From NCBI GenBank assembly GCA_030141605.1, contig JAQGDQ010000466.1, positions 62,001-126,000 of the forward strand: a stretch of DNA of 64,000 nt, given 5' to 3'. Position 1 is the first letter of the stretch; every line of letters starts with the position of its first letter. The position numbers and the translations under genes were made by a program. This document shows positions 1 to 64,000 of the stretch, piece after piece. Source of the stretch: Tubiluchus corallicola. Lineage: Eukaryota; Priapulida; Priapulimorpha; Priapulimorphida; Tubiluchidae. Below the pieces are notes generated by a model. The model did no database searches and was not told where the DNA came from. It saw only the letters and a program-made list of their open reading frames with translations.

Positions 1-268
1 TATTACTTCGGGACATTGGGTTTTACCCCCCTTTGAACTGGTGTTTGGCCACCGTGTTCGTTAAAGAACAATGGCATCAGGAACAGTAGCCAGAAAGCAA
101 TCTGCTAGATTATGTACGCAGCTTTAAAGAAACACTTTACAGGGCGTGTGAATTAGCCAATGAGAACTTGAAAACGTACGACAAGCATGCTCAATGTAGC
201 TCATTCACAGTAGGTGATAAAGTACTCATTTATCAATGTCAACTGCGTTATCCAAAAATGACATCATA
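1..268 (+). pseudogene. gypsy-type integrase, C-terminal tail (runs in from left edge)
   Basis: The frame that reads PFELVFGHRVR at bases 29-61 continues through LLDYVRSFKETLYRACELA and ends in FTVGDKVLIY near base 230. This is the standard end of a Ty3/gypsy integrase: the last part of the core domain, then a helical stretch, then the GDKVL beta-barrel entry. One stop codon (TAG, about base 91) interrupts the frame, so the copy is dead. The catalytic residues lie outside the window. The core ending resembles the integrase at 58.8-59.6 kb (STGYAPFQLV there), so the two may be one family. The stretch from 268 to 403 shows nothing recognisable. Confidence 0.75.
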
Positions 269-402
269 ACCCTGTTGATACCCGACTACCGATTTCCGAT
301 ACCAACAATACCAAGGGATTCTTGCTATGCCTACAGACACAACAATTTATACATATTAACAATAAACCATTCAAACACGACGTATATAAACACCTCCTGA
401 AA

Positions 403-1529
403 CTAGTTTGTCCCTAAAACTATCTTAACATTTGGGTGCTGATTGTAGCCTGCAGTTCTTAAGTATTCATTACACTCTGTGTTGATAACATGTAAATCCG
501 CTGCACTCAAATCTGACGACCAGCTCTCGGAGCGCAGTTTCATCTCAGAGTTAGCAACCTCATTTCTCTCTCTCATTTCATAATCTAACCAAACTTTCAG
601 CTGATCTGTTTCTTGGAGACCTGTAAATAGTAGCAGCTTTTTTCCCATGCCAACAGGATCCCTGTCTAGTTCCTCATAGCGTAGCAGCATGTACTGTTTG
701 GGATATTTCCTAGCAATTACTTTGGTTGTTTCCAACTCTTCTACCATATATCTGCACAAATCTGAAACGTCTGAAATAAGTTTTGTATTGCCTTCTTTTG
801 CATGACGAAGCCATCCCCGAGGGTCACGGATGAGGTGTATGACTCTGACATCTATCAGTGGGTCATTAAATAAAGGAACCACGTCTATTAGTCTGGCACG
901 TATGGTTTTAATCGCCACGTGTTTGTACATCTTGCACAATTCTTTATATTTTGTGTGATTTGTCACCAAGCCTTTTGCAACCGGTCTCAAACAGACGTTC
1001 AAACGTCCGAGTTTTTTCTTCCCTTTCGTTCCACGAGGAGACAATGGGCCTGTCAGGTGACAGTATCTCTCTGCATGATTAACATTGATAAGAGAAAGTT
1101 GCATTAGAGCCAGCGCCTGTTTGTAATGCAGTGGCAGTGGCCAGAAACCATTAGGTTTACACTGTACAGCATCAGCGAATATCATAGACTTCACTTTACT
1201 CAAAACTGATGCATTAGTTTTTGCTTGATCTATCAGGTCTTTCATGTCTCCACCTGTTTTTCTTGCCATTTTGTCTAACCAGTTAAAATCTGGTGCTAAT
1301 GTCCTCACATTGAACCCTGCGTGTAGAGGCTCGTATATGTAAGACACGTCGCCATGGTTATTAAAGAAGCTGCCGGTAAATGTTGATCCGGAGTGAAATC
1401 GACTTAGCACAATTATTCCCTTCTTTCTAGATGTCAGGTGATCTGAGAGACTCAACTGACCTAGTTCCAAGTGGTCTTTTTTATGATTGTTCTCTTCTAA
1501 CAAAAGGCCTCCTGCTTTTCTAGCAATAT
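403..1529 (-). CDS. carbohydrate sulfotransferase, catalytic exon (exon 2)
   Basis: This exon encodes about 375 residues of a Golgi carbohydrate sulfotransferase of the CHST1/3/7 type, which moves sulfate from PAPS to a sugar hydroxyl on glycans. Visible motifs are the 5'-phosphosulfate loop SRFHSGSTFTGSFF, then YIYEPLH, the 3'-phosphate loop HLIRDPRGWLRH, LLRYEELDRDP and a C-terminal region with W..DLS and a terminal GY. An open frame extends to 1551, but there it only has a TTG codon and no ATG. On the minus strand a pyrimidine-rich TTTACTTTGCAG ends at 1530, so the coding exon should begin at 1529 and join an upstream exon. Joined to 2228-2375 the protein is about 424 residues, normal for the family. 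One oddity is that the usual Ser/Arg pair after RDPR is replaced by LRH. The substrate cannot be told from sequence. Confidence 0.88.
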
Positions 1530-2227
1530 CTGCAAAGTAAAGTCCAGACAACTTTAAACAGGCTTGCCTGCTGCTTCATAGACCGTAATATTTTTGATGG
1601 GGAATGCTGTTAGAATAAATACTTGTTAAAAAAGTAAAACACCAAAATATTATGACGAATTATCATGTCTAGTTGACAATTTTAGGTTATATAAGGTGAA
1701 CTAAACTAAGAATGAAAAACAGCATAGCAGCTACACCACTAAAACATGTTTATTTATTAACTCGAAATTTCAATTATTTTATGCTCTTACTTTCATGCAT
1801 TTAAAATTTAGAATAAAACAAACAATTGCATTAGGCAGCAACACTAGAATACGTAAAATGATAACAATCAAAGTTAAATTATTTACGTAATGCAGAAATT
1901 ACAGTGGGTGTTTTATCAGGTAGCTCTACTATCCTTATTAAGAAAACAGCTGATAATAACTATTTTAGCAAATAAATATAAGCACGTAAATTTGTGCATT
2001 GATATGAAAAAATAATAATCTCTTTATTTCTTATTACCATTTTTGCTAATGTGTTGGACAGAACTCGTCAGGAATTACTTGTGGTGTATAAATTGATTAC
2101 TTGAACCACTCAATGTGCACTAAACTAAAAGTGTTTTACATGTTTTTATAAGCACGGAATTTAGTTCACAAGAAACAATTTTTCTGTTGGTAACAAAAAA
2201 TAAAATAATTAATAACTTTCAGCTTAC
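1530..2227 (-). other. intron of the sulfotransferase gene
   Basis: On the minus strand the donor is AATT|GTAAGC and the acceptor is TTTGCAG|ATATTG. Both sides are phase 1: the upstream exon ends with a single T and the downstream exon starts with AT, making a Tyr codon. The phase match supports joining the two exons. The intron is AT-rich and I see nothing else in it. Confidence 0.7.
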
Positions 2228-2375
2228 AATTATTAGAAATATTTTCCGTTATTTCTGCTGGAAAATCGTAGTACTTGTACACATACAAAGCAAGCGAACA
2301 GTAGAACAATCCGATGGCAACTCTCACAGTATAATGTTGAGCTTTAGACATTGACATGACTTGAACATTCTTCAT
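2228..2375 (-). CDS. sulfotransferase N-terminal membrane-anchor exon (exon 1)
   Basis: From the ATG at 2373-2375 this exon reads 49 codons plus one base. It starts MKNVQVMSMSKAQHY and then has a hydrophobic segment, VRVAIGLFYCSLALYVY, followed by KYYDFPAEI. A short cytoplasmic tail followed by one transmembrane span is the type II anchor expected of Golgi sulfotransferases, and it is exactly what the 403-1529 exon lacks. The open frame extends nine bases upstream to a TTG, but the ATG is the likely start; further ATGs at codons 7 and 9 are alternatives. The exon ends at a GTAAGC donor in the right phase. I infer the joining; no transcript is visible. Confidence 0.68.
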
Positions 2376-2599
2376 CAATGGCAAATTTGAGCAAAATTGT
2401 ACGCACTCCGCAGTCTACATTTACGAACTAAACAATATTCTTATGAAAATGTGCTAATCACAAAACAAAGAATGAATGACACATATTCCTCTCATTTACG
2501 GTTATTAAACTCAAGATGGTAGCTTCCGACTGCATCAAAAACTGCGAGACTTTCTGCGTTCAAAAGTAAGTGAATCAGAAATGGTACACTGTAAATGTT

Positions 2600-3400
2600 T
2601 GCGCAACGCAAAATCCTATAAAAATTTTAACCATATAATAAGAAAATTGTTGAATGCAAACTGATAGACAGTTGGTACAGCAAGAGTACAGCAAACCTTA
2701 CATTAAGAGTAAGCGAAATAAATTTATTTTACAAAATACAAAAATCGAACAGCAGGAAGAAAATAGTAACAGCAAAAATTTTTAGCAAAAAAAAACAATC
2801 ATATTTAACACAAACAGTAGAGATTAAGAAGAACACAATGAGTTTAGAAAAAACGATGGTGGTTAGATTAAGTGTTACGCCTATAAATAGAAATTAATAC
2901 GCAATAATCACTGAAGTAAGGTTGTAATAATACATCTGCTTGGGTAAGACCACGATTTGATAAGAATAAAAAGATAATATAAAACACATATAAAAATGCA
3001 ATAAAAATGGGTTTTGTTGGCATTTATTTTCTTCCCAGAAATTTACTAAAACAGTTGTTAGAAGGTGTGCAGCCATTGCTATTATTTCTCCACTTTCATT
3101 TTTGGTTAGTGTACATACACTGGAAGGTGAAAATATTTTACGTAAACATGTGGGTCTGGTTAGAGTAAGGCAGAGACATGGTGCACTCTCACACATGCTG
3201 GAGCAGTGAGTGTAGCAATGCATTTAAGGAAACAATGTTACACATGAGAGCTTATGGGTAAGAGTGATTGACAAAACTATAGTGCAGCATGCGTGTATAG
3301 CAATGGCGGACGGTCCAACTGGGTGAATAGCTTTGATTAATATCAGTCAGCCATCTAGTGTGCAAAATCATAACTAACGCAGCAACTACAATATGTTACC
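2600..3400. repeat. dispersed repeat r9, copies near 2.6-3.0 and 3.1-3.4 kb
   Basis: The part from about 2630 to 2975 is matched by 3525-3790 (shared AATAAGAAAATTGT, then an ATTACGC...AAAATTAAT stretch, then GAAGTAAG.TTGTAAT). The part from about 3140 to 3400 is matched by 9150-9380 (shared GGCAGAGACATGGTGCACTC, then GAGTGATTGACA, then CAGC.ATCTA.TGT.CAAAATCA). The order suggests an interspersed element of several hundred bases. It has no coding capacity, and I see no clear tRNA-type promoter boxes. Confidence 0.6.
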
Positions 3401-6400
3401 ATAAAAAGTCAACATGTTACCATTACAAGACAACAAGTTAGCCAATTGTCTTACAAATGGTACAAAATTAATTTTTATACAATTAATGGCACAACAAATT
3501 TTTATTTTAAAGACTTTTGCCCACAATCATTTACATACAATAAGAAAATTGTAGAACGCAATCTGGTACACAATCAACACAGCATGGTTCTAGCCCTATG
3601 TCACAATGAATAAAGAGTAAATGAAACAAACTCTTTCTGTGTGTAAGCTCAAACCAATGTTAACAAAAACGGTATAACAGCTTTGATTTAGTATTACGCA
3701 TTTAAAATCAAAATTAATTCACAATCTTTGAAGTAAGATTTGTAATGGTATAACTGATTGGGAAATGCCACGTTTTGATAAGATTAAAAGGATTTATGAT
3801 CAGAATAATTGAATTAGATTTTTTTATTTGAAAGCATTTTAAAAGCATTTCAAAGCAATGTTAAAATATTTCTATTTAAAACACAGAGAAGAAATGTTTC
3901 TGTACTTTTATCGTCATAATATAGACAATAAGAGATTACGTACAATAATACCTGTTTGAACAAGGAAACTTTAAGTGTTCAATCACATGGGCAAACATGG
4001 CTCCATATGAAAGGGTAATTCTCTAAAGTGATTTGTTTGCTGAAGACAAAAATTGTCCCTCTAATATCAAACTCCAGGCGCCAATCCTGTTATTATCAAA
4101 TCTCGGAAAATAGGCTTTTTATTTTATGTGTAAAATTTGTTCTTTTCTATTGGCCTACGTCAGGTGGCTCAAGAACTAAGATGTTACCTCTTTCTGCTCT
4201 TTGAGGGCAAATAATGAGAAACTCCAGTTGTGATGATGATAACTGTGTCAGTTTTACTGCGCTAAATTTATATTACACTAAAGACCTAGCAGGTTTATGA
4301 ATTAACCAAATATGTGTTACTGGGTAATAATATATTAACCAAATATGACATTCTACTAACTGAGTAGAATGACCAACTGCCAATCGTGGTGCCCCTGGTA
4401 GTGCAAACCCAACATGCAGGTCAAGTTCTTGTAGCTATATGAATGATGTGTGAAGATTGCAAAGTTCCACCACCGTACTATTGTTTTTATGCTATACTGT
4501 TTTTGAATAGCTTATCAAATCTTGTGATATAATAGACAAATGGTGTTCACCGTTTAATTCTGAGGCATTCACTTCATCTTCATTTGCTCGATCTTGTAAA
4601 CTTTCATTTTCATCAAATTCAACCACGTGTACAGCTCATGTTCCTGCCACCCAGAATGTCCGCAAACTTTAATACGAAATTTCTTTAGCAAATCGTTTCA
4701 AAAATCACTTTACAGAGTTGCCGGCTGCAATTAATTTTGTTGTTTGGACCACTTCTTAGTTGGTAAGGTAAACATATGGTGCTGCCAGAAAGAAATACAC
4801 TGCTATGTTATCTCAAAAATTTTGACTATATAGTAGACCGAGCAGGTAATTAATTACACTTCATCAGGTAGTACCTGGCACTCGGGCTTTGTAAAAAAGC
4901 ACGAACAATACTTTTCAACAAAACCAAGGTATTGTTGCATAACATATTGAAAGATATTTAATCACGACTAGTTTAATGATTTTTTGTTGTATGTGTCAGT
5001 ATGTGAGCAAATGTGAGCGAATACAGCTGAGGTATTTTTTTACCCAACCTTTATTGGTTAAAGGCTACACTATTAGATTACTATAGGATCTTTTAGTTAT
5101 AAATTCTATTTTTTTCATTAAAGGCTGCTTATATGGACTAGCTTTTTAATATAGATCTAATTGTAGATTTCTTTAGAATGCCTTTCATTTCTGGTCATTT
5201 TTTATTAATTTACTGAAATGAACAAAACTTTAATAATAAATGCAATTATTGTGTTCATTTTGCATCAGTTAGCCATATTAGCATCCATGACAAAGTTGCA
5301 GGTAAAAAAACACCTACTCTACTACTCTCCTGGCGCCGCTCTCATAATGAATGGCTTTGTCTGCTCATGACGTCACCTAATTGAATAACGAATCTATGTA
5401 TGTGAACCGATTTAATCAGCTCCCTCTATCTTTAGTTCGTCACAGTAACAAGTTGCAATTTGCTTTGAAATGTCATGTGACATTTCAGGTTTTTATTTTG
5501 GGGAAATCCTGCTGAAGCTTCCCTTTTCAGGTCTCCACCACAGCCAATTTTTCACCCGCATTGTTTTTTACCAAATTTTTGTTTTTGAATTCCACATAAT
5601 TCCAAAAATTTACATTTTCCTGTTGTTATTCTACTCTTTTATCTGGGTCTATCGGTAACATAATCGGTAACTTTTAGCAGAATCAAAGAGAAACGTAAAA
5701 CTGCAGGTTTTTCAAGATGTACCATGCTTCCCAAAAGAGAACGTAATGAAACAGAGAAACAGATGCGTTACATAAAAAACATGAATATTAATAACAAAAA
5801 TGAAACTTGAAGGTCTGTCAATCAATTATTTCTATCTGCAGCTAATCTAAATATTTTAAATAGCGATGTAAGTATCTAGGCGTGACATTTTTCAAGTCAT
5901 TTGCATCTTTTGTACCAAGCATATTATTTGTCTTGCAATCTTGCTAATGGCAAATATGAATAAGGGACGGAATGTGTTGATGTGTGTTCTTGTATTTTTC
6001 AGAACATTATGCATTATTGTAAGATTCTGAAGTGAAATTCAACTTCTGATATCGATTTTAAGTGTAAAATTCATGATGTTTTCTCGAAAATGTGAAAACC
6101 CCAGTTTCTGCTTTTTTTCCACGAGTAGGAAATTTTAGTCTATTTTGTGAATATGTGAGCTGGTTATTTTTCCTGTGAATAAATTGGGCTGCATGTCGGA
6201 TCAGTAAAATCAATGCAAGATTTTTTGTGCTGTTCGTTTGTTTATACTTTTCTTTATTGTGCAATTGCAATTATATTAAGTGACATTTATTGACACTTGT
6301 TTTCTAAATTTCATCAATAAACTTATATTGGTTTTATTGCAAAATCCCTATAAAATGGTTGTTTTGTGTGATTGTACTTAACCGTTATTACTGATGTGCT

Positions 6401-6680
6401 AAAGTGGTTAATGTGGAAAATTGCCACGCTAATGTTCTTCGTTAGAATTTTTATAAATTCACTATCGTAGACAGAAACTTGTAAAAATATTATTGTATAC
6501 AAATTTATTGCATTGTCACGCTCGCTTGTAAAATTTTCTACTTGAACCAAAAAATTGTTTGCTGAATTCCAAAATTATGCTTGTACGAATCACAATATTC
6601 AAACTGCTGATTACAAACTGATTACATTTTTTCTCCAATAGCGTCCTCTCGTTTACATTCTAAAGACAAAATCAAAAACA
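3400..6680. other. non-coding AT-rich stretch
   Basis: A second r9 copy lies at about 3480-3790. Around 4030-4110 a segment (AGTGATTTGTTTGCTGAAGA) matches 32.65-32.74 kb in inverted orientation, so it is another dispersed repeat. Otherwise I see no gene: the open frames here are short, biased to Phe/Leu/Ile and show no family signature. Confidence 0.5.
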
Positions 6681-6689
6681 AAAACAATA

Positions 6690-7150
6690 TGGAGTGGCGT
6701 AGTGTGTTGTGTAGTGGACTTGATGAGGGTAGTGTGGTGCGGTATGGTTTGTCCTTGTGGGTTTTTTGTCATGTGCAAATTTTCTGGTGGTGATTGATTA
6801 GTCTATCATTAATTTAATGTAGCTTCTTATTGTAAAGGTGTCGATCCTGTATGGTCTCATTAATGGTTTATTTTTCCAATCGGGTTCAGCTGGGGGCGGG
6901 GGGAAGCCTTTTACCCCATTTTTTCGCAAAATTAATACATTTTATTTTTAGAGATCGGGAACGGCCCTGTTTGGTTTGATAGGCCGTTCAACATATTTGA
7001 GGGGAATGCTTTTGCGGGCATTTTCAGGTGCACAACTTCCGATTTTTGGGAAACTTGTAGGAAATAAAGTGTAGTAAAAACATTCTAGGGGCATCTGTAA
7101 GGAGATATATGGATCTTTCGTTATAAATGGAATGGGTTATATCATGATGT
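6690..7150 (+). repeat. TG-rich tract plus r5 module, copy 1
   Basis: A GTGTGGTG-rich run (6690-6765) leads into a segment sharing ordered blocks with 36.19-36.65 kb: ATGTGCAAATTT, GTCTATCA.TTAATTT, GGGAACGG...GG.CGTTCA and AAGGAGATATAT. The same TG-to-r5 junction occurs at 25.86 and 36.17 kb. There is no open frame conserved between copies. Confidence 0.55.
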
Positions 7151-7689
7151 GACCCACTTTTATACTAGCCTCCACCAGTAAGAGCTAAGACTAGTTGATT
7201 GGAAGCCATTGTTGTGACGTCATTTCACTTCACTCCGCCTATAATTTTGCTTCAACAGAAGCTGCTGCAGGCTGCTATAATGGAAATCCCCTAGGATCCT
7301 TCATATCAGTCCTTTAAGTTCAAAAGGAACAGTTTGCAAACGCAGTTTAATACATAGAATACCTATGCATTATATTCTTCATTGGTGGATTGGATCTAAT
7401 GGCATTGATACAGCATACAGTTTCAACCTTGGTCAAATTGTTTTGCTATGCAACTGGGCTGTCCATGTTGGTGTTGTAGGTGTCATCATCGTCATCATCA
7501 TTAATCTATATACAATATGTGTGCTTGCATAGATAAATAGAATAACTTTGTAGAAAGTGTTCAACATGTCAAACTGATCCACTGCCCGCATGTGCATGTT
7601 GTACTCTTTTACAATTGCAGGGCAATCTACATAAACTTTTTGTTTTTGCTTTGAGAAAGTGAGAAAGAAAGAGAGAAAGATAGAGAGAT

Positions 7690-7695
7690 GGAGAC

Positions 7696-7787
<92 letters not shown>

Positions 7788-7801
7788 ATTATTATTATTA
7801 T
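7690..7801 (+). repeat. compound microsatellite (GATA)n(GA)n(ATT)n
   Basis: About eleven GATA units (7698-7743) are followed by about twenty GA units and a short ATT run. This is a simple repeat with no further signal. The flanks 7150-7690 and 7800-8040 hold nothing I can assign. Confidence 0.95.
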
Positions 7802-8039
7802 AACTCTTTCATTAACCTCTTTTTGCAGGTATACAAGGAATCATTTCAATCCATCCATCATTACATCCAAGGAAATACAATTATACATTAAGACACAGGT
7901 AACAAAAGTACAACTAGTCACACAAAAAGACGTATTTACGTTACGCTTACTCTGCATTGTTATAGTTATAACAAAATATATAAATTTATTAATCTTACTG
8001 TTTTTTCACACTGTAAAATATACTTCACTTTTTTCACTT

Positions 8040-8900
8040 CTTGGGTGGCTGATTTCCTCAAGAATGTAATAACATAGAAAAATATTTTTGTTCACTGCTA
8101 GTTTAGAGGAAACTATTAAACCTTTTACAACAATATTTTACGAAAATTTCTTCCCCGCATTTTCAGAAATACCTGGTTAACACAGTTTTATATGTAACGG
8201 TATCAACAGATTTGGCAAAATGTTAATTTTTCACTGAAAATCGAAAATGTCCGAAAATCTTTCTCGGTCATAGGGCATTCGGCTCATTCAATTTTTCTTA
8301 CTTAACACTTTCCCTGGCGTCATTCCCCGGAGGGTAATTTACAGAAGTTGTTAAAATGAGGGAAAATATTTTTCTTTGCTTCAGAACCACTCTCAGCAAT
8401 TATCCCAGCTCAAAGTCAACAACAAAACTTGAATCTTAGAATTCCACATGTAAAGAGCCTTTTGTTCACGTGGCTGAGCACTTAAAACTTTCTCCGTCTT
8501 ATAAAGAGCCTTTTGTTCAGGTGGCTGAGCATTTAAAACTTTCTCCATCTTACAAAGAGTCTTTTGTTCAGGTGGCTGAGCACTTAAAACATTCTCAATC
8601 TTATCCAAACAGCAATTATTGTTAGGCAGTCTCACCCTTTATTATCACTTGAAAAGCTTTCAAATCTTAAAAGACATTCCTTTCAATCTTAACAAAACAT
8701 GTTTCCCAGGGGGATATATTATGACAAGCATTACTTCCAACAAGAATAATAGAACACACCTGTGCTTTGATAACAAAGCTTTATTTCCAGCTCTCAAACG
8801 AAACTGCTTTTGATCTTCTGTCGCTAATTAACAAGTTGAGAGGTTTACTTGATAAGTACCAAGGGAGGAAGTAATGCACTACATATACTTGCAGCTAAAT
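8040..8900. repeat. dispersed repeat r6, copy at 8 kb, with a three-fold 60-bp tandem repeat
   Basis: The segment shares long blocks with 10.54-11.66, 13.19-14.30, 27.35-28.24, 32.75-33.05 and 39.66-39.96 kb, for example AACAGCAATTATT followed by CCCTTTATTATCAC. Only this copy has amplified an inner 60-bp unit (8457-8600) three times, with core TTTTGTTCAGGTGGCTGAGC. The minus-strand open frame over these units is a by-product of the 60-bp period. Confidence 0.75.
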
Positions 8901-9089
8901 GGATGGGTGGCTGCTGTGACAATTTCATCTATTGTGTTATTTTTTACAGTACATTGAAACATGAAAACAGAGAATGAGGCAGTTCTACCAGCTCAGCTTT
9001 CTATGAAAATGTCTGCAAAATTTATTCACATCATTGGGGTTTTCTGTAGTACCTTTATACCAAAACAGCGAACATTAGCATGAAAATGG

Positions 9090-9600
9090 ATATTCCTCCG
9101 CATTCACTTTTTATTTAGTTTACATGGATGGAGAATATAATTTACCAAAACATGTGGGTCTTGTGTGGCAGAGACATGGTGCACTCTCACACATGCTAGT
9201 GCAGTGAGTGTAGCGATGCGTGCAAGGAATCAAAGATGCACATGAGAGCTCATATGTAAGAGTGATTGACAGCATGCATGACCAGCAGTGGCAGATGCTC
9301 CAATTGGCTGAATAACTTTGGCTAGTATCAGTGAGCCATCTATTGTACAAAATCACAGCTAACGCAACACCTACAATATCGTACCTTGGAAAAAATAAAA
9401 GTTAACAAACAGTAGTCACTAACAATTACGTAAATGATAGTAGGTAGATTTAGTATTACGCATTTGAAATAAAAATTAATATGCAATCTTTAAGTAAGAT
9501 TTGTAATAATATAACAGCTCCAACGTCAGACTGTCATCTAGTGTTCAAATTTGCACCTAATGCAACAGCTACAATATAACGTAATCGCTGCTTAGACAGA
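9090..9600. repeat. dispersed repeat r9, third copy
   Basis: It matches 3140-3400 and then 3700-3760 in the same order, and ends with a repeated short block (CATCTA.TGT.CAAA, then CAAC.CCTACAATAT) at 9340 and again at 9530. No coding potential. Confidence 0.6.
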
Positions 9601-9813
9601 GCAGATTTTCCATGCAAAGTTCAGAAAATGCACAAGGTCTTGAAGGAGTCAATGTTTAAAATCTGAAGCATGATTGGTTGTTATTATAAATAACCACCAT
9701 GTAACAAAGAAATGTTTGAACATATGTAAGAAACTTGTGTCACAAATTTGAGTACATGGATTATATCTACAATATAGTCGCACTTAGCCTGACCTTGTTT
9801 TTTACAATAAAAA

Positions 9814-9849
<36 letters not shown>

Positions 9850-10540
9850 TGACAATGACAATAACAATCACAATAGCAGCAGCTGTGCACAACAAAAATG
9901 GCACAGATAAAATGGCACAGATTGGTTTCTACAATAAAACTAAAATGAGCTTATAGGAAACAGATCTCTGCCAAAGTCAAACAATTCAAAACTTATTCAT
10001 CTGCTTCTTTTGGCTAACACAAAGATGAACAAGCAAACATACAAAAATGTATCTGTATTAATATGATACAGGCTAGCAAAATATTTGTTTGTTAAACAGA
10101 TTTATAAACAGAAATGTGCTGAATAAAAGAGAACAGCTAGGAATATGTGGTACTGGGAAGATTTAACACAGTACTGACAAATGTTGGCAAGCATTTTTGG
10201 TACAAAGTTAAAATGGTACGGAACAGGTTTAGTGCTAAGTACATTTAGTAGTGACAAAGTTAAACTGGTACTAGGAAATATAGTACATAGAACATATGGT
10301 ACAAGGAAAGTATCTTTTATAATCTGCAAGTGTTTGTGAGCCACTTTTGTTGATCAAGATGAAGGCGGAGGCAAGCCAAAGAAAAAGCTAGTTGGCCTTC
10401 ACGAGGTCCATGTATTATAAAGCGTTCAATGCTTCGATATCCTTGTCTATATTTCAGAATATTATTTCTAAGCCTTTTCCCGTCTTTTCCCAGGTGTTAA
10501 GGCGTGATTAATTTACACAAAAATTTTATGATGAAGGAAT
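9600..10540. other. non-coding, with a CAA/CAG-rich simple tract at 9810-9880
   Basis: The tract 9810-9880 is imperfect CAA/CAG/ACA repeat and produces spurious Thr- or Cys-rich frames. The part from 10.1 to 10.35 kb repeats the word GGTAC about every 30 bases. No gene seen. Confidence 0.5.
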
Positions 10541-11660
10541 TATATTTCTTTACTTCAAAATATGCAGTAAATTGCTCACCCTTGTTTAAAATCAATAGTG
10601 GAAGTTGAAACAATTTTGCATATTGTTGTGCTAAAAATTTTCAATTATATTTACTGACAGATTGTGGTCGTCAATCATCACTTTTTGTTTCCATATCAGA
10701 TCTGGTTATTTGAATTCACACAATATACACAAGATATACTCAAATGTCTAAAATCTTTTCCTAGCAAATGCCATTAAAATTATTTCAATTTTTGATAACA
10801 GGTTTGATGAATTGTGCCAAAAAAATTTTTCAATAAGTGAAAGTTTGAGTGATGTATCTGTAGTTTCACATTGACTAATTTCCCTTCACAGAAAATGTTG
10901 AATTTTAACAAGAAAAACTAAAATGTCCTAAAATCTTTCCCAATCACAAAACATTCACTATTTCAGTTTGTTCTTTGGCATCCTATATTTTTGAGTGTTA
11001 TACGTTAACTCTTTCCCTCAATTTCACAAGAATTTTAAAACATAGGAAAATATTTTTCTTTGCTCTCAGCAATTTGTCCATGCTCAAGATCAGTAACAGA
11101 ACCCGGATCTTAGAATTCTGCATTTAAAAGGTCTTTTGTTCGCATCGCTGAGAACTTAAAACTTTCTCTGTCTTATCCAAACAGCAATTATTTTTATGCG
11201 GTCTCGCCCTTTAATTTAGTAAAAAGGAAAACTAGTTTCTATCCCTGTGTTTGCGTTCAACATACTTTCTAGAGCTTTCAAATCTGAAAAGGCATTGTAT
11301 TCCTTTCAATCTTAACAAAACATCTTATTGTGTCTCTCCCAGGGCGTTAATATTATTTCAAGCAGCAGAAATAATAGAACACACCCCTGCTTTGCTAAAG
11401 GAAATTCTGAACATAGGCAAACACGCATTTCATCGTCTGTTACTTTTTGAAAATAATGGAATAGCTTGAGAACGCCATGACGTAAAGAATAGATAGCAAT
11501 AACAGTTACGCAGTACCGAAACTTGCAACTAAATGGATGGGTGTGTGCTGTTTCCCCAATGTTAGCTGGTTTGTCCCCGGATAAGGAGAATATGATAAAA
11601 CACCTTTTGTAGTTAATAATCTTGCAAAACCACTTAAAGGGAGAATATCGTGAAAATCAA
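10540..11660. repeat. dispersed repeat r6, long copy I
   Basis: About 1.1 kb that is closely similar to 13.19-14.35 kb throughout, in the same orientation and with few indels. Shared landmarks are TTTACTGACAGATTGT, AAATGTCCTAAAATCTTTCC, TTAACTCTTTCCCTCAA, GCGGTCTCGCCCTT and CACTTAAAGGG. This is a direct duplication or two insertions of one element. No open frame is shared between the copies. Confidence 0.8.
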
Positions 11661-11759
11661 GTTAAACATGTTTTAGGGTTGCCTAACCTGTGAACAACTT
11701 GAAGAATTTTTTTAGCCAAGTAACAGTTTTGCATCTCATATCTCACGAGAAACTAAACA

Positions 11760-12210
11760 ATCAACCATTCATGAGAAATATCAACCATGTGATGTTGTGG
11801 ATTTGATGTGGCTTGGTGTAATGTGATCTGGCTGGGGTGGTGTGGGTGACATAGTGTGAATAATGTGGTGGGGTGTGTGTTGGGTGGTGTAGAGTGGTTA
11901 CAGTTGATGCAGCATTTTGAGTGTGGTGTGCTGTGGTGTGCATGGTGTGATGTCAAGGTATGTTGTAATGTGGATGTGTGATGTGGATGGTGTGTTGTGA
12001 GTCGGACCTTGGGTAGTTGTGTAGTGTGGTCTGGGGGGTGTGGTGTAGTATTGATGATGTAGTGTGGATAGTGTGGATGGGTGTAGGTGGTTTGGTGTAG
12101 AGCGGTGAGTGGTATGTGGTGTGCAATGGTGTGAGTGGCAAGGTGTTGTGTTGCAGTATTGTGTGGGAGGTGTGGGGCAGTGTGGGTGGTGTGTTGTGAG
12201 TGTTTCAAAT
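11760..12210 (+). repeat. TG-rich low-complexity tract
   Basis: About 450 bases of degenerate GTGTGG/GTGTGA with almost no C on the plus strand. All three minus-strand frames stay open (His/Thr/Pro-rich), which is composition and not a gene. The stretch 12.21-12.50 kb that follows has a dense cluster of TTCGAA and TTCGAAT words. Confidence 0.85.
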
Positions 12211-12499
12211 TCGAACCGAATTCGAATTGAGATTGAAAGATTTTCGAACAAGTATTCGAACCAACAGTAAAAATTAATCTTACAAATATCATGCATATCA
12301 CTAGATTTTGTTCTGCAATAAACAACTTGTAGTTTGTTTAAAATTGTGCATGCAAATCACAAAAGAGTTATGCTAATTGCATGATGTTTCAATCGTTTTA
12401 ATGATAAAGAACATATGTGATTGATTTGTTGAATTATTCGAATCTATAGTTTTAGGTTCGAATCGAGATCGAACTAAAAAACTCGTTCGAATTCGAATG

Positions 12500-13180
12500 T
12501 TCGATGTTCACCCATAGTACACACACCCTCGCAGACCTTGGCAAATTATTTCCCGAATTTTTTACCACACACCCTAAATTTTGCAAAAAAATAAATGGCA
12601 ATAAATCATTGACCTCCTCTATCCACCATTCTTCAAAAAGATTTACACATTAGACAAAAAAAACAAACAAAACAAACAAACTGTGTTGAAGCACAACTTC
12701 CAAGGCAGAGTTGAAAACTAAAATTATTATCACCCACTATAACCCTAACCCAAACCACATACTGAGTTTACTGAGATTTTTACCTGTGTTATTTTTTACC
12801 TACTTTTCCAATTTGAGTTATATTTCCTATGCCATTTCTCATGTGCCATTTTACCTAACCAGTTTTCTATGCCATTTTTTTCTGAGCCATTTTCCTGCTG
12901 CATTTTTGTTGCCACCTCATGATAACATATTTTGTATTTTTAAAGATTTTCAACAGTTCACAACATTCAGGAAAGTATTCGTCCATGTTTAAATCCATTG
13001 CAGTGCTTGTGAGATAACCTTCAAACAATTTGCAAATTTGTTTCAATTACATTTAATGATAGCTTGACAGCTTAATAAACATTAATGCAATATTAGCATT
13101 TGGCAATCTACGGTGACAACATGAAAGCTTTAGTGAAAAACTAGGAAAGCATTTTTGGGACAGACAGCGTTTTTGTTAAT
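12500..13180. other. non-coding stretch
   Basis: An AAAC-rich run lies at 12655-12680. The short open frame at 12711-12992 is Phe/Ser/Pro-rich with no family signature. No gene seen. Confidence 0.4.
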
Positions 13181-13189
13181 TTGACGGCT

Positions 13190-14640
13190 CAGCTCATGTT
13201 ATCTGATTACAAAAATTTTATCAGGGAATTATATTTCGTTACTTCAAAATACCTAAATTATCAATTATATTTACTGACAGATTGTTCGTTGTCAATCATC
13301 ACTTTTTGTTTCCATAATTTTATCAGATCTTGTTATTTGATTTCACACAATTTAAACAAGATATACCCCAAATGTCTAAAATCTTTTCCTAGCAAATGCC
13401 CTTCAAATTATTTCAATTTTTGATAACAGGTTTGGTGAATTGTGCCAAAAAAAATTTTCATTAACATTTAGTGAAAGTTTGAGTGATGTATCTGTAGTTT
13501 CACATTGACTAATTTCCTTTAACACAAATTGTTGAATTTTAACAAGAAAAACTCAAATGTCCTAAAATCTTTCCCAATCACAAGACATTCACTATTTCAG
13601 TTTGTTCTTTGGCGTCTTATATTTTTGAGTGTTATATGTTAACTCTTTCCCTCAATTTACACAATAATTTAAAACATAGGAAAATATTTTTCTTTACTTC
13701 AGAACTCTCTTTCAACAATTTATCCATGCTCAAGATCAATAACAGAACCCGGATCTTAGATTTCCGCATCTTTTGTTCGCGTCGCTGAGAACTTAAAACT
13801 TTCTCTGTCTAATCCAAACAGCAATTATTTTTATGCGGTCTCGCCCTTCAATTTCGTAAAAAGGAAAACCAGTTTCTATCCCTGTGTTTGTATTAAACAT
13901 ACTTTCTAAAGCTTTCAAATCTGAAAAGGCATTATATTCCTTTCAATCTTAACAAAACATCTTATTGCGTATCTCTCAGTTATGTTGTTTCAAGCATCAA
14001 CAAGCAGAAGAAATAATAGAACACAACCCCTGCTTTGCTAAAGGAAATTCTAAACCCACTCAGACAAAGGAAATTCTGCACGCACACAGACAAAGGAAAT
14101 TCTGCACACAGGCAAACCTGCATTTCATCGTCTGTTACTTTTTAAAAATAATGGAATAGCTTGAGAACGCCGTGACGTAAAGAATAGATAGCAATAACAG
14201 TTATGCACTACCGAAACTTGCAACTAAATGGATGGGTGTATGTAGAAAATTTCAGTGCTGTTTCCCTGATTTTAACTGGTTTTTCCCCGGATAGGGAGAA
14301 CATGGTAAAACACCTCTTGTAGTTAATGATCTTGCAAAACCACTTAAAGGGGGAATATCATGAAAATCAAGTTAAACATTTTTTATAGTTGCCTAATCTG
14401 TGAATAACTTGGTGAAATATTTTTAGCCAAGTAACAGTTTTGTATCTGATATCTCGCAAAAAACGTCAATGAACTGCTTGTACCCCTCTCCCGAGTGAAA
14501 ACATTGAAGTAGCGCAGCTTTGCTGATGATATTTTACTACCGTCGAAAGTTTTAGTTCCATTATAGTATATTGTTGTAGATGTGCTATCATTGCACAAAA
14601 GTAGACCCACGGCATATTGTGAAAATTCTTGTAGCATTAA
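13190..14640. repeat. dispersed repeat r6, long copy II, with r11 at its right end
   Basis: 13.19-14.35 kb parallels 10.54-11.66 kb. It carries an extra triplication of AAGGAAATTCTG at 14040-14110. From 14.34 to 14.58 kb the sequence reappears inverted at 21.34-21.70 kb (landmarks: a GGGGATAT block with AAGTTAAAC, ATATCTCG, CTCTCCC.GTGAAA), so r11 is a separate module. Confidence 0.7.
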
Positions 14641-14671
14641 TTGAAAACATCATCAGGAATATAAGCTGCAA

Positions 14672-15400
14672 ACGTGTGCGGTAAGTGCTGTTGTCAGTAA
14701 ATACGTGTGGTTGCATTGATTGTCATTAAGTAAGTGCGGTTGTCAGTAAATAAGTGTGGTTGCATTGATTGTCATTAAGTAAGTGCAGTTGTCAGTAGAT
14801 AAGTGCGGTTGTCAGTAAATAAGTGTGGTTGCATTGACTGTCATTAAGTAAGTGTGGTTGTCAGTAAATAAATGCGGTTGTCAGTAAATAAGTGCAGTTG
14901 TCAGTAAATAAATGTGGTTGCATTGACTGTTATTAAGTAAGTGTGGTTGTCAGTAAATAAATGCGGTTGTCAGTAAATAAGTGCGGTTGTCAGTAAATAC
15001 ATGTGGTTGCATTGATTGTCATTAAGTAAGTGCGGTTGTCAGTAAATAAGTGTGGTTGCATTGATTGTCATTAAGTAAGTGGGGTTGTCAGTAAATAAAT
15101 GCGGTTGCATTGATTGTCATTAAGTAAGTGGGGTTGTCATTAAAAAAGTAAACAAGTGCATTTGCATAGAAAATAAGTGCAGTTATCCTGGTTGTCAGTA
15201 GATAAGCGTGGTTGTATTGGCTGTCTTATTTACTTATTTTCCGCGCAACTGCACTTATTTACTTAATTTCTTCGCAACCGCACTTTTTTACTTATTTTCT
15301 GTGCAACTGCACTATTATGCTGAAAACCACAACAACCGCACTTGTTTGCAATTCTTTTATGCAACCGCTTTCATTTACTTATTTTCCTACGTCTTTCTCT
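14672..15400 (+). repeat. r2 tandem array with inverted second arm
   Basis: From 14672 to about 15225 units built on AAGTGCGGTTGTCAGTAAAT alternate with a longer unit containing GGTTGCATTGATTGTCATT. From about 15236 to 15395 the same core appears inverted (GCAACCGCACTTATTTACTT). The two orientations meet near 15.23 kb and could pair as a long hairpin. Confidence 0.85.
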
Positions 15401-15419
15401 AAGTTCGAATTTAAAAAGA

Positions 15420-16075
15420 GCAAGTTTTTTTTTAAAAATAAACTTGTATTTGAAAATTTGAAAGCTCTTTGTGTTGAATGATTTTGAAAGGACATTAATG
15501 TTTATACGGTCAGATATTTCAACAGTTATCAGCTCTGAGCTTTAAACTTTTTTGTACACACTACTTCACAACAACTTGTTTCTGTAATTATGACACACTA
15601 AGAACATAATTATATATTTAAGTAATGGTATCAGAAAATTGAGATGTTTGTGATGAAGGCTAAGTTGAGTCTGGCTCATTATCAAGTGCAACCCCTAAAA
15701 AATAGTCACTGAACTGTCAGAGGTGTCTCAGCCATGTGTATGTCTGAAACATTATTTCTCTACAATGTAAATAACCAGGATCAACATGATAAATGTAACC
15801 GTCCAGATGAGTATCGAACCTATGTGTGAAACCTTCCAGATGAGAATCGAACTATGGCTCACAAATCGTTCCTGCAGGGGAAGCAAATTTTCCCACTCTT
15901 CATGAACCAGACTGTAATTTATTTATAAAAAATATGAATAATATTATATAGTCCATACTGTAGTCTGTGTGCATATATCAGTTTTTTATGTTATAAAATT
16001 ATAATAAAATCATTAAATCAGTAATTAGTAACAATGATCATTGAGACAATAGCGATGCCAAACGTTTCTAACATG
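15420..16075 (+). repeat. r3 module, copy 1 (short)
   Basis: It starts AAAGCTCTTTGTGTTGAATG and follows the order of 23.15-23.75 and 33.59-34.17 kb: the ACACACTAA.AAC.TAATTATAT block, GAGGTG.CTCAGCCATGT, ATAATAT, CAATGAGACAATAG. It lacks the right-hand half present in the other copies. No coding capacity. Confidence 0.7.
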
Positions 16076-16079
16076 TCAA

Positions 16080-16610
16080 ATCTGAAAAACCACAACTAAG
16101 TGGTTTTAATAAGTGATTGTAATTTCTTAAACTTGAGTCTGAGAAATAAATCTGATTGATTTACCGCCACCTAACAAACAGATGAGTGAAATGAATCTGC
16201 TGTGATTATAGTTGTTTGAAAACATCTTAAGGCTGACATTGAATTTAAAAGTAAACAGAACCGACAGAAAGGACCAGTACAAAAACAACAACAGGAACAA
16301 CAACAACAACAATGATGATGACAAAAACAACTACAGCAACAACAATAACAAGAGTTGCAATAGAATGTGGAGCAGCAACAGCGACAAGCGAAAGAATAAT
16401 GACGACACAGTCATTGTGAAAAAGATTTATTTAAAAAAGAAAAGCAATGGCAAGCAAATTGTAAAAACACTGAAGTCAAAAAAGTGTCTTCAAAGCATTG
16501 AAAGATGTTAAAATGTTGTTACTTTTGTGCTTCAGTGTTCATTTCAGGGATTATATCATATTCAAGGTTGGTCATTGCCCAGTAGTACTCACGCAGCTAA
16601 GATTGTTGTG
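16080..16610 (+). repeat. r4 module with CAA-rich core, copy 1
   Basis: It is closely similar to 24.73-25.23 kb from AGTGATTGTAATTT through GGTTGGTCATTGCCCAGTAG, including the same CAA/CAG-rich tract at 16280-16370 and the GAAAGAATAATGACGACACA block. A shorter copy lies at 35.16-35.34 kb. The open frame across it (16212-16511) is Asn-rich and has a counterpart at 24837-25115, but no start context or domain supports a protein. Confidence 0.75.
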
Positions 16611-16619
16611 AAATTTGCA

Positions 16620-17220
16620 GAAACCTTCGAATAGTGAGGCTATTATTCTCAGCTTATCAATCGCTATTAAATTCCAGACAAAATTATTGGGGATTAAAAT
16701 CCTTCTTTGTGTGCAGGGAGTAACCTGCCACTCAGGTTAACACTTCAAATAGAGAGACTATTATTGTCAGCTTAGCAATCGCTATTAAATTCCAGACAAA
16801 ATTATTGGGGATTAAAATCCTTCTTTGTTGGCAGGGAGTAACCTGCCACTCAGGTAAACACTTCGAATAGCGAGGCTATTATTCTCAGCTTATCTATCGC
16901 TATTAAATTCCAGACAAAATTATTGGGGATTAAAATCCTTCTTTGTGTGCAGGGGGTAACCTGCCACTCGCGTAAATACTTCGAATAGCGAGGCTATTAT
17001 TGTCAGTTTATCAATCGTTATTAAATTCCAGACAAAATTATTGGGGATTAAAATCCTTCTTTGTGTGCAGGGAGAAACTTGCCACTCAGGTAAACACTTC
17101 AAATAGCGAGGCTATTATTGTCAGCTTATCAATCGCTATTAATTTCCAGACAAAATTTGTGGGGATTAAAATCTTTCTTTGTGTGCAGGGAGTAACCTGC
17201 CACTGAGGTAAACACTTCAA
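16620..17220 (+). repeat. r1 118-bp tandem array, five units
   Basis: Five units begin near 16625, 16742, 16860, 16978 and 17096. Each unit contains three short palindromes: AATAGC/GCTATT around GAG, GGATT/AATCC around AA, and ACCTG/CAGGT around CCACT. All three are kept in most units. Degenerate relatives of the unit continue to about 17.7 kb. Confidence 0.92.
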
Positions 17221-17769
17221 AATGATTATAAATAAGCTGCTCTTTTGTGTGCAGGGAGCGTGAGTCTGAAGATGTCTGCAATTTGGTATTTTGTGAAATC
17301 TGCCACCAAGTTTAATAATTTCAAAAGCAATTGTTTTATTTGTGAAGTCATTATTAAATTCCAGACAAAATTATTGAAGATTAAAATCTTTATTTGTTTG
17401 CGGGGTGTGAACGGCGCATTATCTCAAATACTTAAGAAAATTTCAAAAAGCAATAAGCTGCTCTTTGTGCAGAGGGCGTGTCCGAAGAGGTCTGGATGCA
17501 ATTCAGCATTTTGCCGGGATTACGAGTTTCTAATGCGAATTGTGGAGAAATTTGTTGAAGATTAAAATCGTATTTTTTAGGGCTGTGTGATTAGCGTTTT
17601 GTGATCAACTCAAATACTTAACAATATTTATAATTAAGCAGCCCTCCTTTGTACAGACAGCGCCTCTTGAATAGTTCGGTATTTGGCATTTTATGTTATA
17701 AAATAAATAACAACTAAGTAAAGCAAATATTACAGTTAACTAATCTAAGTTAGCTGAAGCTGTAAAACA

Positions 17770-17960
17770 TTATGAAAAGTGCTGGTACAAGCAATGTAAC
17801 AAAGATTAGAGGCTGTATATATATATATAAGATTCGAGGCTACAGCTCTGACGATGGCACCATTTGCGGCGATCTATATGTCAAACGAAAGGTGTCGTGC
17901 CATTGTTTCTGTACAGTTGGTCATAGCAAAAGAAAGTTATCTAAATTTTCTACTTTTGGA
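17770..17960 (+). repeat. r5 module, copy 2 (short)
   Basis: A TA run is followed by AAGATTCGAGGCTACAGC, ATGGCACCATTTGCGGCGAT and CGTGCCATTG, in the same order as 36.24-36.34 kb. The copy ends soon after. Confidence 0.7.
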
Positions 17961-17999
17961 GCTATACAAACAACAGTCCCCTAGTCAAACACAGTACCT

Positions 18000-19067
18000 T
18001 CTTGCAAAATGTAGTCTCTAGATGGAAGTAGCAGGACTTTACATATCTTAGGTACATGTGGATGAGCATTCAACCTTCATTAACAGACTTTTCCATGTGT
18101 GTGTTACTTTTCGTGTTGGTGGTCACCTCCTTTGATAGTGTAGTAAACCTAGGCGATAGTTCTACAGAAAATAGTAAATATCTTAAAAAGTTATGAATAC
18201 ATTGTTATAATTGAGTAAAAAAAATACATAATGAAAAAATAATGATCATCAAGGCACATGCCCTTTCGTCGTTTTACTTCATATTTGACATGCATTGAGA
18301 CGCCATTTCCCAAATTATGCATTTTATCTGGAAGGAAATGTTTTTTTTTAATAAACTAATTCATTTCTTATCAAAAGGTTAATTACGATTAAATGAAATT
18401 AATCAGAGACTTTCACCGAATAACTAAATAAAGCTAAACAAAATATACATACATCTTTGTCATCAAATCTGGGTTACACAGAAAATTTACCAACACGTCA
18501 TCACTGCTATGAACACATTGAAACTTGAATGAACGTTACATCATTCTACTTTTTCTATTAAAATTTATTTTAGTTTTGACGTTTCTAATTTTGAAGGCAG
18601 ACAATGTAGATAGGTGGAAGAGCTATTAGGAAGGACTGAAGATGGGAGAGCTCTTTTTGTGTAATATTGAGTTTAAAACTTTTTGTGATTACTTCTCAAA
18701 TTTATTATTTCATGAATTTATTCTAGAATATTAAATCATTCATTAGAAAAATAAAATCGAAATAATAATCGAATTAATAAATAATTAGCATCTGAGCAAA
18801 GATTATTCTGTACAGAGAAAATGACTCACCCAGCTTATATCTTGCATTTAATGTACGTATGAAAACATTTCGGACAACTGATTAATAATGGAAAATAAAG
18901 TAATAAGCAGATTAAGATATACCACAGAATGAACTCCATGAAATTTAAGAGGCAGATGGCCTATATTGATTCGGAAGCGTATGAAATTTAAGAGGTAGTT
19001 TGAAGCTCGTTAACAGAGTCCACCGGGCAGCCTAGCTAATTAACAGGTGGTACCTCATTGTTCATGA
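18000..19067. other. non-coding AT-rich stretch
   Basis: I see no gene, no repeat shared with the rest of the window and no simple repeat of note. Confidence 0.4.
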
Positions 19068-20318
19068 TTAACCCTTTTATACCCGTTGTAGCCCGTGGGA
19101 TACGAGAATATTTTCTGCCTTTAAAATTAATAAAATTTTAAAACTGACAGTTATTTGATCTGTTAATAGTTATTTTGATTTAAGCCAATAACAATAGACT
19201 ACAAATGGTGATCAAATGGCAAACTAGAAAATCTACATAGCATAAAAACTGCTCAATGTACAGTACTTTAGAGACGACTTTGTACAGATCAGCATAGCAT
19301 GCATACTAAATGTCTTAAATACTTTAAAAAATTATCAGCAGTTGCAAAATAAAGCACATTTTTTGCTTTTGTTGTGTTTTTAAAAAAGTCGGACTTTGTT
19401 TTTTGCACATGACAAAGAATGTTGTGTATCCCACAGGATACATTGGGAGCAAACGGTTGTAATTCATTTTCATAATAATAGACACAGGAATGCACTGATG
19501 TGCAAAAACCTCTTTGCAAGTCCAGTAATTAGCTTTTTGTTTAGTAAAGTATGTTGATGCTACTACATTACTGTGTAAACAATTCAACTCTTGAGTCCCT
19601 TTCCAGTTAAATCATTATACTGCCTCACTAAATTTGAAACTAGTATGTAGAAATTAACAAGGTGGTTCAAGACACTATAAAGGTGCTACACTAAGGACAG
19701 TAAATCCTAAGTGGCAATTGCAGTGATATAAAGAAGGCATGATACCGTATTATACCCTATGGTGAGTACAAACTTTCTTTTTATTTTTTATATTTCTGTT
19801 TCACTTTACATTTTCACTGTTCATAGGTTTCATCAATTCATGAATTTCTATGCACCAAGATTATTACAATAATTATATGTCGGTTTACTTTGCACTGTTC
19901 ATTGTAATAATATGGGATTATTGTCTTAGGTAACAAAATGGATTCCGTTTCAACATCAAAATTTTATGGAAAAGCCGGTGGATGTATGGACTCGGATGTT
20001 GTTGTAAGACATGGCAGAAGATGATGATGGAGAAAGTGATTACTCAGATTCTTCATGCTCAGAAGTTAGTGACTCAGAAATCGACAGTCATCAGCCAACA
20101 ACATCAACTGCTGTGCAGAACAAAGGCTCTGGTTTTAAATGGAAGACACCCAAAAAGAATGCACAACTTACTGCTATAGAATTCTCAGGGGAGGTGGAGG
20201 ACTTCAGAGACAGCATCCAACCAGCTTCTTGGTATTTCACATGTTTGACATGTTGATGAGTTTTTACAGAGTTGATCATAAAAGTACAAAGTGGTACAAA
20301 AGAGTATTCCTACAGTAA
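19068..20318 (+). mobile_element. piggyBac-like transposon, 5' end plus internally deleted transposase
   Basis: A TTAA at 19068-19071 is followed by CCCTTTTATACCC and then GCCCGTGGGATAC, the TTAA-CCCTTT end typical of piggyBac elements. A related palindrome, GTATCCCACAGGATAC, lies at about 19427. A possible intron (CTATG|GTGAGTAC to GTCTTAG|GTAAC) precedes an ATG at 19938. The transposase keeps an acidic, Ser-rich N-terminus (20011-20215, after a frameshift) and then jumps to the C-terminal end of the family, SFYRVDHKSTKWYKRVFLQ (20262-20315). The catalytic DDD core between them is absent. I found no matching right terminal repeat downstream. Confidence 0.72.
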
Positions 20319-20319
20319 G

Positions 20320-20600
20320 CCGCGTCACCTATAATCAGCGTAGCTTCTCACAAGCCGTTTTGAGCAGTTTATAGTGAGTCTTGTTGTGAAATGAGTTTGA
20401 GCATTCAATTACATTGTAAGAATTCATAACAGATTCGTGGTTTAAGTCCGTTTCTCAGAAAACAGTCTCCCAGAGAAAAACCGCTTACCAGAAAAAATAA
20501 CTTACCTTAATAATATTTTTCTTGGAAATCGTATATAGAAAAAGCATTTTCTAGAAAGATATTTAGCAAGAAAATGCTACGTTCTCAACTTTTACATCTT
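20320..20600. other. non-coding stretch right of the piggyBac relic
   Basis: Nothing recognisable. A right-hand piggyBac end would be expected near here, and none is visible. Confidence 0.4.
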
Positions 20601-20604
20601 TATT

Positions 20605-20900
20605 ATAGTAGGGCAAAGGCTTCGATTTCTCTTTCTCTTTTTACTTCTTTACAATTCTCTTTGTTATCTTTCCTATGTTTCTTCTTTTCCTCATTTCTTT
20701 TTTTTCCGCTTTCTCTCTCTTTCTTCTATCTCCTGCTCTCCCTCTCTTTCTCTCTCTTTCTCTCCCTCCTCATCTTCTCTCTCTCTCCATTCTCTATCAT
20801 TTTCTCCTTCTTTTCCTTTCACCCCTCTCGCCTCCTGTTGTTTCCTATATCTACCATCGCCCCCTCTCTTGCTTTTACTCTTCCTTTTTCTGTCTGCTTT
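20605..20900 (+). repeat. polypyrimidine tract (TTTCTC-rich)
   Basis: About 300 bases that are nearly all C and T on the plus strand, most regular around 20.70-20.81 kb. The long Ser/Leu/Phe frames on plus and Lys/Glu/Arg frames on minus are composition effects. Confidence 0.85.
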
Positions 20901-21330
20901 CTGCAGCATTAGTTATCTACAGTGCTTTGATTAATGACTATCAGAAATCAGTTTCATTAAAAAAATGATGCAATGTGTAAGTGGTCAACATTGTCCTTCT
21001 AACGTTTAATGCTGTTTTGGAAATGTTTTGTTTTGAAACTTTCTTGGTACAATTTCAAGTTGTTAATTGGTTAAAATTGCTTTCTCAAATTAATTTGCAT
21101 TGCATCATCTGACTTATACAATCTCTTCAAATTCGATTGACATTCACAAAATTTGAAATAAAGTTTAATAGATAATAATTATAAAAAAATGAATGCTTTA
21201 CGAATTATAGTACACAGATTTGTGAATATCTTGGGACGTCTTTGAGATATGAAGTATCACCATGAGAGGCTATTTTTGTAAGAAATTTTAGTTTCCAGTC
21301 TATTTTGTGCAATGATTGTTCACACATCTA
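20900..21330. other. non-coding stretch
   Basis: No gene or shared repeat seen. Confidence 0.35.
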
Positions 21331-21339
21331 TTAGAGTAT

Positions 21340-21700
21340 ACGATAATGGACCTATAGCTTTCGACTGGTACCAAAATATACCGCTTTTGCAGAAATTGTT
21401 GAAAACGTGTGAAAGACCTCAATGTACTATTAACAGCTTTATTTTTAGCCCAGTTGTGTACGACAGTATCACTAGACAACTCTGATATGTCATCAGCAGT
21501 GCTACACTAGTTCAATTTTTTCACGGGGAGAGGCGTAAATGTAATTTTCCTGCATGGCGTTTCCCGCGAGATACAAAAAAGTTAATTACTCATTAATTAG
21601 ACAACGTACTGCTAAATAAATTCGCCAAATTGTTCACGGGGACGGCAACTATAAATAAGTTTAACTTGATTTTTATGATATCCCCCCTTTAAAGCACAAG
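21340..21700 (-). repeat. r11 module, inverted copy
   Basis: Read on the minus strand it follows 14.34-14.58 kb: the GGGGATATC block with AATCAAGTTAAAC, then TATCTCGCG, then CTCTCCC.GTGAAAAAAT. There is no open frame. Confidence 0.6.
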
Positions 21701-22440
21701 AAAGCCCTCCACTTTCACAAAGCTTAAAAATCCTTTCAAAGCAAACGAAACATCCTTAGAAAACAAACAAAAAATCCTTTCAGTGCGATATACGCACAAA
21801 ATTACTGTAAACCAGTATAATTTTTTAAGACAATATTTCTGAAACCTACTTCAGGTACCCCTTTTCTTGTCCTTTAAGCAAAGTTAAAACCTTGTGTTGC
21901 TAAGGGGCAAAAATAACTTCTGCTCTCTTTGCAGGGCGATATTAAGCACGAAAAGTGGTTCACGCTCCTTTGTACAAAATTTGACTATTTTTAACTCCTG
22001 TCTCCATTTGCTCTGCTTTATTTTCCCAACTCTTTCCCAGGTGTGGAGCGCAGGCCTTGAAATTCAACTGTGTAATCACAGAGCTTTACTTTCTTAATGC
22101 TTTCCCGCTTTTTAAGCTCCCAGTCTAATTTATTTACACACCATTTTAAAGTAATTCACGGGGACGTATCATGGAAAAAATTGTTACTAAACGCATTTTC
22201 GCTTGAAAAATACAAGTGATGTTGAAACGAAACGAATTTCATCTTCTTCTGCCTAATTACATATTTAAGGTAGCTTAGCAGAAAATGGCTTCATTTAATG
22301 GGTAACTTCGTCAAAAATAATGCTATTCTTGACTAAAGATGGCAGCACAAGATTGGAACATTAAAATCAATACATCAATATTATCAATCGTTAGGTAAAC
22401 ATTTCGTGATACCGTTTAGTGATATTTAATACTTAAAGTG
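21700..22440. repeat. degenerate r7 unit in non-coding DNA
   Basis: AACTCTTTCCCAGGTGTGGA at 22028 matches the r7 units at 27.0-27.2 and 33.4 kb. The rest is unassigned. Confidence 0.5.
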
Positions 22441-22930
22441 AAAAATAATTAGTAGCAGTAATCTGCTAGATGGTGGACCATCACACCCTCTAAGATGAGC
22501 TACTAAACTGTCAGAGGTGACTGAGCCAAAGTAGGACAACTAATAAACGGTGATGTAAGAAAAATCCTCTCTTTGCGAGGTAAACAGTCAGGATCAGCAT
22601 GGTAAATAAAAAAGCCCAAATGAGCATTGATGATAGGCACATGTAAGGCATGCACTTTTTCCATTCGGCATGATCCCGTATGTGATTTAAATAAAGTCAC
22701 ATAAAAATATTTTAATAGAATTATGGTTGTGCAGACTTCTATAGTCTTTATGCAGACTTAAGTTTTGTATGTTATCATGAGATCTATAAGAGCAGTAATT
22801 AGTAATTAGGTAACAGCTGTGCCAAAACGCTCCCTGAAATATCAAACATTTGCAAGAACATGACTCGTAGGTCTTATGTTTGTATAAACGATTTATCATA
22901 GGAGTTTCAAAGTTGGTCATTTACACACAA
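22440..22930 (+). repeat. r3-related segment, diverged
   Basis: It shares the order CTGTCAGAGGTG.CT.AGCC, then CAGGATCAGCA, then CT.TATAGTCTTTATGCAGAC, with 23.40-23.62 and 33.84-34.05 kb, at lower similarity. It lies directly left of the better r3 copy at 23 kb. Confidence 0.55.
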
Positions 22931-22979
22931 TTTCTCACTCTGACAAGAGTAAATTTTATAAAAGAAAGATTATTGAGCT

Positions 22980-24190
22980 GTTGTTTGATCGCAGACATGT
23001 TTGTATTACGGATGAAAATCTTCCTCTGCGTGTAGAACGGTCTGAGCTCAGCTCTTCACATGATAAATTTTAGTAAATTCCAGACAGGACTGTTGAAGAC
23101 TAAATCACCAGAACAAAGGGGGAAAACTTGTTTTAAAATAAACATTGCAGCATCTTTCAAAACTCTTTGTGTTGAACGATTTTGAAAGAACGTTAATGTT
23201 TACACGGTCTGATATTTCTTCTGAACCTTGAACTTTATTGTACATACCACTTCAAAACAACTTTTCTGAAATTATGACACACTAACAACGTAATTATATG
23301 TCGAAGTAAAGGCATCAGAAAATTAAGATGTTTGTGATGTGGGCTGAGTTGAAGCTGGCTCATTAACAAAGGCAATCCATGAAGTTGAGCCACTGAACTG
23401 CCAGAGGTGACTCAGCCTTGTTCGTGTGTGAAACATACTCTCTTTGCAGTGCAAACAACCAGGATTAGCAGCAGAGCAAATGAAACCTCCACAATAAGTA
23501 TCGAAGTCTCGCCAATCGTTCATGCAAGTCATGAATCCTCCTGCAATTTATTTATCAAAATGTGTTTAATAGTATTACAGCTTTATAGACCTCTATAATC
23601 TTTGTGCAGACATCAGTTTTGTATGTTACAGCATTATAATATAATTGTTAAAAGTAAAAATTAGTTGCGGTAACTAGTAGCACTGATCAATGAGACAATA
23701 GCTGCGCCAAAAATGTTTCTAAAACATCAAACTTTTGTAAAATCGTAACTCGTAACTGTGTAAACGGTTTGTCGTGGGAGTTTCAAGGTTGGTCATTACC
23801 CGCAATTTCTCACGCTGCAAAAATTGTTGTAAAATCTGTTGAATCAATTTGAAAAGAAAGATTTATTGAACTATTGCTTGAGGACGTAGAAGCATAAACG
23901 CATCTCAGCTTAATACTTCACAAAATTTCAATTGTTGAAGATTAAAGCCTTTGTTTGCTTTGCGTGACTCGCTTCTCGGGTAAATAATTCTCGAGATTTC
24001 ACTTATTAAATTCCAACCTGTGTAACTGATGATTAAAATCTTACTTTGAGTGTAGAATATTTACAGATCAGATTAATTTCACAAGAAGTTTAATCTTCCA
24101 GAGAGTGCGTTTATACAGCGCCATTGTTCAAATTTCTGATGAGACTCCTAGGCTATATTTACTTTATGAACAGAAACTGATTGCTCAACA
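22980..24190 (+). repeat. r3 module, copy 2 (long)
   Basis: From about 23100 to 24180 it runs in step with 33.56-34.66 kb: AACTTGTTTTAAA, then GTTACGACACAC-type block, CTTCTCGGGTAAAT, CCAGAGAGT.CGTTTATACAGC and finally ATTTACTTTATGAACA. Similarity stops at nearly the same point in both copies, which defines the right edge. No coding capacity. Confidence 0.8.
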
Positions 24191-24289
24191 TTTAGCTGTT
24201 TTATGGCCTTTTCTTAGCACTAGCTTGCTTCTAGAGAATATTTTTTCTTTGCAGAATTATTAGTATAAAAAAATATCAACGTAATTATC

Positions 24290-24380
24290 ATCATGATCAC
24301 AGTCACTATCATCATCAGCAGCAGCACCAACAGCAACAATAGCAACAGCAAGAACAACAAAGACGATGACGACGACGACG

Positions 24381-24427
<47 letters not shown>

Positions 24428-24600
24428 ATCAACTGCAACAAAAAAACAACAACAACAACTGCAACAATAACACCCACAGCAACACCAACAGCAACAGTGA
24501 CGACGACGACAACAACAACCACCACAACAACAACAACAACTGCCACCATCACCACAACAACAACAACAACTGCCACCACCACCACAACAACAACTAGTCA
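24290..24600 (+). repeat. CAA/CAG/GAC trinucleotide array
   Basis: About 300 bases of CAA with CAG, GAC and CCA interruptions. Every frame on both strands is open, giving homopolymer-like frames, so the predicted proteins are artefacts. Confidence 0.92.
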
Positions 24601-24609
24601 ACAATTTGC

Positions 24610-24907
24610 AAGATTTCAATAATTATTAAATTCCAAACCGAATTACTGAAGAATTCCATCTTCCTTTGTGTGTAGGACGTGATGCCGTAAACTGCATCCT
24701 AGGTGAATATTTCTCAAGATTTCAATTATTGTAATAAGTGATTGTAATTTTTTAAACTTGAATCTGGGAAATAAATCTGATTGATTTACTGCCGCCTAAC
24801 AAAAAGATGAGTGAAATGAACCTGCTGTTATTATAGTTGTTTACAAACATCTTAATGCTGACATTGAATTTAAAAGTAAACAGAATTGACAGACTGGACC
24901 AGTACAA

Positions 24908-24939
<32 letters not shown>

Positions 24940-25215
24940 GCAACAACAATAACGAGAGTGTCAATAGAATGAGGAGTAGCAACAGCGACAAACGAAAGAA
25001 TAATGACGACACAGTCATTGTGAAAAGGATTTATTTAAAAAAGGAAAGCAATGGCAAGCAACTAGTATCAACACTGAAGTTAAAAAAGTTTCTTCAAAGC
25101 TTGGAAAGATGTTAAAATGTTGTTACTTTTGTGCTTTGGTGTTCATTTCAGGGATTATATCATATTCAAGGTTGGTCATTGCCCAGTAGTTCTCACGCAG
25201 CTAAGATTGTTGTGA
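24610..25215 (+). repeat. r4 module with CAA core, copy 2
   Basis: A degenerate r1-like unit (24.61-24.72 kb) leads into the r4 segment, which parallels 16.08-16.60 kb almost base for base, including the CAA tract at 24905-24950. Confidence 0.78.
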
Positions 25216-25219
25216 AATT

Positions 25220-25475
25220 TTCAGAAACTTTCGAATAGCGAGGCTATTATTGTCAGCTTATCACTCGTTATTAAATTCCAGACAAAATTATTTGGGATTA
25301 AAATCCTTCTTGGTGTGCAGGGAGTAACCTGCCACTCAGGTAAACACTTCAAATGGTGAGGCTATTAATGTCAGCTTATCAATCACTGTTATATTCCAGA
25401 CAAAATTATTGGGGATTAAAATTATTCTTTGTGTGCAGGGAGTAACCTTCCTCATAGGTAAACATCAGCTCGAAT
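25220..25475 (+). repeat. r1 118-bp array, two units
   Basis: Units begin near 25230 and 25347, with the same palindromes as at 16.6 kb. The second unit ends in a degenerate CTTCCTCATAGGTAAAC and breaks directly into the r2 array. Confidence 0.85.
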
Positions 25476-25507
25476 TTATTAATAAAAGATTTTAAGTAAA
25501 ATCCAGA

Positions 25508-25805
25508 CAACAACCGCACTTATTTTCTATGCAACAGCACTTATTTACTTATTTTCTATGCAACAGCACTTATTTACTTATTTTCTGCACAACTGCACTT
25601 ATTTGCTGACAACCACAACAACTGCACTTATTTTCTGTGCAAACGCACTTATTTGCTGACAACCACAACAACTGCACTTATTTTCTGTGCAAACGCACTT
25701 ATTTGCTGACAACCACAACAACTGCACTTATTTTCTGTGCAACCACACTTATTTGCTGACAACCACAACAACCGCACTTATTTACTTATTTTCTATGTGA
25801 AAGCA
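25508..25805 (-). repeat. r2 array, inverted orientation
   Basis: About ten units of CAACTGCACTTATTTGCTGA and CAACCGCACTTATTTACTT type, the reverse complement of the 14.67-15.2 kb array. Confidence 0.85.
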
Positions 25806-25855
25806 CTCTGTGAAAACGAAAGTTTTTGTCTGGTAAACGCTTTTGTCTCAATAAG

Positions 25856-26220
25856 GTGTGGTGCAGTGTAGTGGGTGATATGGTGTGGGTGGTGCGATGT
25901 GGGTTGTGTGGTTGTGTGTTGATTCATGTACAATATTCTTTTTGCGGGGTTTAGCTAGTCTATGTATTAATTTTATACGTATATATAAACGACGAGGCTA
26001 CAGCTCCAATGACAGATTCTCGACGATTCTATACTTCAATCGAGAGGTCCGGACCCACAGATCTACCATTGGGGTTCATTTTTCGACTCTGTCCCACCGT
26101 GAGAAACGGGGGGGGGGAGAAAAAACTTCAAAAATGGCCATTTTCGGCCTCTTTTTTCAAATCTTATACCTCTTGTTCCCGGACCCCAAAACGCAAATTT
26201 TGCAGAAAACTGCTCAAACA
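25856..26220 (+). repeat. short TG-rich tract plus r5 module, copy 3
   Basis: A GTGTGGTG run (25856-25922) is followed by GGGGTTTAGCTAGTCTAT, a TA-rich spot, GAGGCTACAGCTCCAATG and, further on, AAAAACTTCAAAAATGGCCATTTTCGG.CT with TATACCTCTT. This is the r5 order of 36.19-36.45 kb. A run of nine G lies at about 26109. Confidence 0.65.
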
Positions 26221-27000
26221 GTCTCTACAAAAACTCAATTTGTGCAGCTGTTTGGGCATGCTGTGATTAAATAAGTACATTTGCAGAAAGAGGACGAAAG
26301 GATCTACAAAATGTTGTTATTAGCAAAAGACAACGTAAAATTTAATGAAAGCAATAAAATTCAAACCAAAATCAGGATTATTCCTACCAAAGATCAGGCA
26401 GAACTAATATGTTTTTATGGCTTTAATAACAACAATGTTGGCGGCAGCGAGGCGTTTGATATTACGACGAAAATTTCTGTCGTCTTCAAACAAACACTTT
26501 AGTAAATTATTCTTTCATATCGAACCATGTTTGCTCAAGCGGTTAAAAGAAGGTTTAAAATTTTTCGTCTAAAAAACCCATACTAGATTTTAGATGTGAT
26601 TGTTATTCCCACATACGTACAAGCATAACGTTCAGTGGAAATAATAAACAGGTCACAGCCCGTGTTTTGGGGCCAAGGTTAAAAACCTAGAGGAACAGAT
26701 TTCTTACTCAGCAGACCAAGATGTAAAAACCTTAGTGCGTTGCGTATTGCTAAATCGTGAATTAATTACATTTAAAAGATTGTACTACTTTCATGTAAAC
26801 GGTTTAAGGTTTCTTTTGGGCTGAAAGTGACATTAAGTATTATTTATGGTGAAATCTAACGGAGCCTGTTATGCCAGAAAACAAAGCAATTTTGACAAAA
26901 ATTTATTGTCTCACCCGTCTTTGTAGTTTAGCTTATGTCAATTTTAGTGGAATGTCCCTGTCTGTTATTAATCTTGTCTGTATTTGCTCAGCTTTATGTG
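26220..27000. other. non-coding stretch
   Basis: An open frame at 26281-26502 has no family signature. Sequence near 26510-26540 (CATATCGA.CCATGTTTGCTCAAG) recurs at 32.75 and 39.68 kb, so part is dispersed repeat. Confidence 0.4.
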
Positions 27001-27245
27001 CTTAACTCTTTCTCAGGTGTGGAACGCAGGCTTTTGAAATTCAAGTGTGTAAATACTCTGCTTTGTTTGCTTAACTCTTTCCCAGGTGTGGAATTGCAGG
27101 CTTTTGAAATTCCAGTGTGTAAATACTCTGCTTTGTTTGCTTAACGCTTTCCCAGGTGTGGAACGCAGGCTTTTGAAATTCAAGTGTGTAAACACTCTGC
27201 TTTTTTTTCTCTTTCACCGGGCGTCTTTTTCTAGACTCCCAGGCT
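26990..27245 (+). repeat. r7 tandem repeat, three units of about 70 bp
   Basis: Units carry TTAACTCTTTCTCAGGTGTG (27002), TTAACTCTTTCCCAGGTGTG (27071) and TTAACGCTTTCCCAGGTGTG (27141), each followed by GGCTTTTGAAATTC and GTGTAAA.ACTCTGCTT. Related single units lie at 22.03 and 33.40-33.47 kb. Confidence 0.85.
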
Positions 27246-27349
27246 AATATATTGACACAAGATATTCCTAACCACCATCACAAGTGAAAATTGTTCTAAG
27301 ATAAACATTTGCGTACGTACCTTGGATTTGTAAACTCTTCCTTTTCACT

Positions 27350-28240
27350 GGGGTAGCAGTTCCTGTCTGATTGATTTGCTCAAGGATCTAATAATATGGA
27401 AAAATATTTTTTGTTCACTATAAGTTTACAGGAAATTACTAATGCATGTTTAAATCAATGGCAGAACTTTAAATGACGTTGAAATAATCTACAATTTTTC
27501 CTTTGCCAAGCATTTTCAATAATATCCAGTAAAAGCAGTTTCACGTGTATCAGTACCTGCAGGTTTAGTAAAGTTTTAATAAATGCCCCAAAATATTTCT
27601 CAATCTTAAGCCATTCAGTTTGTTCAATTCTTTGGCAGGCTATTGTTTGAGTGTTATTTCTTAACTCTTTCCCTGGGGTCATTTCCCAGGTGTTCATGTG
27701 TGGTTAATTTACACAAGAAGCTAAAATGTAGAAAAATATTTTTCTTTACTTCAAAACCACTGAAAGCAATTCATCCTTGCTCAAAATCAATAACAGAACT
27801 TGAATTTTAGAATTTCACATTTAAAGAGTCTCTGTTCAGGTGGCTGAGCACTCAAAGCTTTCTCCGTCTTATTCAAACAGCAATTATTATTACGCAGTCT
27901 CACCCTTTATTATCACAAAGGAAAACCAGTTTTTACCTCTGCGTTTGCTATACAAACACTTTGAAAAGCTTTGAAATCTGAGAATACATTGTAATCCTTT
28001 CAATCTTAACAAAACATCATGTTTCGTGTCTCCCAGAGTGCTATGTTATTTCAAGCGTTAACATCAATAGAAATAATAGAACACACCTGTGCTTTGATAA
28101 CAAAACTTTATACAGTGTGCTCCCAGACGGAGCTGCTTTTGATCTTCTGTCACTTAGTGAGATAATGGAATAAATTTAGTGGTGATGAGAAGAGTAGCTA
28201 GCAATAAAAAGTTACGCACTGCAGGACGGGTGGCAACTCT
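27350..28240. repeat. dispersed repeat r6, copy at 27.5 kb
   Basis: Same block order as the copy at 8 kb: CTCAAG.ATGTAATA-type block, TTAACTCTTTCCCTGG, AACTTGAATTTTAGAATTTCAC, CAGGTGGCTGAGCAC, AACAGCAATTATTATTA, CTTTCAATCTTAACAAAACA. Only one inner 60-bp unit is present here. Confidence 0.75.
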
Positions 28241-29340
28241 TCCAGTTCAGGCAATGCTCACGCAAAATCACTTAATATATTCACATAATCTAAACACAAC
28301 CTTAAGAAAAGTGTCATATAAATCATTCAAGAATTAAATCAGTATTGAAAATCTTTGACTGATGCCTATTGAGTGATATTCATAGAGTACTAAGATAATA
28401 TTGATTCTATTAAATATTGTTTACTTTTCCTTTATTTTCTTTTTAATATATTTTAAGCCCTTCATTATCTCTTGCATGAAAGCAGAATTTTCCTTTCAAG
28501 AAATTTTGATAAAGATAGGCTATACTAAATTAGATCATCATAAATTTGCATTTGAATTTTGTTTTGACATAAAATTTTGTTAAACTATATGCCCTGCAGA
28601 TTTAGATAATCATAACATAAACGTTTTTCATATCTCTGGTCAGTTACTTTGTCTTTATGTACTCCACATGAGTTTTAAATAATTTGGAGTTTTTTGGATT
28701 TTGAAATAATTTCGTTGGATTTTTTGTGCTCTTCAAAGCTTACACGTATTATTGTAAATGTGTTTTCATTTGTTTGCTTATATTGACGTTGATTTTGATT
28801 TATAATGATTTTTTTAATTTGTTTTTTAAGTTTTGCTTGTTAGATGTTCTTAAGTTTGGCACAGTTTTTATTTGATTTTTTTTACAAATAATCTAACATT
28901 CTGTTAAAGATGTAAAAACTGTCAAGCCTGATGATGGCTTTGGCAATTGTTTTAAAAACTGCAATTATATTTACATAGAACAATGATTTTTTTCATAAAC
29001 AACATCTTTTTTTCTTCTGCAATTGTCGTTTTCTAATTGTCAAGCATGAAACAAAGTAATGGCATGTTAGGACCATAATTCTCTGGCAGACTGACTCCAT
29101 CACTTGTTACCGTGCTATTGTTTGATGCCATGCGTGCAGGTGTCGTTGTTTCTCTTGTATGACAGTTTACAAAATGATATCGCAAACTAATTTGAGTGAT
29201 AATTTTTTATCAAACTCGTTTGAACAAATAATCCGATCATATTTGACCACATTAAAACTGACCAACCTTTCATTTGAAGACAAATTGTTTGAAATTCTCC
29301 ATGCAAAAACTGACAAACTGTGGCTTAACAGGCAAAACAT
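28240..29340. other. AT-rich non-coding stretch
   Basis: T-rich throughout. The short open frame at 29159-29347 reads like a soluble helical peptide but has no recognisable family and no support. The LINE relic begins on the right. Confidence 0.35.
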
Positions 29341-30060
29341 TCCTTAAATGATACAGACTGCTTTGCTAACAATATGACTGCAGAAGTTGAGACTGGCATC
29401 AGTTTTGAGTCCTACTTACCGGTCAACTACTGGTAAATAGTGATGTTACAATAATATTTATTGTTGATTATTGTTACACCCCACATAAATGACTTTAAAT
29501 TTGGAGTCAGATTTATTAATTCCATTAGCACAGATGTAGTCCTCTCCTATATGTTTTGTAAGTTCCGTTGAGTTTGTGCTAGCTGTTGCATAGAGCTCAA
29601 GCTATTGGCAAGTTTTATGACATCAACAAATTTCAATAGCATAATTCTTGGTTTAGGTCATCAAGAAATCAGCTGCAACAGTGGCCAAAAAACACTTCAA
29701 TGAGGAACTCCAGACAAAACTGGTGCATGCGATGTTTTAATGCATTGGACCTCAAAGTCCTGGAGAAATTTTCAGCCCATAGTCTAATTGGCTTCTTTTC
29801 AGATATTTCTGCACATATTTCTTTAAAAGTACAGGTTGCCCTGATTAAAATAAATGAGTGCATATTATGTTCTTTCCCTATGTTTCGTACATTGCTTCTA
29901 TGTAATTTGAATAAATTTGAGTCAACTGGTCATCAGGGTTGTTGTCCTTTTGTCTTGGTCTGAGTGCGTTGTCCATTGCAAAATTTTCAAGATTGAATTA
30001 GGACATTGTAGCATAATCACATCTTTGTCTTCTTTGTGAATGATTTATCATAACAGCCCA
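29340..30060 (-). mobile_element. LINE reverse-transcriptase relic (jockey/CR1 type)
   Basis: One minus-strand frame, from about 29960 down to 29460, follows the palm region of a non-LTR reverse transcriptase with many stops. In order: LIYFNQGNLYF where intact elements have a YLDFSKAFD block; HAPVLSGVPH-stop-SVFWPLL where the SGVPQGSVLGPLL motif belongs; then FVDVIKLANSLSS where the FADD catalytic block belongs. Both catalytic aspartates of the FADD box are spoiled (FVDV), and at least six stops interrupt the frame. From 29960 to 30060 similarity continues faintly in a neighbouring frame. It is an old, dead copy. Confidence 0.72.
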
Positions 30061-30420
30061 CTGTAGTCAAATCACTGAGCATTCTAGTTTGCCGATTTTG
30101 GGCTAGATTTGATTCACAGATTAGAAACTCATCTAAAGTGACTCCTTTCCATGAAGATCCTTTCCAACACACTGGAAGTTCGCTAAGTATGGGTCGACGT
30201 CCCTTAATCTTATGCAGTGATCCTCACCAAGTAGCACCGCGAGCCACGTTTGCATACTTACAATACTTGCTATGAGTAATTAGGAGTAAACAACAACGTA
30301 GTAAATGAAACCAATAATGAATAAATTTGTTGAACGATAACGCAAAAAATAGAAACAATTTGTACAATATACATAAACTTTATCTCTAAAGAACAATGTT
30401 GTTTGTCATCATGTTATAAA
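30060..30420. other. unassigned stretch between LINE relic and r8
   Basis: It may hold more decayed LINE, but I cannot match it to a motif. Confidence 0.3.
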
Positions 30421-30429
30421 AACAAAAAG

Positions 30430-30890
30430 ATTTGAACGCTAAACCAAGTAGAGTAGAGCTGAAACCTGGCCTGTGCACGTTTAAACAGTCAAAATATGTC
30501 TATTCAGCAATACCAAGTCTTGCGTACTATAATGCGCAAATATCCACGGTCATAGAGTAGCTTATTTCCTAATGTTTCTCATTCCAAACGAATTCACACA
30601 CACTGTACTCAAAACCAATTAATAATTGAACTTCACTGAAGACTTTATATTAAGCACCTGTTACACTATTAACAAGTTTTGCAATAATGCACAGTAAATG
30701 ATCTGAATGAATAATCTGGCCACTAGTCAGTCATGCATATGAAAGTGATAGCAGTTGTTCCGTATGGCGCGCATGACATTAACTGCAGCTTCTGTTTAAA
30801 TCCGACACAAACTTTCGCGCACTAGAAATTTGCTGTAGAAAATGTTCACAAACTTTCATTGAACATCCATTGAAGTTCTTTTAACAAAGT
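30430..30890. repeat. dispersed repeat r8, copy 1
   Basis: Block order GCTA..CCAAGTA, ATAATGCGCAAAT, GCACAGTAAATGAT, then GAAAGTGATAG and CACTAGAAATTT is shared with 62.31-62.72 kb. A weaker inverted match lies at 40.38-40.46 kb. It ends right at the candidate LTR, so it could be part of the same element. Confidence 0.45.
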
Positions 30891-30893
30891 CTA

Positions 30894-31077
30894 TGTAACG
30901 TTATCGATATAGTAGCCTGGTACAATATAGTTCCCAGTGTTATATGTGTGAACAGGCTTGCAATTATTATTACGCACTTGGATTCGAGCTGTGTGGACGT
31001 AATTTGTGTCTTCTGATTTAAGTTCATTAAACTCTTTGATTACATATAAATACTGTGTTCTAGTATATAATATTACA
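30894..31077 (+). repeat. candidate gypsy 5' LTR
   Basis: The segment starts TGTAACG and ends ATATTACA, giving a 5-base inverted end TGTAA/TTACA. It is followed at once by a primer-site-like TGGTGGCAGCCAGTGG, and a gag frame begins about 370 bases downstream. No second LTR is visible, so the left boundary is inferred only from the TG...CA rule. Confidence 0.5.
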
Positions 31078-31093
31078 TGGTGGCAGCCAGTGG
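31078..31093 (+). promoter_or_regulatory. candidate tRNA primer-binding site
   Basis: TGGTGGCAGCCAGTGG directly abuts the TTACA end of the candidate LTR. TGG at this position is the rule for sites matching the CCA end of a tRNA. Which tRNA it would be is not determined. Confidence 0.45.
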
Positions 31094-31445
31094 AAACGGA
31101 CTTACACTGTCAAACACCAGGAAGCTGTGAAAAATACCAGTTTCAAGGAAGTTTAATATCAGAAAGGCATAGTAGCTGTAAACGCACGGCGCCATGTTGC
31201 CACGTTCCCGCTCATCATTAAAGTAGTGCGAAAGCCCCGACGGTCAGATCCGTGCGCAAAAAACAATTGGATTCCGTTACAGCAAAAAACTTGAAGTCTT
31301 AATATAGCAAGTGAGGGCACGTCGGTGAGTAAAGCAGCAGGCTTTTATGTACAGTTCTACAGTGTGCGACGCAATAGCTTACTACGAACTGTGTTGTCTG
31401 TGCAATAACTTTAAACGCTACGTATAATTAGTTCAACGAAACTCA

Positions 31446-32275
31446 GTGCCAAGAAATATGGGAGATTTATCGGGAATAAATCCACCTTGTATGGACTGGG
31501 GTTGTCGTGATTTACCGTCGAGTTTTAAAGCGTTTGAGCAATATTGCAGACTGATTTTTCAAGGCCCGCTAGCAACTAAAACTGACGCACAAAAAGCCAC
31601 GTATATTTTGCTGTGGATAGGCCAAGACGGCCTAAAAATCTTCAACTCATGGGGTCTGAACGACGATGATAGGGCGAATCCAGACATAATTTTAAACAGA
31701 TTTCGGAAACACTGAGCCCAAATCGAACTTTCGTCTGGCGAGATATAATCTGCAGAAATTTAAACAGACGGAACGCGAGTCTGTAGATGACTTTATGGCG
31801 TGCTGCAAACTGCAGGCGCAGAAGTCTAAATTCAGTATCGCCGAGATGGAAGAACGACTGATCGAAATTTTAATTGTCAGTCGCGACGCAGCCTATAATG
31901 AGACGACAAAAAGTTGCGGCAAATGTGGTCTCAAGCATGACAGAAAATGCCCAGCACGGGGCAGTCGCTGCCATAAATACAATGGCATGAATCACTGGAA
32001 AAATATGTGCAGAACTGATTTGTCCAATAGACAAAGTGGCGACGCGAATAAGAAGCAGATGAGAAAACCAAGACGTCGAAGTCGAGGTAGAAGCTGCAGG
32101 CGTTCATTTCGCAGCCTAGAGATATACAACGTTCAGTTGAGAACAATGCAGTGCAATTTAATGATGAATCAGATGAACTAACTTTTCAAAGTGTTCAGTC
32201 AGACAATGCACACATCAAAATTTCTAACTTTGGTAGATTCATGAAATGAAAATTAATGACAACGGAACCTGATTC
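31446..32275 (+). pseudogene. gypsy gag with start of protease, 3'-truncated
   Basis: The first part (31446-31712) reads from MPRNMGDLSG through ...KATYILLWIGQDGLKIFNSW, a capsid-like start of a Gag of the K02A2.6 gypsy type. After a stop or frameshift at 31713 the next frame continues PKSNFRLARYNLQKFKQ and, from 31795, FMACCKLQAQKSKFSI. A zinc knuckle follows (SCGKCGLKHDRKCPA then GSRCHKYNGMNHWKNMC); the second cysteine of the CHKC pair is Tyr. A basic stretch follows. At about 32245 a frame reads MKINDNGT, where a protease domain would begin, and then the similarity ends. The copy has lost protease, RT and integrase. It is a different family from the element at 57 kb. Confidence 0.75.
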
Positions 32276-32279
32276 TTAA

Positions 32280-33060
32280 ATAAATTTGTATTTTCTTGAT
32301 ACACTGGCAAATCTAATTTTGAGTGGTGGTGGTACAAACTGCAAAAGTAGTATTGTATTTTCATTTAATTCGCAGATAATTGTTTTATCTGCACCAATCT
32401 GTTCTTCAGTCAAAACTAGAATTTTTTTTGCCTGGGGTACATTTTTGCTACAGGATTTTGTGGCACAGTGTCTGCAACACAAAATGTTCTCTCGGTGATC
32501 TAAATTATTCACGATTTCTGTCAAAGTATCGTACACTTAAATATGGCTAAGACATAATTTATTCGCAGCATCCATTAATAACAACAGGACAATTTAAAAT
32601 CATCTAAAGCAATGTAAAAGCAGTTGTATTCATAGAGTGGAGAAAAATCATCCGTTGTCACGGAGTTTTATTAATAACAGAGTTGGCGCCAGAGAGGGAC
32701 AATTTCTGTCTTCAGCAAACAAATCACTTTACAGGTTTACCCTTTTCGTGTCGAGCCATGTTTGCTCTTGTGCTTGAACAATTAAAATTGTCTGTGTCTT
32801 GTTTAAACACCTATTATTATAACGCAGCTTAGTCTTTATTATGATGGTAAAAGAATCTGGTTTTTCCCTCTTTGTTTTCAATGCAAACACTTTACAATGC
32901 TTTCAAAGCTAAAAACTCAAACTCACTTATTGTGCTTATAATCCTTTTAGTCTTATCAAAACATCGTATTTCCCAGGTGGTTTTATTATTACAAGCTTTA
33001 CTTCAAAGAGAAAAAATAATGGCATGTTTGACAGTATGATTGATCACAGACTTTGATTTG
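32280..33060. repeat. unassigned DNA and r6 fragment
   Basis: 32.28-32.64 kb shows nothing. 32.65-32.74 kb matches 4.03-4.11 kb inverted and, more weakly, 39.59-39.66 kb. 32.75-33.05 kb follows 39.68-39.96 kb (CATGTTTGCTC, then CC..TTATTAT, then CAAACACTTT-type block, then ATC.TATTTCCCAGG) and is an r6 relative. Confidence 0.55.
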
Positions 33061-33550
33061 CAAGGTTAAGCAAAAATGAAACTGGTCAGCAACTGGATTT
33101 CTGACTTTTGCTCTCAGTGAATTGGGATGCAGAAAACCACATTGTGTTGCATCTCTTTGTGCAAGATTAGTGATCGCGAATCAGTTACGTAGTTTAAAGT
33201 TTCTCATAAACAGTAAGTGATATTAAACGTGAGTTAAGGTGAAATCTAATGTGAGAGGGAGGCTGTTATACCAGAAAGTGATGGAATAATGAGAAATGTT
33301 TCTACTTCACACTCCTTTGTAGAAAAGCTTACGTCAATTTTCCTGGAATGTCCTACACTGTTAACAGTCTTGTCTGCATTTGTTCAGCTTTCCTCTTTCC
33401 CAGGTGTGGAATGCGGGCTTTTGAAATTCAAGACCCATGTAATCACTCTGCTATATTTACTTAACTCTTTCCCAGGCGTCTTTATCTTAGTTCCCAGTCT
33501 AATGTATTGACACAAGATCTACGGTTAAATTCAGCATTTTTCACATCTTC
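33060..33550. repeat. degenerate r7 pair in non-coding DNA
   Basis: CTTTCCCAGGTGTGGAATG at 33396 and TTAACTCTTTCCCAGGCGTC at 33461, with the same GGCTTTTGAAATTCAAG between them as at 27 kb. Confidence 0.6.
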
Positions 33551-33559
33551 AGCACGAAG

Positions 33560-34660
33560 GAGGAAAACTTGTTTTAAATAAACATTGCGGCATCTTTCAA
33601 AGCTCTTTGTGTTGAATGATTTTGAAGGAACGCTAATGTTTACACAGTCAGATGTTTCTTCTGAAACTTGAGCTTTATTGTAAATACAAGACAACTTTTC
33701 TGAAATCATGACACACTAACAACGTAATTACATGACGAAGTAAAGGCATCAGAAAATTGAGATGCTTGTGATATGGGCTGAGTTGAAGCTGCCTCATTAA
33801 CAAAGGTAATCCCTGAAGATGAGCCACTGAACTGCCAGAGGTGTCTCAGTCATGTTCGTGTGTGAAACATCCTCTCTTTGAGGCATAAACAACCAGGATC
33901 AGCAGCAGAGCAAATGAAACCGTCACAATGAGTATCCAAGTCTCACCAATCGTGCAAGGCATGAATCCGCCTGCAATTTTTTTATAAAAATGTGTTTAAT
34001 AGTATTACAGCTTTATAGACTTCTATAATCTTTATGCAGACATCAGTTTTGTATGTTTACATCATTATAATATAATCGTTAAAAGCAATAATTAGTAGCA
34101 GTAATTAGTAGAAATGATCAATGAGACAATAGCTGTGCCAAAAATGTTTCTAAAATATAAAACATTTGAAAAATCGCAACACGTAACTGTGTAAACGGTT
34201 TATCGTGGGAGATTCAAGGTTGGTCGTTATGCACAATTTCTCACGCTGCCAAAATTGTTGTAAAATCTGTTGAATCAACTTAAAAAGAGAGATTATTTAG
34301 CTTTTGTTTGATCGCAGACATATTTGAGTTACGGATCAAAATCCTCCTTTGTGTGTTGAGGACGCAGCAGCATAAACTGCATCTCAGCTTAATACTTCAC
34401 AAAATTTCAATTGTTGAAGATTAAAGCCTTTGTTTGCTTTGCGTGACTCGCTTCTCGGGTAAATACTTCTAGAGATTTCACTTATTAAATTCCAACCTGT
34501 GTTACTGATGATTAAAATCTTACTTTGGGTGTAGAATATTTACAGATTAGATTAATTTCACAAGAAGTTTAATCTTCCAGAGAGTCCGTTTATACAGCGC
34601 ATTTGTTCAAATTTCTGATGAGACTCTTAGGTAACATTTACTTTATGAACAAATTAAGAT
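33560..34660 (+). repeat. r3 module, copy 3 (long)
   Basis: Collinear with 23.10-24.19 kb, from GGAGGAAAACTTGTTTTAAAT to ACATTTACTTTATGAACAAA. Differences are mostly single bases and small indels. No open frame is conserved between the copies. Confidence 0.82.
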
Positions 34661-35160
34661 TTAAACAACAAAGCTGCATTAGTCAAGCCGGTTAAAGTGC
34701 AACAAAACTATTAAAATAACATAATTGTAGAAATAAAATGTAAAGAAACTTGATGAATAAAGGCTTGTCTAGAGTTTCTCCCGTGCTGGAGATGCTGAGC
34801 TACGTAACATGTTTACAGTATTGTTTAGTTTTCGGTCCCTCCACAATCTGCTCATAGGTGAATGGACGGCTTGTCACAATAGATAACGGGCGTCTTGGCC
34901 ATTTCATGTCAATTGTGCCACATTGTGTCTTCCTAGAGAATTTCTTTTTGTCTTTGACGCCACTTTAGTTTTTAACCAGTTTTTATAATTCGTCTTTTAT
35001 GATGCAACATTTTATCATTGAAAAGTTTCTAAACAAAATCGTAATTTTTCTAACAAATTTTGTTTGTCTTGTTTCTTAAGAACTTTTTCAGTTTGTTTAA
35101 GTGCTTATAAAGTATTTGAACCGCGAGCTACAGACAAAGCACACGTCCTAGTTACAAAGA
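34660..35160. other. unassigned stretch between r3 and r4
   Basis: At the matching place in the 23-kb copy there is the CAA array instead. Nothing recognisable here. Confidence 0.35.
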
Positions 35161-35600
35161 GTTACCTGAAATAAGTGATTCTAGTTTCTAATAATTTATG
35201 TCTGAGAAATAAACCTGATTGCTTTGTAGCCGCCTAACAAAGAGATGCGTGAAATTTTATAATAAGCTGCTGTGATTATAGTTGTCTGCAAACATCTCAA
35301 AGCTGACATTGAATACTAAAATAAACAGAGCTGTCAGACAGCTTCCTTTTCTGGGATTAAATTAAGAACTGATTACTCAAAATTCCATGAGAAAAGATTT
35401 AGCTGTTCGCTAGAATTCTCTTAGTTTTGCTTTGTCTACATTTTAAAAAGATATGTAGAGTAGTACTATAAAAGCATTGAATCCTTATAATCAAGAACAA
35501 TTTTTGGTGGTGGTGGAGGTAGAGTGTCATCATTAAACTATCAGCAGCAGGAGCAGCAACAGCAGCACAACAGCAACAGGGAGAGTACAGCAGAGCTGCA
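35160..35600 (+). repeat. r4 module, copy 3 (short) with GCA-rich spot
   Basis: 35160-35340 follows the r4 start: AGTGATT, CTGAGAAATAAACCTGATTG, GCCGCCTAACAAAGAGATG, ATTATAGTTGT, CTGACATTGAATA, AAACAGAGCTG.CAGA. The CAA tract is replaced by a short CAGCAG/CAGCAA run at 35541-35580. r1 and r2 are missing from this copy. Confidence 0.65.
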
Positions 35601-35779
35601 AATGTTTGTTTTGCTGGCTTGTCCAATTTATAGTGTTAAATTCCTTTTCAACATAATTATAACATAACACCACCAAAGCTATTCTGATCACTGTCTTTTC
35701 TGGCTGCTATTTCACAATCAGCAATTTTTAAAGATGTGACACTGTGCCTGGTATCTAGCCAAGTTTCTGATAAACCTAC

Positions 35780-36190
35780 GAACTGTTGGTGTTGTAGGTG
35801 TCGTCATCGTTGTCGTCATCATCATCATCGTTTTCAGCATCATGATCACAATGATCACCGTAAGAAGTGGTGGGAGTGCTGTGAATAGTGTGCTGTAGGT
35901 GTAGTGCTGTGGCTGGTGTGGTGGGGTGGGATGGCAGTGTTGTGGTGCGTGTGGTGTAGTTTGGGCTGGTTTTTTGTGGTGTGGGTGATGTGGTGTGGAT
36001 AATGTGGTGCGTGGTAAGGTGGGGTGGTGTGCTATAATGTGGATGGTGTGGTGTTGTGTTATGATGTGGGTCGTGTGCTGTGAGTGGAATGGTTGGTTGG
36101 TGTGGTGTGGTGTGGCTGGTGTTTTGTGAGTGGGGTGGTGGGTGGTTTTGTGGCGTATGGGTCATGGTGTGGGTTGTTGTTGAGAGTTTA
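35780..36190 (+). repeat. TG-rich tract, with CATCAT run at its left
   Basis: About 300 bases of degenerate GTGTGGTG, comparable with 11.76-12.21 kb, preceded by a CGTCATCATCATCATCG run. The minus-strand His/Thr/Pro frame is composition. Confidence 0.85.
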
Positions 36191-36660
36191 TGTGCAAATT
36201 TGCAGGGTTTGGCTAGTCTATCAATTAATTTCGCTTATATATATATATAAGATTCGAGTCTACAGCTTCAATGGCGGCACTATTTGTGGCGATCTATTTA
36301 TCAAATGAAAGGCCTCGATCTAGTGTCAGTCGTGCCATTGGGGCATATTTTTCGAATTGGGCCACCGGTAGGAATGGTGGGCGAAAAACCTCTAAAAAAG
36401 GTCATTTTTCGTCCGTATTTGCAAACCCTATACCTCTTATTTTTGAGGAACAGGAACGGGTCGCGGACGGTGCCAGCCATGGATAGATAACCCGTTCAGC
36501 GTTGGGTGTAGTAGGTGTATTTAGAATTCGCGAGAGGGCCAAGCCGTCCAGCGATGAACGTTTTCCTGCACACAGCTCGCGATTTTTTCGAAATTTGAAA
36601 ATTGAACTCTCGAAAGGAGATATATAGCTGTTCAGAAAGAAGAAGAACAGGACTACCCCA
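36190..36660 (+). repeat. r5 module, copy 4 (longest)
   Basis: Contains, in order, TATGTGCAAATTTGCAGGGT, GGCTAGTCTATCAATTAATT, a TA run, AAGATTCGAGTCTACAGC, GGCACTATTTGTGGCGAT, GGAACGGGTCGCGGACGG, AACCCGTTCAG and AAAGGAGATATATAGCTG. The other copies at 6.77, 17.80 and 25.93 kb each keep a part of this order. It contains unusually many CpGs for this window. Confidence 0.68.
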
Positions 36661-37900
36661 TTGTTGTGCTATAATTTAGGACACGTCCACAACGAGGATT
36701 ACCGACGAGTTAATTAGTTGTTCTAGTTTTGACAACTTTCGCTTAGAAAACTGCTGACGCAAAGGCATTGTTCTAACTTCATCAATTATACTCTGCTTAT
36801 AACCTTACAATTTTAATTCAGTAAAAGCTGCTATTGGCTTTGCGTTATAAACGAGGACTATGTAGGACGTTCACGCAATATTGATTATAAGTGTATTTAT
36901 ATGCAAAATTTTTGGCGGGGCCTTTGTTAGTTTCTTATAAAACTAATTAGCGATTCACTATTCATTGGGAAGTGGAAACCGACTTATTCTTTCTGCCGAA
37001 ATTATGGTTTATCAAAAAAATTCGTTTGAGGATAAGCAACGCATTTTTCAAAGTTTCAAAGTTTATGTGGTAAGTAAGCTACTCCATGTGCTCTGATTGC
37101 TCGCATATTATAAGGCGCAAGTTTCGTTTTGCTGAATAAATATGTTGTGGCTGTTTATAAGTATTTAGGCAAGATTGGCGCTCTTCTCTGCTTCTCTCAA
37201 TGCATTTTTTTATTTTTATGACGTGACGACAAGCAATGATAATTGTTTATAACTTTACAATTTTTCATAAATTTCGTGTCTGTTGTACAAACTGTTTCTA
37301 ATTTTTGTGTCAATATTCAATAAATTTATAACGCATTAGCTGTTTATGATTGATTATTTTATTTATTATTCTCAATATTAACGTTGTCGAAATGTTTACC
37401 GAAATGCATAAATCATTTTCATTTTTATTAAACTGATCATAAATACAACGTGATCAAAAGCATTGCTCTGATTAAACTTGAAATAATGATAAATAATTGG
37501 TATTGTTTTGCTGCTGGCTATGAAAATGTCCTAATCGATTTAGTTTGTCATTGAAACCACAAATTATATATCCACTGAAATTAGAACTTACAAAGTTATT
37601 ATTATTACGATTCATGATTATAATCGATGCTGTTCAATCACCGACTTTGCCAGTCACACCACTACCAGTGTGTCATGTCACCAGTGTATATGGAAATAAT
37701 GCATCAAGTATTTAATACCCAATAGCACAGGTTGAAATCGTCGTATTTGTGAAAAGTAGCTGTAGTTTCCAATAGTTCACCTCAAAAACATGACCCTGCT
37801 CAAAATCATTGGTGATTGTATTCTAGCTCTTTTAACTCAGTATTTTCTCACCCTTTCAATGGCACTCAAGGGTAGTAGTTCAATTTTGAAAAGATTTAAT
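36660..37900. other. AT-rich non-coding stretch
   Basis: No gene, no tandem repeat and no shared module seen. Confidence 0.4.
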
Positions 37901-37904
37901 TTTG

Positions 37905-38240
37905 ATGTATGTATTCTTGTTTTGCCTAGCATCTCTTCTTAACTATTTCCATGGGTGTTCCAGGTTGGCACCTTAAACAAAGCATAAAAGTTTCTGCAGC
38001 CTATTGACATTCTTGTCTATATTTGCTTAGCATCTCTTCCTAATTCTTTCGATGGGAGTTCAAGGATGACAGCTTAACTTAGCGAAAAGCTCTGCAGTCT
38101 ATTGACACTCTTGCCTGTGTTTGCTAAGCATCTCTTAACTCTTTCCCTGGGAGATCCGGGGTGGAACCTCAACAAAACAAAAAAGCTTCTCCAGTCTATT
38201 GATAATATTGTCTGTCTTTTAACTCATTCTTTCCAGTATT
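37905..38240 (+). repeat. r7-type tandem repeat, about 100-bp period, array I
   Basis: Three to four units of TATTGACATTCTTGTCTATA, TTTGCTAAGCATCTCTTC, TTAACTCTTTCCCTGGGAG and GGTGG(CA)CTTAA. They share the TTAACTCTTTCCC and TTGTCT..ATTTGCT blocks with the 27-kb array. Confidence 0.8.
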
Positions 38241-38700
38241 AAAACAGCGTGCGACGAGTTTTCTTGAGAATTTTGAAATCTGGGAAACACAAAGAAATGA
38301 AACTATTCATCCATGTTTTAACACAAATATAGACGTATTGAATTTGAAAGGGTCTTCGTTAGGTGTGATCTTGAAAAATATTTATACAGACGTCTTGATA
38401 ACGAATCAGTCTTTGCAGGTATTTGCAAAATTTCTTTCACGTGATGTTTTATCCTCCTAAGATGTGTGAGTTTAGTTTATTTGCTCAAATTTTTGCAGAG
38501 ATTCCTGAATATTATTGTTTTGTGAGTAATAAAATATTATTAAGGCACTGTTCAAAGGCTTCCCAATTATTTTCAAAGGCATAATTTGTAAATAATAATA
38601 ACATTTTATTAAGATAATGAAACAATACACTGCATAAGCAATGATTAAATCAGTTACTCGGGCAGCACTAAAAATTTTTTGACTGCATCCGCGTATTAAC
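38240..38700. other. spacer between the two r7 arrays
   Basis: AT-rich and unassigned. It splits the array into two parts. Confidence 0.35.
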
Positions 38701-38970
38701 TAAAAAAAAACTTCTGCATTCTATTGACATTCTTGTCTTTATTTGCTAAGCGTCTCTTCTTAACTCTTTCCCTGTGAGTTCCAGGGAGGCGGTTTTACTG
38801 AACAAAAAACTTCTGCATTCTATTGACATACCTGACTCTACTTGCTAAGCGTCTTTTCTTAACTCTTTCACTTGGAGTTCCAGGGTGGCAGCTTAATCAA
38901 ACAAAAAATCTTCTGCAGACTATTGATATTCCTGTCTATATTTGCTAAGCGTCTTAGCTCAGGCGGATCT
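38700..38970 (+). repeat. r7-type tandem repeat, array II, three units
   Basis: Units at about 38721, 38820 and 38920 with the same 98-100-bp period as array I; GAGTTCCAGGG.GGC is kept in the first two. Confidence 0.8.
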
Positions 38971-41330
38971 TAAAATGTGGGAAAATATTTTTCTTTGCTT
39001 CTAAATGCGCATGAAACTTATCCACCCATTTAAAGTAAACAATGAAACTTGAAATAACTTCATGAATGTGTTAAAAGAGCAGATGCTGTCAAGCGCGAGT
39101 CTGTATTTACACAAATGTGTAGAAAATTTCTTGTGGCCCAAAATGTTTATTTACTCTAAAATCCAGGGCGTAAGCAGATTTTTAGAGTTTTCTTATCACA
39201 GCATCACAGCTTATCGCAGTATGTAGTTAAACTTAAACTGTGTTCCGCTAGTTTGTAATTTTACCTAATAATTTTGCAGTTTTAGCAGGCGACTCTAGCG
39301 CTTCGAACTAACAACCTACTGGTGTTATGTTGATTGTTAAATATTTTGTGGTACAATTTTTAGTGTCAACTTTAAAATATATTTCATTTGCAAAGAACAT
39401 TATTGACAAAAATGTCACCCCTTTTTACGAAAATACAATAACATGTGCACGCCCCCACTAAGAAGACCTTGAACGGAGGTAGTTCACCTAATAGCAAGAA
39501 CGAAATTTGAAATTCAGCGAAGAAATTAAAAGCAGGACTATTTGTGATAAAGAGTCCACAAAAATAATAATATTGATATTGAGTTTTAATAATAACATGA
39601 GTTGAGCCAGAGGGTTTATTATCGTAAGGATAAATTTTGTCTTTTCAAAGCAATCATTTTAGATAATCACTCTTTCATATCGAGGAATGTTTGCTCAAGC
39701 TTTTGAGCACTTTTCTGCACCTTATCCAAACAGCAATTCTTATTAGGCAGCCTCTCCTTTATTATAACAGTTAAAGAAACTGGTTTTCACCTGTGTGTTT
39801 GCAAAGCAAATAGTTTGAAAAGCTTTGTATTTCGAAAATTCCAACTCAACTATTTGTGTTCATAATCTTCTCAGTCTTATAAAAACATCACATTGGGCGT
39901 CTCCCAGGGCGTTATATTATTACAAGCAACACTCACAAATAATAAGTTAATATCTGCCAGGTGGCAGCACAAACCAGGTTTTAAATTGAAAAATGGCTTT
40001 TGCTCTCAGTAGACATTTAATAATTAGCAATTCTTATTCAAATTTATAATTCATATTATCTCATTGGAATTCTGTAAAATTTTCTAACCCGATGGCACAA
40101 AACACAAAACACAAACCCCTAACACTAATCTTTTTTATAGTTATTTGTAATCACACATACATAATACAAACAAAAAATATAAACCCTACTGAAAGCCCTA
40201 CTGCGCAGCAGTTCGTGTAGCCCTAGCGGCACAGCATAATCGTCTGTTGTTGTCAAGTACGCTATAGCAGAAGCTGTTCTGACGAAATACACAAGTACAG
40301 TTCTGAGACTTGCGTGGAAAAGTCATTTGCTGTAAAAAAACAAGAACGAACTAGAAAATTCTACAATGCGCAAAAACTTGAGAGGTTTTTATTGAAATAA
40401 GTTTAGCGCACAATATTTTCCGCAAACTTCTAGAGCGCAGAACTTAAGCAGGCGGAGCAAAACTCCTGCTGATCATAGCCGTCAAGGTCATGGCTCTGGC
40501 TGTGATAGACAAGTGCCAGTTTCTGGGCGTGAGCACTTGCTGTCAGACTTTCTGGGCGTGTCATTTTTCGCTATATTCCCACCTGACAACCCAAGCAAAT
40601 CACTTGTGTTGTGATTTCCGTGTGGCGAGTGTGAAAACCTGCAAATAGAGGTAAATTTAGAAATCAGTATTTACACGTCATTAAAAATGAAAGATTTATC
40701 ATCTTCATGTGGAAATGAAATGTGTCCATTTAGCGTTTTACAGAAAGCTTGTTTTTTATAATTTTTAGTGAAATACAAGTTTCAGTGACGTTTGGTGTAA
40801 ATTTCTCTTTAATTTAAAACCACAATATAGTGTGTTTTTGTGTGACAAAATACGTATTGCAAATTTTAATATTTTTTGTTGTTTCCATAATAGTGGCGGA
40901 GTTGCATTTTAGTGAAATAATGTGAATTTGTGAGTCGCGTTCAAGAATCAAGATACCAAGAGTACGGTTGCTTGTTTACTTTATTCACTACATAATAATA
41001 AAATAATTCAATAACCTTATTTTTCTGTAATCATAATTTCTTGCTTTTTTTCAATAAATTTACTCCTTGTGTTCGGTTTCGTTGTGAAACTGCATAATAT
41101 TAATTGTTTGCATGTTATTATTCTTATTAACACTTGATGAAGTATTTTCTGATTTGCTAAAAGCTTTGAGTTTCTTAAAGTTTAAAGTAAATGCCTTTAT
41201 AGTTGGGTTAATATAATTTAAAAATTGTTTAACGAAAATGACTAAAATGATGATAATGTGATAAAAATGAAAATAAAATGACTATAATGATAACAAAATA
41301 TCAAAAAAGAAAATACTTCAAGTAACACAT
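38970..41330. other. non-coding stretch with an r6 fragment at 39.66-39.96 kb
   Basis: 39.59-39.96 kb is an r6 relative (see 32.75 kb). 40.38-40.46 kb weakly matches r8 in inverted orientation. The rest holds no gene that I can see. 40.7-41.3 kb is very AT-rich. Confidence 0.45.
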
Positions 41331-41339
41331 TTTTGGAGT

Positions 41340-42600
41340 TTTCTTGTAGTATTTGGTTCAGAGAAAAACATATGCAAATTAGGCAGACACTTGAGCACTG
41401 CAAAGAGCCTAATTATGTCATTAAAAAGATGGACAAAAATAAATGGATGTTTAGGCTACCAGAATGCTAAAAAGCTCATAGTAATTCAAAAGCTTGAAAC
41501 TTTGCAAAGCGATAGAGCTAGTTAAGATGATAAAATTTGGTTATGGATCAATCGAAATTCGTCGAATTTGACAGCAATTTTTGACAATCGCTAACATTGA
41601 AACTATTACTCTAGAACTACACTGAGCAGCTTGCGCTAAATAAAATTCACTCTTGGTACTTAGATGCTTGTGTAAACGAAAATAAACCTTTTCCTGCAGT
41701 CTGGCCAATGAAACTGTTACAACATTGCAGCACGAATCCCAAAAACTTCGCTGGTCTTACAAAGACGATCTTGAGACTCTAGTTGAAGAATACCCCAAAG
41801 CAATAAATAAGCTCAAATTATTAATAACATGGTTCTAAAACTCACACCATGAAGATTTGAATTGATGTTATTGACTCTTGCTTCTGATTGTATGCTAACC
41901 AAATGAATCTTTGCTTTTTTTGCAAAATTTACAAGCAAAACTGTTGAAAAATATTTAAACTAGAACTCAGTTTATCACATAGTACGGATTCATCCATGTT
42001 GCAACAAAGAAGAGTCGTTTATATCAACAACAATAGTTATTATTTCAGAGGTATTTTGCATGGTATAAGAATTAGTTTTTTCAGTAGATGGGATTTATTT
42101 GGTGTTTTGAGATTTCATGAGCAAGGCTTCTGAAAGCTGTCTTGGCCAAACAAAGTTTTGGTACTGCAGCCATAGTAACAGCTACTCTGACCAGGCTCAA
42201 CGATATTTGACTTTTGGCATAAGTGAGCATTTGCATACCAACAAGCAATCATACTTGCCATAAACCACTCTGTGCAATGAAAATTGCAAGAAAACGTTTT
42301 TCAGTGTTGTCACCTAGAAAATTGTCCAGAAAATAACATGTCCAAATTATGCTGAAATTTGAGTACTGCAAGTTGCGCAATTATGATGTCAAAGAAGATG
42401 GCCGTCTGTTGACCAATATGAAGGGGTATTTAGTCACCAGAAAAGCTGTCTTTGATTTAAATGCATGATACTTTTGGTTGCACAGTGCTAAAATTCATTA
42501 AGGTGATCAATTTTAATATGGAGCCATCCGAAATTCGACCAATATGACTGCAATTTTCGAAATGGCTTACAAAACGGCTGTTGCTAGCTTATAAGGGATA
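41340..42600 (+). repeat. r10: two diverged copies of a roughly 300-bp segment
   Basis: 41.34-41.64 and 42.29-42.60 kb share the order ACTTGAGCACTGCAA/ATTTGAGTACTGCAA, AATTATG..GTCA, AAAGATGG, AC.AGAA, AATTTGGTTATGGA/TTAATATGGAGC and AATTCG.C.AAT.TGAC.GCAATTTT. It lies just left of the GH1 array. No coding. Confidence 0.55.
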
Positions 42601-42660
42601 CATCTTAGCTATCAAAGCATTCAGGATAAAGTTTTTGGTGTCTAAATATAGATATTCAAA

Positions 42661-43425
42661 AATTTGTTGAAAGCTCATGCAGAGGCTTGCCATCTGTACA
42701 TTGACAAATATAAAGATGAACAGAAAGGTATCAATAATTAATTTAGCTGTTTTCATAAATGCAGCTTAAAATTCATAGATACTTTGTATATATTGTATAC
42801 TTACATTTTAAATGTGATATAAAAAGCCTGGGAACTGTAGTATACGGTGCTACTAAAGTAACTGTTGCTCATAAGTTCATTTCTTCTTCTACGCTCATAG
42901 CATTGCAATGCATTGTTAATTTGTAATGATTATTACATAACTTGAATTTTTGTAATGTGTCAAATGGATAAATAAACAAATCTAAAATCTAAAACAAATT
43001 TAACTCAGTTGGACTTAAAGATGTTTTCTGTAGAAATTACTGAAAATTATTGTACTGTTGTTCTAGGATTTTAAAATTGTAAACACAGTATTTCTAAACA
43101 AGTCAATAGGCTGTCATTCGGAATCCAGTGGAATTTAATGGCAAGTCTATTTTTCAGGTGGATTGCAGTCGCAAGACTGGAACCGACTTAATTATCGAGA
43201 ATAACCCTCTAAGACGAGATACTGAACCAGCAGACTTGTGTTAATCATGCAAACAAGCAAAATCAACATTACTACTGATAATTAAATGAGTTATATTAAG
43301 AATTTTTTTATAATAGGTATAATTGGCATTACGCTAAATTCAGCTTGGGCTGAACCACGTGACCCTGACAAAGCAGAAGACAGAGAAGCTAGACAGACAC
43401 ACAAGAGTTTACGCTGGGATGGCAA
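42661..43425 (+). pseudogene. GH1 unit 0 (partial): end of exon B, exon C
   Basis: The left edge of the array cuts exon B; only its last 67 bases (42661-42727, [22 protein letters not shown]) remain before the GGTATC donor. Exon C (43317 to about 43425) reads GIIGITLNSAWAEPRDPDKA, the GH1 segment after strand 5, but a one-base deletion near 43393 shifts the frame before the LGW ending. The unit also carries two downstream segments, X (43346-43803, including the end of exon C) and Y (43804-44260), which are differentially lost in later units. Confidence 0.85.
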
Positions 43426-44470
43426 GTGTTATAGATACATGTAGATAGATTAATAGAAAAAGCAATTTATAGTCGGATTTCTTAGAAGCGTTAATGCAAG
43501 CTGGATCAGCTTTTCTTACTGGCTAAACTTTGAGACCTAAAAAGTTTGAGTTAGGATAACAAATGGATATCCTTCAGATCGTAAGAGAGTTTATGCTTCG
43601 ATAGTAAATGCTGTTTTTATCGTGAAAGTGTTTATGCCATGATGGGGAATAGTATTTCCATGTGGAAAGAGCTTCTGCTGGCATAGTCGAGTCATGTTGC
43701 AACAAGAGAAATGAAATCGAAAGCTGTTCCATAATTGCACATAATTCGCAAAGTCTGAGTGGATACAAATCCACACCCATATGTATTTCCAGTGACTGTC
43801 GAGATAGTAGAAAAATTAAAATGAAAAAACGAATTTAAACTAAACATCAGTTGCATGTTGCTTGAAACGAGGCATCTCTTAAACAACAAAAGGTAGAACT
43901 TGCCTATCTTTTGTCCAACGTACTGAACATCTTGCAGTAGTGCTGTATTACATTTTTCACTCTCGCAAACATGTGCAACAAGTTTGCAGAATACAACTGC
44001 TGTTGAAAATTTGGATAGTTTGTGATGCTATAAATAGTTGGGTGCGCCGGCCGTTGATTAAGTTTTTATCTGTCACCTAATTATTAGAAACGGTTTTGCA
44101 GTATTAATTGTGTAAAAATGTACAGATTTTGGACTTGAAAATGGGGTAGCGCATGAAAAACCAGCCTGTTTACGTTTGCGCGTGCCCTCACAAAGATATT
44201 ATTACTATGTGTGTATTACTACACTAGATCAATCTACATTACTAAGCTAAAAATCTAAATAATTTTGCATAATTCTGGGATTCTCTCCTCTGTGATTCTA
44301 AACCAGCAACTTTGGCTTCCAGGCAGGCCTGTAACTAAAGTTAGTTTACTGACGTTTTGTCACCCACCTTCACACTTGCAGGGAAAAATGACTGTTTTTC
44401 TCTTAGAATTCCTTTACAGTGAAAAATGCTCTACTTAATTGTTTTATACATCTTATTATCTGTTTCTTAG

Positions 44471-44929
44471 ATGTTGGTATTCAGCCAATGGTGACACTTC
44501 ATCACTGGGATATTCCACAAGTTTTGCAGGAAAAGTATGAAGTTTGGCTGTTTGATGAAATGATTAAGGATTTTAAAAACTTTGCAGATGTTTGTTTTGA
44601 AAACTTTACAGATCGCGTAAGTCTTGAAGCAAAATTTAGCTTTCACAGTTTTTAATTTGTCGTAGTCTAATAAACGTTACATTAAATTTCTGAGTAAGCT
44701 TTTTCATTTATCTTTCCTTTTGAGATTTCTCAAATTATAATTACTTTTAAAATGAAACAGAAACTCTTATTTTTAATCACTATTTCAATGTGTAAGTGGT
44801 GAATGTTTTGCAGAATGTTATAGTTTTAGATAGGCTTTATTATATTACGCTTTTTTGGTATCTTACCTAAATGTTTTAATGTACACATTTGAAAATATTG
44901 TTTTGAAAGAGCGATTTATAATTAGATGC

Positions 44930-44965
<36 letters not shown>

Positions 44966-45992
44966 TTCAATATTGTCACCAATGGAGTTGCCTTTGGCCA
45001 ATAATGTCAGAAAGAGCAAACATGTTATTCTTTGTAAAAGATCGAATTTAAATAAATTTGATCTTATATTATCTTTTTATCTTATTGCCAACATTAATTT
45101 GTATAGGTAAAATTCTGGATAACATTGAATGAACCGTGAATCATAGCGTTGCTTCATTATGGCAATAACTGGGTTGATACTCAAGAGTATGAATGTTCAG
45201 CTGTTGATACTTACATTGCAGGACACAATTTGTTGAAAGCTCATGCAGAGGCTTGCCATCTGTACATTGACAAATATAAAGATGAACAGAAAGGTATCAA
45301 TAATTAATTTAGCTGTTTTCATAAATGCAGCTTAAAATTCATAGATACTTTGTATATATTGTATACTTACATTTTAAATGTGATATAAAAAGCCTGGGAA
45401 CTGTAGTATATGGTGCTACTAAAGTAACTGTTGCTCATAAGTTAATTTCTTCTTCTACGCTCATAGCATTGCAATGCATTGTTAATTTGTAATGATTATT
45501 ACATAACTTGAATTTTTGTAATGTGTCAAATGGATCAATAAACAAATCTAAAATCTAAAACAATTTTAATTCAGTTGGACTTAAAGATGTTTTCTGTAGA
45601 AATTACTGAAAATTATTGTACTGTTGTTCTAGGATTTTAAAATTGTAAACACAGTATTTCTAAACAAGTCAATAGGCTGTCATTCGGAATCCAGTGGAAT
45701 TTAATGGCAAGTCTATTTTGCAGGTGGATTGCAGTGGCAAGACTGGAACCGACTTGATTATCAAGAATAACCTTCTAAGATGAGATACTGAACCAGCAGA
45801 CTTGTGTTAATCATGCAAACAGGCAAAATCAACATTACTACTGATAATTTAATGAATCATGTTCAGAAAATTTTTATAATAGGTACAATTGGCATTACGC
45901 TGAATTCAGCTTGGACTGAACCACGTGACCCTGACCCAGCAGAAGACAGAGAAGCTACTTTCAGCGCACAAGAGTTTACGCTGGGATGGCAA
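44471..45992 (+). pseudogene. GH1 unit 1: exons A, B (stop), C
   Basis: This is the only unit with all three exons at full length. Exon A (44471-44616) follows a TTTCTTAG acceptor and reads VGIQPMVTLHHWDIPQVLQ to NFTDR, ending at GTAAGT. Exon B (45107-45293) reads VKFWITLNEP, then a TGA (45137-45139) where GH1 enzymes have Trp, then on to [14 protein letters not shown]. Exon C (45883 to about 45992) reads IGITLNSAWTEPRDPD...QEFTLGW. These are the segments of a family-1 beta-glucosidase or lactase-phlorizin hydrolase: HHWD lines the sugar site, and the Glu of NEP is the acid/base. Phases fit (0 between A and B, 1 between B and C). The stop in B makes this unit non-coding for a full protein. 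Confidence 0.88.
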
Positions 45993-46589
45993 GTGTTATA
46001 GATACATGTAGATAGATTAATAAAAAAAGCAATTTAAAGTCGGATTTCTTAGAAGCGTTAATGCAAGCTGGATCAGCTTTTCTTACTGGCTAAACTTTGA
46101 GACCTAAAAAGTTTGAGTTAGGATAACAAATGGATATCCTTCAGATCGTAAGAGAGTTTATGCTTCGATAGTAAATGCTGTTTTTATCGTGAAAGTGTTT
46201 ATGCCATGATGGGGAATAGTATTTCCATGTGGAAAGAGCTTCTGCTGGCATAGTCGAGTCATGTTGCAACAAGAGAAATGAAATCGAAAGCTGTTCCATA
46301 ATTGCACATAATTCGCAAAGTCTGAGTGGATACAAATCCACACCCATATGTATTTCCAGTGACTGTCGAGATTTTTGCATAATTCTGGGAAATCTTGAAC
46401 ACCTCTCTCTGTGATTCTAAACCAGCAACTTTGGCTTCCAGGCAGGCCTGTAACTAAAGTTAGTTTACTGACGTTTTGTCACCCACCTTCACACTTGCAG
46501 GGAAAAATGACTGTTTTTCTCTTAGAATTCCTTTACAGTGAAAAATGCTCTACTTAATTGTTTTATACATCTTATTATCTGTTTCTTAG

Positions 46590-47047
46590 ATGTTGGTATT
46601 CAGCCAATGGTGACACTTCATCACTGGGATATTCCACAAGTTTTGCAGGAAAAGTATGAAGTTTGGCTGTATGATGAAATGATTAAGGATTTTAAAAACT
46701 TTGCAGATGTTTGTTTCGAAAACTTTACAGATCGCGTAAGTCTTGAAGCAAAATTTGGCTTTCACAGTTTTTAATTTGTCGTAGTCTAATAAACGTTACA
46801 TTAAATTTCTGAGTAAGCTTTTTCATTTATTTTCCTTTTGTGATTCCTCAAATTATAATTACTTTTAAAATGAAACAGAAACTCTTATTTTTAATCACTA
46901 TTTCAATGTGTAAGTTGTGAATGTTTTGCAGAATGTTATAGTTTTAGATAGGCTTTATTATATTACACTTTTTTGGTATCTTACCTAAATGTTTTAATGT
47001 ACACATTTGAAAATATTGTTTTGAAAGAGCGATTTATAATTAGATGC

Positions 47048-47086
<39 letters not shown>

Positions 47087-48034
47087 TTCAATATTGTCAC
47101 CAATGGAGTTGCCTTTGGCCAATAATGTCAGAAAGAGCAAACATGTTATTCTTTGTAAAAGATCGAATTTAAATAAATTTTATCTTATATTATCTTTTTA
47201 TCTTATTGCCAACATTAATTTGTATAGGTAAAATTCTGGATAACATTGAATGAACCGTGAATCATAGCGTTGCTTCATTATGGCAATAACTGGGTTGATA
47301 CTCAAGAGTAAGAATGTTCAGCTGTTGACACTTACATTGCAGGACACAATTTGTTGAAAGTTCATGCAGAGGCTTGCCATCTGTACATTGACAAATATAA
47401 AGATGAACAGAAAGGTATCAATAATATTAATTTAGCTGTTTTCATAAATGCAGCTTAAAATTCATAGATACTTTGTATATATTGTATACTTACATTTTAA
47501 ATGTGATCTAAAAAGCCTGGGAACTGTAGTATATGGTGCTACTAAAGTAACTGTTGCTCATAAGTTAATTTCTTCTTCTACGCTCATAGCATTGCAATGC
47601 ATTGTTAATTTGTAATGATTATTACATAACTTGAATTTTTGTAATGTGTGAAATGGATCAATAAACAAATCTAAAATCTAAAACAATTTTAATTCAGTTG
47701 GACTTAAAGATGTTTTCTGTAGAAATTACTGAAAATTATTGTACTGTTGTTCTAGGGTTTTAAAATTGTAAACACAGTATTTCTAAACAAGTCAATAGGC
47801 TGTCATTCGGAATCCAGTGGAATTTAATGGCAAGTCTATTTTGCAGGTGGATTGCAGTGGCAAGACTGGAACCGACTTGATTATCAAGAATAACCTTCTA
47901 AGATGAGATACTGAACCAGCAGACTTGTGTTAATCATGCAAACAGGCAAAATCAACATTACTACTGATAATTTAATGAATCATGTTCAGAAAATTTTTAT
48001 AATAGGTATCATTGGCATTATGCTGAATTCAGCT
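46590..48034 (+). pseudogene. GH1 unit 2: exon A intact, B with two stops, C truncated
   Basis: Exon A is 46590-46735 with good splice sites. Exon B (47228-47414) has the TGA after NEP (47258-47260) and a second stop, TAA, at 47309-47311. Exon C starts at 48006 and breaks off after TTCAGCT at 48034, where segment Y is joined directly because X is missing. Within the remnant, the Thr of ITLN is Met. Confidence 0.87.
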
Positions 48035-48605
48035 ATAGTAGAAAAATTAAAATGAATAAACGAATTTAAACTAAACATCAGTTGCATGTTGCTTGAAACG
48101 AGGCATCTCTTAAACAACAAAAGGGTAGAACTTGCCTATCTTTTGTCCAACGCACTGAACATCTTGCAGTAGTGCTGTATTACATTTTTCACTCTCGCAA
48201 ACATGTGCAACAAGTTTGCAGAATACAACTGCTGTTGAAAATTTGGATAGTTTGTGATGCCATCAATAGTTGGGTGCGCCGGCCATTGATTAAGCTTTTT
48301 ATCTGTCACTTAATTATTAGAAACGGTTTTGCAGTATTAATTGTGTTAAAATGTACAGATTTTGGACTTGAAAATGGGGTAGCGCATGAAAAACCAACCT
48401 GTTTACGTTTGCGCGTGCAATCACAAAGATATTATTACTATGTGTGTTTTACTACACTCGATCAAGCTACATTACTAAGCTAAAAATCTAAATAATTTTG
48501 CATAATTCTGGGATTCTCTCCTCTGTGATTCTAAACCAGCAACTTTGGCTTCCAGGCAGGCCTGTAACTAAAGTTAGTTTACTGACGTTTTGTCACCCAC
48601 CTTCA

Positions 48606-49063
48606 ATGTTGGTATTCAGCCAATGGTGACACTTCATCACTGGGATATTCCACAAGTTTTGCAGGAAAAGTATGAAGTTTGGCTGTATGATGAAATGATT
48701 AAGGATTTTAAAAACTTTGCAGATGTTTGTTTCGAAAACTTTACAGATCGCGTAAGTCTTGAAGCAAAATTTGGCTTTCACAGTTTTTAATTTGTCGTAG
48801 TCTAATAAATGTTACATTAAATTTCTGAGTAAGCTTTTTCATTTATTTTCCTTTTGAGATTCCTCAAATTATAATTACTTTTAAAATGAAACAGAAACTC
48901 TTATTTTTAATCACTATTTCAATGTGTAAGTTGTGAATGTTTTGCAGAATGTTATAGTTTTAGATAGGCTTTATTATATTACACTTTTTTGGTATCTTAC
49001 CTAAATGTTTTAATGTACACATTTGAAAATATTGTTTTAAAAGAGCGATTTATAATTAGATGC

Positions 49064-49112
<49 letters not shown>

Positions 49113-50062
49113 TTTTCAATATTGTCACCAATGGAGTTGCCTTTGGCCAATAATGTCAGAAAGAGCAAACATGTTATTCTTTGTAAAAGATCGAATTTAA
49201 ATAAATTTTATCTTATATTATCTTTTTATCTTATTGCCAACATTAATTTGTATAGGTAAAATTCTGGATAACATTGAATGAACCGTGAATCATAGCGTTG
49301 CTTCATTATGGCAATAACTGGGTTGATACTCAAGAGTAAGAATGTTCAGCTGTTGACACTTACATTGCAGGACACAATTTGTTGAAAGTTCATGCAGAGG
49401 CTTGCCATCTGTACATTGACAAATATAAAGATGAACAGAAAGGTATCAATAATATTAATTTAGCTGTTTTCATAAATGCAGCTTAAAATTCATAGATACT
49501 TTGTATATATTGTATACTTGCATTTTAAATGTGATATAAAAAGCCTGGGAACTGTAGTAAATGGTGCTACTAAAGTAACTGTTGCTCATAAGTTAATTTC
49601 TTCTTCTACGCTCATAGCATTGCAATGCATTGTTAATTTGTAATGATTATGACATAACTTGAATTTTTGTAATGTGTCAAATGGATCAATAAACAAATCT
49701 AAAATCTAAAACTATTTTAATTCAGTTGGACTTAAAGATGTTTTCTGTAGAAATTACTGAAAATTATTGTACTGTTGTTCTAGGATTTTAAAATTGTAAA
49801 CAGAGTATTTCTAAAGAAGTCAATAGGCTGTCATTCGGAATCCAGTGGAATTTAATGGCAAGTCTATTTTGCAGGTGGATTGCAGTGGCAAGACTGGAAC
49901 CGACTTGATTATCAAGAATAACCTTCTAAGATGAGATACTGAACCAGCAGACTTGTGTTAATCATGCAAACAGGCAAAATCAACATTACTACTGATAATT
50001 TAATGAATCATGTTCAGAAAATTTTTACAATAGGTATAATTGGCATTATGCTGAATTCAGCT
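48606..50062 (+). pseudogene. GH1 unit 3: exon A without acceptor, B with two stops, C truncated
   Basis: About 95 bases before exon A, including the TTTCTTAG acceptor, are deleted; ACCCACCTTCA joins straight to ATGTTGG at 48606. Exon A itself (48606-48751) and its donor are intact. Exon B (49256-49442) has TGA at 49286-49288 and TAA at 49337-49339, as in unit 2. Exon C (50034-50062) is cut at the same TTCAGCT as in unit 2. Confidence 0.87.
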
Positions 50063-50741
50063 ATAGTAGAAAAATTAAAATGAATAAACGAATTTAAACT
50101 AAACATCAGTTGCATGTTGCTTGAAACTAGGCATCTCTTAAACAACAAAAGGGTAGAACTTGCCTATCGTTTGTCCAACGCACTGAACATCTTGCAGTAG
50201 TGCTGTATTACATTTTTCACTCTCGCAAACATGTGCAACAAGTTTGCAGAATACAACTGCTGTTGAAAATTTGGATAGTTTGTGATGCCATCAATAGTTG
50301 GGTGCGCCGGCCGTTGATTAAGCTTTTTATCTGTCACTTAATTATTAGAAACGGTTTTGCAGTATTAATTGTGTAAAAATGTACAGATTTTGGACTTGAA
50401 AATGGGGTAGCGCATGAAAAACCAGCCTGTTTACGTTTGCGCGAGCCCTCACAAAGATATTATTACTATGTGTGTAATACTACACTAGATCAATCTACAT
50501 TACTAAGGTAAAAAGTCTAAATAATTTTGCATAATTCTGGGAAATCTTGAACACCTCTCTCTGTGATTCTAAACCAACAACTTTGGATTTCAGGCAGGCC
50601 TGTAACTAAAGTTAGTTTACTGACGTTTTGTCACCCACCTTCACACTTGCAGGGAAAAATGACTGTTTTTCTCATAGAATTCCTTTACAGTGAAAAATGC
50701 TCTACTTAATTGTTTTATACATCTTATTATCTGTTTCTTAG

Positions 50742-51204
50742 ATGTTGGTATTCAGCCAATGGTGACACTTCATCACTGGGATATTCCACAAGTTTTGCAG
50801 GAAAAGTATGAAGTTTGGCTGTTTGATGAAATGATTAAGGATTTTAAAAACTTTGCAGATGTTTGTTTTGAAAACTTTACAGATCGCGTAAGTCTTGAAG
50901 CAAAATTTAGCTTTCACAGTTTTTAATTTGTCGTAGTCTAATAAACGTTACATTAAATTTCTGAGTAAGCTTTTTCATTTATCTTTCCTTTTGAGATTCC
51001 TCAAATTATAATTACTTTTAAAATGAAACAGAAACTCTTATTTTTAATCACTATTTCAATGTGTAAGTGGTGAATGTTTTGCAGAATGTTATAGTTTTAG
51101 ATAGGCTTTATTATATTACACTTTTTTGGTATCTTACCTAAATGTTTTAATGTACACATTTGAAAATATTGTTTTGAAAGAGCGATTTATAATTAGATGC
51201 GTTA

Positions 51205-51238
<34 letters not shown>

Positions 51239-52170
51239 TTCAATATTGTCACCAATGGAGTTGCCTTTGGCCAATAATGTCAGAAAGAGCAAACATGTTA
51301 TTCTTTGTAAAAGATCGAATTTAAATAAATTTTATCTTATATTATCTTTTTATCTTATTGCCAACATTAATTTGTATAGGTAAAATTCTGGATAACATTG
51401 AATGAACTGTGGATCATAGTGTTGCTTCATTATTGCAATAACTTGGTAGATACTCAAGAGTATGAAAGTTCAGGTGTTGATACTTACATTGCAGGACACA
51501 ATTTGTTGAAAGCTCATGCAGAGGCTTACAATTTGTACAAGGACAAATATAAAGATGAACTGAAAAGTATCAATAATTAACTTAGCTGTTTTTATAAATG
51601 CAGCTTAAAATTCATAGATACTTTGTACATTTTAAGTGTGATATAAAAAGCATTGGAACTGAAGTATATGGTGCAACTAAAGTAACAGTTGCTCATAAGT
51701 TAATTTCTTCTGCTATGCTTATAGCATTGCAATGCATTGTTAATTTGTAATAATTATTACATAACTTGAATTTTTGTGATGTGCCAAATGGATCAATAAA
51801 CAAATCTAAAATCTAAAAACAAATTTAATTCAGTTGGACTTAAAGATGTTTTCTGTAGAAATTACTGAAAATTATTGTACTGTTGTTCTAGGATTTTAAA
51901 ATTGTCAACACAGTATTTCTAAACAAGTCAATAGGCTGTCATTTGGAATCCAGTGGAATTTAATGGCAAGTCTATTTTGCAGGTGGATTGCAGTGGCAAG
52001 ACTGGAACCGACTTGATTATCAAGAATAACCTTCTAAGATGAGATACTGAACCAGCAGACTTGTGTTAATCATGCAAACAGGCAAAAACAACATTACTAC
52101 TGATAATTTAATGAATCATGTTCAGAAAATTTTTACAATAGGTATAATTGGCATTATGCTGAATTCAGCT
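50742..52170 (+). pseudogene. GH1 unit 4: exons A and B open, C truncated
   Basis: Exon A (50742-50887) and exon B (51380-51566) are both open with usable splice sites, the only unit where this is so. Exon B is the second sequence type: Trp is kept after the acid/base Glu, but NEP has become NEL, and the tail reads AHAEAYNLYKDKYKDELK. Its following intron also differs (shorter around the TATACTTACAT block). Exon C (52142-52170) is cut as in units 2, 3 and 5. A product of A and B alone would be about 110 residues without a nucleophile. Confidence 0.86.
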
Positions 52171-52848
52171 ATAGTAGAAAAATTAAAATGAATAAACGAA
52201 TTTAAACTAAACATCAGTTGCATGTTGCTTGAAACTAGGCATCTCTTAAACAACAAAAGGGTAGAACTTGCCTATCGTTTGTCCAACGCACTGAACATCT
52301 TGCAGTAGTGCTGTATTACATTTTTCACTCTCGCAAACATGTGCAACAAGTTTGCAGAATACAACTGCTGTTGAAAATTTGGATAGTTTGTGATGCCATC
52401 AATAGTTGGGTGCGCCGGCCGTTGATTAAGCTTTTTATCTGTCACTTAATTATTAGAAACGGTTTTGCAGTATTAATTGTGTAAAAATGTACAGATTTTG
52501 GACTTGAAAATGGGGTAGCGCATGAAAAACCAGCCTGTTTACGTTTGCGCGAGCAATCACAAAGATATTATTACTATGTGTGTAATACTACACTAGATCA
52601 ATCTACATTGCTAAGGTAAAAAGTCTAAATAATTTTGCATAATTCTGGGAAATCTTGAACACCTCTCTCTGTGATTCTAAACCAACAACTTTGGATTTCA
52701 GGCAGGCCTGTAACTAAAGTTAGTTTACTGACGTTTTGTCACCCACCTTCACACTTGCAGGGAAAAATGACTCTTTTCTCATAGAATTCCTTTACAGTGA
52801 AAAATGATATACTTAATTGTTTTATACATCTTATTATCTGTTTCTTAG

Positions 52849-54274
52849 ATGTTGGTATTCAGCCAATGGTGACACTTCATCACTGGGATATTCCACAAGT
52901 TTTGCAGGAAAAGTATGAAGTTTGGCTGTTTGATGAAATGATTAAGGATTTTAAAAACTTTGCAGATGTTTGTTTTGAAAACTTAACAGATCGCATAAGT
53001 CTTGAAGCAAAATTTAGCTTTCACAGTTTTTAATTTGTCGTAGTCTAATAAACGTTACATTAAATTTCTGAGTAAGCTTTTTCATTTGCCTTTCCTTTTG
53101 AGATTCCTCAAATTATAATTACTTTTAAAATGAAACAGAAACTCTTATTTTTAAACACTATTTCAATGTGTAAGTGGTGAATGTTTTGCAGAATGTTATA
53201 GTTTTAGATAGGCTTTATTATATTACGCTTTTTTGGTACCTTACCTAAATGTTTTAATGTACACATTTGAAAATATTGTTTTGAAAGAGCGATTTATAAT
53301 TAGATGCGTTATTATTATTATTATTATTTTCAATATTGTCACCAATGGAGTTGCCTTTGGCCAATAATGTCAGAAAGAGCAAACATGTTATTCTTTGTAA
53401 AAGATCGAATTTAAATAAATTTTATCTTATATTATCTTTTTATCTTATTGCCAACATTAATTTGTATAGGTAAAATTCTGGATAACATTGAATGAACCGT
53501 GAATCATAGCGTTGCTTCATTATGGCAATAACTGGGTTGATACTCAAGAGTATGAATGTTCAGCTGTTGACACTTACATTGCAGGACACAATTTGTTGAA
53601 AGTTCATGCAGAGGCTTGCCATGTGTACATTGACAAATATAAAGATGAACAGAAAGGTATCAATAATTAATTTAGCTGTTTTCATAAATGCAGCTTAAAA
53701 TTCATAGATACTTTGTATATATTGTATACTTACATTTTAAATGTGATCTAAAAAGCCTGGGAACTGTAGTATATGGTGCTACTAAAGTAACTGTTGCTCA
53801 TAAGTTAATTTCTTCTTCTACGCTCATAGCATTGCAATGCATTGTTAATTTGTAATGATTATTACATAACTTGAATTTTTGTAATGTGTCAAATGGATCA
53901 ATAAACAAATCTAAAATCTAAAACAATTTTAATTCAGTTGGACTTAAAGATGTTTTCTGTAGAAATTACTGAAAATTATTGTACTGTTGTTCTAGGATTT
54001 TAAAATTGTAAACACAGTATTTCTAAAGAAGTCAATAGGCTGTCATTCGGAATCCAGTGGAATTTAATGGCAAGTCTATTTTGCAGGTGGATTGCAGTGG
54101 CAAAACTGGAACCGACTTGATTATCAAGAATAACCTTCTAAGATGAGATACTGAACCAGCAGACTTGTGTTAATCATGCAAACAGGCAAAATCAACATTA
54201 CTACTGATAATTTAATGAATCATGTTCAGAAAATTTTTACAATAGGTATAATTGGCATTATGCTGAATTCAGCT
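52849..54274 (+). pseudogene. GH1 unit 5: donor of A mutated, B with stop, C truncated
   Basis: Exon A (52849-52994) ends in CGC|ATAAGT, so the GT donor is lost by one substitution. Exon B (53470-53656) is of the first type with TGA at 53500-53502 but without the second stop. Exon C (54246-54274) is cut at TTCAGCT. The intron carries AAAGAAGTC, shared only with unit 3. Confidence 0.86.
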
Positions 54275-54954
54275 ATAGTAGAAAAATTAAAATGAATAAA
54301 CGAATTTAAACTAAACATCAGTTGCATGTTGCTTGAAACGAGGCATCTCTTAAACAACAAAAGGGTAGAACTTGCCTATCGTTTGTCCAACGCACTGAAC
54401 ATCTTGCAGTAGTGCTGTATTACATTTTTCACTCTCGCAAACATGTGCAACAAGTTTGCAGAATGCAACTGTTGTTGAAAATTTGGATAGTTTGTGATGC
54501 CATCAATAGTTGGGTGCGCCGGCCGTTGATTAAGCTTTTTATCTGTCACTTAATTATTAGAAACGGTTTTGCAGTATTAATTGTGTAAAAATGTGCAGAT
54601 TTTGGACTTGAAAATGGGGTAGCGCATGAAAAACCAGCCTGTTTACATTTGCGCGTGCCCTCACAAAGATATTATTACTATGTGTGTATTACTACACTAG
54701 ATCAATCTACATTACTAAGATAAAAAGTCTAAATAATTTTGCCTAATTCTGGGAAATCTTGAACACCTCTCCTCTGTGATTCTAAACCAACAACTTTGGA
54801 TTTCAGGCAGGCCTGTAACTAAAGTTAGTTTACTGACGTTTTGTCACCCACCTTCACACTTGCAGGGAAAAATGACTGTTTTTCTCATAGAATTCCTTTA
54901 CAGTGAAAAATGCTCTACTTAATTGTTTTATACATCTTATTATCTGTTTCTTAG

Positions 54955-55388
54955 ATGCTGGTATTCAGCCAATGGTGACACTTCATCACTGGGATATTCC
55001 ACAAGTTTTGCAGAAAAATGATTAAGGATTTTAAAAACTTTGCAGATGTTTGTTTTGAAAACTTTACAGATCGCGTAAGTCTTGAAGCAAAATTTTGCTT
55101 TCACAGTTTTTAATTTGTCGTAGTCTAATAAACGTTACATTAAATTTCTGAGCAAGCTTTTTCATTTATCTTTCCTTTTGAGATTCCTCAAATTATAATT
55201 ACTTTTAAAATGAAACAGAAACTCTTATTTTTAATCACTATTTCAATGTGTAAGTGGTGAATGTTTTGCAGAATGTTATAGTTTTAGATAGGCTTTATTA
55301 TATTACACTTTTTTTGGTATCTTACCTAAATGTTTTAATGTACACATTTGAAAATATTGTTTTGAAAGAGCGATTTATAATTAGATGC

Positions 55389-55460
<72 letters not shown>

Positions 55461-56462
55461 TTCAATATTGTCACCAATGGAGTTGCCTTTGGCCAATAAT
55501 GTCAGAAAGAGCAAACATGTTATTTTATGTAAAAGACCGACTTTAAATAAATTTATCTTATATTATCTTTTTATCTTATTGCCAACATTAATTTTTATAG
55601 GTAAAATTCTGGATAACCTTGAATGAACTGTGGATCATAGTGTTGCTTCATTATTGCAATAACTTGGTAGATACTCAAGAGTATGAAAGTTCAGGTGTTG
55701 ATACTTACATTGCAGGACACAATTTGTTGAAAGCTCATGCAGAGGCTTACAATTTGTACAAGGACAAATATAAAGATGAACTGAAAAGTATCAATAATTA
55801 ACTTAGCTGTTTTTATAAATGCAGCTTAAAATTCATAGATACTTTGTACATTTTAAGTGTGATATAAAAAGCATTGGAACTGAAGTATATGGTGCAACTA
55901 AAGTAACAGTTGCTCATAAGTTAATTTCTTCTGCTATGCTTATAGCATTGCAATGCATTGTTAATTTGTAATAATTATTACATAACTTGAATTTTTGTGA
56001 TGTGCCAAATGGATCAATAAACAAATCTAAAATCTAAAAACAAATTTAATTCAGTTGGACTTAAAGATGTTTTCTGTAGAAATTACTGAAAATTATTGTA
56101 CTGTTGTTCTAGGATTTTAAAATTGTCAACACAGTATTTCTAAACAAGTCAATAGGCTGTCATTTGGAATCCAGTGGAATTTAATGGCAAGTCTATTTTG
56201 CAGGTGGATTGCAGAGGCAAGACTGGAACCGACTTGATTATCAAGAATAACCCTCTAAGATGAGATACTGAACCAGCAGACTTGTGTTAATCATGCAAAC
56301 AGGCAAAATCAACATTACTACTGACAATTAAATGAATCATGCTAAGAAAATTTTTATAATAGGTATAATTGGCATTACGCTGAATTCAGTTTGGACTGAA
56401 CCACGTGACCCTGACAAAGCAGAAGACAGAGAAGCTACTTTCAGAGCACAAGAGTTTACGCT
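54955..56462 (+). pseudogene. GH1 unit 6: exon A with 26-base deletion, B open, C cut at array end
   Basis: Exon A (54955-55074) lacks 26 bases after TTTTGCAG, which shifts the frame. Exon B (55601-55787) is the same NEL type as unit 4. Exon C (56363-56462) is long again and reads TLNSVWTEPRDPDKAEDREATF, but the unit leaves the repeat at 56462, just before the LGW end and donor. The ATT microsatellite is longest here (55390-55461). Confidence 0.86.
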
Positions 56463-57126
56463 CTTGATCTGAAGTGGGATATTTCACTTTATTTGGTGTA
56501 ACTCTTTGTCAGCATTTTGAGAATTCAATGATATTTACCTTCAGGTAATTAGTTACATAGCTAATTTTCTGGGGGGGGGGAAACTTTAGGCAAAAGCATA
56601 TCGAAAGAGCATAGCATCTTCCATTGAGTGAATTTGTTGATTATTCAGTTAAATGTGTTTTGACCATTAAATAGTTTTCCTTCAGATTTTGTAAACGCTA
56701 TAATTCCAGGTGTATGCCGACTTGAATAACTGATTTGTCCTTGATTGCACTGTAAACGTTTCAAGTGCTAGTGAAACCGTTATTTCGTTGCAGGCTTGTC
56801 AAAAGTCTTGGCCTAGATTTTGTATATTCCTAGTTTGCTACTTTGTTTGATTTGCACTCACAATACCCTGATATACAGTATATTTGTGTGTCTGTATGCG
56901 CTGAGCCAGTGTGTGTCTGTTGAATGATAGATCTATAAATATTCTGCAAGCATCAAGGTTTTCACTGTAACTACTATTTGTCCTATATTCTGTGATTAGA
57001 ATGTTACTCGTTTACGTGGAGAGTGAATTGCAGCAATTAACTGTACCTGTCTTAAAGCAGATAACTGCTTAACGTAGGTTAACTTTACCACAGGGTACAA
57101 ATAAGGCTGGAATAATTAATATAATC
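56463..57126. other. leader region left of the SCAN-gypsy
   Basis: Unassigned; a run of ten G lies at 56571-56580. If the gypsy element at 57.1 kb had a 5' LTR it would lie here, but I could not find a matching partner on the right side. Confidence 0.35.
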
Positions 57127-58030
57127 ATGAATGCACAGGGTAACCCTGTGACGACAGGTGAACCTAGTGTTAGACAGAAAGAAGTTGGAGGTGTGTCAAG
57201 TACACCGAGTGTGTCTGATCAACTGTTAGCAACTCCCAATCCTGACGACCTTACCTTGCATTCTGCTATTAATAGTAAACCTGCGAATGGTGAGATGACA
57301 AAACGTTCAGTACCTCTTTATAACATTGAAAAGTTAGCAGAGCGCGAGAAAGAGCGTAAATGGGAACGGGAACGTGAAGAAAGGCGTGAACGTATGCAAC
57401 GTGAAGAGAGAGAATGGGAAGGTTAGCGAGAGGAACGCAGAGAACGAATGCAGAAAGAGCAGTATCAATTTGAGTTGAGGCTTCGTGAGCTGGGTGACAC
57501 AGGTTCCTCCTCAATAATCTGATTGCATGCTCACTACAACCGCATTTCGAATACCTCGAACGCAAGATTACAATGTTGTAAAGAAGACTTTGTTAGCTGC
57601 CTATGTCCTCTCCAGTGACATGTATCTTGAGCGTTTCCGCAAGATTACTCCGAGACCGGACGAAACATTCCGTCAGCTTTTTGTACGGCTTGATCGTGCC
57701 CTGCAAGAATGGCTGAAAGCCGAAGAAGCGTCCACCTTTGAGAACGTTTGTGAACTGCTATGTATTGAGCAGGCCCTTACATTGATGCCCCGTGAAATGA
57801 GCATTTGGGTCAGGCAGCAAGGGCAGAAGACAATGGAAAAGGTGGCAGAGAAAGCTGATTTGTACATTGCTTCTAATGCATTAGGTACGACTTCGAAAAA
57901 TGGTTTTGGAAAAAAGATGAATAATGATGTCATGAAGAAGATACTTCATGTCATGAAGAAGATACTGTTATACTTTTGGAGAACTTGGACACAAAAGGAC
58001 CCAGTGCCCGAAACGCCCCAATTATGGTGA
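57127..58030 (+). pseudogene. gypsy Gag with coiled coil and SCAN-like domain
   Basis: The frame starts MNAQGNPVTTGEPSVRQKE and contains a strongly charged helix (EREKERKWEREREERRERM) up to a TAG at 57424-57426 that interrupts it. After a frame change the segment from 57527 reads YLERFRKITPRPDETFRQLF, then LQEWLKAEEASTFENVCELL, then CIEQALTLMPREMSIWVRQQ. This follows the helix pattern of the SCAN domain (PR...F..L, WL.PE, LL.LEQFL.LP, WVR), which is related to retroviral and gypsy capsid C-terminal domains. A 21-base duplication (about 57926-57965) disturbs the region after it. No zinc knuckle is visible. Confidence 0.78.
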
Positions 58031-58067
58031 AACAAGTGGCAAGAGTAGAAATCCTATTCGTCAATTC

Positions 58068-58512
58068 TTGGCCAAGACAGGAGATACTGGTCACCAATCC
58101 AGTCACTCTACTAATTCACCTGCGCCTATGCCTGAGTGTGTGCCTGAGTCTGATGAGTTTACCTTTAAAGCTAAAATTAATGGTATCTGGATCGATGGTA
58201 TAAGAGATTCTGGTGCTAGAGTGAGTTTGATCCAACCACGTTATGTCCGTCCAGAACAGTTTCTACAAAGTGAAAATTATACCAAAATTTTGTTGTAATT
58301 GAGCTGTTGTTGAGGTGGAATGTACGCTAGTCAATGGTAGATTGAGAGTGGCAGTGTCTGATAGTCTTCCTGTGCCCTTTTTGCTAGGTAATGATTACCG
58401 AACTGCTGTGACACCATTTAACATTAAACAGAGTTTTAGTACACCACCTAAACCACCATCAGTTGATTTAGAATGTATCACACCTGAAAATTCAGGTCTC
58501 ACATTGTTCTGA
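58068..58512 (+). pseudogene. gypsy aspartic protease remnant
   Basis: Frame 58068-58298 reads FTFKAKINGIWIDGIRDSGA, with the retropepsin active-site triad DSG, then SLIQPRYV. A stop and frameshift follow at 58296. Frame 58315-58512 has LPVPFLLGNDY, the second half of the fold. It is followed by VTRSKAKQLQAEAK (58575-58620), the linker that normally precedes reverse transcriptase in this gypsy group. Confidence 0.75.
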
Positions 58513-58764
58513 TGAGCTTGTGAGTGGAAATAAAAATGTCTCGAAACAAGCTGGTAATTCGAAAAAAGCTTTTGCAGTAACCCGATCAAAAGCAAAGCAG
58601 CTACAAGCAGAAGCCAAGAGCGACAAACAATTACTTAGTAGTTTAAACGCTGATCAAAAAGCGGACAAAAATATTGCATCTGGCGTAAATACTAAAGCAC
58701 AGCAACAGCAGCTGTTTTATATTACCTGTCACGTGAAAAGTGCGATGCTCAACCCAGCGAACTT

Positions 58765-59580
58765 TTGGTTTTCCCCAAGTCTAGACGTTTGGCAGTCTTA
58801 TCTTTGGCACATGATGCGCACATGGCTGGTCACCTGGGCATCCGTAAAACTACCCAACGTGTTTTACAAGAATGTATTTGGCCTAGAGTTAAACGTTCAG
58901 TGATACAATATTGCCGCTCGTGTGTCCCATGTCAGAAAACGGCGAGAATTAAACGTTCTGATAAAGCGAAATTAAAGCCATTGTCCATACCTTCGATTGC
59001 ATTTCGAACTATAGCCATGGATATTATTGGGCCTATGAAGAGAACACCCTCGGGGAATAAGTATGCCTTAGTAATAATAGATCATGCTACGAGGTACTCC
59101 GATTGCTACCCGCTGCCAAATATTGAAACTACTACTGTTGTTAAAGCTTTATTGCAATACATATGTCGGCATGGCATCCCGCGTGAGATTTTAACCGACA
59201 GAGGTACTCAATTCACATCACAGTTAATCCATGATTTAGAACAGGCCTTGGGTGTAAAGGGAATTTTCACTTCCCCATATAACCCGCAGGGGAATGGGTT
59301 AACTGAGAGATTTAATGGCTCATTAAAATCCTGCATTTTAAAAGTCATGCAAAATGAGAAATATTTACCCTGGGATGAAACTATTCCGTTTATTTTATTT
59401 GCTTTCCGGGAAGTACCCCAAGAATCCACTGGGTATGCCCCATTTCAGTTAGTTTATCTTTTTCTAATTGCAATTGCCCTGACCTATTGTGTTAAAAGTC
59501 TTGATATCAAGACTTTTAGGCCTTATTCTACCATTAATTATTGTCAATTTTTACAAAAGAAATTTAGTTTAACGGTATAA
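58765..59580 (+). pseudogene. gypsy integrase, core intact, C-terminus replaced
   Basis: The zinc-binding part is H16 and H23 (AHDAHMAGHLG) with C53 and C56 (CRSCVPCQ), numbered from 58765. The catalytic core has D86 (AMDIIGP), D145 (LTDRGTQF) and E181 (LTERFN), so the DDE triad is complete. After STGYAPFQLV (residue 230) the frame turns into unrelated LFLIAIALTY sequence, so the C-terminal domain is missing. Reverse transcriptase and RNase H, normally about 2 kb between linker and integrase, are absent: barely 100 bases separate VTRSKAK from the integrase start. The element cannot move by itself. Confidence 0.85.
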
Positions 59581-61340
59581 TGACAGAAGCCAACTTGTTC
59601 TGAAATCAGATTTCAGCTGTACATTCAATGACACTGTGTCATGTTCCGCCCTACATTTAATAGTTCTCACATTATGCTTATGCAACATTAAGCCCTATTC
59701 ATACTGCATGTTCAATTAATTGATATGTATGATATTTAGCTACTGGCAGTGATAGTTATTTGTATTATTAATTACTGATATTTTGTTAGGATGTAGGCAC
59801 CTACTAACAAACCCCTTTTGAATTCCCTCTGACCCACTCTTGTCTGCCCTACCGTGGCTGTAATGCAGTGTCTAAGTCAAGGTTAATGATAGTGCACAGG
59901 TGAATAATATTATAGCTGTTTAAGCAAGTGGCTTCTCGATGCACTTCGTTCAACACCGTTTAGATACAGACGGCAACTTGACACAGAACGAGAAATTCGT
60001 TTACTCTGTGAAGTTATATGTTTTGGAAGAGAAATGCTGTACTAGAAAGTTTCGCACAAGATATGGTGTGTAATGTACATGGTGATACTGTGAGAGCCTA
60101 GTTGTTGTAAGCTACGGTCGTCAACCAGAGTTATCCCAGAGATGCTGGCCTGCAGTCTGCAGTAGTGAAGTTAGCCACTGACTGACAAATGTATCGACCT
60201 ACTACAGAACCAAATCCATGGTGGTAACAGGTACTTTTTGGTTTTGTTACGATCGTAACTAACGTCACACTGATAACGTAAACATCACGTATACTAGCCT
60301 AATGTTCTTCGATGCTACTTGCTGGGTCAAGACTAATCGGTAGTTTCTCTGACGAAGTTTGGAATCTCAACTGTATTCACACGCAGAGGTTATATTACGA
60401 CGTATTGCTACCGTTCTATAAACTGTTATACAACACTAGGTACAGAGTGGGCAAACATGAACTTTATGCAAACGCATATGCCCTACTAACCCCAAGCTTT
60501 GTCAATATTGCCATATCTTTGTTATTACTGAACTTTTGCTTAAATCGAATCACTTTGGAATTTGCTAATGATCAAATTGCTTCATTAATTATTTTAATGT
60601 CTGCCATTTGATCTTTCTTTTTTCTTCAAATCCATTAGTGTATAGAGTGCAAATAGGCCATAGTCCCCCGTATTTTTAACATCAGCATTAGGCCGATCTG
60701 CATCCATACATTTAGTGACTAGCTCCCTCCTGTTATGAGATGTAAAACTAACGCAGCATGTCCCTCTTTGATTCCCCTATAGGAAATACAAGATCAGGGT
60801 CATCACACACTGTTTATGCATTACTACTATATCATGTGATTGAAGCCACGTAGACAAAATTTTGGCTGTTCAGTTCGCCAAGGTATCCCGCTTTAAGTTG
60901 TCGAGTTAAGCGGACGTTCTCATGTCATAAAATGATGGTTTAGTAGTAATAGTGCTTGCTTGCAGAAAAGCGATCAGTCTACATGGTTACGACAGAGACG
61001 ATAGTTGCATTCCAGCGATGATACTTACCTGCTGCTGATTATATTTTCCTGACGCCGATGATACATCACTTATTAAAGAGTCTACTTATCAGTTGTCGAT
61101 GATATCTGCTGCTGATGACATTTACCTCTATTTACCCGACGCTGATGATAATGTCCTTGGTGCTTCCATGTTGTGATTACGAAATTGGTGATCCTTACCT
61201 TGTGACGAGTGCAGGAGCTTGGATGCTACCCTATTTTGGCGTCATATAAGTGGAGGCGTGTACATTAGGAGTCGTCAAAGTTTGGAGACGTCGTCCACGT
61301 AATCAGATCCATGAAGAGGTAGTGTAGTCAACCGTTCTAT
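59581..61340. other. non-coding stretch right of the gypsy element
   Basis: TGGTGGTAACAGG at 60220 resembles a primer-binding-site start but has no element behind it. 61.0-61.16 kb has scattered GATGAT/CTGATGATA words. The open frame at 60312-60611 has no family signature. Confidence 0.4.
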
Positions 61341-61344
61341 GGTG

Positions 61345-62184
61345 CAAAAACAATGAAGAAAATTGAACGCAAAAACAAAGAAGAAAACCGAACACAAAAA
61401 CAAAGATGAAACCGAACGCAAAAACAAAAAAGAAAACCGAACGCAAAAACAAAGTAGAAAACCGAACGCAAAAACAAAGAAGAAAACCGAATGCAAAAAA
61501 AGAAGAAAACCGAACGCAAAAACAATGAAGAAAACCGAAAGCAAAAACAAAGAAGAAAACCGAACGTAAAAACAAAGATGAAAACCGAACGCAAAAACAA
61601 TGAAGAAAACCGAACGCAAAAACAATGAAGAAAACCGAACGCAAAAAATGAAGAAAACTGAACGCAAAAACATTGAAGAAAACCGAACGCAAAAACAATG
61701 AAGAAAACCGAACGCAAAAACAATGAAGAAAACCGAACGCAAAAACAAAGAAGAAAACCAAACGCAAAAACAAAGAAGAAAACCGAATGCAAAAACAATG
61801 AAGAAAACCGAACGTAAAAACAAAGAAGAAAACCGAACGCAAAAACAAAGAAGAAAACCGAATGCAAAAAATGAAGAAAACTGAACGCACAAACATTGAA
61901 GAAAACCGAACGCAAAAATGAAGAAAACTGAACGCAAAAACAATGAAGAAAACCGAACGCAAAAACAATGAAGAAAACCGAACGCAAAAATGAAGAAAAC
62001 TGAACGCAAAAACAATGAAGAAAACCAAACGCAAAAACATTGAAGAAAACCGAACGCAAAAACAATGAAGAAAACCAAACGCAAAAACAAAGAAGAAAAC
62101 CGAACGCAAAAACAAAGAAGAAAACCGAACGCAAAAACAAAGAAGAAAACCGAACGCAAAAACAATGAAGAAAACCGAACGCAG
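61345..62184 (+). repeat. 24-bp tandem array, about 35 units
   Basis: The unit is GAAAACCGAACGC plus AAAAACAAAGAA, with CAATGAA variants and 21-22-base short forms. The plus strand is almost free of T. Because the unit lacks stop complements, all minus-strand frames stay open for over 250 codons; the resulting Phe/Leu/Cys-rich proteins are artefacts. Confidence 0.95.
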
Positions 62185-62309
62185 ACAGCTGATGTATGAA
62201 TAAGAGAAGGAAAGTTATTGGTCAAAACTCTAAATATGGTAACAGAACTGATTCATTAAATGATCTTGCATTAAATTTGTGTCATAATAAACAGTATTAA
62301 AATATTTGT

Positions 62310-62720
62310 TTAGCGCTAGGCCAAGTAAAGTGTTGCAATAGCCTCGCTTGAATTCACTAAAAATGCAACACAGCCACAATTTATTTCTCAGGCAAAACGA
62401 GCATGAATGCTCTATAATACGCGAATGATCTCAGCACGAAGAATAATTTACTTCTCACAGAAGCGAAATTTTCACATTTTGAATGGAATCACACATTTTG
62501 CACTCACAATCTCTTACTGCACTTAATATTATCGCAAAAAACTTTAGTTGCAGTTTCATTGCAAATGTCATAGGAGGATTGCACGGTAAATGATTTCAAC
62601 TGTCTCATTCAAGGATATGAATCGCATGAGAGTGATAGGAATTTGTCATGGTGAAATACCAGACGGTATGTTTAGCAACTGTTTAGCTCCGCCCAACGTT
62701 CACACTCACTAGAAATTTTC
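62310..62720. repeat. dispersed repeat r8, copy 2
   Basis: Follows 30.43-30.84 kb in order: AGCGCTAGGCCAAGTAAAGT, ATAATACGCGAATGATC, GCACGGTAAATGATTTC, CATGAGAGTGATAGG and CTCACTAGAAATTTTC. The 22-bp array starts directly at its right end. Confidence 0.5.
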
Positions 62721-62723
62721 CAG

Positions 62724-62870
62724 AAAGATCGCCAAATACTGCGGAAAGATCGCGCAAAAACTGTGCAAAGATCGCGCAAATACTGCGGAAAGATCGCGCA
62801 AAAACTGTGCAAAGAACGCGAAAAAGCTGCGCAAACATCGCGCAAATACTGCGCAAAAACTGTGTAAGGT
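62724..62870 (+). repeat. 22-bp tandem array with 44-bp alternation
   Basis: Six to seven units of AAAGATCGCGCAAAAACTGT followed by GC alternate with units ending TACTGCGG. The CpG-rich GATCGCGC core is unusual in this AT-rich window. Confidence 0.88.
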
Positions 62871-62879
62871 TGCACAAAA

Positions 62880-63180
62880 CTGAGTCGTTTAGCGAAGATA
62901 TTAGCTGTATTAGTTAAATTTGTTAGAATATTTTGAAAGTTTATGAATAAGAAATCACACTAATTTTTGCAAATACCTTAAAAAAGTGTTACAATTTTGA
63001 AAAATTCTTTAAGCTCATTTTCATTATTTGTATAATTTTGCTGTGTTCTGATAAGGGCAAAATTTTTGCCAATGAAATATTTCAATTCGGCTATCCCTGT
63101 CGAAGAATGTAAATATTAATTTTACGATCAATAAACCACTGCAACTACTATTACTATATGAGCTGCTACGGATAGAGCTG
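62880..63180. other. non-coding stretch
   Basis: AT-rich, nothing assigned. Confidence 0.35.
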
Positions 63181-63184
63181 ACAA

Positions 63185-64000
63185 TCTACGGATAACGAAA
63201 GCTTTAGTCTTCAACAATTTGGAATTTACATTTAAAGTTTATAATCCTAGCAGCAGATTTTCTAAAATGACAAATTGCAGACCAATCATGATACACGCTC
63301 TCTCTGCACACAGAGAACAGCCCGATGGTTATTAAAATCTTCTAAAGTATTTCTCCTGAGATTCAGTTTATGCCCTACACATAAAGAAAGATGACAGCTT
63401 TCAGCAATTTTATCTGAAATTTAAAAATGACTGAAACGAACCGAAAATAATAACACCGACTTTTGAAGTTTATAATCTTTACGGCAAATTCCGCAAAACA
63501 TTAAATTGCAGACATCTTGAGATGCGGTCTCTCTGCACACAAAAGAGCAGCTTATTTATAATCTTTTTGAAGTGTTTACCTGAGTGGCAGGTTACTAACT
63601 GCCGATAAAGAAAGATTGAAATCCCTTATAAATGTGTCTGGAATTTAATAGCGATTGATAGGCTGATAATAATAATGAATCTTTTTGAAGTGTTTACCTG
63701 AGTGGTAGGTTACTCCCTGCCAACAAAGAAGGATTTTAATCCCTTATAAATGTGTCTGGAATTTAATAACGATTGATAGGCTGATAATAATAATGAATCT
63801 TTTTGAAGTGTTTACCTGAGTGGTAGGTTACTCCCAGCCTACAAAAGAAAGATTTTAATCCCTTATAATTGTGTCTGGAATTTTACAATGATTGATAAGC
63901 TGATAATAATAATGAATCTTTTTGAAGTGTTTACCTGAGTGGCAGGTTACTCCCAGCCTACAAAGAAAGATTTTAATCCCTTATAATTGTGTCTGGAATT
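63185..64000 (-). repeat. r1 118-bp array, inverted, runs off the right edge
   Basis: Degenerate units (63.19-63.56 kb) lead into regular units starting at TTTTTGAAGTGTTTACCTGA near 63565, 63683, 63802 and 63921. They are the reverse complement of the 16.6-kb and 25.2-kb arrays. The GAATC/GATTGATA variants differ from those arrays, so the unit has its own subfamily here. Confidence 0.9.

Follow-up and report, generated by a model that had tools for sequence, protein, structure and literature searches.

A tandem array of degenerate middle exons from a family 1 glycosyl hydrolase gene in Tubiluchus corallicola

Within the window, the 64-kb stretch of T. corallicola DNA analysed here, a repeat finder and a comparison of the window with itself revealed an array (positions 42661–56462) in which seven units of ~2.1 kb follow one another head to tail, five of them whole and one cut at each edge. 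The repeat common to all seven units recurs with a start-to-start spacing of 2028–2566 bp according to the repeat finder, and in the self-comparison the units align with one another at >90% identity over stretches of hundreds of bases, the longest exceeding 1 kb, which rules out chance as the source of the array. Unit borders were placed at the start of exon A, the first of three exons (A, B and C); with these borders, U0 and U6 are the edge-cut units and U1–U5 the whole ones. The left edge of the array lies inside exon B and the right edge inside exon C.

The window is AT-rich, with a G+C content of 31–40% per 2-kb step, and a scan of its whole length against Rfam gave no family reaching the gathering score. 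Several other features were observed outside the array. A 390-aa open frame on the reverse strand (406–1575), possibly a carbohydrate sulfotransferase gene, has weak sulfotransferase matches to PF13469 (E 2.6e-5, below the cut-off) and PF00685 (E 4.9e-5, above the cut-off). Two pairs of interspersed repeats of ~1.1 kb, 87–95% identical, are located at 10635–11744/13255–14455 and 23109–24172/33550–34651, and a repeat family with a period of ~118 bp occupies 16621–17218, 25230–25464 and, on the other strand, 63560–64000. To the right of the array, a decayed retroelement (57518–59577) includes a frame matching the SCAN domain (PF02023, E 1.2e-14), a sub-threshold zinc knuckle (E 0.047), and then the integrase domains H2C2 (E 3.9e-18) and rve (E 3.3e-15). 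A reverse transcriptase would not fit in this element, because the gap between its domain blocks is only ~0.4 kb, and no pair of long terminal repeats was found between 56463–57200 and 59000–64000. Finally, a minisatellite of ~0.84 kb (61343–62183) consists of units of ~25 bp, as judged from offsets, with a self-similarity of 88–92%, and its long open frames are not genes.

The exons of the array are best illustrated by U1, where all three lie on the forward strand. Exon A (44471–44616) corresponds to the part of the glycosyl hydrolase family 1 (GH1) profile around HHWDIP. Exon B (45107–45293) carries NEP, the GH1 acid/base glutamate motif, and an in-frame stop after it. Exon C (45883–45995) is the sole full-length in-frame copy in the array, although its exact donor is uncertain. 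Exon A measures 146 nt (120 nt in U6) and exon B 187 nt (67 nt in U0); the splice phase is 0 between A and B and 1 between B and C. Apart from the lesions listed below, both exons have their acceptor and donor sites. When the three exons of U1 were joined, with the stop read as an X residue, the product matched Pfam PF00232 (Glyco_hydro_1) at E 6.6e-38 over profile positions 110–248 of 453, which demonstrates GH1 ancestry; the exon C frame of U1 by itself scores under the curated cut-off (E 0.0013). The proposal of an earlier note on this DNA that these are middle GH1 exons in the right order, on one strand and with splice phases matching within a unit is therefore borne out. That note had also described the start of the enzyme and the part with ENG, the GH1 nucleophile motif, as missing from every unit, and indeed neither was detected in any of them. 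A search with a control likewise detected no other GH1 exon in the 64-kb window.

Among solved structures, the best match of the joined exon product is a two-domain beta-glucosidase, 8in1 (E 2.6e-63), followed by the Klothos (~2e-48), which points to an animal-type GH1 gene as the source. We take 8in1 to be the Aplysia enzyme of PMC10619976. In comparison with such animal GH1 proteins, the array retains only ~150 middle residues, its frames are broken and the nucleophile part is undetected. An exact scan of viral_contigs with a 40-base stretch of exon A gave no match, and plasmid sequences yielded only bacterial GH1 matches with <60% identity.

All seven units lie on the forward strand and every one of them has lesions, none having A, B and C all intact. 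U0 (42661–44469) is cut by the left edge inside exon B, of which 67 nt remain, lacks exon A and has a frame-shifted exon C. U1 (44470–46588) has intact exons A and C and an in-frame stop in B. In U2 (46589–48604), exon A is intact, exon B has two in-frame stops and exon C breaks off after 29 nt. U3 (48605–50740) has lost the acceptor of exon A together with ~0.1 kb of intron, has two stops in B and a cut C. In U4 (50741–52847), exons A and B are open, with NEL instead of NEP in B, and C is cut and then reads into a stop. U5 (52848–54953) has AT instead of GT as the donor of exon A, a stop in B and a cut C. U6 (54954–56462) is cut by the right edge inside exon C and has a 26-bp deletion in A and an open B with NEL. 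The acid/base glutamate is kept in all six whole B exons; the motif reads NEP in four of them (U1, U2, U3 and U5, a stop standing directly after it and a second one being present in U2 and U3) and NEL in the other two. In U2–U5 exon C is cut at the identical base. These broken exons were not mentioned in the earlier note, and they qualify its description of a seven-fold amplification of three exons: there are seven units, but exon A is present six times (once with the 26-bp deletion), exon B six times plus the 67-nt piece, and exon C runs to its expected end in just two units, U1 and, frame-shifted, U0.

We further compared the exons with the introns for signs of selection. Among the full codons of exons A and B, 18 non-synonymous changes (two of them stops) and five synonymous ones were counted, which does not differ from the neutral expectation of 77.7% non-synonymous changes at a transition weight of 2 (p = 1.0). 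The base beside the U6 deletion was omitted from this count, and so were the bases that fall in split codons (the last of B, the first two of A). Exons A and B vary about as often as the A–B and B–C introns, with 24/333 and 70/1081 variable sites, respectively (p = 0.62), columns with more than two gaps being dropped. It should be noted that 17 codons vary in exon B and that 13 of these separate U4 and U6 from the other units as one type, so the 23 exon changes are not independent events, and since many differences belong to this type and maybe to one history, the test is coarse. Within these bounds, the exon differences fit neutrality and give no sign of constraint; the stops, lost splice sites, indels and the 18:5 ratio speak against an open reading frame under purifying selection. 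Judged from its sequence, the array is predicted to produce no GH1 enzyme, although a product may be conceivable from U1, where an open A-B-C is barred by one in-frame stop and an uncertain C donor, or from U4, with its open A and B. Of the option raised earlier, a decayed tail of a larger GH1 gene cluster, the decay is supported by the lack of a single intact unit and by the neutral exon ratio; on the putative cluster, the window offers no further detected GH1 exon. A role other than that of an enzyme, for example in supplying regulatory RNA directed against intact GH1 genes or sequence for their conversion, would be permitted by the similarity of the exons and by the exchange between units described below, but it is very improbable for exons that carry stops and differ at a neutral ratio. 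Still less credible is that the array is maintained as a store of middle-exon variants that exchange sequence by conversion with intact GH1 genes elsewhere, or as an RNA source restraining them.

Downstream of exon C, each unit is built from up to three segments in the order X, Y and Z, the last being the intron end ahead of the next exon A. Segment X (43346–43804, forward strand, in U0) comprises the rest of exon C and the next intron, and segment Y (43805–44262, forward strand) follows it. Both are present in U0, X without Y in U1, and Y without X in U2–U5, where X is gone at an identical junction; U6, which stops inside exon C, has only the first ~70 bases of X. The loss of X in U2–U5 and that of Y in U1 adjoin within 2 bp, at 43804/43805 in U0. 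Two independent random deletions would seldom adjoin so closely, which counts against the reading that we prefer below and hints at Y being an inserted element or U0 a recombinant. No significant Pfam match was found for the 128-aa frame of Y (U2 copy). A further possibility is that the unit itself travelled in a mobile element that had picked up part of a gene and then multiplied in tandem; the nearly coinciding X and Y boundaries, as expected of an inserted Y, speak for it, as does the decayed retroelement ~0.7–1 kb to the right of the array. However, the domains of this retroelement are outside the array, three long non-GH1 frames of the unit gave no significant Pfam match, and no inverted repeats of at least 100 bases were found within 40000–60000. 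Moreover, self-comparison detected no match longer than 150 bases between the array and the rest of the window, where a U0–U1 query found a single weak match of 36 bp. A cargo origin is accordingly improbable.

The four of the seven units that share the X scar, U2–U5, derive most simply from one unit. Additional evidence of exchange comes from a 596-bp tract in U4 (51398–51993, forward strand) that is identical to 55619–56214 in U6, pointing to gene conversion or unequal exchange. Sixty-five sites from A to C separate U3 from U6; at all 41 of those inside the tract U4 agrees with U6, whereas at the 24 outside it U4 agrees with U3 at 18, with U6 at five and with neither at one. The order of these sites along A–C in U4 forms nine runs, and as few were seen in 0 of 20000 shuffles. 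Other changes are held in common by U2 and U3 in exon A and by U3 and U4 in Y, and U0 and U6 have the same bases at three B–C intron sites, differing there from U1–U5. Sequence has thus been exchanged between units, as seen from the X scar in U2–U5 and the U4/U6 tract.

Pairwise divergence between units is 1.3–6.9%, in line with the earlier description of units and introns as nearly identical. Pairs of inner units (U1–U5) differ by 1.3–3.4%, pairs with U0 by 2.8–6.9% (lowest for U0–U1, 2.8%), and pairs with U6 by 3.8–6.9% apart from U4–U6, which are only 1.4% apart because of their common tract. The only pairs above 5% are U0–U4 (5.3%) and U0–U6 (6.9%), both with the edge unit U0. Since U4–U6 and U0–U1 fall within the inner range, the edge effect is a tendency with overlap. 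Together, the scar, the tract and the divergence pattern fit unequal crossing-over with conversion. The scar and the tract also lend indirect support to the copy-number option of the earlier note, in the form of a past change in the number of units.

The same differences bear on the possibility that the assembly turned one or two real units into seven, by expansion or by stitching haplotypes together. A mis-joined contig would also make U4 and U6 identical over 596 bp, but the units differ in private substitutions, microsatellite lengths, the 26-bp and ~0.1-kb deletions and the presence of X and Y, and more than two variants occur at once with a divergence of 1.3–6.9%, which is more than two haplotypes of one unit. 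Because the units have private substitutions and indels, expansion of a single unit by the assembler, another of the options considered before, is unlikely for the whole array. Assembly error can hardly explain so many different units, and we consider such an artefact a slim prospect, the count of seven being that of the assembly.

The array consists of head-to-tail copies of a gene part with its introns, as is characteristic of a tandem array of partial gene duplicates. It is, very probably, a partial gene duplication turned into a non-coding pseudogene array, and goes back to an inner piece of an animal-type GH1 gene with several exons. In the scenario that we infer, this segment would have consisted of the end of one intron, exons A, B and C, and the start of the next intron, joined head to tail, and unequal (misaligned) crossing-over among the first copies would have produced a longer array. 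One unit would then have lost X and multiplied, which would explain why U2–U5 carry a common scar, and gene conversion would homogenize the inner units, leaving those at the edges to diverge. As both edges are cut inside exons, the array appears detached from its source gene; this would have come about by later breakage or by a move of the array, so that the flanking exons were probably lost by rearrangement.

An alternative origin, compatible with this partial duplication and leading to the same fate, is that A-B-C was excised as a circle, copied by a rolling-circle mechanism and inserted here as a concatemer. A rolling-circle model is described for satellite repeats in the available text of PMC2543021. 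Such an insertion would explain why the edges fall at arbitrary places within the unit and why flanking GH1 exons are missing, and the edges inside exons B and C do abut DNA without detected GH1 exons; the left and right flanking stretches, when compared, do not match, and the edges have no target-duplication-like bases in common. On the other hand, an array that formed in place and was later broken twice would have the same edges, and no observed feature is specific to a circle. We regard a circular intermediate as possible, though less likely than not.

In worm and fly genomes, partial gene duplicates are comparatively frequent, according to the available text of PMC3449122. Similar to the partial (internal, intragenic) duplicates described there, only part of an ancestral gene was copied in the array and the frames are often broken; different from them, as far as that text goes, the piece lacks both gene ends, was amplified to seven copies, and the copies exchange sequence. 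That tandem arrays undergo concerted evolution is a familiar concept, as the portion of PMC2543021 consulted indicates, and in comparison with the satellite arrays treated there, the units here are of kilobase size, derive from a gene with exons and introns, and are few. A literature search gave no paper on an array of GH1 fragments among the matches listed. By ancestry GH1 and by state a pseudogene fragment array, the locus adds a neat instance to a familiar class. The knowledge of GH1 enzymes is unchanged by it, and for annotators, HHWD and NEP matches at this locus would inflate the GH1 gene count. The array works like a small satellite-like array, and it offers a clear small case of a gene fragment becoming one, in which the spread of a deletion through four units and the passage of a tract from one unit to another can still be read.
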